A stretch of 41,183 bases of DNA, taken from contig CALCGQ010000101.1 of NCBI GenBank assembly GCA_937901015.1, positions 1 through 41,183 of the forward strand, in the 5' to 3' direction. A program made the position numbers and the translations under genes. Positions 1-41,183 of this stretch are shown piece by piece. Origin of the DNA: an uncultured Bacteroidota bacterium. Lineage in GTDB: Bacteria; Bacteroidota; Bacteroidia; Bacteroidales; F082. Each line of letters opens with the position of its first letter. Position 1 is the stretch's first letter. Below the pieces are notes generated by a model. That model made no database searches. It was not told the origin of the DNA and saw nothing but the letters and a program-made list of their open reading frames with translations.

Positions 1-16
1 TGGCCTAAAATTAAAT

Positions 17-24
17 TAAATTTG
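17..24 (+). promoter_or_regulatory. Putative -7 promoter box (TAAATTTG) upstream of gcvH
   Basis: TAAATTTG matches the Bacteroidota housekeeping consensus TAnnTTTG and lies 26 bases before the gcvH start. The matching -33 TTTG would fall outside or at the edge of the window, so only half of the promoter can be examined. Confidence 0.45.
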
Positions 25-50
25 GCGCTGAAATAATTAAAATTATATCA

Positions 51-431
51 ATGAATATTCCAGAAAATTTACTTTACACAGATGACCACGAGTGGGTTAA
101 GTTAGATGGCGATTATGCTTTTATTGGTGTTACCGATTTTGCACAAAAAGAGCTTGGCGACATCGTTTTTGTTGAGGTTGAAACCATAGATGAGGAACTT
201 GAAAAAGGTGATTCATTTGGTACAATTGAAGCAGTTAAAACTGTTTCAGATATGTTTATGCCCATTGGTGGAAAAGTTATTGAATTTAATGACGAGCTTG
301 AGGCAGATCCTGAAGTAATTAACAAAGATCCATACGAAAAAGGATGGATTGTTAAGATTCAAATTGCTGATAAAGCTGAACTTGATGAGCTACTAGACAA
401 GGAGGCTTATGCCGCTATTATTGATGCTTAA
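51..431 (+). CDS. gcvH: Glycine cleavage system H protein
   Basis: This is the lipoylated shuttle protein of the glycine cleavage system. It carries the aminomethyl group from the P-protein to the T-protein and is reoxidised by the L-protein, in the cytoplasm. The 126-residue length is normal for the family. The start MNIPENLLYTDDHEW is typical, and the lipoyl-lysine segment IEAVKTVSD (near residue 65) matches the family's ESVKxxSD motif. The C-terminal region with NKDPYEKGW is also characteristic. No gcvP or gcvT is present in the window, so the rest of the system must be encoded elsewhere, as is common in Bacteroidota. The VanZ-like gene follows after only six bases, so the two are probably cotranscribed. 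Confidence 0.96.
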   Translation: MNIPENLLYTDDHEWVKLDGDYAFIGVTDFAQKELGDIVFVEVETIDEELEKGDSFGTIEAVKTVSDMFMPIGGKVIEFNDELEADPEVINKDPYEKGWIVKIQIADKAELDELLDKEAYAAIIDA

Positions 432-437
432 AAGTCT

Positions 438-833
438 ATGTTAATCAGGAGATTATGGCCATCCCTGGTATGGGCAGTTGCAATTTTAATTTTAACTGGC
501 TTACCTGGAAAATATTTCCCAACTGTGGTAAGTTTTTGGGATTGGTTAAGTCCTGATAAAGTCGTTCATGTTTTTATTTTTGGAGTACAAACAGTACTAC
601 TGTTATATGCATTCCGAGCACAATTTTTTACTCGCAAATTGCGTTGGATATATATAGTGTTAATTTTAGCATTAACTACATTATTTGCATTGCTGACGGA
701 AATCCTTCAGAGGTATGTATTTATAGGACGACATGGAAATGTATACGATTTTTTAGCAGATTTTATAGGTGTTATTGTCGGATTCTTGGCATATTATTTG
801 CTTATTATCAAAAAGAAAGGAACTGGTAATTAA
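438..833 (+). CDS. VanZ-like family membrane protein
   Basis: This is a 131-residue integral membrane protein with about four hydrophobic segments (roughly residues 5-22, 46-62, 70-90 and 103-124). The segment around WLSPDKVVHVFIFG, followed by TEILQR and the late motif GRHGNVYDFLADFIGVIVG, fits the VanZ-like family, whose hallmarks are a conserved His in the second helix and an E-x-x-Q element before the last helix. VanZ gives low-level teicoplanin resistance in enterococci, but most Bacteroidota members have no known role and resistance should not be inferred. The gene starts six bases after gcvH, and in this phylum a gcvH-vanZ-like pairing is unremarkable. Confidence 0.8.
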   Translation: MLIRRLWPSLVWAVAILILTGLPGKYFPTVVSFWDWLSPDKVVHVFIFGVQTVLLLYAFRAQFFTRKLRWIYIVLILALTTLFALLTEILQRYVFIGRHGNVYDFLADFIGVIVGFLAYYLLIIKKKGTGN

Positions 834-893
834 ACCTAACAAAGATTTTATTACTTTAGCAAATTATACTTTTTAATATAAAATTACTTAGAA

Positions 894-1571
894 ATGGAAG
901 CCAGGAAAACAAAAAAGGCAGACTTAGAAATTAAAAAAGGATACTTTTTTGAAATAGGTCTGATTGTAGCTTTATTGGTTGTTTTTGCAGCTTTTGAGTA
1001 CAAAAGTTATGATAAAATAACTGTTGACTTAACAGCTAGAGCTGTTGATGATACGCCAGAAGAGATTATTCCTATTACAGAGCAAAAAGTTAAACCACCA
1101 CCACCACCGCCACCGAAACAGGTAACAAAAATTACAATTGTTGAGGATGATGTTGAGGTTGAGGATGAAATCGACATTGATGTTGAGGCTGATGACGAAA
1201 CGGAAATGGAAGAGTATATTCCACCGGAAGATGACGATGAAGAGATTGTAGAGGCTGAAATTTTTACTGTTGTGGAAGCAATGCCAGAGTTTCCTGGTGG
1301 TATGGCCAAGTTAATGGGATACTTGGGAAACAACATTAAATATCCTCCTTTTGCAAAAGAAACAAATATTCAAGGTCGTGTATTTATCAATTTTGTTGTT
1401 GAGCCTGATGGAAAGATTTCAAACGTGAAAGTACTTAGAGGTATAGGTGGCGGATGTGATGAAGAAGCTATCAGAGTTGTTGAAAGTATGCCTAATTGGA
1501 AGCCGGGAATGCAGCGTGGTAAACCAGTGAGGGTATCATATAACTTACCTGTGAAATTTACACTTCAGTAG
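894..1571 (+). CDS. TonB family energy transducer
   Basis: This 225-residue protein probably links the inner-membrane ExbB/ExbD proton channel to outer-membrane TonB-dependent receptors. A short cytoplasmic start is followed by one membrane helix (about 20-38). Next come a periplasmic proline run (PPPPPPPK, about 64-71) and a strongly acidic spacer rich in Asp and Glu (about 85-120). The TonB C-terminal domain (about 140-225) contains GRVFINFVVEPDGKISNVKVLRG and a conserved ending VSYNLPVKFTLQ. The order matches Bacteroidota TonB proteins, which often have acidic spacers where the proteobacterial form has Pro-Lys repeats. No exbB or exbD is adjacent. Transcription ends at the strong hairpin immediately downstream. 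Confidence 0.92.
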   Translation: MEARKTKKADLEIKKGYFFEIGLIVALLVVFAAFEYKSYDKITVDLTARAVDDTPEEIIPITEQKVKPPPPPPPKQVTKITIVEDDVEVEDEIDIDVEADDETEMEEYIPPEDDDEEIVEAEIFTVVEAMPEFPGGMAKLMGYLGNNIKYPPFAKETNIQGRVFINFVVEPDGKISNVKVLRGIGGGCDEEAIRVVESMPNWKPGMQRGKPVRVSYNLPVKFTLQ

Positions 1572-1590
1572 TATATAAAATATTAATAAT

Positions 1591-1627
1591 AAAAAAAGCT
1601 GCTATCCAATGGATAGCAGCTTTTTTT
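1591..1627. terminator. Bidirectional intrinsic terminator between tonB and rocD
   Basis: The perfect stem agctgctatcc / ggatagcagct has a three-base loop. It is extended by an A-run on the left and a T-run on the right that also pair with each other. Because the runs flank both sides, it gives a U-tract in either direction and can terminate both the rightward tonB transcript and the leftward rocD transcript. Confidence 0.93.
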
Positions 1628-1643
1628 GTGGTCGTTTGAATTA

Positions 1644-2867
1644 TTAATCAAACGAAAGTATTGATTGCTCAATTATATTCATTGCTTCTGCGAGTTCTTC
1701 TTCACTAATAACCAATGGAGGAGCAAATCTAATTATATGGTCATGAGTAGGTTTCGCAAGAACACCATTCTCAGCCATTTTAATGCATACATCCATTGCA
1801 GTTTTTCCGTTCTTTGGTCTAATTACAACAGCATTAAGTAATCCTTTACCTCTTACCAATTCAACCATATCAGAATCGATGCTTCGCATTTTAGCTCGGA
1901 AAATATTTCCTAGATTCTCTGCCCTTTCTTCCAGATTTTCATCTTTAACAACTTGTAATGCTGCAGTAGCAATACGCGCAGCAACAGGATTTCCACCAAA
2001 TGTAGAGCCATGTTGTCCAGGTTTAATGGTCAACATAATCTCATCGTTTGCAAGTACTGCAGAAACGGGATATGCCCCACCTGATAGTGCTTTTCCTAAA
2101 ATTAAAATATCTGGATGAACACCTTCATGATCACATGCAAGCATTTTACCCGTACGAGCAATACCTGTTTGTACTTCATCAGCTATGAAAAGAACATTAT
2201 TAGCTTTACACATATCAAAAGCAGTTTTTAGATATCCTTCGTCTGGAACAACAACTCCTGCTTCTCCCTGAATTGGCTCAACTAGGAAACCAGCAACATT
2301 AGGATCTTTAAGTGCAACTTTTAATGCATCTAGATCATTGTAAGGAATTACAATAAAACCAGGTGTATATGGTCCGAAACCAACTCTTGATTCAGGATCA
2401 GTTGACATTGAGATAATGGAAATAGTACGACCATGGAAATTATCAGCACAAACAATAATTTTTGCCATATCATTTTCAATGCCTTTAACATCGTATGCCC
2501 AACGTCTACAAAGTTTAAGGGCTGTTTCATCAGCTTCAGCACCTGTGTTCATTGGAAGAACTTTGTCATATCCAAAAAACTCTGTAATATATTTTTCATA
2601 TACACCAAGTGCATCACTATAGAATGCTCTTGAAGTTAAAGTAAGTGTTTGAGCTTGCTCAACCATTGCGCCTACTATCTTTGGATGGCAATGTCCTTGA
2701 TTTACAGCTGAATATGCTGATAAAAAGTCGAAGTACTCTTTGCCTTCTACATCCCAAACTTTTGCTCCTTTACCTTTTGAAAGTACAACGCCCAATGGAT
2801 GATAATTATGTGCACCATATTTATCTTCAAGTTCCATTGCCGCTTTTGATGTTAATATCTCTGCCAT
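1644..2867 (-). CDS. rocD: Ornithine--oxo-acid aminotransferase
   Basis: This class-III PLP-dependent aminotransferase converts ornithine and 2-oxoglutarate to glutamate-5-semialdehyde and glutamate, linking arginine/ornithine breakdown to proline and glutamate. Supporting segments are [23 protein letters not shown] near the N-terminus, [18 protein letters not shown], the PLP-contacting [12 protein letters not shown], and the Schiff-base lysine in [16 protein letters not shown]. The length of about 407 residues is normal. The ORF track extends to a TTG at 2900, but the ATG at 2867 gives [22 protein letters not shown], which fits the family better. A TAnnTTTG box lies about 50 bases further upstream on the minus strand. 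The gene is monocistronic and ends at the shared terminator. Confidence 0.94.
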
Positions 2868-2918
2868 ACTAGTATGTTTTAATAAGTGAATTAATACCAA
2901 TTAATAAATTTGTTTGAG

Positions 2919-2926
2919 CAAAATTA
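2919..2926 (-). promoter_or_regulatory. Putative -7 promoter box for rocD
   Basis: CAAAATTA on the plus strand reads TAATTTTG on the minus strand, matching TAnnTTTG. It lies 51 bases upstream of the chosen rocD ATG, leaving a leader of roughly 45 bases. No clear -33 TTTG was found at the usual spacing. Confidence 0.4.
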
Positions 2927-2983
2927 GTCTTTTTCTCTATCTAAATAATAAAATAAATGGCAATTTGTATTTGATCTAAGAAT

Positions 2984-4057
2984 CTACAGTAAGTGTCTGA
3001 ATGGTAGTAATATCCATTCAAAAAATTTATTGATCAAGGGACGGTTTTTCCAATTCAAATAGTTGAACCTTTGGGAATCTGAAATTGTGGTTTTTACATG
3101 TGAGTTTACCTGACGTGCAATTTCTTTATTATCACCAACTAACATTATCTCGTACATATACCTAAAACTTCTATAATCAAAGTTAGAAGAACCAATGGCG
3201 AATATTTTCTTATCAACAAGCATTAACTTAGCATGAAGATTATTTAGCTCGTAAAATAGGATATTGACGCCTGATTTGTAAAGTAGTCCAAAGTATTTAT
3301 TTCTTAAGATATCAATGAGCGTAACATCCGAATTCTTTGGTAAAACTATATTTACGCTAACACCTCGTTGAGCCGCATCCATTAATGCTTTCCTGAGAAA
3401 GAATCCAGGCAAAAAGTAAGGAGTTTCTATTGTAATAACTGATTTTGCTGCTTTTATAAGCTTTATAAATTTGTTGTTGATTAGTTTTTTTGTGATTGAT
3501 GGAACATCGCGTACTATCTCAAAATTTCCATGTTTGATTAGTTTAGTTCTATAGGGACTATTAAAACCATATTTATTAAAGCCACGATAATCCTGATTGA
3601 AAAGCTTGACAAAAGTTACCGTTATATCACCTTTCATTTTTAGAACTGATTCCCTCCAGTTCATGTTATAACCAGTTAAATTCGAAGAGCCTATATATGT
3701 TATTTCATCATCAATAAGAAGAAGTTTTCTGTGATTTCTTCGATGAGATCTGGTAAACATATCTGTATTAAATTTTATCTTTTCAAAGAACCTAACCTTT
3801 CCACCATATTTAATAAGTTTTTTGAAATAGTCATCATCAATTGGTCCTGCTCCCCAATAATCTATTAGAATCTTAACCTTAACTCCTTCTTTGGCTTTCT
3901 TTGTTAGAGCCCTTCTGAACCTGTCGCCGATTTCATCCTTCCCAACTCTAAATGTTTCTATATAAATGTAATTTGTAGCTTTATCAATATCATCTATCAT
4001 TTCATTGTAGTATTGCAATGGCTCGTCAAATAGATGATATGTTTCGTTTGTTTTCAC
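2984..4057 (-). CDS. Phospholipase D-family protein, cardiolipin-synthase-like
   Basis: This 357-residue enzyme has two HKD catalytic motifs, HRKLLLID (near residue 110) and HAKLMLVD (near 275). Each is followed by a GSSN element (YIGSSNLTGYN and AIGSSNFDYRSF), the arrangement of bacterial cardiolipin synthases. It probably makes cardiolipin or exchanges a phosphatidyl group at the membrane. It has no N-terminal transmembrane helices, so it resembles the soluble-domain ClsB/YbhO type more than ClsA. Another PLD-type reaction cannot be excluded. The start is a GTG whose first base overlaps the TAG stop of the upstream TPR gene (TAGTG), implying translational coupling. The next in-frame Met is about 20 residues in and would remove conserved sequence. 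Confidence 0.85.
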   Translation of the reverse strand: MKTNETYHLFDEPLQYYNEMIDDIDKATNYIYIETFRVGKDEIGDRFRRALTKKAKEGVKVKILIDYWGAGPIDDDYFKKLIKYGGKVRFFEKIKFNTDMFTRSHRRNHRKLLLIDDEITYIGSSNLTGYNMNWRESVLKMKGDITVTFVKLFNQDYRGFNKYGFNSPYRTKLIKHGNFEIVRDVPSITKKLINNKFIKLIKAAKSVITIETPYFLPGFFLRKALMDAAQRGVSVNIVLPKNSDVTLIDILRNKYFGLLYKSGVNILFYELNNLHAKLMLVDKKIFAIGSSNFDYRSFRYMYEIMLVGDNKEIARQVNSHVKTTISDSQRFNYLNWKNRPLINKFFEWILLPFRHLL

Positions 4058-5451
4058 TACTTTTTTCTAGACTTTAAAAACAATAAATATACAAACAAAA
4101 CTATAATTATCAGTCCAGAGATAATCATGAGGATAAATTTATATCTTGATAGTTCCCTCTCTTTAATCTTATTGTCTTGCTCAAGTTGGTTATTCTTTTC
4201 TATGTTTTCTGCGATCTGGTGCTCTATTTCAAGTTTGGATAGCTTAAATTCATTCAATTTTTCAATAAGTGTATCCTTAGTGAACTTGTATAAGCGGAAG
4301 TAGTTTTGAAATTCATCATAATTGCAGGTCAGAGCAAAACAGTGTAGAAGAGATTCTTGGCTTTTTTCAATATACTCTACCTGTCCATCAATTTTCGCTT
4401 GATACAGGCTTTCTTTAAAATAATAAATGGCTTTTTCAATGCTGTCAAAAATTTGATACATATGTCCTAAGTTATAATAAACCATAACTATCCCATTGTG
4501 AGAATTTAGATCTTCATAAAGCTCTAAACTATATTGTAAGTGTTCATTTGCATTTATATAATCCTCCATATTTATGTATAACGTTCCAAGATTATTATTT
4601 AATAATGCTATTCCAATTTTGTCATTTTGACTCTTCTTGAGTTGAAGTGCTTTATTATAAACACTTAATGCCTTTTTATAGTCCTTATACTGATAATTAT
4701 ATAATTCACCAAGATTAGTAAGTGTTTGCGATAAAGCCCTTTTATTATCTGATTTAGTAAACAGAGAAATGGACTTTTCATAGTAACTGACGGCTTCAAT
4801 ATACTTGCCTAGTTTAGCATATATAATACCAATACTATTGTACGAATAAGCAATTCCATCAGTATTGTTTATCTCAGTAAAAGTTGATGCAGCCAAAAAA
4901 TAATTTTCAAGAGCGTCGTAATAATTTTTACTGTAATAACATATATTCCCAATTTGAATCAGCGATACTCCAACACCTTCCGAATTGCCTATTTTTTCTT
5001 CCAATTCAAGTGATTGGTTATACATATCCTTAGCCTTATTGAACTCTGCTCTTTCTTCATAAATGAGTCCGATGTTGTTAAGTAGTTTTGCTTGTCCCGG
5101 TTTATTACCAGTTTCTTTGTAAATATCTAAGCTTGCATGAAAATAGTAGAAAGCTGTATCAAGATAGCCAGTATAATAATTGCTTGTTCCTAAGGATTTA
5201 AGAGTCAGGGCTTCTAGCTCAGGGTTTTTTAGGTTAACTGCAAGATTATAAGCTTGTTTGCCGTAATTTATACAATCTGAAAAAACAATATTCCTGTAAG
5301 CTTCGGATAGTGTAATAAGGGCATGGACTTTTTCATTAGATTCTGTATTTTCTACTATGATTTTCAAGCTGTCAATGGATTCTAAAGTTGCTGAAATACC
5401 ACTTGATATTAAGATAATTTGGGTTAGAATAATTATGGTTAATTTCCTCAT
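4057..5451 (-). CDS. TPR-repeat protein with signal peptide and C-terminal membrane anchor
   Basis: The 464-residue protein has a Sec-type signal peptide (about 1-21) and then about nine or ten tetratricopeptide repeats (about 35-380) with typical elements such as LNNIGLIYEERAEFNKA and YNSIGIIYAKLGKYIEA. A charged coiled coil follows (about 395-435), then one transmembrane helix (about 437-458) and a short basic cytoplasmic tail (KSRKK). The order signal-TPR-coiled coil-helix is that of the sensor half of Bacteroidota TPR histidine kinases or LuxR-type regulators, but the chain stops just after the helix. It is probably a periplasmic protein-interaction scaffold. Function is unknown. It is coupled to the PLD gene by a one-base overlap, suggesting a shared envelope role. 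Confidence 0.88.
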   Translation of the reverse strand: MRKLTIIILTQIILISSGISATLESIDSLKIIVENTESNEKVHALITLSEAYRNIVFSDCINYGKQAYNLAVNLKNPELEALTLKSLGTSNYYTGYLDTAFYYFHASLDIYKETGNKPGQAKLLNNIGLIYEERAEFNKAKDMYNQSLELEEKIGNSEGVGVSLIQIGNICYYSKNYYDALENYFLAASTFTEINNTDGIAYSYNSIGIIYAKLGKYIEAVSYYEKSISLFTKSDNKRALSQTLTNLGELYNYQYKDYKKALSVYNKALQLKKSQNDKIGIALLNNNLGTLYINMEDYINANEHLQYSLELYEDLNSHNGIVMVYYNLGHMYQIFDSIEKAIYYFKESLYQAKIDGQVEYIEKSQESLLHCFALTCNYDEFQNYFRLYKFTKDTLIEKLNEFKLSKLEIEHQIAENIEKNNQLEQDNKIKERELSRYKFILMIISGLIIIVLFVYLLFLKSRKK

Positions 5452-5456
5452 AACTG

Positions 5457-5464
5457 CAAAGTTA
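5457..5464 (-). promoter_or_regulatory. Putative -7 promoter box immediately before the TPR gene
   Basis: CAAAGTTA reads TAACTTTG on the minus strand. Only five bases separate it from the ATG, so transcription would begin at or next to the start codon (leaderless or nearly so). Confidence 0.45.
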
Positions 5465-5568
5465 GTAAAAGAAGCAATAATTGTATACCGTGTTAATTAT
5501 CAATTGAATTATAATTATTCAAAATTAAATAACAAGGCTATAATAATAATGAGATGATCATTAGTTGT

Positions 5569-5576
5569 TATCTTTG
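5569..5576 (+). promoter_or_regulatory. Putative -7 promoter box for the yicC-gmk-nadD unit
   Basis: TATCTTTG fits TAnnTTTG and lies 16 bases before the yicC ATG. No good -33 TTTG is visible, so the call rests on the box and its position alone. Confidence 0.45.
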
Positions 5577-5592
5577 TAAAAATTATTGAAAC

Positions 5593-6468
5593 ATGATAAA
5601 ATCAATGACCGGTTACGGTAAGGATATTGTAAGTCTTGACAATACATCAGTAACAGTTGAAATACGAACACTAAATAGTAAACAGCTTGATATAAACCTT
5701 AGGGTGCCTGCTTTTTTAAAGGAAAAGGAAATTGAAATAAGAAAATCAATTGCATCGAAGCTGGTTAGGGGCAAGATTGATGTGTCCTTATTAATTGAAT
5801 TTAATGATGTGGAAACGGCACCTGTTATTGATAAAAGTATTGCTAAGCATTACTATTCACAGCTGAAGGATCTTGCCGAAACCATGGATCAAGCTGATTT
5901 CAATAACTATCTTGATATTATTGTAAAGATGCCAGAAGTATTTGTTCAAAAAGAACTCGAAGTTGGAGAAGGTGAATTTAAGGCTGTAACCACTTGTTTG
6001 GAAAATGCTTTAACAGCAGTAGATAATGCTAGAAGTAGTGAGGGAGCAGATTTGGAAGTGGATTTTAGGCTTAGAAACGAAAATATTCTTGAGCTGTTGG
6101 ATAAGGTCGAATCTTATGACAAACAAAGGGTAACAAAAATTAGAGAAAGGATATTAAATAATATTCAAAAATTTATTGTGGATCCTGAAACAGACAAGAA
6201 CAGATTAGAGCAAGAGATTATATATTATATTGAAAAACTTGATATTACAGAAGAGAAAGTAAGGTTGAGAAACAATTGTATTTACTTTTTGGAGAATCTT
6301 GATAATAAGGAATCATCAGGTAAAAAACTTGGATTTATAACTCAGGAGATTGGGAGGGAAATCAATACTCTTGGTTCGAAAGCAAATGATTCAGACCTTC
6401 AGAAAATAGTAGTATTGATGAAGGATGAGTTAGAAAAAATGAAAGAACAATTGTTTAATATTTTGTAG
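5593..6468 (+). CDS. yicC: YicC/YloC family endoribonuclease
   Basis: The 291-residue protein begins MIKSMTGYGK and continues with VEIRTLNSKQLDINLRVP, the defining N-terminal signature of the YicC/YloC family. The C-terminal half holds the DUF1732-type segment with RLEQEIIYYIEKLDITEE, the late HxxE-equivalent region and GKKLGFITQEIGREINTLGSKAND. E. coli YicC has been described as an RNase acting on small RNAs, and a similar RNA-processing role is inferred here. It opens a tight plus-strand cluster with gmk two bases downstream, a pairing very common in bacteria. The start is supported by the conserved N-terminus and a promoter box just upstream. Confidence 0.95.
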   Translation: MIKSMTGYGKDIVSLDNTSVTVEIRTLNSKQLDINLRVPAFLKEKEIEIRKSIASKLVRGKIDVSLLIEFNDVETAPVIDKSIAKHYYSQLKDLAETMDQADFNNYLDIIVKMPEVFVQKELEVGEGEFKAVTTCLENALTAVDNARSSEGADLEVDFRLRNENILELLDKVESYDKQRVTKIRERILNNIQKFIVDPETDKNRLEQEIIYYIEKLDITEEKVRLRNNCIYFLENLDNKESSGKKLGFITQEIGREINTLGSKANDSDLQKIVVLMKDELEKMKEQLFNIL

Positions 6469-6470
6469 AG

Positions 6471-7046
6471 ATGTCGGAATTGAAACTTGGCAAGCTTTTA
6501 ATTTTCTCAGCTCCATCGGGATCTGGTAAAACAACCCTTGTAAAATACATTATGGAAAAGCAGGATAATCTGGCTTTTTCCATATCAGCAACAAGTCGAA
6601 ATCGTCGAGGCAAGGAAGTAGATGGACAGGATTATTATTTTTTAAGTGCAGATGAGTTTAGAAATAAAATTTCATCTAATGATTTTGTTGAGTGGGAGGA
6701 AGTATATACCAACAGGTATTATGGCACTCTGAAAACGGAGGTTGACAGGATTCGGAAATCCGGAAATCATGTTGTGTTTGATGTTGATGTTGTTGGTGGA
6801 GTAAACATTAAGAGCATATATGATGATCAAGCACTTGCCATATTTGTGATGCCTCCTTCTATAGAAGCATTAAGGGATCGTTTGATTGCAAGAGGATCAG
6901 ATTCAGAACAAGATATTCAAACAAGAATAGATAAAGCCGAGTTTGAATTAACTTTTTCCCATAAGTTCGACAAAGTTGTAATAAATGATGATCTTGAAAA
7001 GGCTAAAAAGGAAGCTCTTGAACTAGTGCTTGATTTTATTAAGTAA
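6471..7046 (+). CDS. gmk: Guanylate kinase
   Basis: This enzyme phosphorylates GMP to GDP with ATP, an essential step of guanine nucleotide synthesis. The 191-residue length is standard. The P-loop APSGSGKTTL (residues 15-24) is followed by the GMP-binding segment SATSRNRRGKEVDGQDYYFL and then WEEVYTNRYYGT, both characteristic of guanylate kinases. FDVDVVGGVNIK is the Walker-B-like strand, and PPSIEALRDRLIARG is the lid region. It lies two bases after yicC and eleven before the MDR oxidoreductase, so it is probably part of one operon. Confidence 0.97.
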   Translation: MSELKLGKLLIFSAPSGSGKTTLVKYIMEKQDNLAFSISATSRNRRGKEVDGQDYYFLSADEFRNKISSNDFVEWEEVYTNRYYGTLKTEVDRIRKSGNHVVFDVDVVGGVNIKSIYDDQALAIFVMPPSIEALRDRLIARGSDSEQDIQTRIDKAEFELTFSHKFDKVVINDDLEKAKKEALELVLDFIK

Positions 7047-7057
7047 GAAGATAAATT

Positions 7058-8056
7058 ATGAAATCAGTAATTCTACCGGCATATAACCGAAATATAATAC
7101 GAGCAATGCTTGGCTTAAAAGTCGAAGAAACGGAAATGCCAATTCCAGGCGAAAATGATATTATCATAAAAACTCATGCTGCTCCAGTAAATCCTTCAGA
7201 TATTGCATTCATTCAAGGTGTTTATAATATTGTAAAGCCAATTCCTACTGTTCCAGGATTCGAAGCATCAGGTATGGTTGTTAATGCCGGAAAAAATGGA
7301 AGCCATCTGGTTGGTAATAAAGTAAGTTGTTTTGTTCAGGATGATAATTCAGGTACTTGGTCAGAATTTATTATTGCGAATATTGCTGATGTAATTGAGC
7401 TAAAAGATGAGATGGATATGGATCAGGCAGCTTGTTTCACTGTGAATCCATTTACTGCTTATGCAATGTTCGATATTGTTTTACAACGAAAGTCAACAGC
7501 CATTATTCAGAATGCTTCAGGAGGTCAGGTAGCAAATTTCATCAGGCGAATGGCTGACGAAAACGGTATCAAAGTAATTGATATTGTAAGAAAAGAAGAA
7601 ACTGCAAGTATGCTTCGGTCAAAAGGAGCAAGCTATGTTATTGTGGAAACTGATGAGGATTTCGAGGAAAAGTTACAGGATATGTGCACTAAGCTTCAGC
7701 CTACGGTTGCTTTTGATGCAGTTGGAGGTAATCTGGGTGGTATTATGTTTAATGCACTTTCGGAGGATTCAGAGTTAGTAGTTTATGGTGGACTATCTGG
7801 TAAGGGGCTCTCTGATTTAAATGTCATGGATGTTATCTTTGATAATAAAATAGTTTCAGGATTCAATCTAATGGATTGGAAATCTGATATTGGCAAGGAC
7901 GAATTTGAAAGAATTTCATTATTACTTCAGGATAAATTCATCGCAGGTGACTATGTAACCGAGATTGGTGGGACAACCTCACTGGAAAATATCGTAAAGG
8001 GATTACGTGGTTATATTGCCGATATGAGTAAAGGAAAATTGTTGGTTAAACCATAG
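7058..8056 (+). CDS. Zinc-independent MDR-family oxidoreductase (quinone reductase / enoyl reductase-like)
   Basis: This 332-residue medium-chain dehydrogenase/reductase has the N-terminal GroES-like fold with HAAPVNPSDIAFIQG and TVPGFEASGMVV. A Rossmann domain follows with AIIQNASGGQVANFIRRMA, equivalent to the NADPH-binding AxxGGxG loop, and then FDAVGG. The structural and catalytic zinc cysteines of alcohol dehydrogenases are absent, which points to the quinone-oxidoreductase / 2-enoyl thioester reductase branch using NADPH. The substrate cannot be assigned. It sits between gmk and nadD with very short gaps, within a cluster where yicC, gmk and nadD are usually contiguous in Bacteroidota, so it looks like an insertion into that operon. 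Confidence 0.85.
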   Translation: MKSVILPAYNRNIIRAMLGLKVEETEMPIPGENDIIIKTHAAPVNPSDIAFIQGVYNIVKPIPTVPGFEASGMVVNAGKNGSHLVGNKVSCFVQDDNSGTWSEFIIANIADVIELKDEMDMDQAACFTVNPFTAYAMFDIVLQRKSTAIIQNASGGQVANFIRRMADENGIKVIDIVRKEETASMLRSKGASYVIVETDEDFEEKLQDMCTKLQPTVAFDAVGGNLGGIMFNALSEDSELVVYGGLSGKGLSDLNVMDVIFDNKIVSGFNLMDWKSDIGKDEFERISLLLQDKFIAGDYVTEIGGTTSLENIVKGLRGYIADMSKGKLLVKP

Positions 8057-8067
8057 ATATTTTGAAT

Positions 8068-8655
8068 ATGGGTGGAATAAAAAAAATAGGATTGCTTTTT
8101 GGATCTTTTAATCCAATACATAATGGCCATTTGATATTAGCAAACTATATGGCTGAGTTCACTGATTTGGATGAAGTTTGGTTTGTTGTTTCTCCTCAAA
8201 ACCCATTAAAAGATAAGAAGAGTTTGCTAGCAGACTATCACCGTTTGGCTCTAACTCGACTCGCTGTTGAAGACCATCAAAAACTCAAGGTAACTAATAT
8301 TGAGTTTAGCATGCCTAAACCCTCTTATACAATTGATACTCTAACTTGGCTAAGTGAAGAATATCCAAATAATGAATTTGTGCTAATATGTGGGACTGAT
8401 ATTTTTAACTCATTTCATAAATGGAAGAACTATCAGGAAATACTAAATCAGTATAGTTTATATGTATATCCTAGGCCAGGTTCTGAACTTGGTAATTTTG
8501 CAGATAATCAGTCAATTAAAGTGTTTGATGCTCCACAAATGGAAATATCTTCAAGTTTCATAAGAAAAGCCATAAAGCAAAAGAAGAATCTTGATTATTG
8601 GATGCCGTTAAAAGTATATGAATATATTCTTGAGATGCATTTTTATGAAAAATAG
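8068..8655 (+). CDS. nadD: Nicotinate-nucleotide adenylyltransferase
   Basis: NadD converts nicotinate mononucleotide and ATP to deamido-NAD in NAD biosynthesis. The nucleotidyltransferase signature GSFNPIHNGHL (near residue 10) and the late motif ISSSFIRKAI match the family's GxFxPxHxGH and ISSTxxR elements. The internal PSYTIDTL and FVLICGTDIF are also diagnostic. The ORF track starts at a TTG (8062), but the ATG at 8068 gives MGGIKKIGLLFGSFNP, which matches usual NadD starts. At about 195 residues the length is normal. It is the last gene of the yicC-gmk cluster and converges on the aminotransferase gene. Only a weak imperfect hairpin is visible in the 59-base gap. Confidence 0.95.
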   Translation: MGGIKKIGLLFGSFNPIHNGHLILANYMAEFTDLDEVWFVVSPQNPLKDKKSLLADYHRLALTRLAVEDHQKLKVTNIEFSMPKPSYTIDTLTWLSEEYPNNEFVLICGTDIFNSFHKWKNYQEILNQYSLYVYPRPGSELGNFADNQSIKVFDAPQMEISSSFIRKAIKQKKNLDYWMPLKVYEYILEMHFYEK

Positions 8656-8714
8656 ATAATTTGTTGCCAAAATGAATGAGATGAAACTAGTGTCTCCATT
8701 TCAAATTCTCATAC

Positions 8715-9842
8715 TTACCCATAGAATTCCTCAATTTTACCACATATAATATCCACAACATCAAGAGGTAATTCATAAAAAAGAGGAAGTCTGATTAACC
8801 GATTAGCAAATTTATCTGTATTAATTAATGGCCTTCCTTGATATTTATGTTTGAAATATGGGCTGCTATGTAAAGGTAAATAGTGGAAAACCGCCTGTAT
8901 CATGTTGTTATTAAGGTGACTAAGTAGTCTGTCACGCTCCGCCATATCACCTGTGATAAGATAAAAAACATGACCATTATTAGTTGCATAATCAGGAATA
9001 CTAATAAGCTCAAAATGTCCTAGTTTGGAGATGTTAGCCAGATTATCATGGTATCTGTTCCAAATCGAAATCCTGGTATCGTGAATATCATCAATATGTT
9101 TTAGCTGTGCATATAGAAATGCTGCAATCATATCTGATGGGGTGTATGATGCGCCAACATCTACCCATTCATATTTGCTTACTTCGCCGCGTGAAAATGC
9201 TGATCTGTTTGTTCCTTTTTCCCATACAATCTCAGCACGTTTAATGTACTTATCATCATTGATAATAAGTAAACCACCCTCGCCACTGCTTATGTTTTTT
9301 GTTTCATGAAAGGAACATGTTGCGAATTCACCAAAACTACCCAAAGGCCTTCCTTTGTAGAATGAATCAATAGCGTGAGCAGTGTCTTCCAATAATATTA
9401 TATTGTGCTTCCTACAAATGGCAACTGCTTCGTCCATATCAACTGCAATACCACCATAATGCATTACCATTAGAACTTTTGTATTCTCAGTTATTAAGCT
9501 TTCGGCATGATCCAAATCGATATTAGGATGATTTTGCATGCTGTCGGCAAATAATATATTTGCTCCTCTAAGAATAAACGGACTTGTGGTTGAAACAAAA
9601 GTGTATGAAGGCATAATGACTTCATCACCTTCTTTTAGCTCCATAAGAATGGTGGCCATTTCCAATGCATCGGTACAAGAGCTGGTTAGAAAAGTTTTTC
9701 TGTAACCATATTTTTTTTCAAAAAATTCCTGACACTTCTTGGTGTATAATCCATTTCCGGATATATGCCCGAATGAAGCAGCACTGGTTATGTTTTGAAT
9801 TTCTTTGCCTGTAAACCAGGGTTTGTTAAAGGGAATTTTCAC
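8715..9842 (-). CDS. wecE: DegT/DnrJ/EryC1 sugar aminotransferase, WecE-type (dTDP-4-amino-4,6-dideoxygalactose transaminase)
   Basis: This PLP-dependent sugar nucleotide aminotransferase (375 residues) most likely converts dTDP-4-keto-6-deoxy-glucose to dTDP-4-amino-4,6-dideoxygalactose using glutamate. It tracks E. coli WecE closely: IPFNKPWFTGKE at the start, then LTSSCTDALEMA, GDEVIMPSYTFVSTTSPFILRGA and FHETKNISSGEGG. The last holds the PLP lysine near residue 181. The start codon is GTG, and a promoter box lies four bases upstream. A PseH-like acetyltransferase follows upstream on the same strand, consistent with making an N-acetylated amino sugar, but no glycosyltransferases or nucleotide-sugar synthases are adjacent. 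Close relatives that aminate other keto sugars are the alternative. Confidence 0.85.
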   Translation of the reverse strand: MKIPFNKPWFTGKEIQNITSAASFGHISGNGLYTKKCQEFFEKKYGYRKTFLTSSCTDALEMATILMELKEGDEVIMPSYTFVSTTSPFILRGANILFADSMQNHPNIDLDHAESLITENTKVLMVMHYGGIAVDMDEAVAICRKHNIILLEDTAHAIDSFYKGRPLGSFGEFATCSFHETKNISSGEGGLLIINDDKYIKRAEIVWEKGTNRSAFSRGEVSKYEWVDVGASYTPSDMIAAFLYAQLKHIDDIHDTRISIWNRYHDNLANISKLGHFELISIPDYATNNGHVFYLITGDMAERDRLLSHLNNNMIQAVFHYLPLHSSPYFKHKYQGRPLINTDKFANRLIRLPLFYELPLDVVDIICGKIEEFYG

Positions 9843-9846
9843 AATA

Positions 9847-9854
9847 CAAAATTA
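9847..9854 (-). promoter_or_regulatory. Putative -7 promoter box immediately before the wecE-type gene
   Basis: CAAAATTA reads TAATTTTG on the minus strand. It ends four bases before the GTG start, so a transcript from it would be leaderless or have only a base or two of leader. Confidence 0.45.
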
Positions 9855-9944
9855 GTGAAATTTTGATATCCTTATTGAAAGAATAATTGGCATTGTTATA
9901 ATTTTATTCTTGAATGGGAATATTAGATAATAAGTGAGTGAGGT

Positions 9945-10619
9945 TTATATGGTTTTAAAATAAAGACGTTTTGAACCATTACTTTCTTCAACACGACTTA
10001 TATTTCCATCATCAAGTTGTGCAAAGAGAAAATCTGCAAATCCAGAATTAAAATCATGATTTTCAAATTCTAATATAGTATCATCTTTGCCGGTTAGTTT
10101 GAAAAATGCTCCACGGATAAATTTAGCTTTACCAATGTATGACTCCTTTGTCATTACATAAAGCTGGTTTTCAATTCCTTCCTGGCCTTCGCATAATTTG
10201 AAACCAAGTAGTTTGTTATAGCGTTTAGCTCTGTGGTTGGTAACTAATATATGTGCATATGCTTTTAATCCGAAAGTCATAATACCCAATTCGCCAAAAA
10301 TCAGCACTGCCAGAAGAGGAATATGTGTATTTAAATACTTACTGTCCCAGATAAATATCCCTGTTTCCATGGATCGTTTTTCCCAATCGATATCTTTACC
10401 ATTGATTAATCCAATCTTCTGTCCTTTGTACTCTATAACAAAGAATAAGTTGTGATGATTATCAATTGATTTAAACCAGAGTTCCTGCATATCGGAAGTG
10501 ATATGCTCCCTATATTCCATGAATTGACTCACATCATGTGAATTCCTGTGTTTCCTTACAAGTTCAATGTCATCATGAACGAGTTTCCTAAATGTAATAT
10601 TTCCTTTCTGAATAATCAT
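9945..10619 (-). CDS. GNAT-family N-acetyltransferase, PseH-like
   Basis: The 224-residue protein has a GNAT fold in its first 150 residues: ITFRKLVHDDIELVRKHRNS at the start, a central FFVIEYKGQKIGLI strand, and the acetyl-CoA region with NHRAKRYNKLLGF. The R-x-x-D-x-x-x-V-x-x-x-R-N start is like PseH and related sugar-nucleotide N-acetyltransferases. With the WecE-type aminotransferase next door, acetylation of a 4-amino sugar nucleotide is a reasonable inference. The C-terminal 70 residues (about 155-224) extend beyond a minimal GNAT domain and I do not recognise them. It has its own promoter box, so the two genes may be separate transcripts. Confidence 0.75.
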   Translation of the reverse strand: MIIQKGNITFRKLVHDDIELVRKHRNSHDVSQFMEYREHITSDMQELWFKSIDNHHNLFFVIEYKGQKIGLINGKDIDWEKRSMETGIFIWDSKYLNTHIPLLAVLIFGELGIMTFGLKAYAHILVTNHRAKRYNKLLGFKLCEGQEGIENQLYVMTKESYIGKAKFIRGAFFKLTGKDDTILEFENHDFNSGFADFLFAQLDDGNISRVEESNGSKRLYFKTI

Positions 10620-10627
10620 TTCGACTG

Positions 10628-10635
10628 CAAAAGTA
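10628..10635 (-). promoter_or_regulatory. Putative -7 promoter box for the acetyltransferase gene
   Basis: CAAAAGTA reads TACTTTTG on the minus strand, fitting TAnnTTTG, with eight bases to the ATG. The leader would be only a few bases long. Confidence 0.42.
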
Positions 10636-10670
10636 GTAGAATAATGTTTTGAATTTCATAAAAAATAAAA

Positions 10671-10699
10671 AGGCGGGTTATTGGAAAAATAACCCGCCT
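10671..10699 (-). terminator. Intrinsic terminator after the large redox fusion gene
   Basis: The perfect 12-bp stem aggcgggttatt / aataacccgcct has a five-base loop. On the plus-strand map an A-rich run precedes it, which becomes a U-rich tail for minus-strand transcripts. It lies 18 bases past the stop of the 1232-residue gene. Confidence 0.9.
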
Positions 10700-10717
10700 A
10701 TAATATGTATAGTCTAC

Positions 10718-13700
10718 CTATTCTTCGAATGCACTTTCAAATGCATCTTCAAAATATTTAGTAATCGAATCGCATCCTTGGTTAAAAATCCGATGAGCAT
10801 TATCTTCACAAGTGTAAACAAATTTAAGATTATCCTGTTTGGCAGTAGATAACAACGACATAGCCTCAGTTTTAATATCCTCAAGCTTTGTTTTCTGTTT
10901 AACTCCAAGTTTTTTAATTATATCAGTAAGTTGTTCAAAAGATAATTTGTCAATTTTTGAACTGAACTCTGCATTAAACTCTTGATAAACTTTTTGAGTA
11001 TTTGTAAAACTACCACCAGATTCAACCGGGAATGATGCAGGTAAAATTAAATCAGCTTTCTTTGCTGTTTTGGTCATAAATGAATCCTGAACCATAACAA
11101 AATCAGATACTGAAAGCCATCCAGCAATTCTTACTGCATTCTTCGCAGTACCAAGCGGATCTTCACCAAAAATGAATAAATTCTTAAGTTTACCTTCTTC
11201 TAAATTACTGAATTGACTTTCGTTAACAGTAGCAGGAAGTTCATCAACTTTCCATTTTTTCTTCATTAATTTAACGAGCTTAGGATCATTGATTGACTGT
11301 GTACCAACTCCCAACTTAGGACATACTCCCATATCGAATAATCCTTGTGAGTTATTCTTTTCCTTTAGTGAGATTAGACCATTTGCTGTTTTGCCCAATT
11401 TACCAGTTATCATACTAAGGTTGAATAACTCATAACTTGTATTTGCTGAAATCTCTTTCTCAGAGAATACAATAATGGCATTCATTTCATCATTATATGA
11501 TTTTGCAAATTGAACAATAGTATCCATATATGGCACACCTGATAATTTCACAAGTTCTCCAAAGTTTTCCTTAAGAACCTCTTCCTTATATTCTTCATAT
11601 CCTTCGCAATTGTCATTGATAAACATTGCGTTATGGAAATTATTTGCCACAAGATAATAGTTAACCGCTTTTATGAAGTGATAGTATGAACTTATGTTTA
11701 GTACATTATCAACTTTACGTAACATTGAGCTATTATCTTCAGTGGTAATTAGTTCCACCGGAATATTATTGTTGTACTGAGCATTAACAATCATAAAACC
11801 TGCAACAGCATTATCTTTGTTTATCTCGGATCCAAGAAGGTATACCTTACTGGCATCTTTAATCTGATCAAAAGGAACATTATTTCTTGAGTTAAAAGTA
11901 TATCCATCACCTCTGTTTAAATAATGAAGACTAGTAACATTATTTGTTTTTGCTCCTGCTCTTGCCAACTTTTGAATCAAGTACATTTCCTCATTTGTTA
12001 AACGAGCACCTGCAAAGAAAGCATTGTCATCAGGATTTACAGCCGTAATTTTTTCTGCTATAATATCATATGCTTTTTTAAAGCTTATTTCTTTGAAGAC
12101 ACCTTTTTCCTTAAGTAGAGGTTTTGTTATCCGAGCGTTATCATTTAAATAGTTAAACCCGAATTTAGGATATCTACAAATATTACCATCAGGATTTACA
12201 GTTCCTTGATGGCCGGAAACCTTCATTACAAATTTACTCTTATGGTGGAGTTCAATCTCACAACCAACAGAGCAGTAATTACATATCGAACTAACAGTGT
12301 CGGTTTTAATTGGACCTGGTTTAAATAATACATTTTCAGTTAGTGCACCAGTTGGACATGTAGAAATACATAAACCACATGATTCACAATTTGAATCCTG
12401 AAGCCTTTCGCCCATACTTGGAGCAATTGATGTGTGGAAACCTCTATCAACGAGCCCCAGAGCATCAGCACCTACAACTTCTTTACAGATTCTTACACAC
12501 CTTGAACAAAGAATACATTTATTATTATCAATTTCAATGAATGGATGACGAAAATCTACTTTGTACTCATTGTATTCGCCAGCAAATTTATTCTGCTCTA
12601 CCTCATATTCTGTAGCATAGTCCTTTAGATCACAATTAAATACCTTAACACAACCACATTCTAAACAGCGCTGAGCTTCATGTTTTGCAACTTCCTCATC
12701 AGCATAGCCGAGCTCAACTTCATTAAAGTTAATACGGTTATCAGCTTCAAGAACAGGCATTTCTTCTCGTTCCTGTGTTGGATAACATCCATTATAAACC
12801 TCAGAATCCTGAACTTTAAAGTTGTCTTTTTTACTTAAGAACTCGGGTTTTGGTGGAACGATTTCCTTTTCATAAAGAAATTGATGACAGCTCATGGCTG
12901 CAGTTTTGGCTTGTGCAATTGCCTCAATAACAGTTGCAGGACCAGTTACACCATCACCTGCTGCAAATACGGAATCAATACCTGTTTGTAAAGTACCAGG
13001 ATTAGCATCAATATCACCCCAGCGGTTAAGCTTTAACTCACCATTATCTGCTGATGCATTTATGTCGTCTAAGAAATTAACAGTTGTCTTTTGACCAATG
13101 GCCGCAAGTACATAGTCAACCTCAAGGTCAAACTCAGAACCATCAATAGGAACAGGTCTTCTACGTCCGGAAGCATCTGGCTCACCCAGTTCCATTTTTA
13201 AGCAAGTTACTGACTTAACCTTACTTTCTTCATCTTTGTTAACTCTAACTGGATTAGTTAATAATAAATAATTTACGCCTTCAATTTTAGATTCATGAAT
13301 CTCAATTGGATTGGCAGGCATTTCTTTTTCAGTTCTTCTATAGATCACATAAACCTCTGTGGACCCACATCTGATAGAAGTACGACAGCAGTCCATAGCT
13401 GTGTTACCACCACCAACTACGGCTACTTTTTTACCTTTAAAATCGTATGGCTTACCTGAAACCTCCATTTCCTTAAGGAAGTCAATTCCAGAAAATACAT
13501 TCTCAGCATCATCGCCTTCGCAACCAATAAGAGTTCCTTTTTGAGAACCTATAGTAAGTACTGTTGCATCGTATTTTTTCTTTAGATCGGCATAAAGTAG
13601 ATTCTCACCAAAATTCTGGTTGTAGTAAATTTTTACACCAAGTTCAGTAATATTATCTACCTCCTTTTGAAGTATATCATTTGGTAGCCTGTATTCAGGT

Positions 13701-14416
13701 ATACCATATCTTAACCAACCACCAGCTTTTGGTGCTGCTTCAAATATATCCACCTGATGACCTAGTTTTTGCAAGAAAAATGCTGCTGATAGTCCTCCAG
13801 GACCTGCACCAATAACTGCTACTTTTTTACCAGTTTTTTCTTCAACTTCTGGTTCCCATTTCTCTTTTGACATTAAATCAATGTCAGAAGCAAACCTTTT
13901 CATATAATCAATACCAACAGGAGCTCCTTCATTCATAAGGTTCCTACGGCATGCAACCTCACAAGGGCGAACGCAAATTCTACCACAAATTGCAGGAAGA
14001 GGATTTGTTTCTTTAATCAATCCAACAGCATCACGATACTGTCCTTTGTCGATGTGGGAAATATATCCTTGAATGTCAACACCTGCAGGGCATGTTTGTT
14101 TACATTGGGCAGTGCAATCAGCATAGTGGTTGCTTAACATTAAATCCAATGCTGTCTTACGCCCTTTTTTTATTTTGTCATTGCTGGTAACAACCTTCAT
14201 TCCCTCTCTGACTTTTGTAGAGCAAGAAGGCTGTAAACCTCTTAATCCTTCAACCTCAACCACACATACATAACATGATGTAAATGGTTTTAATCTTGGA
14301 TCGTGACAGAGAGTAGGTATCTCAATATTATTTCTATTGGCTACATCTAGAATGGTTTCTCCGCCATGCGCCTGAGTTATTTCTCCGTCTAATATTATAT
14401 TAATTATATCGCTCAT
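10718..14416 (-). CDS. Multidomain redox subunit: NuoG-type Fe-S + GltD-type FAD/NAD(P) + ferredoxin + degenerate molybdopterin-oxidoreductase domain
   Basis: This cytoplasmic 1232-residue protein begins with a [2Fe-2S] domain (about 1-75, Cys cluster in CHDPRLKPFTSCYVC) and a His-Cys 4Fe-4S segment (about 90-110). A GltD-like module follows, with CGRICVRPCEVACRR, FAD loop GAGPGG (about 201) and NAD(P) loop GGGNTAMDCCR (about 330). Two ferredoxin clusters lie near 632-690. From about 711 the sequence resembles a formate-dehydrogenase/NuoG-type molybdopterin domain (CNYCSVGC). The expected catalytic Cys/Sec-His after TNN is replaced (NVTSLHYLNRGD), the usual Lys after the fourth cluster Cys is missing (CRYPKFGF), and the C-terminal cofactor-binding domain appears absent. 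It is therefore probably an electron conduit, not a formate dehydrogenase. It follows the NuoF-like gene by 18 bases and likely forms a complex with it and the NuoE-like subunit. Confidence 0.85.
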   Translation of the reverse strand: MSDIINIILDGEITQAHGGETILDVANRNNIEIPTLCHDPRLKPFTSCYVCVVEVEGLRGLQPSCSTKVREGMKVVTSNDKIKKGRKTALDLMLSNHYADCTAQCKQTCPAGVDIQGYISHIDKGQYRDAVGLIKETNPLPAICGRICVRPCEVACRRNLMNEGAPVGIDYMKRFASDIDLMSKEKWEPEVEEKTGKKVAVIGAGPGGLSAAFFLQKLGHQVDIFEAAPKAGGWLRYGIPEYRLPNDILQKEVDNITELGVKIYYNQNFGENLLYADLKKKYDATVLTIGSQKGTLIGCEGDDAENVFSGIDFLKEMEVSGKPYDFKGKKVAVVGGGNTAMDCCRTSIRCGSTEVYVIYRRTEKEMPANPIEIHESKIEGVNYLLLTNPVRVNKDEESKVKSVTCLKMELGEPDASGRRRPVPIDGSEFDLEVDYVLAAIGQKTTVNFLDDINASADNGELKLNRWGDIDANPGTLQTGIDSVFAAGDGVTGPATVIEAIAQAKTAAMSCHQFLYEKEIVPPKPEFLSKKDNFKVQDSEVYNGCYPTQEREEMPVLEADNRINFNEVELGYADEEVAKHEAQRCLECGCVKVFNCDLKDYATEYEVEQNKFAGEYNEYKVDFRHPFIEIDNNKCILCSRCVRICKEVVGADALGLVDRGFHTSIAPSMGERLQDSNCESCGLCISTCPTGALTENVLFKPGPIKTDTVSSICNYCSVGCEIELHHKSKFVMKVSGHQGTVNPDGNICRYPKFGFNYLNDNARITKPLLKEKGVFKEISFKKAYDIIAEKITAVNPDDNAFFAGARLTNEEMYLIQKLARAGAKTNNVTSLHYLNRGDGYTFNSRNNVPFDQIKDASKVYLLGSEINKDNAVAGFMIVNAQYNNNIPVELITTEDNSSMLRKVDNVLNISSYYHFIKAVNYYLVANNFHNAMFINDNCEGYEEYKEEVLKENFGELVKLSGVPYMDTIVQFAKSYNDEMNAIIVFSEKEISANTSYELFNLSMITGKLGKTANGLISLKEKNNSQGLFDMGVCPKLGVGTQSINDPKLVKLMKKKWKVDELPATVNESQFSNLEEGKLKNLFIFGEDPLGTAKNAVRIAGWLSVSDFVMVQDSFMTKTAKKADLILPASFPVESGGSFTNTQKVYQEFNAEFSSKIDKLSFEQLTDIIKKLGVKQKTKLEDIKTEAMSLLSTAKQDNLKFVYTCEDNAHRIFNQGCDSITKYFEDAFESAFEE

Positions 14417-14434
14417 TTCTCAATTCTTTCTAAA

Positions 14435-16213
14435 TTAATAAACCCTGATTGCATCAAACTTACATTTAACTACACATGTTCCACACTGAATACAATCTTC
14501 CTGACGGATAAAGTGTATCTCTTTTCTGCCACCATCAATGGCATCGGTAGGGCATTTCTTAGCACAAATTGTACAACCTGTACATGCATCTGGAATTATT
14601 TCATATGTAAGAAGTTTCGTACATGCTTTCGCTGGACATTTCTTATCGTTAATATGTGCTTCATATTCATGACGGAAGTACTTAATGGTAGTAAGCACAG
14701 GATTTGGAGCTGTTTGTCCAAGGCCACAAAGTGAACTGTCCTTAATCTGATAAGCTAGTTCTTCAAGGCGTTCAATATCTCCTTCTTCACCTTCTCCATC
14801 GGTTATTCTGGTTAGTATTTCAAGCATGCGCTTGGTTCCAATTCTACAGAAAGTACATTTGCCACAAGATTCTTTTTCGGTAAAATCGAGGAAGAATTTT
14901 GCAACATCTATCATACAGGTATCTTCATCCATTACAACCATACCTCCTGAACCCATAATAGCTCCAGTAGCATTTACGGAATCATAATCAACTATGGTGT
15001 CAAGCAGGCTTTCTGGAATACAACCTCCTGAAGGTCCACCCATTTGAACAGCTTTAAACTTCTTATTATTTTGAATGCCACCACCAATTTTAAAAATCAC
15101 ATCTCTGATACTCATTCCCATTGGTACTTCTGCAAGACCAGAACGTGCTATTTTACCAGCAAGAGCAAAAACTTTTGTGCCTTTGCTTTTATCTGTGCCA
15201 TATTTAGCATATTCTTCTGCACCATGAATTACGATCCATGGAATATTTGCCAATGTTTCAACATTATTAATATTTGTTGGTTGTTTCCATAATCCTGATG
15301 CTGCTGGAAATGGCGGGCGTTTTCGAGGCATACCTCTTTCACCTTCGATTGATGCTATCAATGCAGTTTCTTCACCACATACAAAAGCTCCAGCACCTTC
15401 TTTTATATATATATCAAAATTAAAACCATGAATTCCAAGAATATTTTTTCCTAGATAACCTTTTTCTCTGGCTTGTTCAATGGCAATTTGTAATCTAACA
15501 ATTGCAAGCGGATATTCAGCACGGCAATAAATAACTCCTCCGGTTGCCTCAATCGCATAAGCTCCGATAATCATACCTTCTAATACTGAATGAGGATCAC
15601 CTTCTAGTACTGATCTGTCCATAAATGCACCAGGGTCACCTTCATCTGCATTACAGATAATATATTTTTCGTCGGATTTATTATTATTTGCGAATTTCCA
15701 TTTTAACCCGGTTGGGAAACCACCACCACCACGACCTCTTAAACCTGAGTCTATTATGGTTTGAATAACATCAAGGCGGGAAATCTGATGACCTGCAATT
15801 TTTTTAATTGCACGATAGCCATCACGAGCTTCATATTGTTCAATATTTTCAGGATCAATATAACCACAATTTCTAAGGGTGATTTTAACCTGATCATCGA
15901 TAAATGTGTTATCGATGGTTTTGAAATTATTAGAACTTACAACATAATCTTTGATTGGTTTATTTTCTAGAATATGTTGTTCAATTATTTCAGTTGCTTT
16001 TTCTTCATCAATATCACCATACATATATGTACCTGTCTCATCGATAATCTCAACAAGAGGTTCTCTATAACACATCCCAATACATGATGTTTTTTGAAGA
16101 TCAAATGTTAGGTTCTGTTCTTTTTGTATAGTTTCTAATTTATCGAATACCTTTCTGGCACCTGCAGCAATTCCGCATGATCCAAGGCCAACTATTATTT
16201 TTGTGTTTTCCAT
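14435..16213 (-). CDS. NuoF/HydB-type NADH-binding flavoprotein subunit
   Basis: The 592-residue subunit has an N-terminal thioredoxin-like [2Fe-2S] domain (about 1-90, SCGIAAGAR ... SCIGMC). The FMN/NADH-binding NuoF core follows, with SGLRGRGGGGFPTGLKW and CNADEGDPGAFMDR. An SLBB-type segment leads to the N3-type cluster motif ESCGKCTFCRIGTKR. Two C-terminal 4Fe-4S ferredoxin clusters (CTGCTICAKKCP, CIQCGTCVVKC) complete it. This extended layout is that of HydB from trimeric NAD-dependent hydrogenases and related bifurcating enzymes, not of plain respiratory NuoF. The probable role is NADH (or NADPH) oxidation or reduction with electron transfer to the neighbouring multidomain subunit. It starts one base after the NuoE-like stop. 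No membrane subunits of complex I are present here. Confidence 0.92.
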   Translation of the reverse strand: MENTKIIVGLGSCGIAAGARKVFDKLETIQKEQNLTFDLQKTSCIGMCYREPLVEIIDETGTYMYGDIDEEKATEIIEQHILENKPIKDYVVSSNNFKTIDNTFIDDQVKITLRNCGYIDPENIEQYEARDGYRAIKKIAGHQISRLDVIQTIIDSGLRGRGGGGFPTGLKWKFANNNKSDEKYIICNADEGDPGAFMDRSVLEGDPHSVLEGMIIGAYAIEATGGVIYCRAEYPLAIVRLQIAIEQAREKGYLGKNILGIHGFNFDIYIKEGAGAFVCGEETALIASIEGERGMPRKRPPFPAASGLWKQPTNINNVETLANIPWIVIHGAEEYAKYGTDKSKGTKVFALAGKIARSGLAEVPMGMSIRDVIFKIGGGIQNNKKFKAVQMGGPSGGCIPESLLDTIVDYDSVNATGAIMGSGGMVVMDEDTCMIDVAKFFLDFTEKESCGKCTFCRIGTKRMLEILTRITDGEGEEGDIERLEELAYQIKDSSLCGLGQTAPNPVLTTIKYFRHEYEAHINDKKCPAKACTKLLTYEIIPDACTGCTICAKKCPTDAIDGGRKEIHFIRQEDCIQCGTCVVKCKFDAIRVY

Positions 16214-16214
16214 A

Positions 16215-16733
16215 TTAGTTCGATTCTTGTCGTTTGATGTCCCTTACAATTCTTACAGCTTTATCACCGTTAAGCTTTCCATATGTTTCGTCACCAATCA
16301 TCAATACCGGTGCTAGCGAACAACATCCTAAACATGCAACAGACTCAAGTGTGAATAAGCCATCTTCAGTTGTATCACCGTCGTTAACTTTAAGAGAATC
16401 TTGTAGAGCAACAGTTAATTCTTTTGCATTTTGAACATGACATGCAGTACCATGACATACCTTTACAATATGTTTCCCAACAGGTTTTAATCGGAATTGA
16501 GCATAGAAAGTTGCCACTCCATACATATCACTTAATTCAATTTGGGTTTCTTTTGAAACTTTTGTGAATGCGTCCTTTGGAAGGTAGCCATAAATTTCTT
16601 GAATTCCCTGTAGCAAAGGGATCATATTTCCCTTTTTATTCTTGTATTTTTCTATTAGGGAATCAATTGCTGAGAGATCTACTTTTTCCAGTTCAATTTC
16701 TCCAATACCTGTATTGATTCTTGTTATTCGCAT
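16215..16733 (-). CDS. NuoE/HydC-type [2Fe-2S] subunit
   Basis: The 172-residue protein is a 24-kDa-subunit homologue with a helical N-terminus (LLQGIQEIYGYLPKDAFTKVS) and a thioredoxin-fold [2Fe-2S] domain. The cluster ligands are visible as CHGTACH (near residue 95) and CLGCCSLAPVLMI (near 135). In complex I and HydABC-type enzymes it pairs with the NuoF/HydB subunit, and the one-base gap to that gene supports the same partnership here. It is the first gene of a three-gene transcript separated from the upstream Nfn-like unit by a hairpin. No recognisable promoter box was found in the preceding 120 bases. Confidence 0.94.
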   Translation of the reverse strand: MRITRINTGIGEIELEKVDLSAIDSLIEKYKNKKGNMIPLLQGIQEIYGYLPKDAFTKVSKETQIELSDMYGVATFYAQFRLKPVGKHIVKVCHGTACHVQNAKELTVALQDSLKVNDGDTTEDGLFTLESVACLGCCSLAPVLMIGDETYGKLNGDKAVRIVRDIKRQESN

Positions 16734-16854
16734 CGTATTTTCTCTATTAAAAAAATTAGAATGTAAAAATAGGAAATTGCTTAGTGTTAAATCGAAAATC
16801 GAAAATTTATAATGTATCTAAATAGCAGTATTGTCAAGGATTTGATAATAAAAA

Positions 16855-16882
16855 AACCACTTCCGAAAAATTGAAAGTGGTT
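16855..16882 (-). terminator. Probable intrinsic terminator between the Nfn-like and NuoE-like units
   Basis: An 8-bp stem aaccactt / aagtggtt encloses a 12-base loop, with a run of A on the plus strand to its left that gives a U-tract in the minus-strand transcript. It lies 27 bases past the stop of the NfnB-like gene and separates the two redox units. Confidence 0.75.
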
Positions 16883-16908
16883 CTATTAAAGACAGCAATT
16901 TTCACTAA

Positions 16909-18720
16909 TTACGCAGTTGCTTTTCGTTTCTTTTTTGTGGATTTCGATAGCTTTTTATGCATCGCATTGGCAGCTATTCTTCCGGCGCCCATAGCAAGGA
17001 TTACAGTGGCAGAACCAGTAACGATATCTCCTCCTGCATAAACATTGGGAATTGATGTTTCATTGGTTTCTGGATCGGTATCAATATATCCCCATTTATT
17101 TAGGTTCAGATTTGGAGAAGATTGGAATAAAATTGGATTTGGACCATTTCCAATTGCAACAATTGCTAAATCACATTCAACTTCAAAGTTTGATCCTTCT
17201 ATTGGAATTGGTCTTCTTCTACCAGAGCTATCCGGTTCTCCAAGTTCCATTTTTATGCATTCAATGGCTTTGATTCTATTGCTATCAGTTCCAATATATC
17301 TAACAGGGTTATTTAATAATTTGAAAATCACTCCTTCTTCCTCTGCATGATGAATTTCTTCACCACGTGCTGGAAGTTCATGACGTGATCTTCTATAAAT
17401 AATGGTTACTTCTTCAGCTCCCGATCTTTTAGCAGTTCGTGCACAATCCATTGCAACATTGCCACCACCAATAACAGCGACTTTAGTCCCTGAAGGCATT
17501 GGTGTATCATATTCAGGAAATTTGTATGCTTTCATCAAATTCATTCTGGTGAGATATTCGTTTGCCGAGAAAACATTACCAAGGCTTTCCCCATCAATAT
17601 TCATAAATACTGGTAGCCCTGCTCCAACGGCGATAAAAATAGCATCAAAATTTTCAAGTAGCTCATCAAGAGTAAGTAATGGACCAATAACGTGGTTTGT
17701 TTCAATTCGACAACCCATGCTTTGTAGATAGTTTATCTCAAATTGAACAATGGATTTAGGTAATCTGAATTCGGGAATACCATATGTTAATACTCCACCT
17801 GTTTCATGTAATGCCTCAAAAATAGTTACGCCATAACCAAGCTGTCGCATATCGGCAGCAACTGTTAATCCGGCAGGGCCAGAACCAACAACAGCAATAT
17901 GTTTGCCATTTTCTTTAGCGATAACTGGTGCTTTTACCAGATCCATCTTACGCTCATAATCCGCAACAAACCTTTCTAACCTTCCAATTGCAACTGGTTT
18001 ATCCTTTATTCCTACAATGCAATGTTTTTCACACTGATCTTCTTGTGGACAAACTCTACCACAAATTGATGGAAGTATATTTTTTTCTTTGATCTTCTTG
18101 GCAGCTTCATCATATTTTTCATCTGCAATAAGAGCAATAAATGATGGTATATCAATATTTACAGGGCACCCATCAACACATTTCGGGTTTTTACATTGGA
18201 GACATCGGCCTGCTTCCAATAAAGCTAACTCACCTGTGTAGCCATAAGGTACTTCTTGATAATTGCTTACCCTTAGTTTCTGGTCTTGTTCAGGCATATC
18301 TTGCCTAGGAATTTTAAGCTTTAGTTTTCTTTCATCAGCTTTGGTTAATCCATGCCATTCACATCCATATTTCGTACAAATGTAAAATGGCATCAGTTTT
18401 GAAAGCGCAGAAATCATTACTTCACCCACATTGGATCCACAATCACCACATGGTACTTTTTTGTTTACTATACTAGTTTTACATTTTGGACATACTAAAT
18501 CATCTAATACATCGCCTTCTTTAAATGGTAATGATGTTTCTATCTCGAAAACATCAAGGTATGGGCTTAGTTTTAGATCAACATTTTGATTATTGTACTT
18601 AGCATTAAAAAGTATACTTTTCTCCTCTTTTTTTTCAATATTAAAACTGTTGTGGCAATGAGGACAATAAGTATTGAGGTAAGTTTTAAATTTTAAATAT
18701 TTTACATCCTGGTCAAACAT
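16909..18720 (-). CDS. NfnB/GltD-like NAD(P)H oxidoreductase with N-terminal zinc-ribbon module
   Basis: The 603-residue flavoprotein starts with a zinc-ribbon module of about 140 residues (CPHC, CPKC, CGDCGS, ICTKYGCEWHGL). The glutamate-synthase small-subunit fold follows: 4Fe-4S motifs CLQCKNPKCVDGCP (about 172) and CGRVCPQEDQCEKHC, FAD loop GSGPAGL, NADPH loop GGGNVAMDCARTAKRSG, and a final FAD segment GGDIVTGSATVILAMGAGR. With the NfnA-like gene 36 bases upstream, the pair matches NfnAB/SudAB, which couples NADPH with NADH and ferredoxin. The zinc-ribbon module is not part of usual NfnB and is shared with the next-but-one gene. A basic Lys/Arg-rich tail ends the protein. Glutamate synthase small subunit is less likely because there is no gltB nearby. 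Confidence 0.88.
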   Translation of the reverse strand: MFDQDVKYLKFKTYLNTYCPHCHNSFNIEKKEEKSILFNAKYNNQNVDLKLSPYLDVFEIETSLPFKEGDVLDDLVCPKCKTSIVNKKVPCGDCGSNVGEVMISALSKLMPFYICTKYGCEWHGLTKADERKLKLKIPRQDMPEQDQKLRVSNYQEVPYGYTGELALLEAGRCLQCKNPKCVDGCPVNIDIPSFIALIADEKYDEAAKKIKEKNILPSICGRVCPQEDQCEKHCIVGIKDKPVAIGRLERFVADYERKMDLVKAPVIAKENGKHIAVVGSGPAGLTVAADMRQLGYGVTIFEALHETGGVLTYGIPEFRLPKSIVQFEINYLQSMGCRIETNHVIGPLLTLDELLENFDAIFIAVGAGLPVFMNIDGESLGNVFSANEYLTRMNLMKAYKFPEYDTPMPSGTKVAVIGGGNVAMDCARTAKRSGAEEVTIIYRRSRHELPARGEEIHHAEEEGVIFKLLNNPVRYIGTDSNRIKAIECIKMELGEPDSSGRRRPIPIEGSNFEVECDLAIVAIGNGPNPILFQSSPNLNLNKWGYIDTDPETNETSIPNVYAGGDIVTGSATVILAMGAGRIAANAMHKKLSKSTKKKRKATA

Positions 18721-18756
18721 AGTCTTGTAATTTGAAATAAACTTATAGTTATATGG

Positions 18757-19581
18757 TTATCGGATAGAGAATAGTAATGAATCCTTTTCATCTTTTAGAT
18801 AAATCGAATTTCTATTCTGTAATTCGTCGAAATCCACCTGGTGTCCGTCAAAATCAGGTCCATCTACACAGGCAAAGCTGGTTTCATTTCCTACTTTAAC
18901 TCGACAACCTCCGCACATACCTGTTCCGTCAATCATAACAGGATTTAGACTAACTATTGTTGGGACTTTAAATTCTTTTGTAAGTTTAACTACATTCTTC
19001 ATCATGACAATTGGTCCGATGGCATATGTAAGTTTAATATCATATCTTTCACTTAAATAGGTTTTAAGTGGTCCGGTAACAAAACCTTGTTTTCCATAAC
19101 TACCATCATCAGTAGTTATAACCAATTCATCACAAATATTGCGCATTTCATTTTCAAGGATTAGCATTTCCTTGTTTTGTGCACCTATTATTCCAATCAC
19201 ATGATTGCCAGCTTCATGATATGCTTTTGCAACATGGTGAAGTATAGCTACACCGGTGCCTCCACCAACCATTATTACTGTACCCACTTTTTCAACTTCT
19301 GCAGCTCTACCTAAAGGGCCAACCACATCTTTAATTATATCACCTGTATTAAGTGATCTCATAAGAGCAGTTGTTTTACCAACAACCTGAAAAATTACAG
19401 TTATTATGCCGGCAAAACTATCTTTGTCGGCAACTGTTAGCGGAATTCGTTCGCCTGTCTCATTAACTCTTAGAATAATAAATTGGCCTGGTTTAATCTT
19501 TTTTGCAATTTTAGGAGCACTAATGTCAAACCTGATAATAGTGCTTTTGGCCATCTCTTGTTTTCTTACAATTTCGAACAT
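18757..19581 (-). CDS. NfnA/SudB-like ferredoxin:NAD(P) reductase subunit
   Basis: The 274-residue protein has a flavin-binding beta-barrel (IKPGQFIILRVNETGERIPLTVAD), an NAD-binding domain (VIMVGGGTGVAILHHVAKAYHEAGN), and a C-terminal [2Fe-2S] segment (GTGMCGGCRVKVG and FACVDGPDFDGH). This combination defines the NfnA / sulfide dehydrogenase SudB / PyrK-like group, and the RIPLT and DGPDFDGH motifs favour NfnA/SudB over dihydroorotate dehydrogenase PyrK. It forms a heterodimer with the NfnB-like product just downstream. The predicted role is electron exchange between NADH, NADPH and low-potential ferredoxin, possibly by flavin-based bifurcation. It starts with ATG and sits 52 bases after the zinc-ribbon gene. 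Confidence 0.92.
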   Translation of the reverse strand: MFEIVRKQEMAKSTIIRFDISAPKIAKKIKPGQFIILRVNETGERIPLTVADKDSFAGIITVIFQVVGKTTALMRSLNTGDIIKDVVGPLGRAAEVEKVGTVIMVGGGTGVAILHHVAKAYHEAGNHVIGIIGAQNKEMLILENEMRNICDELVITTDDGSYGKQGFVTGPLKTYLSERYDIKLTYAIGPIVMMKNVVKLTKEFKVPTIVSLNPVMIDGTGMCGGCRVKVGNETSFACVDGPDFDGHQVDFDELQNRNSIYLKDEKDSLLFSIR

Positions 19582-19633
19582 AGGCAGTTGTAGTTATGTT
19601 AGTTAATGATAGCGGCAATCTAGTTCTGTTATT

Positions 19634-20503
19634 CTACCATTCGTCACTGTCATCAAGACGAATATCGAAAAGGTCTTCCTCGCTTAATCCATGCCATTTA
19701 CATCCTTTTTTAGTACACAAATAAAAGTCAAGAAGTTTTGTTCGGGCACCAACGGCAAGTTTTGCAACTGGTGAACCACATTTACCGCATGTTTTTGATT
19801 TAGAAATGAGGCTGTCATCACAATGTGGACAGCTTACATTTTTTACTGTTTTATCTTCGGGTAGGAAAATTGTAGATTTTGATGAAAACACATTAAGATA
19901 TGGGCTTAACATCAGATATCCCTCTTTACCATTTAAAATTTTGACCGTTAGCATGCCATTATCTATCAAGGTTTTTTTACAAAGTGGGCAATAGGCTTGA
20001 AGAAAAGCTCCAGATTCAATAATCTCTTTCTTTTCATCTTTAGCACCGGTTTCAGGCATTTTATGGGCTCTTAGCTCTGTCTCAAAGTCAGGCTTCTCTT
20101 TACCAAAACCATATTCCTGATATAGTTTACTAAGGGCTACCGAAAGTTTGTCAAATTCAACTTTATGATCCTTACAACCTGTTCTTGAACAAATACTAAC
20201 CTTACCTCCCATATCTAAATAAAAAGGAACCATCGGTGCTTTGCATGACAGACAATCAAGGTCTGAAACTATTTGTACTTCGCAGTGAGGGCAATAAAAT
20301 CTGGCTACTTCACCCTGAACCATTTCAAGATCAGACTTGTAGTTATAGCTTTCATATATGGAACTAAGGTTAATAGTACCCTTTTTATCTAAGATCTCAA
20401 TATTTAGTTTAATACTTGGCTCGTTATCAATAAGCTGATTATGATCCATTAATGAATGACCACAATCAGGGCAATTTACCTTCAATGACATTAATTCATA
20501 CAT
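19634..20503 (-). CDS. Zinc-ribbon protein with two tandem copies of the module fused to NfnB-like
   Basis: The 289-residue protein holds about sixteen cysteines in paired CxxC motifs arranged as two repeats. Repeat one (about 8-125) has CPDCG, CPHC, CLSC and CSRTGCKDH. Repeat two (about 170-280) has CPLC, CPHC, CGKCGS and CTKKGCKWHGL. The second repeat is close to the N-terminal module of the NfnB-like protein in the same operon, down to SPYLNVF and the CxxxGCxWHGL ending. It has no enzymatic signature, signal peptide or membrane helix. It may be a structural or metal-binding partner of the Nfn-like complex. That role is inferred only from operon context and module sharing. I do not recognise a named family. 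Confidence 0.85.
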   Translation of the reverse strand: MYELMSLKVNCPDCGHSLMDHNQLIDNEPSIKLNIEILDKKGTINLSSIYESYNYKSDLEMVQGEVARFYCPHCEVQIVSDLDCLSCKAPMVPFYLDMGGKVSICSRTGCKDHKVEFDKLSVALSKLYQEYGFGKEKPDFETELRAHKMPETGAKDEKKEIIESGAFLQAYCPLCKKTLIDNGMLTVKILNGKEGYLMLSPYLNVFSSKSTIFLPEDKTVKNVSCPHCDDSLISKSKTCGKCGSPVAKLAVGARTKLLDFYLCTKKGCKWHGLSEEDLFDIRLDDSDEW

Positions 20504-20813
20504 CTTGTAACGTTTTAATTATTTAACAGGTTTAGCATAATATCTACACAATAATAATAAAAAAAAACGGTAAATCCTTACGTTATAAATTGTTAGTCAG
20601 TAATTGGGATTAAAAATTATCGAATAGTCTCCTTTTTTTTGTAACCTATAGTAATTGCTGGATTGCGGAGGTTTTGGGTTTATTCATGATTGCTAAATAG
20701 AAGATAATATGGAGTTTATGAATCTCTATGGGTGAATTGGTGGAAAAAATTCACTTTCCTTTTGTTTGTAATTGCTAGATTGAAAACTTTATGTTAAATC
20801 CTTATTTAAATGA

Positions 20814-20858
20814 ATTCTAAATAAAAAGATATTGTTATTTTTGCTGATTCTAAATAAA
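20814..20858 (+). repeat. Pair of 12-base direct repeats (ATTCTAAATAAA) flanking the slyD-like promoter box
   Basis: ATTCTAAATAAA occurs at 20814-20825 and again at 20847-20858, a 33-base period or about three helical turns. The two copies bracket the TATTTTTG box. This is compatible with a regulator-binding site, though AT-rich composition makes chance repeats possible. Confidence 0.5.
20836..20843 (+). promoter_or_regulatory. Putative -7 promoter box for the slyD-like gene
   Basis: TATTTTTG fits TAnnTTTG and lies 43 bases before the ATG. No -33 TTTG is present at ideal spacing. Confidence 0.4.
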
Positions 20859-20886
20859 TGATTACAATAACTTAATTATATAAGTC

Positions 20887-21522
20887 ATGAAAATATCAAC
20901 TAATGCTGCGGCACAGGTTTCATATAAAATTCAAACCAATGACAAGAGTGGTGAGTTAATAGAATTTGCTGATAGTAAAAATCCAAGACTACTAATCTTT
21001 GGTAATAGTTCATTAATACCTGGATTTGAGACTCACATGGATGGACTACAGGCTGGTGATGATTTTGAGTTTTCTCTTAATCCAGAAGAGTCCTTCGGTA
21101 GCTATAGAGATGAACTTATGGTAAGTGTACCTAAATCTGCGTTTATGATTGATGGTGTTTTGAAAGAAGATTTACTTTATCTGGGAAATGAAATATCAAT
21201 GCTTGACAATAACAGTAATGTTGTATCAGGTAGGGTAATTGAAATCAACCCTGATAATGTTAAGATGGATTTCAATCATAAATTAGCAGGAAGTGGCTTG
21301 TTTGTTACCGGTACAATTCATAGTGTTCGTGAAGTTACTGCTGATGACCTTGCACCTGCAGGTGGCTGTGGTTCTGGATGTGGTTGCTCAAGTAACAAAA
21401 ATGAAAGCTCTTGTGGAACAGGAGAAAAGTCCCATGATCATGCCTATGAAGATGATTGCCCAAGTTGTGGTAATCCTGCTGAACTTCGTGGAAAAGGTCA
21501 TGGCAATTGTGGCTGTGGTTAG
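20887..21522 (+). CDS. slyD: SlyD-like FKBP-type peptidyl-prolyl isomerase with metal-binding tail
   Basis: The 211-residue protein has a split FKBP domain with an insert-in-flap chaperone domain, as in SlyD. The segment LIPGFETHMDGLQAGDDFEFSLNPEESFG is the diagnostic FKBP/SlyD stretch, and DFNHKLAGSGLFVTGTI matches the family's DxNHPLAGxxL element. From about residue 157 the tail is rich in Cys, His and Gly (CGSGCGC, SCGTGEKSHDHAYEDDCPSC, ending CGCG) and should bind Ni, Zn or similar ions. It is expected to be a cytoplasmic folding helper, possibly with a role in metal delivery. It is the first plus-strand gene after the redox block and is followed by a long inverted repeat. Confidence 0.88.
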   Translation: MKISTNAAAQVSYKIQTNDKSGELIEFADSKNPRLLIFGNSSLIPGFETHMDGLQAGDDFEFSLNPEESFGSYRDELMVSVPKSAFMIDGVLKEDLLYLGNEISMLDNNSNVVSGRVIEINPDNVKMDFNHKLAGSGLFVTGTIHSVREVTADDLAPAGGCGSGCGCSSNKNESSCGTGEKSHDHAYEDDCPSCGNPAELRGKGHGNCGCG

Positions 21523-21577
21523 TCGTAAATATATTACCAATATTAACACATAGTAATTCAGATAATTTATAGCTTTA

Positions 21578-21622
21578 CAATCTGATACTTAGAATCTTAA
21601 TCAGTATCTAAGTATCAGATTG
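21578..21622. repeat. 16-bp perfect inverted repeat between slyD-like gene and glutamate dehydrogenase
   Basis: CAATCTGATACTTAGA and its exact complement TCTAAGTATCAGATTG are separated by 13 bases. The right arm ends 25 bases before the gdh ATG. No T-run follows, so it is not a classical intrinsic terminator. It may be a hairpin in the gdh leader, a U-tract-less terminator for the slyD-like gene, or a dimeric operator. Confidence 0.85.
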
Positions 21623-21647
21623 ATAAACAGTTATAATTATCTGGCAA

Positions 21648-22934
21648 ATGGAAAATAACCCTTATAACCCTTTTCATGCAGCTCAACTTCAATTTGATCA
21701 TGCTGCAGAAATGCTTGATCTTGATAAATCAACAAAAGACCTGCTCAGAAATTCTCTTCATGAGCATCATTTTTTGATTCCAGTTAAGCTGGATGATGGA
21801 ACAGTACAGGTCTTTAAAGGTTACAGAATACAACATAATAATGCTCGCGGACCAATTAAAGGAGGACTAAGGTTTCATCCTCAGGAAACGGTTGATTCGG
21901 TTAGAGCCTTAGCCATGTGGATGACATGGAAAACAGCGGTTGTAGACCTACCTCTTGGTGGTGGCAAAGGAGGTGTTATTTGTGACCCACATAATCTTAG
22001 TGAATCTGAACAAGAAAGACTTTGCAGAGGATGGGTGCGACAGGTTTATAAAATAATGGGACCTGATGTGGACATTCCTGCTCCGGATATAATGACCAAT
22101 GCTCAACATATGTTATGGATGTTAGATGAGTATGAAGTTATTACAGGTATTAAAGCACCAGGAGCATTTACTGGAAAACCAGTAGGAATGGGAGGTTCTC
22201 TTGGTAGGAAAGAAGCTACTGGGTATGGAGTAATTATTACTGTTCGGGAAGCTCTTATGGAGTTAAATATATCGCCTGCAGACACCGTAGCTAGTATTCA
22301 GGGTTTTGGCAGAGTAGCTCAGTATGCTATTGAATTGTACACTCAAATTGGGGGAAAGGTTATCTGTGTTTCTTCGTGGGATCAGACAGAACAAAAAAGC
22401 TATTCTTTTCGAAAATTATCTGGAATAGACCTAGAGGAATTGAAATCTGTAACTGATGTCTTTGGTGGAATACAGAAGCAAAAAGCAGAAGATCTTGGAT
22501 ATGAGGTCCTACCAGGAGATGCATGGCTGGAACAGGAAGTAGATATCCTAATTCCGGCTGCAATTGAAAACCAGATTACAATTGAAAATGTAATTAAAAT
22601 CAGTCAAAAAGTTAAAATTGTTGCTGAAGGTGCTAATGGACCAACCACTCCGGATGCTTCTAAGATAATTGAAGATCGTAATATTTTCCTGATTCCTGAT
22701 TTCCTTGCCAGTGCCGGTGGAGTAACCTGTAGCTATTTTGAGCAGGTTCAAAGTAATATTAATTACTACTGGGAAAAGGATGAAGTCCTGAGTAAACTAG
22801 ACATTAAAATGACTTCAGCATTTATTGCGGTTAGCGATTTTGCTAAAGAAAATGGCCTTGGAATGCGAGATGCGGCATATGTGATTTCTGTTGATAGAGT
22901 TGCACAGGCATGCCATGCTCGGGGATGGGTTTAA
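21648..22934 (+). CDS. gdhA: Glu/Leu/Phe/Val dehydrogenase family protein, probable glutamate dehydrogenase
   Basis: The 428-residue enzyme interconverts glutamate and 2-oxoglutarate plus ammonium. The substrate-binding segment RGPIKGGLRFHPQET and the catalytic PLGGGKGGV (lysine near residue 107) are intact, as are PAPDIMTNAQHMLWM and the Rossmann region SIQGFGRVAQYAIELY. It resembles the RocG/GudB hexameric type more than the longer NADP-dependent biosynthetic GdhA of Bacteroides, so NAD use and a catabolic role are likely but not proven. The first PPDK-type ATP-grasp gene begins 15 bases downstream, and the second overlaps the first. The dehydrogenase thus heads an apparent operon with them. 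A strong inverted repeat lies in its leader. Confidence 0.93.
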   Translation: MENNPYNPFHAAQLQFDHAAEMLDLDKSTKDLLRNSLHEHHFLIPVKLDDGTVQVFKGYRIQHNNARGPIKGGLRFHPQETVDSVRALAMWMTWKTAVVDLPLGGGKGGVICDPHNLSESEQERLCRGWVRQVYKIMGPDVDIPAPDIMTNAQHMLWMLDEYEVITGIKAPGAFTGKPVGMGGSLGRKEATGYGVIITVREALMELNISPADTVASIQGFGRVAQYAIELYTQIGGKVICVSSWDQTEQKSYSFRKLSGIDLEELKSVTDVFGGIQKQKAEDLGYEVLPGDAWLEQEVDILIPAAIENQITIENVIKISQKVKIVAEGANGPTTPDASKIIEDRNIFLIPDFLASAGGVTCSYFEQVQSNINYYWEKDEVLSKLDIKMTSAFIAVSDFAKENGLGMRDAAYVISVDRVAQACHARGWV

Positions 22935-22949
22935 TCTAACTTTACTAGA

Positions 22950-24695
22950 ATGAATAATACCAACGAAATAGTTGCTTTTAACAGAAGTAGTTTCCTGAAT
23001 GCAGATAAAAAGATCACCTTCATTGGAACGGGTGAATTTGGTGGCAAGGCTAGTGGATTGATCAATATTGCAGAGGTTCTCAGGAATAAAATCGATAAGG
23101 ATAGTTATTCTGGAATTGACATTGATATCCCGGCTATGACTGTAATAAGGTCCGATGTGTTTGATGCATTTATGAAAAGAAATAATCTGTACAGGATTGC
23201 TCTTTCTGATTCTCCTGATGATAGAATTGCACATGCATTTCAAAAAGCCAGTCTACCATTTGAGATACTTGGTGACTTAAGGTCATTAAACTCACAAGTG
23301 GTTACTCCACTCGCAGTTAGGTCTTCTAGTATTCTTGAAGATTCACAGCATGAACCTTTTGCTGGAATCTATGGAACGAAAATGACTCCTAATAATCAAC
23401 CGGATACTACTACAAGATTCAATAAGCTGGTGGAAGCCATCAAGTTTGTATATGCCTCTACATTTTTTAAAGCTGCCAAAGATTACCTTAAGGCAACGAA
23501 GTATAGTACTGAAGATGAGAAAATGTCAGTAATTATTCAGGAAGTTATGGGACAACGTCATGGATCAAGGTACTATCCTGAATTATCGGGTGTTGCCCGT
23601 TCATATAATTACTATGCATTTGGAAATGCTGACCCTGAAGATGGAATTCTCAATCTGGCTTTAGGCCTTGGAAAAACAATTGTCGACGGTGGTCTTTCTT
23701 GGTCAGTATCACCAAAATATCCACGGTCAGAACCTCCATTTGGCGGAATTTCTGATATGTTGAAAAACACACAGAATACATTCTGGTCAGTTAATATGGG
23801 GAAGGCTCCTGCTTATGATCCGGTTAACGAAGCTGAATATTTATTAAACCAAAATATAACTGAGGCAGAGGATGATAATGTACTTAGAAACATCGTCTCT
23901 ACACTCGACTCTAAATCCGGCAGGGTAGTTATGGGAACTGGAAAAACAGGCCCTAGAATTCTAACATTTGCACCAATACTTAGGTCAAGTGAAGTCCCTT
24001 TTGTTAATTTGGTTTCAAAACTTATGTCAGTTTGTGAAGAAGCAGAAGGCGATCCTGTGGAAATAGAGTTTGCTATGACTTTTCATAATGATAAGCCACA
24101 TAGATTGGGATTTCTGCAAGTCAGACCAATGGTGGTTTCCAATGAAGTTGTGGATGTAGTTCGGGAGGAACTTGTAAGTGATACAGTATTATGTTCCTCA
24201 CCGCAAGTACTAGGAAACGGTGTTAATAACCAAATTCGGGATATAATCTACTTAAAGCTTGATAAGTATGATGCTCAAATAACTTATAAAATTGCTGCTG
24301 AGATTGAAAAACTAAACAGCGCTCTGATGAAGGATGGAAAGCCATATTTGCTTTTTGGTTACGGCAGATGGGGAACTTCTGATGCTTGGGCTGGAATACC
24401 TGTTGACTGGGGTCAGATCGCTGGTGCTAAAGTGATAGTGGAAGCACCCTTGGAAGGTATGAATACCGAATTGAGTCAAGGGTCACATTTCTTTCATAAT
24501 GTTACTGGATTTGGAGTTATGTACTTTTCTGTTCCATATTCAGGAGAGTTTCCAATAGATTGGGATTGGTTAAATAACCAGCCATGTGAGAATGAAACTG
24601 AGTTGATCAGGCATATCTGTTTATCAGAACCTCTGGATATCAAAGTTGATGGTAAAACGGGTAATGGTGTCATCAATAAACCATTGAAATCATGA
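22950..24695 (+). CDS. Stand-alone PEP synthase/PPDK N-terminal ATP-grasp protein, short form (paralogue 1)
   Basis: The 581-residue protein has the PEP/pyruvate-binding ATP-grasp domain of PPDK and PEP synthase. It shows GTGEFGGKASGL (about 27-37), the phosphate-binding LAVRSSSILED (about 121-131) with PFAGIYGT, IIQEVMG, LALGLGKTIVDGG, and the closing EIEFAM ... LQVRPM (about 371-393). The phosphohistidine swivel domain and PEP-binding TIM barrel of the true enzymes are absent. Instead residues about 410-581 form a domain shared with the other two paralogues, with GYGRWGTSD (470), SQGSHFFHN (509) and a final IKVDGKTGNG. It probably binds ATP, but acceptor and product are unknown. It follows gdh by 15 bases and overlaps the next gene by four (ATGA). 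Confidence 0.88.
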   Translation: MNNTNEIVAFNRSSFLNADKKITFIGTGEFGGKASGLINIAEVLRNKIDKDSYSGIDIDIPAMTVIRSDVFDAFMKRNNLYRIALSDSPDDRIAHAFQKASLPFEILGDLRSLNSQVVTPLAVRSSSILEDSQHEPFAGIYGTKMTPNNQPDTTTRFNKLVEAIKFVYASTFFKAAKDYLKATKYSTEDEKMSVIIQEVMGQRHGSRYYPELSGVARSYNYYAFGNADPEDGILNLALGLGKTIVDGGLSWSVSPKYPRSEPPFGGISDMLKNTQNTFWSVNMGKAPAYDPVNEAEYLLNQNITEAEDDNVLRNIVSTLDSKSGRVVMGTGKTGPRILTFAPILRSSEVPFVNLVSKLMSVCEEAEGDPVEIEFAMTFHNDKPHRLGFLQVRPMVVSNEVVDVVREELVSDTVLCSSPQVLGNGVNNQIRDIIYLKLDKYDAQITYKIAAEIEKLNSALMKDGKPYLLFGYGRWGTSDAWAGIPVDWGQIAGAKVIVEAPLEGMNTELSQGSHFFHNVTGFGVMYFSVPYSGEFPIDWDWLNNQPCENETELIRHICLSEPLDIKVDGKTGNGVINKPLKS

Positions 24696-27430
24696 GTGAG
24701 AATAAACCACTTGATAGCATAATTGTTGAGTTAAAGGAGAGAGCGAAAGAGCTTAACTGTCTTTACAAAATTCAGGAATTATTAAATAGAACGCCCACAA
24801 TTGATGATCATGTTTGGAATGATATTATTGATTCTATTCCTGCGGGCTTTCAATTTCCTGATATCTGTGTAGTAAGAGTTACAGAAATTGCTGGTGAACA
24901 TATTTCTGATGGTTTTACTGAATCAAAATGGGTATTGAAATCAGATATTCTTGCTCAGGATCAGGTGGTTGGGCATATGCAGGTTTTCTATACAGAGGAA
25001 AGGCCAGACGCTGATGAAGGGCCCTTTTTGAAAGAAGAGCGAAGACTGATTGATAATATTGCTGAAAGGATAGGCTTTCAAATTCTTCATCAAAAGTTAA
25101 AATCTGTTTTTGAAGACAGAAAGAAAACAGATCAAAGAGAAGACTGGTGGGCTGTGCTTGATATGTTAAAGCAAACTGATCCTAAGCTGTTGGTGAGACT
25201 TTCAAGAAAGATGGTTAACTACTTATGTTGGACTGGTGTTAATGAAGCTGATAGTTTGCTGGAGAAGTTTAGTCCAATGGTTAAAAATGAAGGCGGAAAA
25301 TTGCTTTCAGAAATTAATAAACCTTATCAACGTCAATCGGATACTGATATGTTTGTGTTATCCTACCAAATTTTTCAGGTTGCTGGCAAACATATAAAGG
25401 AGAAGGATATTCTTAACCAGATTCAAAAATGGACTAAGGAAGATAAGTCTGACTTCCTCACAGAGATAATGGAAGACTCGGGTTCTACAGTAGCAACAAT
25501 TAGTGCTGCTATTGAAAGGTATCATCATCTAATTCCAAATATGCTTGAACTTACGGAATCTCGTGAAAAGAGCATAAAAGTTGCACTTATCAGAAGGCTA
25601 TTAACAGATCAACAGGACTTTATAGACATTGCCAAGAAAGTTGTTAAAGTGGATAGCTTTAATAAACTGCTTCACAATACCATACACCCTATTAATAGTC
25701 ATGGTCGGCTTGGTGGAAAGAGTTCAGGATTGTTTTTAGCTAAACAGATTTTAGAATCAAATACCTCAAAAAGTGAAACTTTTGATAAGATCAAAACTCC
25801 AAAAACCTGGTATATAACTTCAGATGGATTATTAAACTTCATGACTTATAATAATCTTGAAGAAATTGTAGAGCAGAAATATAAAGAGATTGGAAGAGTA
25901 AGGCAGGAATATCCATATGTAGTTCAGGTTTTTAAGAATTCAACATTTTCTCCGGAAATAATAAAAGGACTGTTGATGGCATTGGATGATTTTGGTGATG
26001 TGCCTCTTGTGGTAAGAAGTTCAAGTTTGCTTGAAGATAGGATAGGAGCAGTATTCGCCGGTAAATATAAGAGTCTGTTCATATCAAATTCAGGAGCAAA
26101 AGAGGAACGACTATCTGAATTAATGGATGCAATTGCCGAAGTATATGCTTCACTTTTTGGACCTGATCCCATAAACTACAGATCACAACATAAACTGTTA
26201 GATTATCAGGAAGAGATGGGGATAATGATTCAGGAAGTTGTGGGAACAAGGGTTGGACCCTACTTTTTTCCATCATTTGCAGGTGTCGCTTTCAGTAGGA
26301 ATGAATATCGTTGGTCATCAAGATTATTACCCGAAGATGGGTTAGTACGTATTGTTCCGGGACTGGGAACCAGAGCTGTTGATAGGTTGAGTAACGACTA
26401 TCCAATTATGCTATCTCCTGGAAAACCTGGATTAAGAGTTAATGTATCAGTTGATGAGATAATTAAATATTCACCAAAATTCATTGATGTAATCAATATT
26501 GAATCAGGTAGCTTTGAGACAATTGAAATTGAGTCCTTATTAAAACGATATGGCAAAGAGTATCCAGCTGTAAGTCGCGTATTATCTGTGTTGAAGGAGA
26601 ATCATATCCAACCTGCACGTCCTCTTGGAATGAACTTTAGTGAAAACACTTTTGTAGTAAATTTTGAAGGTCTTACTAAGCGAACATCATTCTTGAAAGA
26701 GATGATGGATATGATGAAGACACTTGAAGAAGCCTATGGAAATCCAGTTGATATTGAATTCGCACATAATGGTAAAGAGTTTTACTTGCTTCAATGTCGT
26801 TCGCAAAGTTATGTAAATGAAGACAAGCCGGCTGAAATACCAATAACTACTAATACAGAATCAGTATTATTTGCTTCTGATAAATACATAACTAATGGTT
26901 CTGTGCTTGGAATTACACATATTGTATATGTTGACCCTGTGAAATATGATCAGCTACCAAACCATGAATCAATGGTTAGGGTTGGAATAGCGATAGGTAA
27001 GATAAATGATATATTATCTGGTAGTAAATTCATATTAATAGGCCCAGGTCGTTGGGGAAGCCGTGGTGATATTAAATTGGGAGTAAGTGTTACTTATTCA
27101 GAAATAAACAATACTTCGATGCTAGTGGAAGTAGCTAAAAGAAAAAAAGATTATGTGCCTGACGTTTCCTTTGGAACACATTTTTTTCAAGACCTTGTTG
27201 AAGCTAATATCAAGTATTTGCCGCTTTACCCCGATGATGATAATGGGTTCTTTAATGATGATTTCTTTATTAATTCTGAAAATTCATACTCAAGCCTGGT
27301 ACCAGAAATGAAAGATCTTGGAAATGTAATTAAGGTAGTGGATACTTCATTATTAAATAAACATCTAAATGTTTACATGAATTCTATTATTGGTAAAGCT
27401 GTTGGAGTTATTGAAGATGAGGTAGTTTAA
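24692..27430 (+). CDS. PPDK-type ATP-grasp protein with N-terminal GAF-like sensor domain (paralogue 2)
   Basis: This 912-residue paralogue starts with a GAF-like input region (about 1-145). That region begins with a helix, KERAKELNCLYKIQELL, and continues to EGPFLKEERRLIDNIAERIGFQI, a pattern also seen in sensor kinases. A helical linker follows (about 150-335). The ATP-grasp core has GRLGGKSSGL (GGK near 341), LVVRSSSLLEDR (441), MIQEVVG, VPGLGTRAVDR and VDIEFAHNG ... LLQCRSQS. The shared C-terminal domain carries GPGRWGSRGD (784) and GTHFFQDL (828). Its glycine loop lacks the DGG found in paralogues 1 and 3, and its C-terminal end differs, so it is the most diverged copy. No His-swivel or TIM barrel is present. 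It is coupled to paralogue 1 by an ATGA overlap. Function is unknown. Confidence 0.86.
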   Translation: MSENKPLDSIIVELKERAKELNCLYKIQELLNRTPTIDDHVWNDIIDSIPAGFQFPDICVVRVTEIAGEHISDGFTESKWVLKSDILAQDQVVGHMQVFYTEERPDADEGPFLKEERRLIDNIAERIGFQILHQKLKSVFEDRKKTDQREDWWAVLDMLKQTDPKLLVRLSRKMVNYLCWTGVNEADSLLEKFSPMVKNEGGKLLSEINKPYQRQSDTDMFVLSYQIFQVAGKHIKEKDILNQIQKWTKEDKSDFLTEIMEDSGSTVATISAAIERYHHLIPNMLELTESREKSIKVALIRRLLTDQQDFIDIAKKVVKVDSFNKLLHNTIHPINSHGRLGGKSSGLFLAKQILESNTSKSETFDKIKTPKTWYITSDGLLNFMTYNNLEEIVEQKYKEIGRVRQEYPYVVQVFKNSTFSPEIIKGLLMALDDFGDVPLVVRSSSLLEDRIGAVFAGKYKSLFISNSGAKEERLSELMDAIAEVYASLFGPDPINYRSQHKLLDYQEEMGIMIQEVVGTRVGPYFFPSFAGVAFSRNEYRWSSRLLPEDGLVRIVPGLGTRAVDRLSNDYPIMLSPGKPGLRVNVSVDEIIKYSPKFIDVINIESGSFETIEIESLLKRYGKEYPAVSRVLSVLKENHIQPARPLGMNFSENTFVVNFEGLTKRTSFLKEMMDMMKTLEEAYGNPVDIEFAHNGKEFYLLQCRSQSYVNEDKPAEIPITTNTESVLFASDKYITNGSVLGITHIVYVDPVKYDQLPNHESMVRVGIAIGKINDILSGSKFILIGPGRWGSRGDIKLGVSVTYSEINNTSMLVEVAKRKKDYVPDVSFGTHFFQDLVEANIKYLPLYPDDDNGFFNDDFFINSENSYSSLVPEMKDLGNVIKVVDTSLLNKHLNVYMNSIIGKAVGVIEDEVV

Positions 27431-27490
27431 TAGCCTTTTTCACATAACTTGAATGCTCACTATTTCAGTTTTTTTATCATATATTTTTCA

Positions 27491-27498
27491 TAAATTTG
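27491..27498 (+). promoter_or_regulatory. Putative -7 promoter box for the histidine kinase gene
   Basis: TAAATTTG fits TAnnTTTG. It lies 9 bases before the ATG at 27508 and 27 before the ATG at 27526. The start with the better signal peptide (27526) leaves a short but normal leader. The ten bases TAAATTTGTA recur in front of the double-receiver gene. Confidence 0.5.
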
Positions 27499-27525
27499 TA
27501 GAATAGCATGTGCTTAACTTTTAAT

Positions 27526-30375
27526 ATGAAGATTACGATTCGCAGTATATTTCTTATTACCGGTGTTATTCTATACACAATATTATTCTCAAGTAATACC
27601 CTATCTGCAAATCCCGTGGTTAGTGACTCCATTAAAATTGTACAGCTTTGTGAGTCAGCAAGATTAAATATCACAAATTATAAGGATAGTGAGTCATACA
27701 TTAATAGGGCTAGTGAGATTGCAGAGACCACCAAATGCGAAAGCTGTTATGGTGAAATATTATCCGTAAAAGCATTTTTATATTCAGAGCATGGTAAATT
27801 TGACAGTGCCTTAAACCATTATGATTTAGCATTGGCTAAATTCAAGGAAGACCATAATGATACAAGGGCAATTGAAACAATAATTGAGATCAGTAAAATT
27901 CTGGATACCCAATATAAATTTGAAGAGGCAGCTAATATTTTGAAGGATGGTCTTAATATAGGCTCCAATAACGATAGTACATTAACTGGTTTAAAAGCTG
28001 ATCTGTACCTCAACCTTGGATTAACCTTTGAAGAACTTGCATTATTCAGAAAGTCCATTGATGCTTTAATAAAAGCGTTGGAAATATATGAAGTAGAAAC
28101 CGATAGTTCAGGGGTTAGCTCATGTCTTATAAGTTTAGGGTCTTTATTAATGACTGAAGAAAACTTTACCGATGCATTAGAGTATACCGAGAGAGCTCTT
28201 GAAATAGGTACATTGTTAAATGATAGTTACACCATTTCTGCCAGTTTAAATAATATTGGTTACATATATAGTTATACCCAGAAACAAGAAGAAGCCCTTA
28301 ATTATTTTAAGAGGTCCTTGGAAATTGATCGACAGCTAAATGATAGAAATGGGGTTGCAATTTGTTTAAATAATATTGGAGACACCTACAAAGAGCTGGG
28401 CGACACCATTTTAGCTGTGAGCTATTATTCTCAGAGTTTGGAGACTGCCAGACCTGATAATAATTTGATGATAGCAGTAGTACTTATCAATATTGCAGAA
28501 CTGGAATATGTTCAGGGTAATTTGAAAAGTGCATTAGCTTATGCCAATGAAGGACTTGCTGCAGCAATTAAATCAACCTCCCTCGAACAACTACTTGAAT
28601 CATATTCTCTTCTTCAGAGGATTTATTCTGAAATGGGAAGATATGAGAAAGCCTACTTTTACCTATCTGCTCATCAGAATATACATGATAGTATTTATTC
28701 CATATCTAAGACTAGGTATATTCAGGAAGTCAATGCTAAGTATAACGACGAAAAACAGCGAAGCGAAATAAATATATTGAAAGAGAAGAATATAGATGAG
28801 TATGAGACAAAGAAATATCTATTGATTACCATTCTTGGAATATCAATTATTATTGTAAGCATGTTTGTAGTAATCAATGTTATTCGGCGCTCAAGCAAAC
28901 TAGTTAAGAAGCAAAAAAAGTACTATGAAAGGCTACTTGAGTATTCGGAAGATTTCATTTTTGTTATTGACAAAAAAGGTGTTACAAAATATATTAGCCC
29001 AAGTTATGAAAGGAGAATAGGAAGGGAAACAAAGGAAAGAACAGGAATGAGCGCATTCGAGTTTATTCACTCTGATGATGTTGATTTTGTTATGGCAGAG
29101 TTTCAAGGCCTAATCGCTGACAAACGTCCAAGGAATATTAACTTCCGAATGGAAAATGCTTTTGGTGAATGGTTGACAGTGTATGCCTTTGGGCAGAATA
29201 TGATGGATGACCCTATGATAGAGGGTATTGTGGTTAATTTTTGGGATATTACTCAACTTAAGGAAGCAGAAGAACTCATAAGTCAAAGTGAAATCAAATT
29301 CCGTGAAATTTTTAATTCTTTTCCTGATATTTATTTTCAAACCGATGTAAAAGGAGTCATAACTGAGATAAGCCCTTCTGTTTTTGAACTTATTGGATAT
29401 ACTCGTGAAGAATTACTCGGAGTTACTCCTTATGAATATTATCATTTTATTGATGACTGGAAGAAGATTGCTGCGAGATTAGAAGCTAATAGTATGGTTG
29501 ATGACCATGATACAAAGGTAAAAACAAAAAATGGAAAGGTTATTAATTGTTCGTTTAGTGCAGAAAATATCTATGATGACAAGAATAACCATTTAGGTAT
29601 GAAGGGAGTGATTCGCGACATTAGTGGTAGAGTTAACAACCAGCGCAGATTACACCAGTCTCAAGTAAAACTAAGAGAAGCAAATAAAGCTAAGGAGAAA
29701 ATATTCTCCATTATCGCTCATGATCTAATAGGACCAATTGGTACGAATAAATCCATAGTAGACTTAATTGTTGGACAAGTTGATGAACTTACCAATGAGG
29801 AGGTAGTTACATTAATTACATCTCTAAAACCCTCTCTGGATTCAACATATTCATTAATTGAGAATTTATTATCATGGGCCAGAATACAACAAAACAAGAT
29901 AGTACCTAATTTTGAGAATATACATGTTGGCAGAATGCTCGAATTAATATCAGAAATACTTAATGGGCAAGCTCTACGTAAATCTGTTAAAATGGATATT
30001 ACGGGTGATGAGGAAATAAAGATATTTGCTGATCAAAACCAAATGGATATAGTTCTTAGAAACCTTATTTCAAATTCCATAAAGTTCTCAAAGCACAATA
30101 CAAAAATAAAGGTGAGTTATGCAATAGTTGATTCTATGGCTGAGATTCGGATAAGTGATTCTGGAATTGGTATGTCTAAGAAGGAGGTAAATAAAATACT
30201 CTCCGGAAAAGGTAACGTAGAAGCCAGAAGAGGTACTGATAACGAAAAAGGAACAGGCTTTGGATTGGTTATTGTGACCGAATTTATAAAAAACAATAGC
30301 GGTAAGATTAATATATTAAGTGAAGAAGGCAAAGGAACTACCTTCATTCTAAGCTTACCTCTTGGTATAGCATAA
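27526..30375 (+). CDS. TPR-PAS-PAS sensor histidine kinase
   Basis: The kinase (about 949 residues from the chosen start) has a signal peptide or leading helix (MKITIRSIFLITGVILYTIL). A periplasmic TPR array (about 30-380) and a coiled coil lead to a transmembrane helix (about 430-452, YLLITILGISIIIVSMFVV). Two PAS domains (about 467-580 and 590-700) precede a HisKA domain with FSIIAHDLIGPIG (phospho-acceptor His near 732). The HATPase domain has RNLISNSIKFS (N box), DSGIGMS (G1) and GTGFGLVIV (G2). All catalytic boxes look intact. The ORF track begins at 27508, but the internal ATG places the signal sequence at the N-terminus. It lies directly upstream of the double-receiver ATP-grasp protein, its most likely partner, and no conventional DNA-binding regulator is adjacent. 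Confidence 0.93.
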   Translation: MKITIRSIFLITGVILYTILFSSNTLSANPVVSDSIKIVQLCESARLNITNYKDSESYINRASEIAETTKCESCYGEILSVKAFLYSEHGKFDSALNHYDLALAKFKEDHNDTRAIETIIEISKILDTQYKFEEAANILKDGLNIGSNNDSTLTGLKADLYLNLGLTFEELALFRKSIDALIKALEIYEVETDSSGVSSCLISLGSLLMTEENFTDALEYTERALEIGTLLNDSYTISASLNNIGYIYSYTQKQEEALNYFKRSLEIDRQLNDRNGVAICLNNIGDTYKELGDTILAVSYYSQSLETARPDNNLMIAVVLINIAELEYVQGNLKSALAYANEGLAAAIKSTSLEQLLESYSLLQRIYSEMGRYEKAYFYLSAHQNIHDSIYSISKTRYIQEVNAKYNDEKQRSEINILKEKNIDEYETKKYLLITILGISIIIVSMFVVINVIRRSSKLVKKQKKYYERLLEYSEDFIFVIDKKGVTKYISPSYERRIGRETKERTGMSAFEFIHSDDVDFVMAEFQGLIADKRPRNINFRMENAFGEWLTVYAFGQNMMDDPMIEGIVVNFWDITQLKEAEELISQSEIKFREIFNSFPDIYFQTDVKGVITEISPSVFELIGYTREELLGVTPYEYYHFIDDWKKIAARLEANSMVDDHDTKVKTKNGKVINCSFSAENIYDDKNNHLGMKGVIRDISGRVNNQRRLHQSQVKLREANKAKEKIFSIIAHDLIGPIGTNKSIVDLIVGQVDELTNEEVVTLITSLKPSLDSTYSLIENLLSWARIQQNKIVPNFENIHVGRMLELISEILNGQALRKSVKMDITGDEEIKIFADQNQMDIVLRNLISNSIKFSKHNTKIKVSYAIVDSMAEIRISDSGIGMSKKEVNKILSGKGNVEARRGTDNEKGTGFGLVIVTEFIKNNSGKINILSEEGKGTTFILSLPLGIA

Positions 30376-30433
30376 ACCTTATTCATAATATGAATCATAA
30401 GTTTTATTACTCCCATAAATTTTCATTAAAGCT

Positions 30434-30441
30434 TAAATTTG
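30434..30441 (+). promoter_or_regulatory. Putative -7 promoter box for the double-receiver ATP-grasp gene
   Basis: TAAATTTG fits TAnnTTTG and lies 17 bases before the ATG. It shares TAAATTTGTA with the box in front of the histidine kinase gene. Confidence 0.5.
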
Positions 30442-30458
30442 TACATTAATTTTTACTT

Positions 30459-33443
30459 ATGTTCTCTTCGAAAGCAGATATATTAGACCAGGATTTTTAT
30501 TTCAACGATACTCCGTTTACACACCTTATGAAAAGGAGGATTTATCAGGTATTACTTATTTCGAGTGTGTATGATGCGTTTATGTTGGAAGAAGATGGCC
30601 GAATTGATGAGCAGATTTTTCACGAATATACCTCGTTGAATTTAAGGTATCCACCTCAGTTTCTCAAAGCAACCAATGAAGAAGAAGCATTACGGATATT
30701 GGAGACTGAAAAAATAGATCTTGTTATTTCAATGCTGAGTGCTGAAAAAGAATCAACATTTGAGTTTACGGATCATATTAAGGATGAATACCCCGAAATT
30801 CCAATTGTTATGCTTACACCATTTTCACGGGAGGTAAGTTTAAAGTTAGAGAAGATTGATTTAAGGTCAATTGATTATATTTTTAGCTGGCTTGGAAATG
30901 CGGATATACTGCTTGCTATCATCAAGTTAATTGAGGATAGTATGAATGTGGATAATGATGTTGAAGAGGTAGGTGTACAAACAATTATACTTGTTGAAGA
31001 TAATATCAGGTTTTACTCAAGCTACCTTCCAATAATATATAAGATAATATTTAAGCAATCAAAGTCATTCGTTAATGAAGGTTTGAATGAGCATCAAAGA
31101 ATGATGCGGTTAAGGGGAAGGCCAAAAATCCTACTTGCCACAAACTTCGAAGATGCATATGGGTTTTATGAGAAGTATAAAAAGAACCTTCTTGGAGTAG
31201 TTTCTGATATTACCTATTCGCGAAATGGTGTTCTTGATAAAAACGCAGGGTTTGAGCTGTCAGCCATTATTAAGCGTGATAATCCCTATACACCAGTGCT
31301 ATTACAATCATCTGAAAGAATAAATTATAAAAGGGCTAAAGAACTAAGAGTTGGTTTTCTGGATAAATATTCCAAAACACTAATTTTTGATTTGAGAGAG
31401 TTTATTAAAGAATATTTTGCTTTTGGTGATTTTGTATTTAAAGATCCATTGCTTGGTATTGTTGTAGCTAGAGCTACTGACCTTAAAGACTTACAAGATA
31501 AAATATTTAATATTCCATCGAATTCCCTTCGGTACCATATACAACGTAACCACTTTAGTAAATGGTTGCGGGCAAGAGCATTGTTTCCATTGGCAGAATT
31601 GTTCAGATATTTTAATACCGATGATTTCAATGATTTAAGTGAAATCAGACAATTTATATACAATGCCATCTCACAATTTAGGATATCAAAGGCACGAGGT
31701 GTAATATCTCAGTTTAACAGGAAGACTTTTGATAAGTATTTCAGTATGAGTAGGATTGGTCAGGGATCCATCGGTGGTAAAGCACGAGGGTTAGCCTTTC
31801 TTGACTCATTGATTAAGCGTAATAACTTATATACCTATTTTGATAAGGTTGAAATTGCTATTCCGAAAACTGTGGTTGTGGGAACAGATATTTTTGATGA
31901 ATTCATGGATGAAAACAAACTTCATCCAATAGCTCTTTCAGATTCTATTACAGATAATGAGATATTGGATGCATTCCTCAAAGCTCAATTACCCGCTTCT
32001 GTTCGCGAGGATATGTATAAGATAGCAAGTTCCATTGAAAGTCCATTGGCAATTAGATCTTCCAGTTTGCTAGAGGATTCACATTATCAGCCCTTTGCAG
32101 GCATCTATAATACCTATATGATTCCTTACAGAAGTGGTGATCCGGATAAAATGTATGATATGATGGTTTCTGCAATAAAAGCAGTTTACGCATCTGCTTA
32201 CTATACGGATAGTAAGGCATACATGGAAGCAACTTCGAATGTTATTGATGAGGAGAAGATGGCAATTGTGATTCAGGAAGTTGTTGGTAGTACCTATGGT
32301 GATAGATATTATCCTACTATTTCAGGAGTAGGAAGATCGATCGATTATTATCCTTTGGAGCCTGGTATCCCAGAAGATGGAACAGTCAGTTTGGCCTTTG
32401 GCCTTGGAAAGTATGTTGTTGATGGAGGTTTATCCCTAAGGTTTTGCCCAAAATATCCTAAAAATATACTTCAGACATCTACTCCAGAAATGGCACTTAG
32501 AGAGACTCAAAAATACTTTTTTGCGCTTGATATGAGTGATAATGATTTTGATATCCAGCCCAATGATGGTGCTTGCTTGTTGAAGCTTAAAATAAAAGAA
32601 GCAGAAAAGGATGGTTCCATAAAACCTGTTGCTTCAACATTTGTTATGCATGATAATGTTGTGAGGGATGGATATAACTATCCTGGTAAAAAGTTGATTA
32701 CATTCTCAAATATTCTTAAGCACAATACTTTTCCACTGGCAGAGATTCTTGATCGAATTTTAAAACTTGGTGAGGAAGAAATGGGAAATCCAGTTGAAAT
32801 CGAATTTGCCATTGATTTGAATATTCAAAAGGATGAAAAAGTCGCATTAAAATTATTACAAATAAGACCAGTAGCCTCAAAGGATGAAAGTGTTAATATT
32901 GAGGAGGAAGAAATCGATAATTCTGATACTATTTTGGTTTCACGATCTGCCTTAGGGAATGGAATAATCGATGATATTTTCGATATTGTTTACGTTAGAC
33001 CAGAAAACTTTGATGCTTCAAAAACAAATGATATTGTTAATTATATAGATGCATTGAATAAGGTGTTTGTTGAAGAAGATCGAAACTATATACTAGTTGG
33101 TCCCGGACGCTGGGGATCAAGTGATCCTTGGTTAGGAATTCCGGTTAATTGGTCACAGATATCAGCGGCACGGTTGATTGTTGAATCCGGACTCGAAGAT
33201 TACAGAATAGATCCAAGTCAGGGCACTCACTTTTTCCAAAATCTAACATCCTTCAGAGTAGGGTATTTTACTATCAATCCGTTTATTAGGGATGGATCAT
33301 ATGATAATGACTTTTTGGATAAGCAACCCGCTATCTTTGAGAATGAATTCGTTCGTCATGTTAGGTTTGAAAATAATCTTACAATAAAAATTGATGGTAA
33401 GAAAAACTTAGGAATGGTAACAAAACCTAAGTTGCAGATTTAG
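30459..33443 (+). CDS. Double-receiver response regulator fused to PPDK-type ATP-grasp domain (paralogue 3)
   Basis: The 994-residue protein has two receiver-like domains before an ATP-grasp enzyme core. The first (about 28-165) lacks clear acidic-pocket and phospho-acceptor residues and looks degenerate. The second (about 172-325) shows the acidic pair in ILVEDN (E180, D181), a likely phospho-acceptor in VVSDITY (D250), LLQSS (284-285) and the conserved lysine in FLDKYSK (K303). The ATP-grasp core follows: GSIGGKARGL (GGK near 439), LAIRSSSLLEDS (532), VIQEVVG, LAFGLGKYVVDGG and VEIEFAID ... LLQIRPV. The shared C-terminal domain has GPGRWGSSDPW (881), SQGTHFFQNL (922) and a final IKIDGKKNLG as in paralogue 1. 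Phosphorylation by the upstream kinase probably controls the ATP-grasp activity. Its product is unknown. Confidence 0.88.
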   Translation: MFSSKADILDQDFYFNDTPFTHLMKRRIYQVLLISSVYDAFMLEEDGRIDEQIFHEYTSLNLRYPPQFLKATNEEEALRILETEKIDLVISMLSAEKESTFEFTDHIKDEYPEIPIVMLTPFSREVSLKLEKIDLRSIDYIFSWLGNADILLAIIKLIEDSMNVDNDVEEVGVQTIILVEDNIRFYSSYLPIIYKIIFKQSKSFVNEGLNEHQRMMRLRGRPKILLATNFEDAYGFYEKYKKNLLGVVSDITYSRNGVLDKNAGFELSAIIKRDNPYTPVLLQSSERINYKRAKELRVGFLDKYSKTLIFDLREFIKEYFAFGDFVFKDPLLGIVVARATDLKDLQDKIFNIPSNSLRYHIQRNHFSKWLRARALFPLAELFRYFNTDDFNDLSEIRQFIYNAISQFRISKARGVISQFNRKTFDKYFSMSRIGQGSIGGKARGLAFLDSLIKRNNLYTYFDKVEIAIPKTVVVGTDIFDEFMDENKLHPIALSDSITDNEILDAFLKAQLPASVREDMYKIASSIESPLAIRSSSLLEDSHYQPFAGIYNTYMIPYRSGDPDKMYDMMVSAIKAVYASAYYTDSKAYMEATSNVIDEEKMAIVIQEVVGSTYGDRYYPTISGVGRSIDYYPLEPGIPEDGTVSLAFGLGKYVVDGGLSLRFCPKYPKNILQTSTPEMALRETQKYFFALDMSDNDFDIQPNDGACLLKLKIKEAEKDGSIKPVASTFVMHDNVVRDGYNYPGKKLITFSNILKHNTFPLAEILDRILKLGEEEMGNPVEIEFAIDLNIQKDEKVALKLLQIRPVASKDESVNIEEEEIDNSDTILVSRSALGNGIIDDIFDIVYVRPENFDASKTNDIVNYIDALNKVFVEEDRNYILVGPGRWGSSDPWLGIPVNWSQISAARLIVESGLEDYRIDPSQGTHFFQNLTSFRVGYFTINPFIRDGSYDNDFLDKQPAIFENEFVRHVRFENNLTIKIDGKKNLGMVTKPKLQI

Positions 33444-33444
33444 C

Positions 33445-34509
33445 CTAATTAATAATTAAACTGGACTTTCTTAATAAGTCGGCTGTTAAGCATGAGTGAA
33501 TTGGGAGTATGCCAATAATATCTCCAGGTAGGAATTCATTGAAAATATCATCAGGAACTTTAATAATGCCATGTTCCTGAGAAATTGATTTTAGATAAGC
33601 ACCTGAAATGGGGTTACCCCAACCATTTTCATTGACCCTAACGATATATCCAAATAGACGAAACTCGTTGTCAGCTGCAATGTATTCCTTTGAAAAGTGA
33701 ACTGCTCCACCATATATAACTATTTCGCTTCGAGATTTATGCGTGCTTACAATGGGGCATGCAACAGCAACAGCAATATTACTTAGAGAACATGACCCAA
33801 TATGGTATTGCATTACATCATAGTATACAAAGTTGCCTGGCCTAATTTCATCAAAGCCATCAAAATTATCACAAATACTACATGATGGTGTGTCCCCATA
33901 TGAGATGATGATATTTGGAAATCTTGATATATATTTCTGTTTCAGGTTGCTTAATTTTGATCTGCTTTCTTCCAATATGGCTAATATCTCAATTCTACCT
34001 ACTGCATCATAAGTGTTGCCTGCATGAGTTAAGAATCCCTTGAATGTAAGTTTATTATTTGATGAAATTATTTCCAGGATACTATCTATTTTAGGATCAT
34101 TTTCAATTAAGCCAGTACGATTATAGCCAGTGTCTATTTTTATAATTACTCCGATAGACTCATATATGTTTTTATGGAGGAATTCTGCTGAAAATGAAGA
34201 TTCTACTAGGATGTTTAGCTTTACTTTTTTAGCGAGTTCATTTATACTATCAACTTCCAGTAAATTTACTGGAAAAGCAATGGTAATATCATTCCATCCA
34301 TTTCCCGAAAAGTATTGGGCCATTGAAACTGAAGACACAGTTATCTTATCTACACCTTTTTCCTTAAAGATTTCTCCAATGATTGCCGATTGGTGAGTTT
34401 TGAAATGAGGTCGGAAAATTGTATTGCTATCAATTTTATTCAACATCGATTGGATATTGCTTTCAACTTTAGATTTATCAATTAATAGCGTGGGTGTTTC
34501 TATTTTCAT
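33445..34509 (-). CDS. DSD1/D-threonine-aldolase family PLP enzyme
   Basis: The 354-residue protein has an alanine-racemase-type TIM barrel. The start ETPTLLIDKSKVESNIQSM and RPHFKTHQ (PLP-binding lysine near residue 37) are typical of the fold-type III D-threonine aldolase / eukaryotic-type D-serine dehydratase group. DTGYNRTGL, EIRPGNFVYYDVMQ and the late PIHSCLTADL (near 335-345) support the assignment. The HxC pair in the last motif is the divalent metal site of this family. It should cleave or dehydrate a D-hydroxy-amino acid, but aldolase versus dehydratase cannot be decided by eye. Its ATG overlaps the stop of the upstream beta-helix gene by one base. It converges with paralogue 3 with a one-base gap. 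Confidence 0.87.
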   Translation of the reverse strand: MKIETPTLLIDKSKVESNIQSMLNKIDSNTIFRPHFKTHQSAIIGEIFKEKGVDKITVSSVSMAQYFSGNGWNDITIAFPVNLLEVDSINELAKKVKLNILVESSFSAEFLHKNIYESIGVIIKIDTGYNRTGLIENDPKIDSILEIISSNNKLTFKGFLTHAGNTYDAVGRIEILAILEESRSKLSNLKQKYISRFPNIIISYGDTPSCSICDNFDGFDEIRPGNFVYYDVMQYHIGSCSLSNIAVAVACPIVSTHKSRSEIVIYGGAVHFSKEYIAADNEFRLFGYIVRVNENGWGNPISGAYLKSISQEHGIIKVPDDIFNEFLPGDIIGILPIHSCLTADLLRKSSLIIN

Positions 34510-36302
34510 TAATGTAATATTATTAACTTACGAGTTATTGTGCCTAATCTCGTTTTGATTTTTAGGATATAGAATCCATTTGATAACGTTTCGGTGGAAA
34601 TTTCGTGATTTTTAGAGTTTGTTATATTCTCAATAGACCGTACAATTATCCCATATTGATCAATTAAGTTAATATCGAAAGAAGTTTCAAGATTTTCAAT
34701 ATCAATATTAATTATATCACTAGTTGGGTTTGGCCATATTGTGACATTAATAGATTCATGATTATTGCTTGATAAATTCGTGATCAAACTATCTGGACAT
34801 ACTGTATAACCTTGGCCAGCATCAAATCTTATCTTAGCAGGTATTGTTCCCGATCCCAGTTCATAGGGAATACCTATTGTAGGCCATTCCAAAAATTGAC
34901 CCCAAAACTCTGGTTTTGATTCCAAATAATAACTTTCATCGGGTAGGTTGTTAGTTCCTGTTGGGATTATATTTCCAAGTATATTATTTCCAAATTCAAA
35001 ATGATCTTCGCCTGATAAATTGTACATGCCATGAAGTAGCTCGGTGTTTGTTGCTTCGTTCCCCACAAAGTTCTGAGAATTGGTTTCTTGTAAACTATTG
35101 GTTGTCATTATTATGCCCCATAGAGCGGCTCTGTTTCTGAAAACTGTATTATAAGGTCCTGATGGACCCCAATAATGATCTATAACAATGTTTTGAACAA
35201 TATTTCCTTCCCATAAATTGGAGAATGCATAATGTCCGTGAAATGATATATCACCCGAAGCATCAGGAATAGGCTCTGTTCTATGAGGTTCAAGAGAGTA
35301 GTTATATGAAAATATATTACCATTCGATCCGGTTTTTATCATCATGGCATGACGAAGATATCTGAAAATATTATTCGTGATAAGGCATTCGCTGGTATGT
35401 TGGCTAAGTGCAACACCATAACCCCTCATCCCTGCACCATCATATGTAAAAGCGTGATGAAAGTAGCACCCATCAATAAGTATATTCAATCCATAATATA
35501 TTGAAACATGAGCTCCAACACTAGTATCACTTTCAATACCTCTAACAAAACAGTTTGCAGCCATATTTATATAAATATTTGAACCCGCTCCATCAATTGG
35601 TTCATCCCGACGGACTATTTTTAAACATTGCACTCCAGCATTTGAGATTGGAGTAATGGAACGAATTTCAGGATCTAAATATTCAGAATAGTCAATCCGT
35701 AAACTGCTATTGATTAATAGTTTATCACCGTTTACTGAAATAACCTTTGTCATCTGTCCAACGGAATAATCTGCCCAAGAAATAGGTGCGATATCCCATG
35801 CTCCATTTTTCTGGCGAATCTCAACATAATCACCGGAGTTAAAAGATTCAGGGTTTGAAACTGTAATAAGGTTATTGCCCTTGTTTAGCCCGCCAGTAAT
35901 TTCAACAAATTCAGTATTTTGTGTTCTTGAGATTGATATGCAATTAATGGGATTCTGGTTTAAATCAAAAAGTAAGGTCGTCTCATCCGAACCTGCGCCT
36001 TTAAGAATACAACTATCATCTAGAATTAGAGGTTGTGAAATAAGATAAGTCCCCGATGGAAAATATACATATCCTAAACTTCCATTTAGGCTTTCAATGG
36101 CATTTATGATTGACTGACTATCATCTGTTACTCCATTACCAGTTGCTCCGAATTCCGCAACACTAATCTGATTAACAGGCTGTTCAATAATAATGTTCTG
36201 AGGAAACTCTGACCAGTCGACACTTCGATCTGTTGGAATAACTTGGGAAATGGCAGTTAGATTTAGTATAGTAGTGGCAATAAATAGTAACAAATATCTC
36301 AT
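34509..36302 (-). CDS. Type IX-secreted right-handed beta-helix protein (pectate-lyase-like superfamily)
   Basis: The 597-residue protein has a signal peptide (about 1-19) and then VAEFGATGNGVTDDSQSIINAI (about 48-70), the hallmark start of the pectate-lyase_3 / GH28-like beta-helix superfamily. Repeated N-rich coils such as CLITNNIFRYLRHAMMI follow through about residue 420. The C-terminal 80 residues hold a type A sorting domain (VTIWPNPTSDIINIDI ... NGFYILKIKT). This predicts export by the type IX system and attachment to, or release from, the cell surface. Substrate is likely a polysaccharide, but no catalytic residues can be assigned with confidence. It is translationally coupled to the D-amino-acid enzyme gene, an unexpected partner for a surface protein. 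Confidence 0.88.
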   Translation of the reverse strand: MRYLLLFIATTILNLTAISQVIPTDRSVDWSEFPQNIIIEQPVNQISVAEFGATGNGVTDDSQSIINAIESLNGSLGYVYFPSGTYLISQPLILDDSCILKGAGSDETTLLFDLNQNPINCISISRTQNTEFVEITGGLNKGNNLITVSNPESFNSGDYVEIRQKNGAWDIAPISWADYSVGQMTKVISVNGDKLLINSSLRIDYSEYLDPEIRSITPISNAGVQCLKIVRRDEPIDGAGSNIYINMAANCFVRGIESDTSVGAHVSIYYGLNILIDGCYFHHAFTYDGAGMRGYGVALSQHTSECLITNNIFRYLRHAMMIKTGSNGNIFSYNYSLEPHRTEPIPDASGDISFHGHYAFSNLWEGNIVQNIVIDHYWGPSGPYNTVFRNRAALWGIIMTTNSLQETNSQNFVGNEATNTELLHGMYNLSGEDHFEFGNNILGNIIPTGTNNLPDESYYLESKPEFWGQFLEWPTIGIPYELGSGTIPAKIRFDAGQGYTVCPDSLITNLSSNNHESINVTIWPNPTSDIINIDIENLETSFDINLIDQYGIIVRSIENITNSKNHEISTETLSNGFYILKIKTRLGTITRKLIILH

Positions 36303-36316
36303 TCAAGCGTTTTTTA

Positions 36317-36346
36317 TTTGATAAAGGTAGTATTTTTTTAACTTTG
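36317..36346 (+). promoter_or_regulatory. Complete Bacteroidota-type promoter (TTTG-N18-TAACTTTG) for the GldN-like lipoprotein gene
   Basis: TTTG at 36317-36320 and TAACTTTG at 36339-36346 are separated by 18 bases, close to the consensus TTTG-N19-TAnnTTTG. The ATG follows 18 bases after the box. It is the only site in the window where both elements are clearly visible. Confidence 0.7.
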
Positions 36347-36364
36347 ATGTAAACTTGATTCGAC

Positions 36365-36910
36365 ATGAGGTACACACAAATCTTACTTATAATTGCCATC
36401 GTTATGATGGTTGCTGGTTGTAAACAAGAAGAGAAACCACTGGTTACAAAAAAGATACAATATGATGTAAATATAAAAAGTCCGGATCCTGAATATGATT
36501 GGTGGATTCAGAATTTAGTAGGTCCTGATCGAGATAAACTTGTAAGTAATATTATTGATGGTGCTAAGTCAGGAAAATGGCAAGCCTACGACTATTTTAA
36601 TGAGCCAATTGATAAGTTTGAAGTACAAAATATCTTTTCAGATACAATGGTGGCAACAATTATGCGAGAGGTGCCACCATATGAACTCTTTGATACTATT
36701 CTAATACATAATATATTAAAGGAAGATATATTAAGAATTCGCTTTATGGAGGAATGGAGAATGAACCCGGAAAATCTTGAGTTTGAAAAGAAAATTCTTG
36801 GAATTGCTCCGATTGCGCGGAGATTCGACTTCAATGGTATCGAAAGATGGCAGCCATTATTTTGGATATATACCGATGAATCAACTATAGCTGAACTAAA
36901 AAACAATTAA
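36365..36910 (+). CDS. Lipoprotein with GldN/PorN-like domain
   Basis: The 181-residue protein has a lipoprotein signal peptide ending in the lipobox VAGC (Cys near residue 19), followed by KQEEK. The remainder resembles GldN/PorN of the gliding/type IX secretion machinery. The resemblance lies in an alternating hydrophobic segment with LRIRFMEEWRMNPENLEFEKKILGIAPIARRF, then a G-x-x-x-x-x-PLFWIY close to the C-terminus. GldN itself is longer and lies in the gldKLMN operon, so this is a stand-alone relative. It may interact with the type IX apparatus or with the adjacent sorted beta-helix protein, transcribed divergently 62 bases away. That link is inference. A cupin gene follows after 13 bases. 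Confidence 0.68.
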   Translation: MRYTQILLIIAIVMMVAGCKQEEKPLVTKKIQYDVNIKSPDPEYDWWIQNLVGPDRDKLVSNIIDGAKSGKWQAYDYFNEPIDKFEVQNIFSDTMVATIMREVPPYELFDTILIHNILKEDILRIRFMEEWRMNPENLEFEKKILGIAPIARRFDFNGIERWQPLFWIYTDESTIAELKNN

Positions 36911-36923
36911 AGACTAACTAACT

Positions 36924-37274
36924 ATGAAAATTATTTCATTATCCGACGTACCCAAAAGTGAAGTAAAAATGCAAGGAGCATATGGAGCATCAAAACAGGT
37001 GCCTTTATCCAAAGAAGATGGAACCCCCGTATATTCTTATAGAGTGTTTTCACTCGATGGAGGTGGAAATACTCCATATCATCAACATAACTATGAGCAT
37101 ATGAATTATGTGATTGAAGGTGAGGGTTTTCTTGTAAATGAAGAGGGTGAAAAACATCCATTGAAAAAGGGAGATTTTGCTCTTGTATTACCAAACGAAA
37201 AACATCAATATCGTAATGCCTCTGAACAAAATGACTTTGTTATGATATGCGGCGTTCCTAAAGAATTCGAGTAA
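36924..37274 (+). CDS. Small single-domain cupin protein
   Basis: The 116-residue cupin shows the first cupin motif in TPYHQHNYEHMNYVIEGEG (about 52-70, with His, His, Glu and His metal ligands in order) and the second in GDFALVLPNEKHQYRNAS (about 88-105). The metal-binding set is complete, so an Fe, Mn or Zn-dependent role is plausible, but cupins range from isomerases to storage proteins and no substrate can be named. It is probably cotranscribed with the upstream lipoprotein. It ends three bases from the convergent anti-sigma candidate gene. Confidence 0.85.
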   Translation: MKIISLSDVPKSEVKMQGAYGASKQVPLSKEDGTPVYSYRVFSLDGGGNTPYHQHNYEHMNYVIEGEGFLVNEEGEKHPLKKGDFALVLPNEKHQYRNASEQNDFVMICGVPKEFE

Positions 37275-37277
37275 TCT

Positions 37278-38369
37278 CTAATATGATGATCCCGATGGAG
37301 TTTCTCTACTAAGAAGGACTTCACGTCCTTCAATTTGATAACCTGTAAGCTTGCCTTCAGTATTATATGACTTGGAAGTATATGTTTCACTTCCTGTTAT
37401 AGTATTGAAGACTTTAATACCTGTGTCAAGAACCTGAACATAGGTAGGATCATTAGAATTATCTTCTTCTGATTTTTTCGTGGTGATATTTGACTTCAGC
37501 TTATTCCATTGATTATTAAGTACACTTGCAAAAAGCGTTTTCTTTTTCTTTTCCACAGGTTCGATTACATCTTCTAACAATGCTAAATCTTCGTAATTAA
37601 CCATCGGTATTTGTTGTTCAGGCATTAGAAAATAAATTTCATTTACATTAACAACAAGTTCATTATTCTTTCGAATATTTAGGCTGGAAAGATTTAACCT
37701 TTCCGGTATTATAACAGGTTCAATTTCTTGATATGTAGACTGAGGAGTAGGCCTGTTGGGAATATTGAAATCAGAAACAACTTTGCTACTATGAACCGTA
37801 TTAGATTCAATAAGATGTATTTCACTAACCATGAATATATTTTCACGTTTGTTCTGATCGAAGTAATTATCAAAGTACCATATGGAAATGAGCAATAGAA
37901 TAACTGCAGCAACTGATGAATACCAATAAGGAGTAATTCTTCTTTTCTGCTTTAACTCATCCTTATCATTAAACGAAATACTGAGGTCAGCTCTTAATTT
38001 AAGATTCCTATGAACTTCAAATTCAGATGATAGTTCAGAGTTTTTAGAAAGGAATGAATTAAGGTCTATTTCCTTTTTTGGAGATAAGTCATTTTCATAA
38101 TGAGCAATAAAAATCTCCTCATAATTATCTTCATTGATACCAGAAACTGTAGCAATGGATTTTTTTTTCAATCGATCTTTTGATTCGAATACTTTGTTAT
38201 CAGGTTGGATAACAGCTTCATTAATATCGTCAACTTCTTCTGCAATATCTGGATTGTTTTCGAGGAACTCAATAAAGCAACTTTTCTCAGCAGCACCCAA
38301 TGTACCATCAAGGTAGTCGATTACGAAATTTTCGTAATTAGATCTGTTTATGTCTACTTTATTATCCAT
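37278..38369 (-). CDS. Probable anti-sigma factor with duplicated N-terminal motif
   Basis: The 363-residue protein has one transmembrane helix (about 149-166), separating a cytoplasmic N-terminus from a periplasmic C-terminal half (about 170-363) that I do not recognise. The N-terminus holds two spaced copies of a short motif (about 11-48 and 83-120), NYENFVIDYLDGTL ... FLENNP and NYEEIFIAHYENDL ... FLSKNS. The first copy resembles the start of Bacteroidota anti-sigma factors that bind ECF sigma factors, although the zinc-binding HxxxCxxC is missing. It lies two bases downstream of an ECF sigma gene, the usual order for a sigma/anti-sigma pair. A FecR domain is not evident, so an iron-siderophore role should not be assumed. 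Confidence 0.75.
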   Translation of the reverse strand: MDNKVDINRSNYENFVIDYLDGTLGAAEKSCFIEFLENNPDIAEEVDDINEAVIQPDNKVFESKDRLKKKSIATVSGINEDNYEEIFIAHYENDLSPKKEIDLNSFLSKNSELSSEFEVHRNLKLRADLSISFNDKDELKQKRRITPYWYSSVAAVILLLISIWYFDNYFDQNKRENIFMVSEIHLIESNTVHSSKVVSDFNIPNRPTPQSTYQEIEPVIIPERLNLSSLNIRKNNELVVNVNEIYFLMPEQQIPMVNYEDLALLEDVIEPVEKKKKTLFASVLNNQWNKLKSNITTKKSEEDNSNDPTYVQVLDTGIKVFNTITGSETYTSKSYNTEGKLTGYQIEGREVLLSRETPSGSSY

Positions 38370-38371
38370 TT

Positions 38372-38857
38372 CTATATTACCATTTCTGGACTCACAATAA
38401 ATTTCTTTAAGAAAACTCGAGCTCTGTATATATATACTTTTACTTGCGACTCAGTAAGATTTGTAATATCTCCAATCTCTTCGTACGAATAACCTTCATA
38501 ATCTCGAAGAAGAATTACTGAACGTTGAATTTCGGGTAACTTATCAACCGCCTCATTAAGTATTTCCTTTAAATCTGAATAATCATTATATGTTTCACCC
38601 GGGATATTTTCCAAATTATCTAACTGAGTATTTCTCTTATTTTTTCGAACATGATCAATCAAAGTATGATATGCCGTAGTAAATAAATAGGACTTAGCTT
38701 TTTTCGCATCCACATCTTTACGCTTAATCCATAGTTTCATAAATGATTCCTGAACAATATCATGGGATATATCGATATCACGAAGATTCTTAAGTACAAA
38801 CCTGTATATACCATCAGAAAAGCTGTCTACACAACTATTATAATCACTTACGGTCAT
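38372..38857 (-). CDS. ECF-type RNA polymerase sigma factor
   Basis: The 161-residue sigma factor has region 2 (about 15-75; DISHDIVQESFMKLWIKR and SYLFTTAYHTLIDHVRKNKR) and region 4 (about 105-155; LPEIQRSVILLRDYEGYSYEEIGDITNLTESQVKVYIYRAR). The latter includes the helix-turn-helix for the -35 element. Regions 1.1 and 3 are absent, as expected in the extracytoplasmic-function group. The ATG start is well supported by the conserved N-terminus. It is translated just ahead of the membrane-bound anti-sigma candidate, which probably holds it inactive until an envelope signal arrives. The regulon cannot be read from this window. Confidence 0.94.
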   Translation of the reverse strand: MTVSDYNSCVDSFSDGIYRFVLKNLRDIDISHDIVQESFMKLWIKRKDVDAKKAKSYLFTTAYHTLIDHVRKNKRNTQLDNLENIPGETYNDYSDLKEILNEAVDKLPEIQRSVILLRDYEGYSYEEIGDITNLTESQVKVYIYRARVFLKKFIVSPEMVI

Positions 38858-38988
38858 TCTTTAAGCGTAGTTTTTTCTCATATTCAATAATGAGACGTAG
38901 AATTATACCACAATGTTACAATAAGTTTTATAATATTAAAACAGATATTGTAACTTACTGAAAGTCAGTGTTAAATAAAGATTGGGAA

Positions 38989-40779
38989 CTAGTCGTTTAA
39001 TTTGAGAACAACTAGGAACGCCTGTTGAGGTACTTCAACATTACCCACTTGACGCATTCGTTTTTTACCTTTTTTCTGCTTTTCCAGAAGTTTACGTTTA
39101 CGTGTGATATCACCACCATAGCATTTTGCTGTTACATCTTTACGCACAGCTTTAATGGTTTCTCTGGCAATAACTTTAGCACCTATTGCCGCTTGTATGG
39201 CAATGTCGAATTGTTGTCTTGGGATTAGGTCCTTAAGTTTTACACTTATCCTTCGTCCTAGATCATATGCGTTATCAACATGTATTAATGATGAAAGTGC
39301 ATCAACGGGCTCTCCATTCAGAAGAATGTCTAGCTTGATTAGCTTCGCTGGTTTATAGCCACTTATATGGTAGTCAAAAGACGCATAGCCCTTTGAAATA
39401 CTTTTTAATTTATCGTAGAAGTCAAATACGATCTCACCCAATGGCATATCAACAGTAAGCTCAACGCGGCTGGTTGTAAGATAAACCTGATTTTTAAGCT
39501 CACCTCGCTTATCTAAGCATAGTTTTATAATAGGACCAATGTAATCCGTTCTTGTAATTATCTGTGCTTTTATATAAGGCTCCTCAATGTGATCTATGTA
39601 TTTTTGATCAGGTAATCCGGATGGATTATGAACCTCGATTAGATCTTCTTTATTTGTAATTACCCTATAGGAAACGTTTGGCATAGTGGTAATAACACTC
39701 ATGTCAAACTCCCTGTCGAGGCGTTCTTGGATTATCTCCATATGTAGGAGTCCAAGAAATCCACACCTAAATCCAAAACCCAATGCCATTGAAGATTCAG
39801 GTTCAAAAGTTAGTGAAGCATCGTTTAGTTGAAGTTTTTCAATGGAAGCCCTAAGTTCTTCATATTCTTCTGGGTCTGTTGGATAGAGACCGGCAAAAAC
39901 CATTGGTTTTACATCTTCAAATCCTGCAATTGCCCTTTTGGTTGGATTGGTCAGATGAGTAATAGTATCACCAACTTTTACTTCCTTTGAAGTTTTAATT
40001 CCTGAAATTATATAACCCACATCACCCGTTCTCAGGATATCTCTTGCTTCCGGTTTTAATCTTAGAACACCTATTTCATTAGCTTCATACTCTTTTCCGG
40101 TATTTACAAATTTTACTTTGTCACCTTTCCTTACTTCACCATTTTTTATTCTAAAGTAAGCTATTATACCTCTAAAGGAGTTAAAAACAGAATCAAAAAT
40201 CAATGCTTGGAGTGGTTCATCTGGATTACCTTCTGGTGGAGGTACTTTATTAATAATTGAATCAAGGATTACGTCAACACCATATCCGGTTTTACCACTT
40301 GCTTCAATAATATCATCATAATCACAACCAATCATATCCACTATCTGATCTTTAACTTCATCAGGCATAGCATTGTCAAGGTCCATTTTGTTTAATACAG
40401 GAATTATTTCAAGATCATTCTCAATGGCAAGATATAAGTTAGATATGGTTTGTGCTTGTATTCCCTGAGTTGCATCAACAATTAACAGAGCTCCTTCGCA
40501 TGCTGCAATAGAACGTGAAACCTCATAAGAGAAGTCAACATGTCCTGGCGTGTCAATTAAGTTTAGTACGTATTGTTCCCCTTTGTGGGTATAGTCCATT
40601 TGTATGGCGTGGCTCTTTATGGTAATTCCACGTTCCCTTTCAATATCCATATCGTCCAGTACCTGAGCTTGTGCATCACGCTGAGAAACAGTACCGGTGT
40701 ATTCCAATAATCTATCAGCTAACGTACTCTTCCCGTGATCGATATGGGCAATTATACAGAAATTTCGTATTTCCTTCAT
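38989..40779 (-). CDS. lepA: Elongation factor 4 (LepA)
   Basis: This is a ribosome-associated translational GTPase of 596 residues. GTP-binding motifs are intact: G1 AHIDHGKST (about 10-18), G2 within [10 protein letters not shown]3 DTPGHVDF (near 75), G4 NKMDL (near 129) and G5 in EASGKTG. The LepA-specific C-terminal domain follows with [27 protein letters not shown] and a final [14 protein letters not shown]4 acts on stalled or mispositioned ribosomes. The ORF track starts at a TTG (40788), but the ATG at 40779 gives [18 protein letters not shown], the standard LepA start, and a promoter box overlaps the TTG. It is divergent from secA. Confidence 0.97.
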
Positions 40780-40785
40780 AGCTGG

Positions 40786-40793
40786 CAAAAATA
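40786..40793 (-). promoter_or_regulatory. Putative -7 promoter box immediately before lepA
   Basis: CAAAAATA reads TATTTTTG on the minus strand and ends six bases before the lepA ATG, implying a leaderless or very short-leader transcript. It overlaps the upstream TTG, which argues against that codon being the start. Confidence 0.42.
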
Positions 40794-40954
40794 CAAAAGA
40801 TTTTCTCTAATCCCACATCAATATTCTCCTTTGGTACATTCAGTATCTATTGTTGATATTTCCTAAATTAGCCTTAAATTCGCGAAGTTTAGTTTTATTT
40901 GATTCACGTTGGAATAATTATTGATACGTGATTGTTTTAAACAAGTAATCCATT

Positions 40955-41183
40955 ATGTTAAATATACTTAAGAAAGTCTTTGGAGATAAGGCATCAAAAG
41001 ATCTCAAAGAAATAAATCCTTTTGTTGATAAAGTGAAATCTGTATATCAATCCATTTCTCAATTGAGTAATGATGGGTTGCGTGCAAAAACTGAGGAATT
41101 CAAGCAGCGAATAGCCAATAGCATTGCTGAGGATGAAAAGGAGATCGCCAGACTAAAAGAATTGATGGCTTCTGATCCTAATT
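40955..41183 (+). CDS. secA: Preprotein translocase subunit SecA (5' fragment, cut by window end)
   Basis: This reading frame is absent from the ORF track because it runs off the window. From ATG at 40955 it encodes 76 residues beginning MLNILKKVFGDKASKDLKEINPFV and continuing with DGLRAKTEEFKQRI. This matches the SecA N-terminus, where the first helix is followed by the conserved L-R-x-K-T-x-E-F. SecA is the ATPase motor of the Sec pathway. No promoter box with a good match was found in the 175 bases shared with lepA. Confidence 0.9.
   Translation, partial: MLNILKKVFGDKASKDLKEINPFVDKVKSVYQSISQLSNDGLRAKTEEFKQRIANSIAEDEKEIARLKELMASDPN

Follow-up and report, generated by a model that had tools for sequence, protein, structure and literature searches.

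Described relatives of the locus

The closest described relatives of the gene considered here belong to StnABC, also known as Nfn-BfuABC or NfnABC. StnC of Sporomusa ovata carried a formate dehydrogenase annotation, for which reason formate oxidation was assayed, and none was seen (Kremp 2020, PMC7483475). Cryo-EM of the Sporomusa complex revealed that the FdhF domain of StnC is catalytically inactive and helps to build the tetramer, that its clusters C1 and C2 are a non-functional remnant forming a dead-end branch, and that the StnC FAD is not bifurcating, bifurcation being done by StnAB (Kumar 2023, PMC10482914). The inactive formate dehydrogenase (FDH) domain was thus already established for Sporomusa StnC before the present analysis. 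In Thermococcus sibiricus, it is the other dead-end cluster that has lost ligands, and Nfn-Bfu has been reported in several phyla including Bacteroidetes (Schut 2022, PMC9304861). Apart from that mention of Nfn-Bfu, the literature searched yielded no paper tying StnABC, under that name, to Bacteroidota, and no biochemistry on any Bacteroidota member.

A StnABC locus in Bacteroidota

The window, meaning the whole stretch of 41,183 nucleotides that was analyzed, contains the following features of the complex and its large subunit.

10718..14416 (-): stnC / nfn-bfuA, a NuoG-GltD-pseudoFDH fusion of 1,232 aa
14114..14416 (-): NuoG/HydA-like [2Fe-2S] domain plus the H97-C101-C105 half of a split H-C3 cluster (Pfam Fer2_4, NADH-G_4Fe-4S_3)
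12866..14119 (-): GltD/NfnB-like FAD-NADPH module inserted in the NuoG part (Pfam Fer4_20, Pyr_redox_2)
12338..12544 (-): NuoG-type dicluster ferredoxin domain with two [4Fe-4S] clusters, ligands 634/637/640/687 and 644/677/680/683 (Pfam Fer4_Nqo3)
10901..12298 (-): pseudo-formate-dehydrogenase domain, residues 707-1172 (Pfam Molybdop_Fe4S4 and Molybdopterin; AlphaFold model matches)
12176..12283 (-): FdhF-type [4Fe-4S] ligands C712, C715, C719 and C747 (cluster C1, dead-end branch)
10671..10699 (-): 12-pair terminator-like hairpin directly 3' of stnC
14435..16213 (-): stnB / bfuB, NuoF/HydB-like, with FMN-NAD site, N-terminal thioredoxin-like part and C-terminal 2x[4Fe-4S]
16215..16733 (-): stnA / bfuC, NuoE-like [2Fe-2S] subunit of thioredoxin fold

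The stnC reading frame is single and unbroken, and the plus strand across the same span is full of stops. A sequencing or frameshift artefact was rejected as the source of the fusion, as genomes of the same genus carry intact proteins of equal length and 84-85% identity. From the N-terminus, the Pfam order is Fer2_4 (5-79), Fer4_20 (100-180) and Pyr_redox_2 (197-503), with NADH-G_4Fe-4S_3 as a further match at the N-terminal end, and then Fer4_Nqo3 (625-693), Molybdop_Fe4S4 (707-758) and Molybdopterin (762-1154). The first-pass annotation, made from the DNA letters and their translations, had placed a GltD-type module between NuoG-type and ferredoxin clusters. This arrangement is borne out both by the Pfam order and by the NuoG H-C3 motif, which the module splits into H97, C101 and C105 on one side and C584/C587/C589/C595 on the other. 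The same annotation counted two NAD(P) or flavin entry points in one polypeptide; StnC has a single one (FAD/NADPH), and the NAD/FMN site resides in the adjoining StnB.

Comparison with solved structures identifies the complex. The best PDB matches of StnC (phmmer) are 9bov_A (E 3.9e-232), 8oh5_C (E 2.7e-219) and 9n5u_A (E 1e-183), which by their PDB entry names are NfnABC of Caldicellulosiruptor saccharolyticus (9BOV), StnABC of S. ovata (8OH5) and NfnABC of T. sibiricus (9N5U). StnB matches 8oh5_B (E 2.9e-259) co-linearly over 5-590, C-terminal ferredoxin domain included, followed by 9n5u_B and 9bov_B, and StnA matches 9bov_C (E 9.1e-59), 9n5u_C and 8oh5_A. Because the best solved matches of stnC, stnB and stnA are all StnABC/NfnABC complexes, the window encodes StnABC (= Nfn-BfuABC / NfnABC), an electron-bifurcating transhydrogenase, and the ORF at 10718-14416 is its NADPH-binding subunit StnC (BfuA). 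The architecture of the family is present: NuoG clusters, a GltD module and an FDH-like tail in StnC, with a NuoE-like StnA and a HydB-like StnB adjoining. The direct partner genes of StnC are stnA and stnB. The gene nfnA, which in NfnAB codes for the FNR-like [2Fe-2S] partner of the GltD subunit, sits in this window beside its own nfnB. Every one of the 65 loci whose upstream DNA reaches far enough keeps the order stnA-B-C; most are from Bacteroidota and some from Ignavibacteriota. StnC of this window is therefore another representative of a described enzyme type, and its architecture is not new. The identity of the complex and its partner genes go beyond the first-pass annotation, as do two of the active-site losses below (Arg333 and Gln335).

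A dismantled molybdenum site

Residues of the FDH active site were located on an alignment to three FDHs, all partial sequences. FdhF positions follow the numbering of the E. coli enzyme.

11912..11917 (-): N834-R835 at the FdhF Sec140-His141 position (FDH alignment)
11357..11365 (-): K1018-E-K1020 at the FdhF Arg333/Gln335 position (FDH alignment)

On this alignment, Lys44 is replaced by Y749, Sec140 by N834, His141 by R835, Arg333 by K1018 and Gln335 by K1020, and a gap of about five residues opens behind the Sec/Cys-His loop. The earlier suspicion that the Cys/Sec-His pair and the active-site lysine are gone thus proves correct. So does the suspected absence of the C-terminal cofactor (MGD)-binding domain: StnC has no Pfam match to Molydop_binding (PF01568), and its homology to FdhF ends at about residue 491 of 715. 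The FdhF-type cysteines C712, C715, C719 and C747 are retained in the window's StnC. On these sequence grounds, the FDH-like tail has lost its catalytic site.

Residues 600-1232 were modeled with AlphaFold (mean pLDDT 84, with a poor ferredoxin part), and by fold (Foldseek) the model resembles 9bov_A and 8oh5_C as well as active FDHs; the ferredoxin parts are of low confidence in both structure models. Taken alone, the pseudo-FDH domain gets higher scores with active FDHs than with the other Stn proteins, which was counted against the Stn assignment.

Could StnC nonetheless be a functional formate dehydrogenase, or an Mo/W oxidoreductase of another kind, feeding a StnAB-like core in the manner of Fdh-Bfu enzymes? 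The domain is recognizably FDH-like, its FdhF [4Fe-4S] cysteines are retained in the window's protein, and the host can make the cofactor, its genome encoding moaA (above the NCBIfam cut-off once neighboring matches were joined) and three other molybdopterin-domain proteins. Against this stand the replacement of Sec/Cys140, His141, Lys44, Arg333 and Gln335, the C-terminal MGD domain that was not found, the absence of Cys/Sec or His at the Mo-ligand pair position from all 99 homologues (0/99), and the negative formate assay on S. ovata StnC. The residues, the absent domain and the family-wide conservation led to rejection of this reading, whose probability is close to nil. The same moaA and molybdopterin-domain proteins also ruled out the idea that the Mo site was lost because the host is unable to make molybdopterin.

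The striking-looking dead enzyme domain is hence already on record as a component of a bifurcating transhydrogenase. Genes of this kind run the risk of being labeled formate dehydrogenase, as the first-pass annotation foresaw and as did happen to StnC (PMC7483475).

Pathway clusters kept, cluster C1 repeatedly lost

Conservation was examined in a set of 99 homologous StnC proteins, mostly from Bacteroidota MAGs and some from Ignavibacteriota. Across this set, the cysteines of the pathway clusters are essentially invariant; the only departures are row-end gaps and a single row that has I in place of C144. C37, C48, C51, C65 and H97 are kept in every row that has a residue there (97/99), and all eight dicluster ferredoxin cysteines are present in 99 of 99. 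Equally universal (99/99) are K173 and R243, which correspond to K170 and R239 of Stn as counted on the phmmer PDB alignment. One residue departs from the Sporomusa pattern: Cys114 of S. ovata, near cluster C7, is I115 here, V or I in nearly all Bacteroidota homologues and V, I or A overall. Mutation of Cys114 halves the activity of S. ovata Stn, but this cysteine does not define the family, within which, according to the authors of that work, its conservation is not strict.

The dead-end branch behaves differently. Mean identity is 46-48% in the pseudo-FDH domain versus about 70% in the rest of StnC, and all four FdhF-type (C1) cysteines are jointly absent from 31 of the 99 homologues. Mapped as a label on a quick tree (SH-aLRT only) of residues 1-700, which leave out the pseudo-FDH domain, C1 absence changes state eight times, and the starred branches force at least four of these changes. 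Since simultaneous regain of four ligands is unlikely, we infer that these are losses, at least four times over. Repeated loss of C1 with the pathway clusters kept agrees with the published dead-end reading, as corroboration and not as proof. The Bacteroidota set thereby puts to a separate test, by evolution, what the structure had suggested: that no electrons pass along the FDH branch.

A conserved motif in the dead pocket

At the old Arg333/Gln335 position lies the segment SLKEKNNSQGLFDMG (motif SLKEKNN), whose mean conservation over 15 residues is 0.85 versus 0.60 domain-wide. K1018 and K1020 are each Lys in 91 of 99 homologues; R835 is Arg in 80 of 99, including every member of the C1-less group (31/31). 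The simplest reading of this pattern would be a structural role. Alternatively, the dead Mo pocket may have been rebuilt, beyond scaffolding, as a new regulatory site for an anionic ligand or nucleotide. The conservation of the new signature, R835, K1018 and K1020 at pocket positions speaks for such a putative ligand site, but conserved salt bridges are equally explicable as structural, the related L028 protein has decayed in another manner, and shorter forms of StnC, about 890 aa long, are known (PMC7483475 Table 1), leaving a rebuilt pocket quite unlikely. As a separate observation, when the L028 protein was used as a bridge to the C-terminus of StnC from S. ovata, active FDHs ranked higher.

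Proposed function of the complex

The ORF product is, with a probability of roughly nine in ten, the StnC subunit of a bifurcating transhydrogenase with a scaffold-only pseudo-FDH domain. The present analysis itself shows that StnC belongs to the family, that its catalytic site is lost, that the pathway ligands do not vary and that the genes are syntenic; activity, direction and oligomeric state are carried over from characterized homologues. By analogy with these, NADPH would deliver a hydride to the non-bifurcating FAD of the GltD module, from which single electrons would pass to StnB. Their route through StnC would begin at the GltD clusters, continue over the split H-C3 cluster and then the [2Fe-2S] cluster, and end at one cluster of ferredoxin type. 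The FMN of StnB and its neighboring clusters would then split the electrons to NAD+ and ferredoxin. Coupled oxidation of NADPH with reduction of NAD+ and ferredoxin would thus be expected for the window's complex; in the cell, it may also run in reverse, producing NADPH. The pseudo-FDH domain would perform no chemistry and act as a scaffold, because it has neither the fourth domain nor the Mo ligand nor the catalytic residues (His, Lys, Arg, Gln) any longer, and its cluster would be a dead end, repeatedly lost in relatives.

Counting against this function are the replacement of C114 by I115 and an apparently complete NfnAB next door, which would be redundant for the same net reaction. They invite the proposal that the genes encode an NADPH:acceptor oxidoreductase without bifurcation, such as a transhydrogenase between NADPH and NAD or a sulfur/oxygen reductase of the kind named in the Thermococcus Nso annotation, with the intact-looking NfnAB doing the bifurcation. 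Relatives without bifurcation are indeed known (PMC9304861), and C114 is not conserved. However, StnB of this window is co-linear with bifurcating Stn/HydB, including the N-terminal domain and the 2x[4Fe-4S] part at the C-terminus, neither of which non-bifurcating homologues have (PMC9304861), and most Stn-positive relatives are without any NfnAB. A non-bifurcating enzyme, in either guise, is accordingly very unlikely, and the bifurcating transhydrogenase is preferred.

NfnAB and StnABC genes side by side

Directly upstream of stnA-B-C, on the same strand, lie three further genes.

16909..18720 (-): nfnB, extended at the N-terminus by a zinc-ribbon region of about 135 aa, part of a separate complex
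18757..19581 (-): nfnA (5jca_S E 1.8e-90; 4ylf_A)
19634..20503 (-): znr, a zinc-ribbon protein with six CxxC motifs, adjoining nfnAB in Stn loci with an intact cluster
16853..16884 (-): terminator-like hairpin of 12 pairs in the gap from nfnB to stnA, suggestive by position, total hits in the region being not above chance

The nfnB product matches Thermotoga maritima NfnB (4ylf_B, E 6.4e-165) and Pyrococcus furiosus 5jca_L, and its N-terminus is homologous to the zinc-ribbon protein at 19634-20503; a phylum-wide search for that protein gave almost no matches. All six genes may form one operon; a hairpin separates nfnB from stnA, but terminator-like matches in the region are no more frequent than expected by chance. 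The NfnAB-StnABC neighborhood recurs in at least eight other loci in two gene orders. The znr-nfnA-nfnB-stn cluster is intact in five (L040, L046, L080, L081 and L116, of which L080 and L081 are Ignavibacteriota) and cut off in L045; in L057 and L060, nfn follows stn on its downstream side, and in L049 a fragment of nfnB lies about 7 kb away.

Near mutual exclusivity of Stn and NfnAB has been reported in acetogens (Kremp 2020, PMC7483475) and in Thermococcaceae (Schut 2022, PMC9304861). In a census of 61 related draft genomes, those outside the window's genus comprise one with Stn and NfnA, 16 with Stn only, 31 with NfnA only and five with neither (Fisher p about 2e-8, relatedness uncorrected). 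The window's genus breaks this rule: five of its genomes have both Stn and NfnA, together in three (G000, G001, G006) and on separate contigs of broken assemblies in two (G003, G004). This exception poses the question of why both are kept side by side. Conceivably, znr - nfnA - zinc-ribbon-nfnB - stnA - stnB - stnC is a functional pair of unrelated bifurcating transhydrogenases, joined or co-regulated, perhaps via shared zinc-ribbon domains, and working in opposite directions or with different partners, with the dead Mo pocket as a conserved effector site; this composite proposal is speculative and, on balance, improbable.

Comparison with known systems

Together, what is new here is the stnA-B-C synteny, the C1-loss pattern, the NfnAB-Stn exception and the conserved motif in the dead pocket; of these, the pattern of C1 loss and the clustering of Nfn with Stn carry the interest, which is modest in each case. 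S. ovata StnC (PDB 8OH5/8OH9; PMC7483475, PMC10482914) shares the domain order, the partner genes and their order, K170/R239 and the dead FDH-like domain. The window differs from it in having I115 for C114, in a pseudo-FDH domain that is 25% identical (Foldseek alignment) and bears its own conserved KEK motif, and in adjoining NfnAB genes, which S. ovata is without. NfnABC of C. saccharolyticus (PDB 9BOV/9BP5) is the top sequence match for StnC and StnA and has the same architecture, but it comes from another phylum and its pseudo-FDH domain is divergent. T. sibiricus Nfn-BfuABC (PDB 9N5U/9N5V; PMC9304861), for which bifurcation has been shown, likewise sets an NADPH-entry BfuA on a BfuBC core. 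Its BfuA is about 200-270 residues shorter than the window's StnC and is without the A4-cluster cysteines (644/677/680/683 in the window, positions from the phmmer PDB alignment), whereas some Bacteroidota members lose C1 instead. E. coli formate dehydrogenase H (FdhF, 1AA6) resembles StnC in the fold of its first three domains and in the FdhF [4Fe-4S] motif, but five key active-site residues are replaced and the fourth domain is absent in StnC. Finally, NfnAB (T. maritima 4YLF, P. furiosus 5JCA) shares the GltD-type FAD/NADPH module and, in published homologues, the same net reaction; unlike in NfnAB, the FAD in Stn is not the bifurcating flavin, and the window encodes a separate NfnAB next door.

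Decay of the FdhF-type module

All four FdhF-type cluster cysteines (StnC positions 712, 715, 719 and 747) are gone in 31 of the 99 StnC homologues compared, a loss spread over several lineages and exemplified by loci L015, L016, L067, L085 and L107, among others. The StnC of locus L028 (genome G022) is divergent, at 36% identity. It retains the CVKGRF motif bearing the equivalent of FdhF Lys44 while its Cys/Sec-His pair has been lost, which suggests decay by a separate path. Besides this divergent StnC, the same genome has an ordinary NfnA.

Genomic surroundings

On the (+) strand of the window, PPDK N-terminal ATP-binding domains occur in three closely spaced proteins, interrupted by a histidine kinase:

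22950-24695 (+), PPDK N-terminal ATP-binding domain protein
24692-27430 (+), PPDK N-terminal ATP-binding domain protein
27508-30375, TPR-PAS histidine kinase
30459-33443 (+), PPDK N-terminal ATP-binding domain protein

Genome G000, from the window's genus, encodes HydB-like (645 aa) and HydA-like (578 aa) proteins on contig C24 (~11.8-13.8 kb), probably an electron-bifurcating [FeFe]-hydrogenase. Its contig C136 carries a second, single-domain zinc-ribbon paralogue (6176-6565; 137 aa) along with another NuoF-like protein.

In the window, NfnAB adjoins StnABC (16909-20503, (-) strand), and the N-terminal extension of NfnB is a zinc-ribbon homologous to the zinc-ribbon protein encoded alongside. 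Against a background in which Stn and NfnAB are otherwise nearly mutually exclusive, this neighbourhood recurs, in two gene orders, at no fewer than eight further Stn loci.

Follow-up and report, generated by a model that had tools for sequence, protein, structure and literature searches.

Proteins with a PPDK_N ATP-grasp domain encoded beside glutamate dehydrogenase genes in many phyla are candidate regulators of the enzyme

The window, by which we mean the whole 41,183-nucleotide stretch of DNA analysed here, comes from the genome of an uncultured Bacteroidota bacterium that was assembled into 411 contigs and is approximately 85% complete. It carries a glutamate dehydrogenase (GDH) gene directly upstream of the first of three genes, here called P1, P2 and P3, which are intact open reading frames on the plus strand encoding one PPDK_N ATP-grasp domain each (PF01326: 126, 196 and 152 bits, respectively, with a cut-off of 27 bits; Table 1). 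The reading frames of P1 and P2 share 4 bp (ATGA, 24692-24695). The histidine kinase gene between P2 and P3 occupies that position in the window's own genus only and was therefore ruled out as a member of the conserved module, although its product is a possible partner of the receivers of the adjoining P3. Just upstream of the GDH array, on the opposite strand, lie genes resembling nuoF, gltA (NADPH-dependent glutamate synthase) and DHODB (14435-19581), a hint of a nitrogen/redox neighbourhood.

Table 1. Coordinates of the features at the GDH array and P3, with examples of the phosphoesterase gene found beside P2 in relatives. Positions are those of the window unless a locus is named.
Feature	Position	Strand	Evidence or remark
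gdhA, glutamate dehydrogenase, 428 aa	21648..22934	+	PF00208 224 bits, PF02812 182 bits; opens the conserved gdhA-P1-P2 array
P1, 581 aa: PPDK_N ATP-grasp (residues 30-400) and C-terminal GRWG/GSHFF domain, input module absent	22950..24695	+	
P2, 912 aa: GAF-fold N-terminus, helical region, PPDK_N, GRWG/GTHFF domain; C-terminal NTase domain of orthologues missing	24692..27430	+	
P2 GAF-like domain, residues 1 to ~145	24692..25126	+	orthologue model, Foldseek, identity to hybrid kinase
P2 PPDK_N ATP-grasp region, residues 336-712	25697..26827	+	PF01326 196 bits; Foldseek
GLGTRAVDR, signature of the P2 subfamily, residues 557-565	26360..26386	+	near-invariant in 110 orthologues
P2 C-terminal domain with invariant GPGRWGS and SFGTHFF	26828..27427	+	common to P1, P3 and P4
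Gap of 77 bp, at the place where relatives encode the remainder of P2, with its NTase domain, and a metallophosphoesterase	27431..27507	.	compare L071:10090-11437
TPR-PAS-PAS sensor histidine kinase, between P2 and P3	27508..30375	+	
P3, 994 aa: two receivers, DUF5752-like linker, PPDK_N, C-terminal GRWG/GTHFF domain	30459..33443	+	
P3 receiver 1	30531..30938	+	Pfam-scored; phospho-acceptor Asp position not conserved
P3 receiver 2	30972..31412	+	no Pfam score; conserves the acidic pair, Asp and Lys
Metallophosphoesterase genes of relatives (examples)	L111:8838-9701; L071:10565-11437 and similar		directly 3' of P2

The initial annotation of this DNA described the three ATP-grasp paralogues as having a different input module each, and this description stands: P1 has none, P2 has an N-terminus with a GAF fold and P3 has two receivers. 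A Pfam search returned zero matches for residues 1 to ~145 of P2. The GAF assignment comes instead from the model of a P2 orthologue (mean pLDDT 83), in which the N-terminus folds as a GAF domain and for which Foldseek listed NifA, phytochrome and the GAF structure 3K2N at a probability of ~1.0 but with weak E-values of 0.02-0.3. In addition, residues 9-139 of the window's P2 share 40% identity with the N-terminus of a hybrid histidine kinase encoded in the same genome (L108). When the receivers of P3 were searched for the Asp and Lys residues, both were found in receiver 2 only, the receiver scored by Pfam being degenerate. A fourth paralogue of 1134 aa, P4, is encoded on contig C310 (2579-5980; genome G000, locus L105) and has an extra N-terminal region with weak receiver and DUF5752 signals.

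The ATP-grasp domain is followed in P1-P4 by a common region of ~180-200 residues in which the motifs GRWG and G(S/T)HFF are near-invariant. Its place is that of the His and PEP domains in PPDK and PEP synthase. Neither the swivelling His domain (PF00391) nor the PEP/pyruvate TIM-barrel (PF02896) was matched by Pfam in P1-P4; the former is present in the genome's own, apparently canonical PPDK on contig C274 and in a further PPDK_N protein on contig C41, and the latter gives 270 bits in the C274 PPDK. Because two of the three domains are missing, the idea that P1-P3 have the activity of PEP synthase or PPDK was rejected. Nor is the C-terminal domain a degenerate swivelling domain, as no such match was obtained for the domain alone. 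Folded by itself, the P2 domain gave a confident model (pLDDT 90.5, pTM 0.90), yet the PDB held nothing similar at E<=0.001 (best TM-score among the matches listed, 0.36), so that it possibly represents an undescribed fold. We regard it, by inference, as an effector or acceptor domain.

At the position of the glycine loop P2 reads GLGTRAVDR, compared with GLGKTIVDGG in P1 and GLGKYVVDGG in P3 (both GLGKxxVDGG), which bears out the sequence reading of the initial annotation. The divergence that it saw there in the middle copy does not hold as a sign of catalytic decay, and loss of catalysis was rejected, since the loop is conserved across 110 P2 orthologues (exact in 103, with one residue changed in 3 and as GTRAVDR in 4 others missed by the pattern) and the ATP residues are intact. 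The loop of E. coli PEP synthase (PpsA) is GLGE, so neither GLGK nor GLGT can be called canonical. In an alignment that includes PpsA and the PPDK of the same genome, the Lys of GGK, the Arg of (V/I)RSS, the Glu of E(F/Y)A and the Gln of LQ (LLQ) are aligned and retained in P1-P4; the VRS segment of the genome's PPDK falls in a gapped block while the rest aligns, and the Arg column therefore rests on PpsA. We take these residues to correspond to the PPDK ATP contacts K22, R92, E323 and Q335.

The initial annotation had proposed that its view of diverged roles would fail if the ATP-contacting residues were equally conserved and the paralogues were recent duplicates. The tested residues are indeed equally conserved, whereas recent duplication is rejected by a tree built on the ATP-grasp and C-terminal regions: P1 and P3 form a clade with support of 1.0, P4 joins it at 0.92, and P2 forms a separate clade, also with support of 1.0. 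The split between P1 and P2 is old, both being present across many phyla, and P1 orthologues are 42-59% identical across phyla. The absence from P2 of the ending 'IK(V/I)DGK' of P1 and P3 was likewise correctly noted, except that a homologous segment, LNVYMNSIIGKAVGVIED, stands in its place; the different C-terminus of P2 is the product of this ancestral difference and of the loss of a further domain in the window's lineage.

That domain is a nucleotidyltransferase (NTase). Most P2 orthologues are ~1,060 aa long, and their extra 150 C-terminal residues match PF01909 (34.6 bits in a full-length P2, cut-off 21) and, in a full-length orthologue, the folds of 2rff, MntA and HI0073. The motif GS-x(7-12)-(S/T)-D-x-D was found in 86 of 109 P2 orthologues. 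The NTase profile had no match in the window's P2, whose reading frame stops at residue 912, just short of the domain. Within the genus the NTase is retained in one species (G317, L071) and missing in three others as well as in the window. The P2 studied here is thus not a decayed copy but a form of ancient origin, shortened locally, which elsewhere bears an NTase.

A second gene appears to share the fate of the NTase. The 3' side of P2 is adjoined, usually convergently, by a gene for a calcineurin-like metallophosphoesterase of 287 aa (PF00149), which was found at 48 of the 85 distinct loci with an NTase and at none of the 12 without one (Fisher p=1.3e-4, a value that ignores relatedness among loci that are not independent). 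As the two are adjacent, a single deletion could take both, and with non-independent loci the association is suggestive only. A search for remnants of either one 3' of P2 found none in the 77-bp gap, and the phosphoesterase was not found in the window's 85%-complete genome.

The gene neighbourhood provides the main evidence on function. From a scan of 85,000 species' genomes the best 80 of at least 556 P2 loci were taken, and together with the Bacteroidota set they gave 106 distinct P2 genes. In 80 of them a GDH gene is found on the same strand no more than two genes upstream; 14 have none, while the contigs of the other 12 leave no room (80/94 where there is room). P1 immediately precedes P2 in 64 of the 106, the pairs overlap in 43 of 67 cases and the median distance between them is -4 bp; the median gaps from GDH are 62 bp to P1 and 96 bp to P2. 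The linkage of P1 and P2 to GDH is strong, and the two proteins very probably act together. Judged by record titles, many of which are MAG labels, and within the best 80 of at least 556 loci plus the Bacteroidota set, the GDH-linked P2 loci span ~19 phylum-level groups: Bacteroidota, Ignavibacteria, Calditrichota, Delongbacteria, Zixibacteria, Fermentibacteria, Acidobacteriota, Planctomycetota, Neomarinimicrobiota, Spirochaetota, Aminicenantes, Bacillota, Chloroflexota, Gemmatimonadota, Chitinispirillaceae, Deltaproteobacteria, Cloacimonetes, Celaenobacter and Oligosphaera. A search of viral contigs found no relative, and viral carriage was rejected.

P3 lies apart from P1 and P2 in many genomes and has a GDH linkage of its own, with a GDH gene within two genes at 40 of 67 P3 loci and none at the other 27. 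These GDHs are of another type than the one linked to P1 and P2: mostly they are family-I enzymes of 444-453 aa, similar to the protein annotated as NADP-GDH in Parabacteroides distasonis. In that species gdhA is divergent from a gene annotated 'PEP/pyruvate-binding domain-containing protein', Phocaeicola massiliensis has a similar linkage, and in 16 further Bacteroidaceae genomes P3 is often, though not always, within two genes of a family-I gdh. In other Bacteroidales P4 is often in tandem with P3 (L238-L240). At three loci (L248, L252 and L254) GDH and P3 genes alternate in the order GDH-P3-GDH-P3-GDH, so that distinct PPDK_N paralogues accompany distinct GDH paralogues. No argument for a dedicated role is stronger than this pairing of multiple PPDK_N paralogues with a GDH paralogue each. 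In one Bacteroidaceae genome P3 is split into two frames of 837 and 209 aa, with a TAG inside the second piece (G624:C74:19487-22449).

An older observation in Bacteroides may bear on P3. According to the title of a 1996 report by Baggio and Morrison, one or more trans-acting genes downstream of gdhA in Bacteroides thetaiotaomicron reportedly affect GDH activity, and its abstract is said to describe a 3-kb downstream segment that restored GDH activity in E. coli. The length of P3 is ~3 kb, and in two Bacteroidaceae genomes (L265, L266) it lies directly downstream of gdh in convergent orientation. At another locus (L292) the order is GDH2, a catalase-like gene, P3 and GDH, with the second gdh divergent from P3; this order may correspond to the B. 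thetaiotaomicron locus, where the gdh genes presumably flank BT_1971. The product of BT_1971 is a catalase (PMC12596196, PMC4595636). Given that the position of P3 relative to gdh varies in Bacteroidaceae, its identity with the 1996 factor is unproven, and we offer it as a lead and not as a demonstration.

On the basis of gene linkage, P1, P2 and P3 are probably dedicated partners of GDH, with direct action on the enzyme being putative. The stronger statement, that they are dedicated regulators of GDH probably working through ATP-dependent modification, we consider about evenly balanced, and a covalent modification of GDH is proposed tentatively. This best explanation has its counterpoint: ~15% of the P2 loci with sufficient room have no GDH in range, and linkage between genes does not in itself amount to direct action. 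In the mechanism envisaged, P2 would sense a small-molecule signal through its GAF domain and P3 phosphorylation through its receivers, while P1 would receive its signal through its partner P2. The ATP-grasp domain would bind, and probably spend, ATP, and the GRWG/GTHFF domain would relay the effect to GDH by modification or by binding, thereby setting GDH activity. In most lineages the NTase of P2, often together with the neighbouring metallophosphoesterase, may contribute a second chemistry, possibly a nucleotide mark that is written and erased; the window's lineage has lost both. A fuller version, a widespread control system in which the C-terminal domain would be a new catalytic one that covalently modifies GDH on GAF or receiver input, while the NTase and phosphoesterase would add a reversible second layer, much as GlnE/GlnD control glutamine synthetase, appears rather unlikely, and that these two form a writer-eraser pair is more doubtful still.

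The same proteins could regulate GDH without covalent chemistry, the ATP-grasp domain sensing adenylates (energy charge) and the C-terminal domain binding GDH hexamers; GDH would then receive neither a phosphoryl nor a nucleotidyl group. This would suit the missing swivelling phosphohistidine domain of P1-P4, the dispensability of the NTase, which is lost or degenerate at 12 distinct loci with room, and the shortness of P1 and its want of an input module. However, the full conservation of the tested ATP-site residues and the exact polar motifs GRWG and G(S/T)HFF look catalytic, and an NTase fused to P2 with a phosphoesterase next door suggests chemistry, so that we judge non-covalent control a serious but unlikely alternative.

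ATP-grasp enzymes are commonly ligases, and rifampin phosphotransferase and PigC/RedH are examples of relatives that modify small molecules. P1-P3 might accordingly be metabolic enzymes, ATP-dependent synthetases or ligases for one of the compounds that GDH consumes or makes (glutamate, 2-oxoglutarate or ammonia) and co-transcribed with it for pathway reasons. Such a role is improbable: receiver and GAF inputs are typical of signalling, genomes encode several of these paralogues, every one next to a GDH paralogue, and P1-P4 are missing the swivelling His domain that the small-molecule relatives presumably keep. Least probable by far is a hetero-oligomer of all three paralogues with a non-catalytic, regulatory middle copy, for, although P1 and P2 overlap and co-occur and all three genes are together in the window, the P2 loop is a conserved subfamily signature with ATP residues intact, 42 of the 106 P2 genes have no P1 immediately upstream and P3 is often located elsewhere; of the hetero-oligomer raised in the initial annotation, what remains reasonable is an association of P1 with P2, which their overlap and adjacency favour, and it is weak for P3.

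In Bacteroidota, as in many other anaerobes, GDH is a main route by which ammonia enters metabolism. P1-P3, as probable partners of this enzyme, belong to a family that is uncharacterised and widely conserved: the gdhA-P1-P2 array, found in ~19 phylum-level groups and annotated merely as 'PEP/pyruvate-binding domain-containing protein', points to a dedicated GDH regulator, and the P3 family would provide a concrete candidate for the trans-acting factor of B. thetaiotaomicron GdhA. Our literature searches found no account of the link to GDH and, besides the 1996 Bacteroides report, no comparable dedicated protein regulator of GDH.

Compared with known systems, P1-P3 share the PPDK_N ATP-grasp of PEP synthase and PPDK by sequence and by fold (Foldseek probability 1.00), with the Lys, Arg, Glu and Gln of the ATP site, but differ in their C-terminal domain, in having GLGK or GLGTRAVDR in place of GLGE, and in the GAF domain or receivers at the N-terminus. 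The closest ATP-grasp structures in Foldseek were those of Rph (5hv3 and 5hv1), and Rph and PigC/RedH were also matched by family models; these enzymes carry the swivelling His domain and modify antibiotics or pyrroles, neither of which features was found in P1-P4. Full-length P2 has the GS..SDxD motif, PF01909 and the fold in common with MNT/Polbeta NTases (MntA of MntA-HepT, HI0073). The NTase of P2 orthologues, however, is fused to an ATP-grasp domain beside gdhA, whereas MntA is encoded beside a HEPN protein, and the P2 of the window is without it. GlnE and GlnD are dedicated, nucleotidyltransferase-bearing regulators in the control of glutamine synthetase and PII. They offer a working analogy for P2, in which the homology tested ends at the superfamily motif, the architecture is instead built on an ATP-grasp domain, and the target would be GDH.
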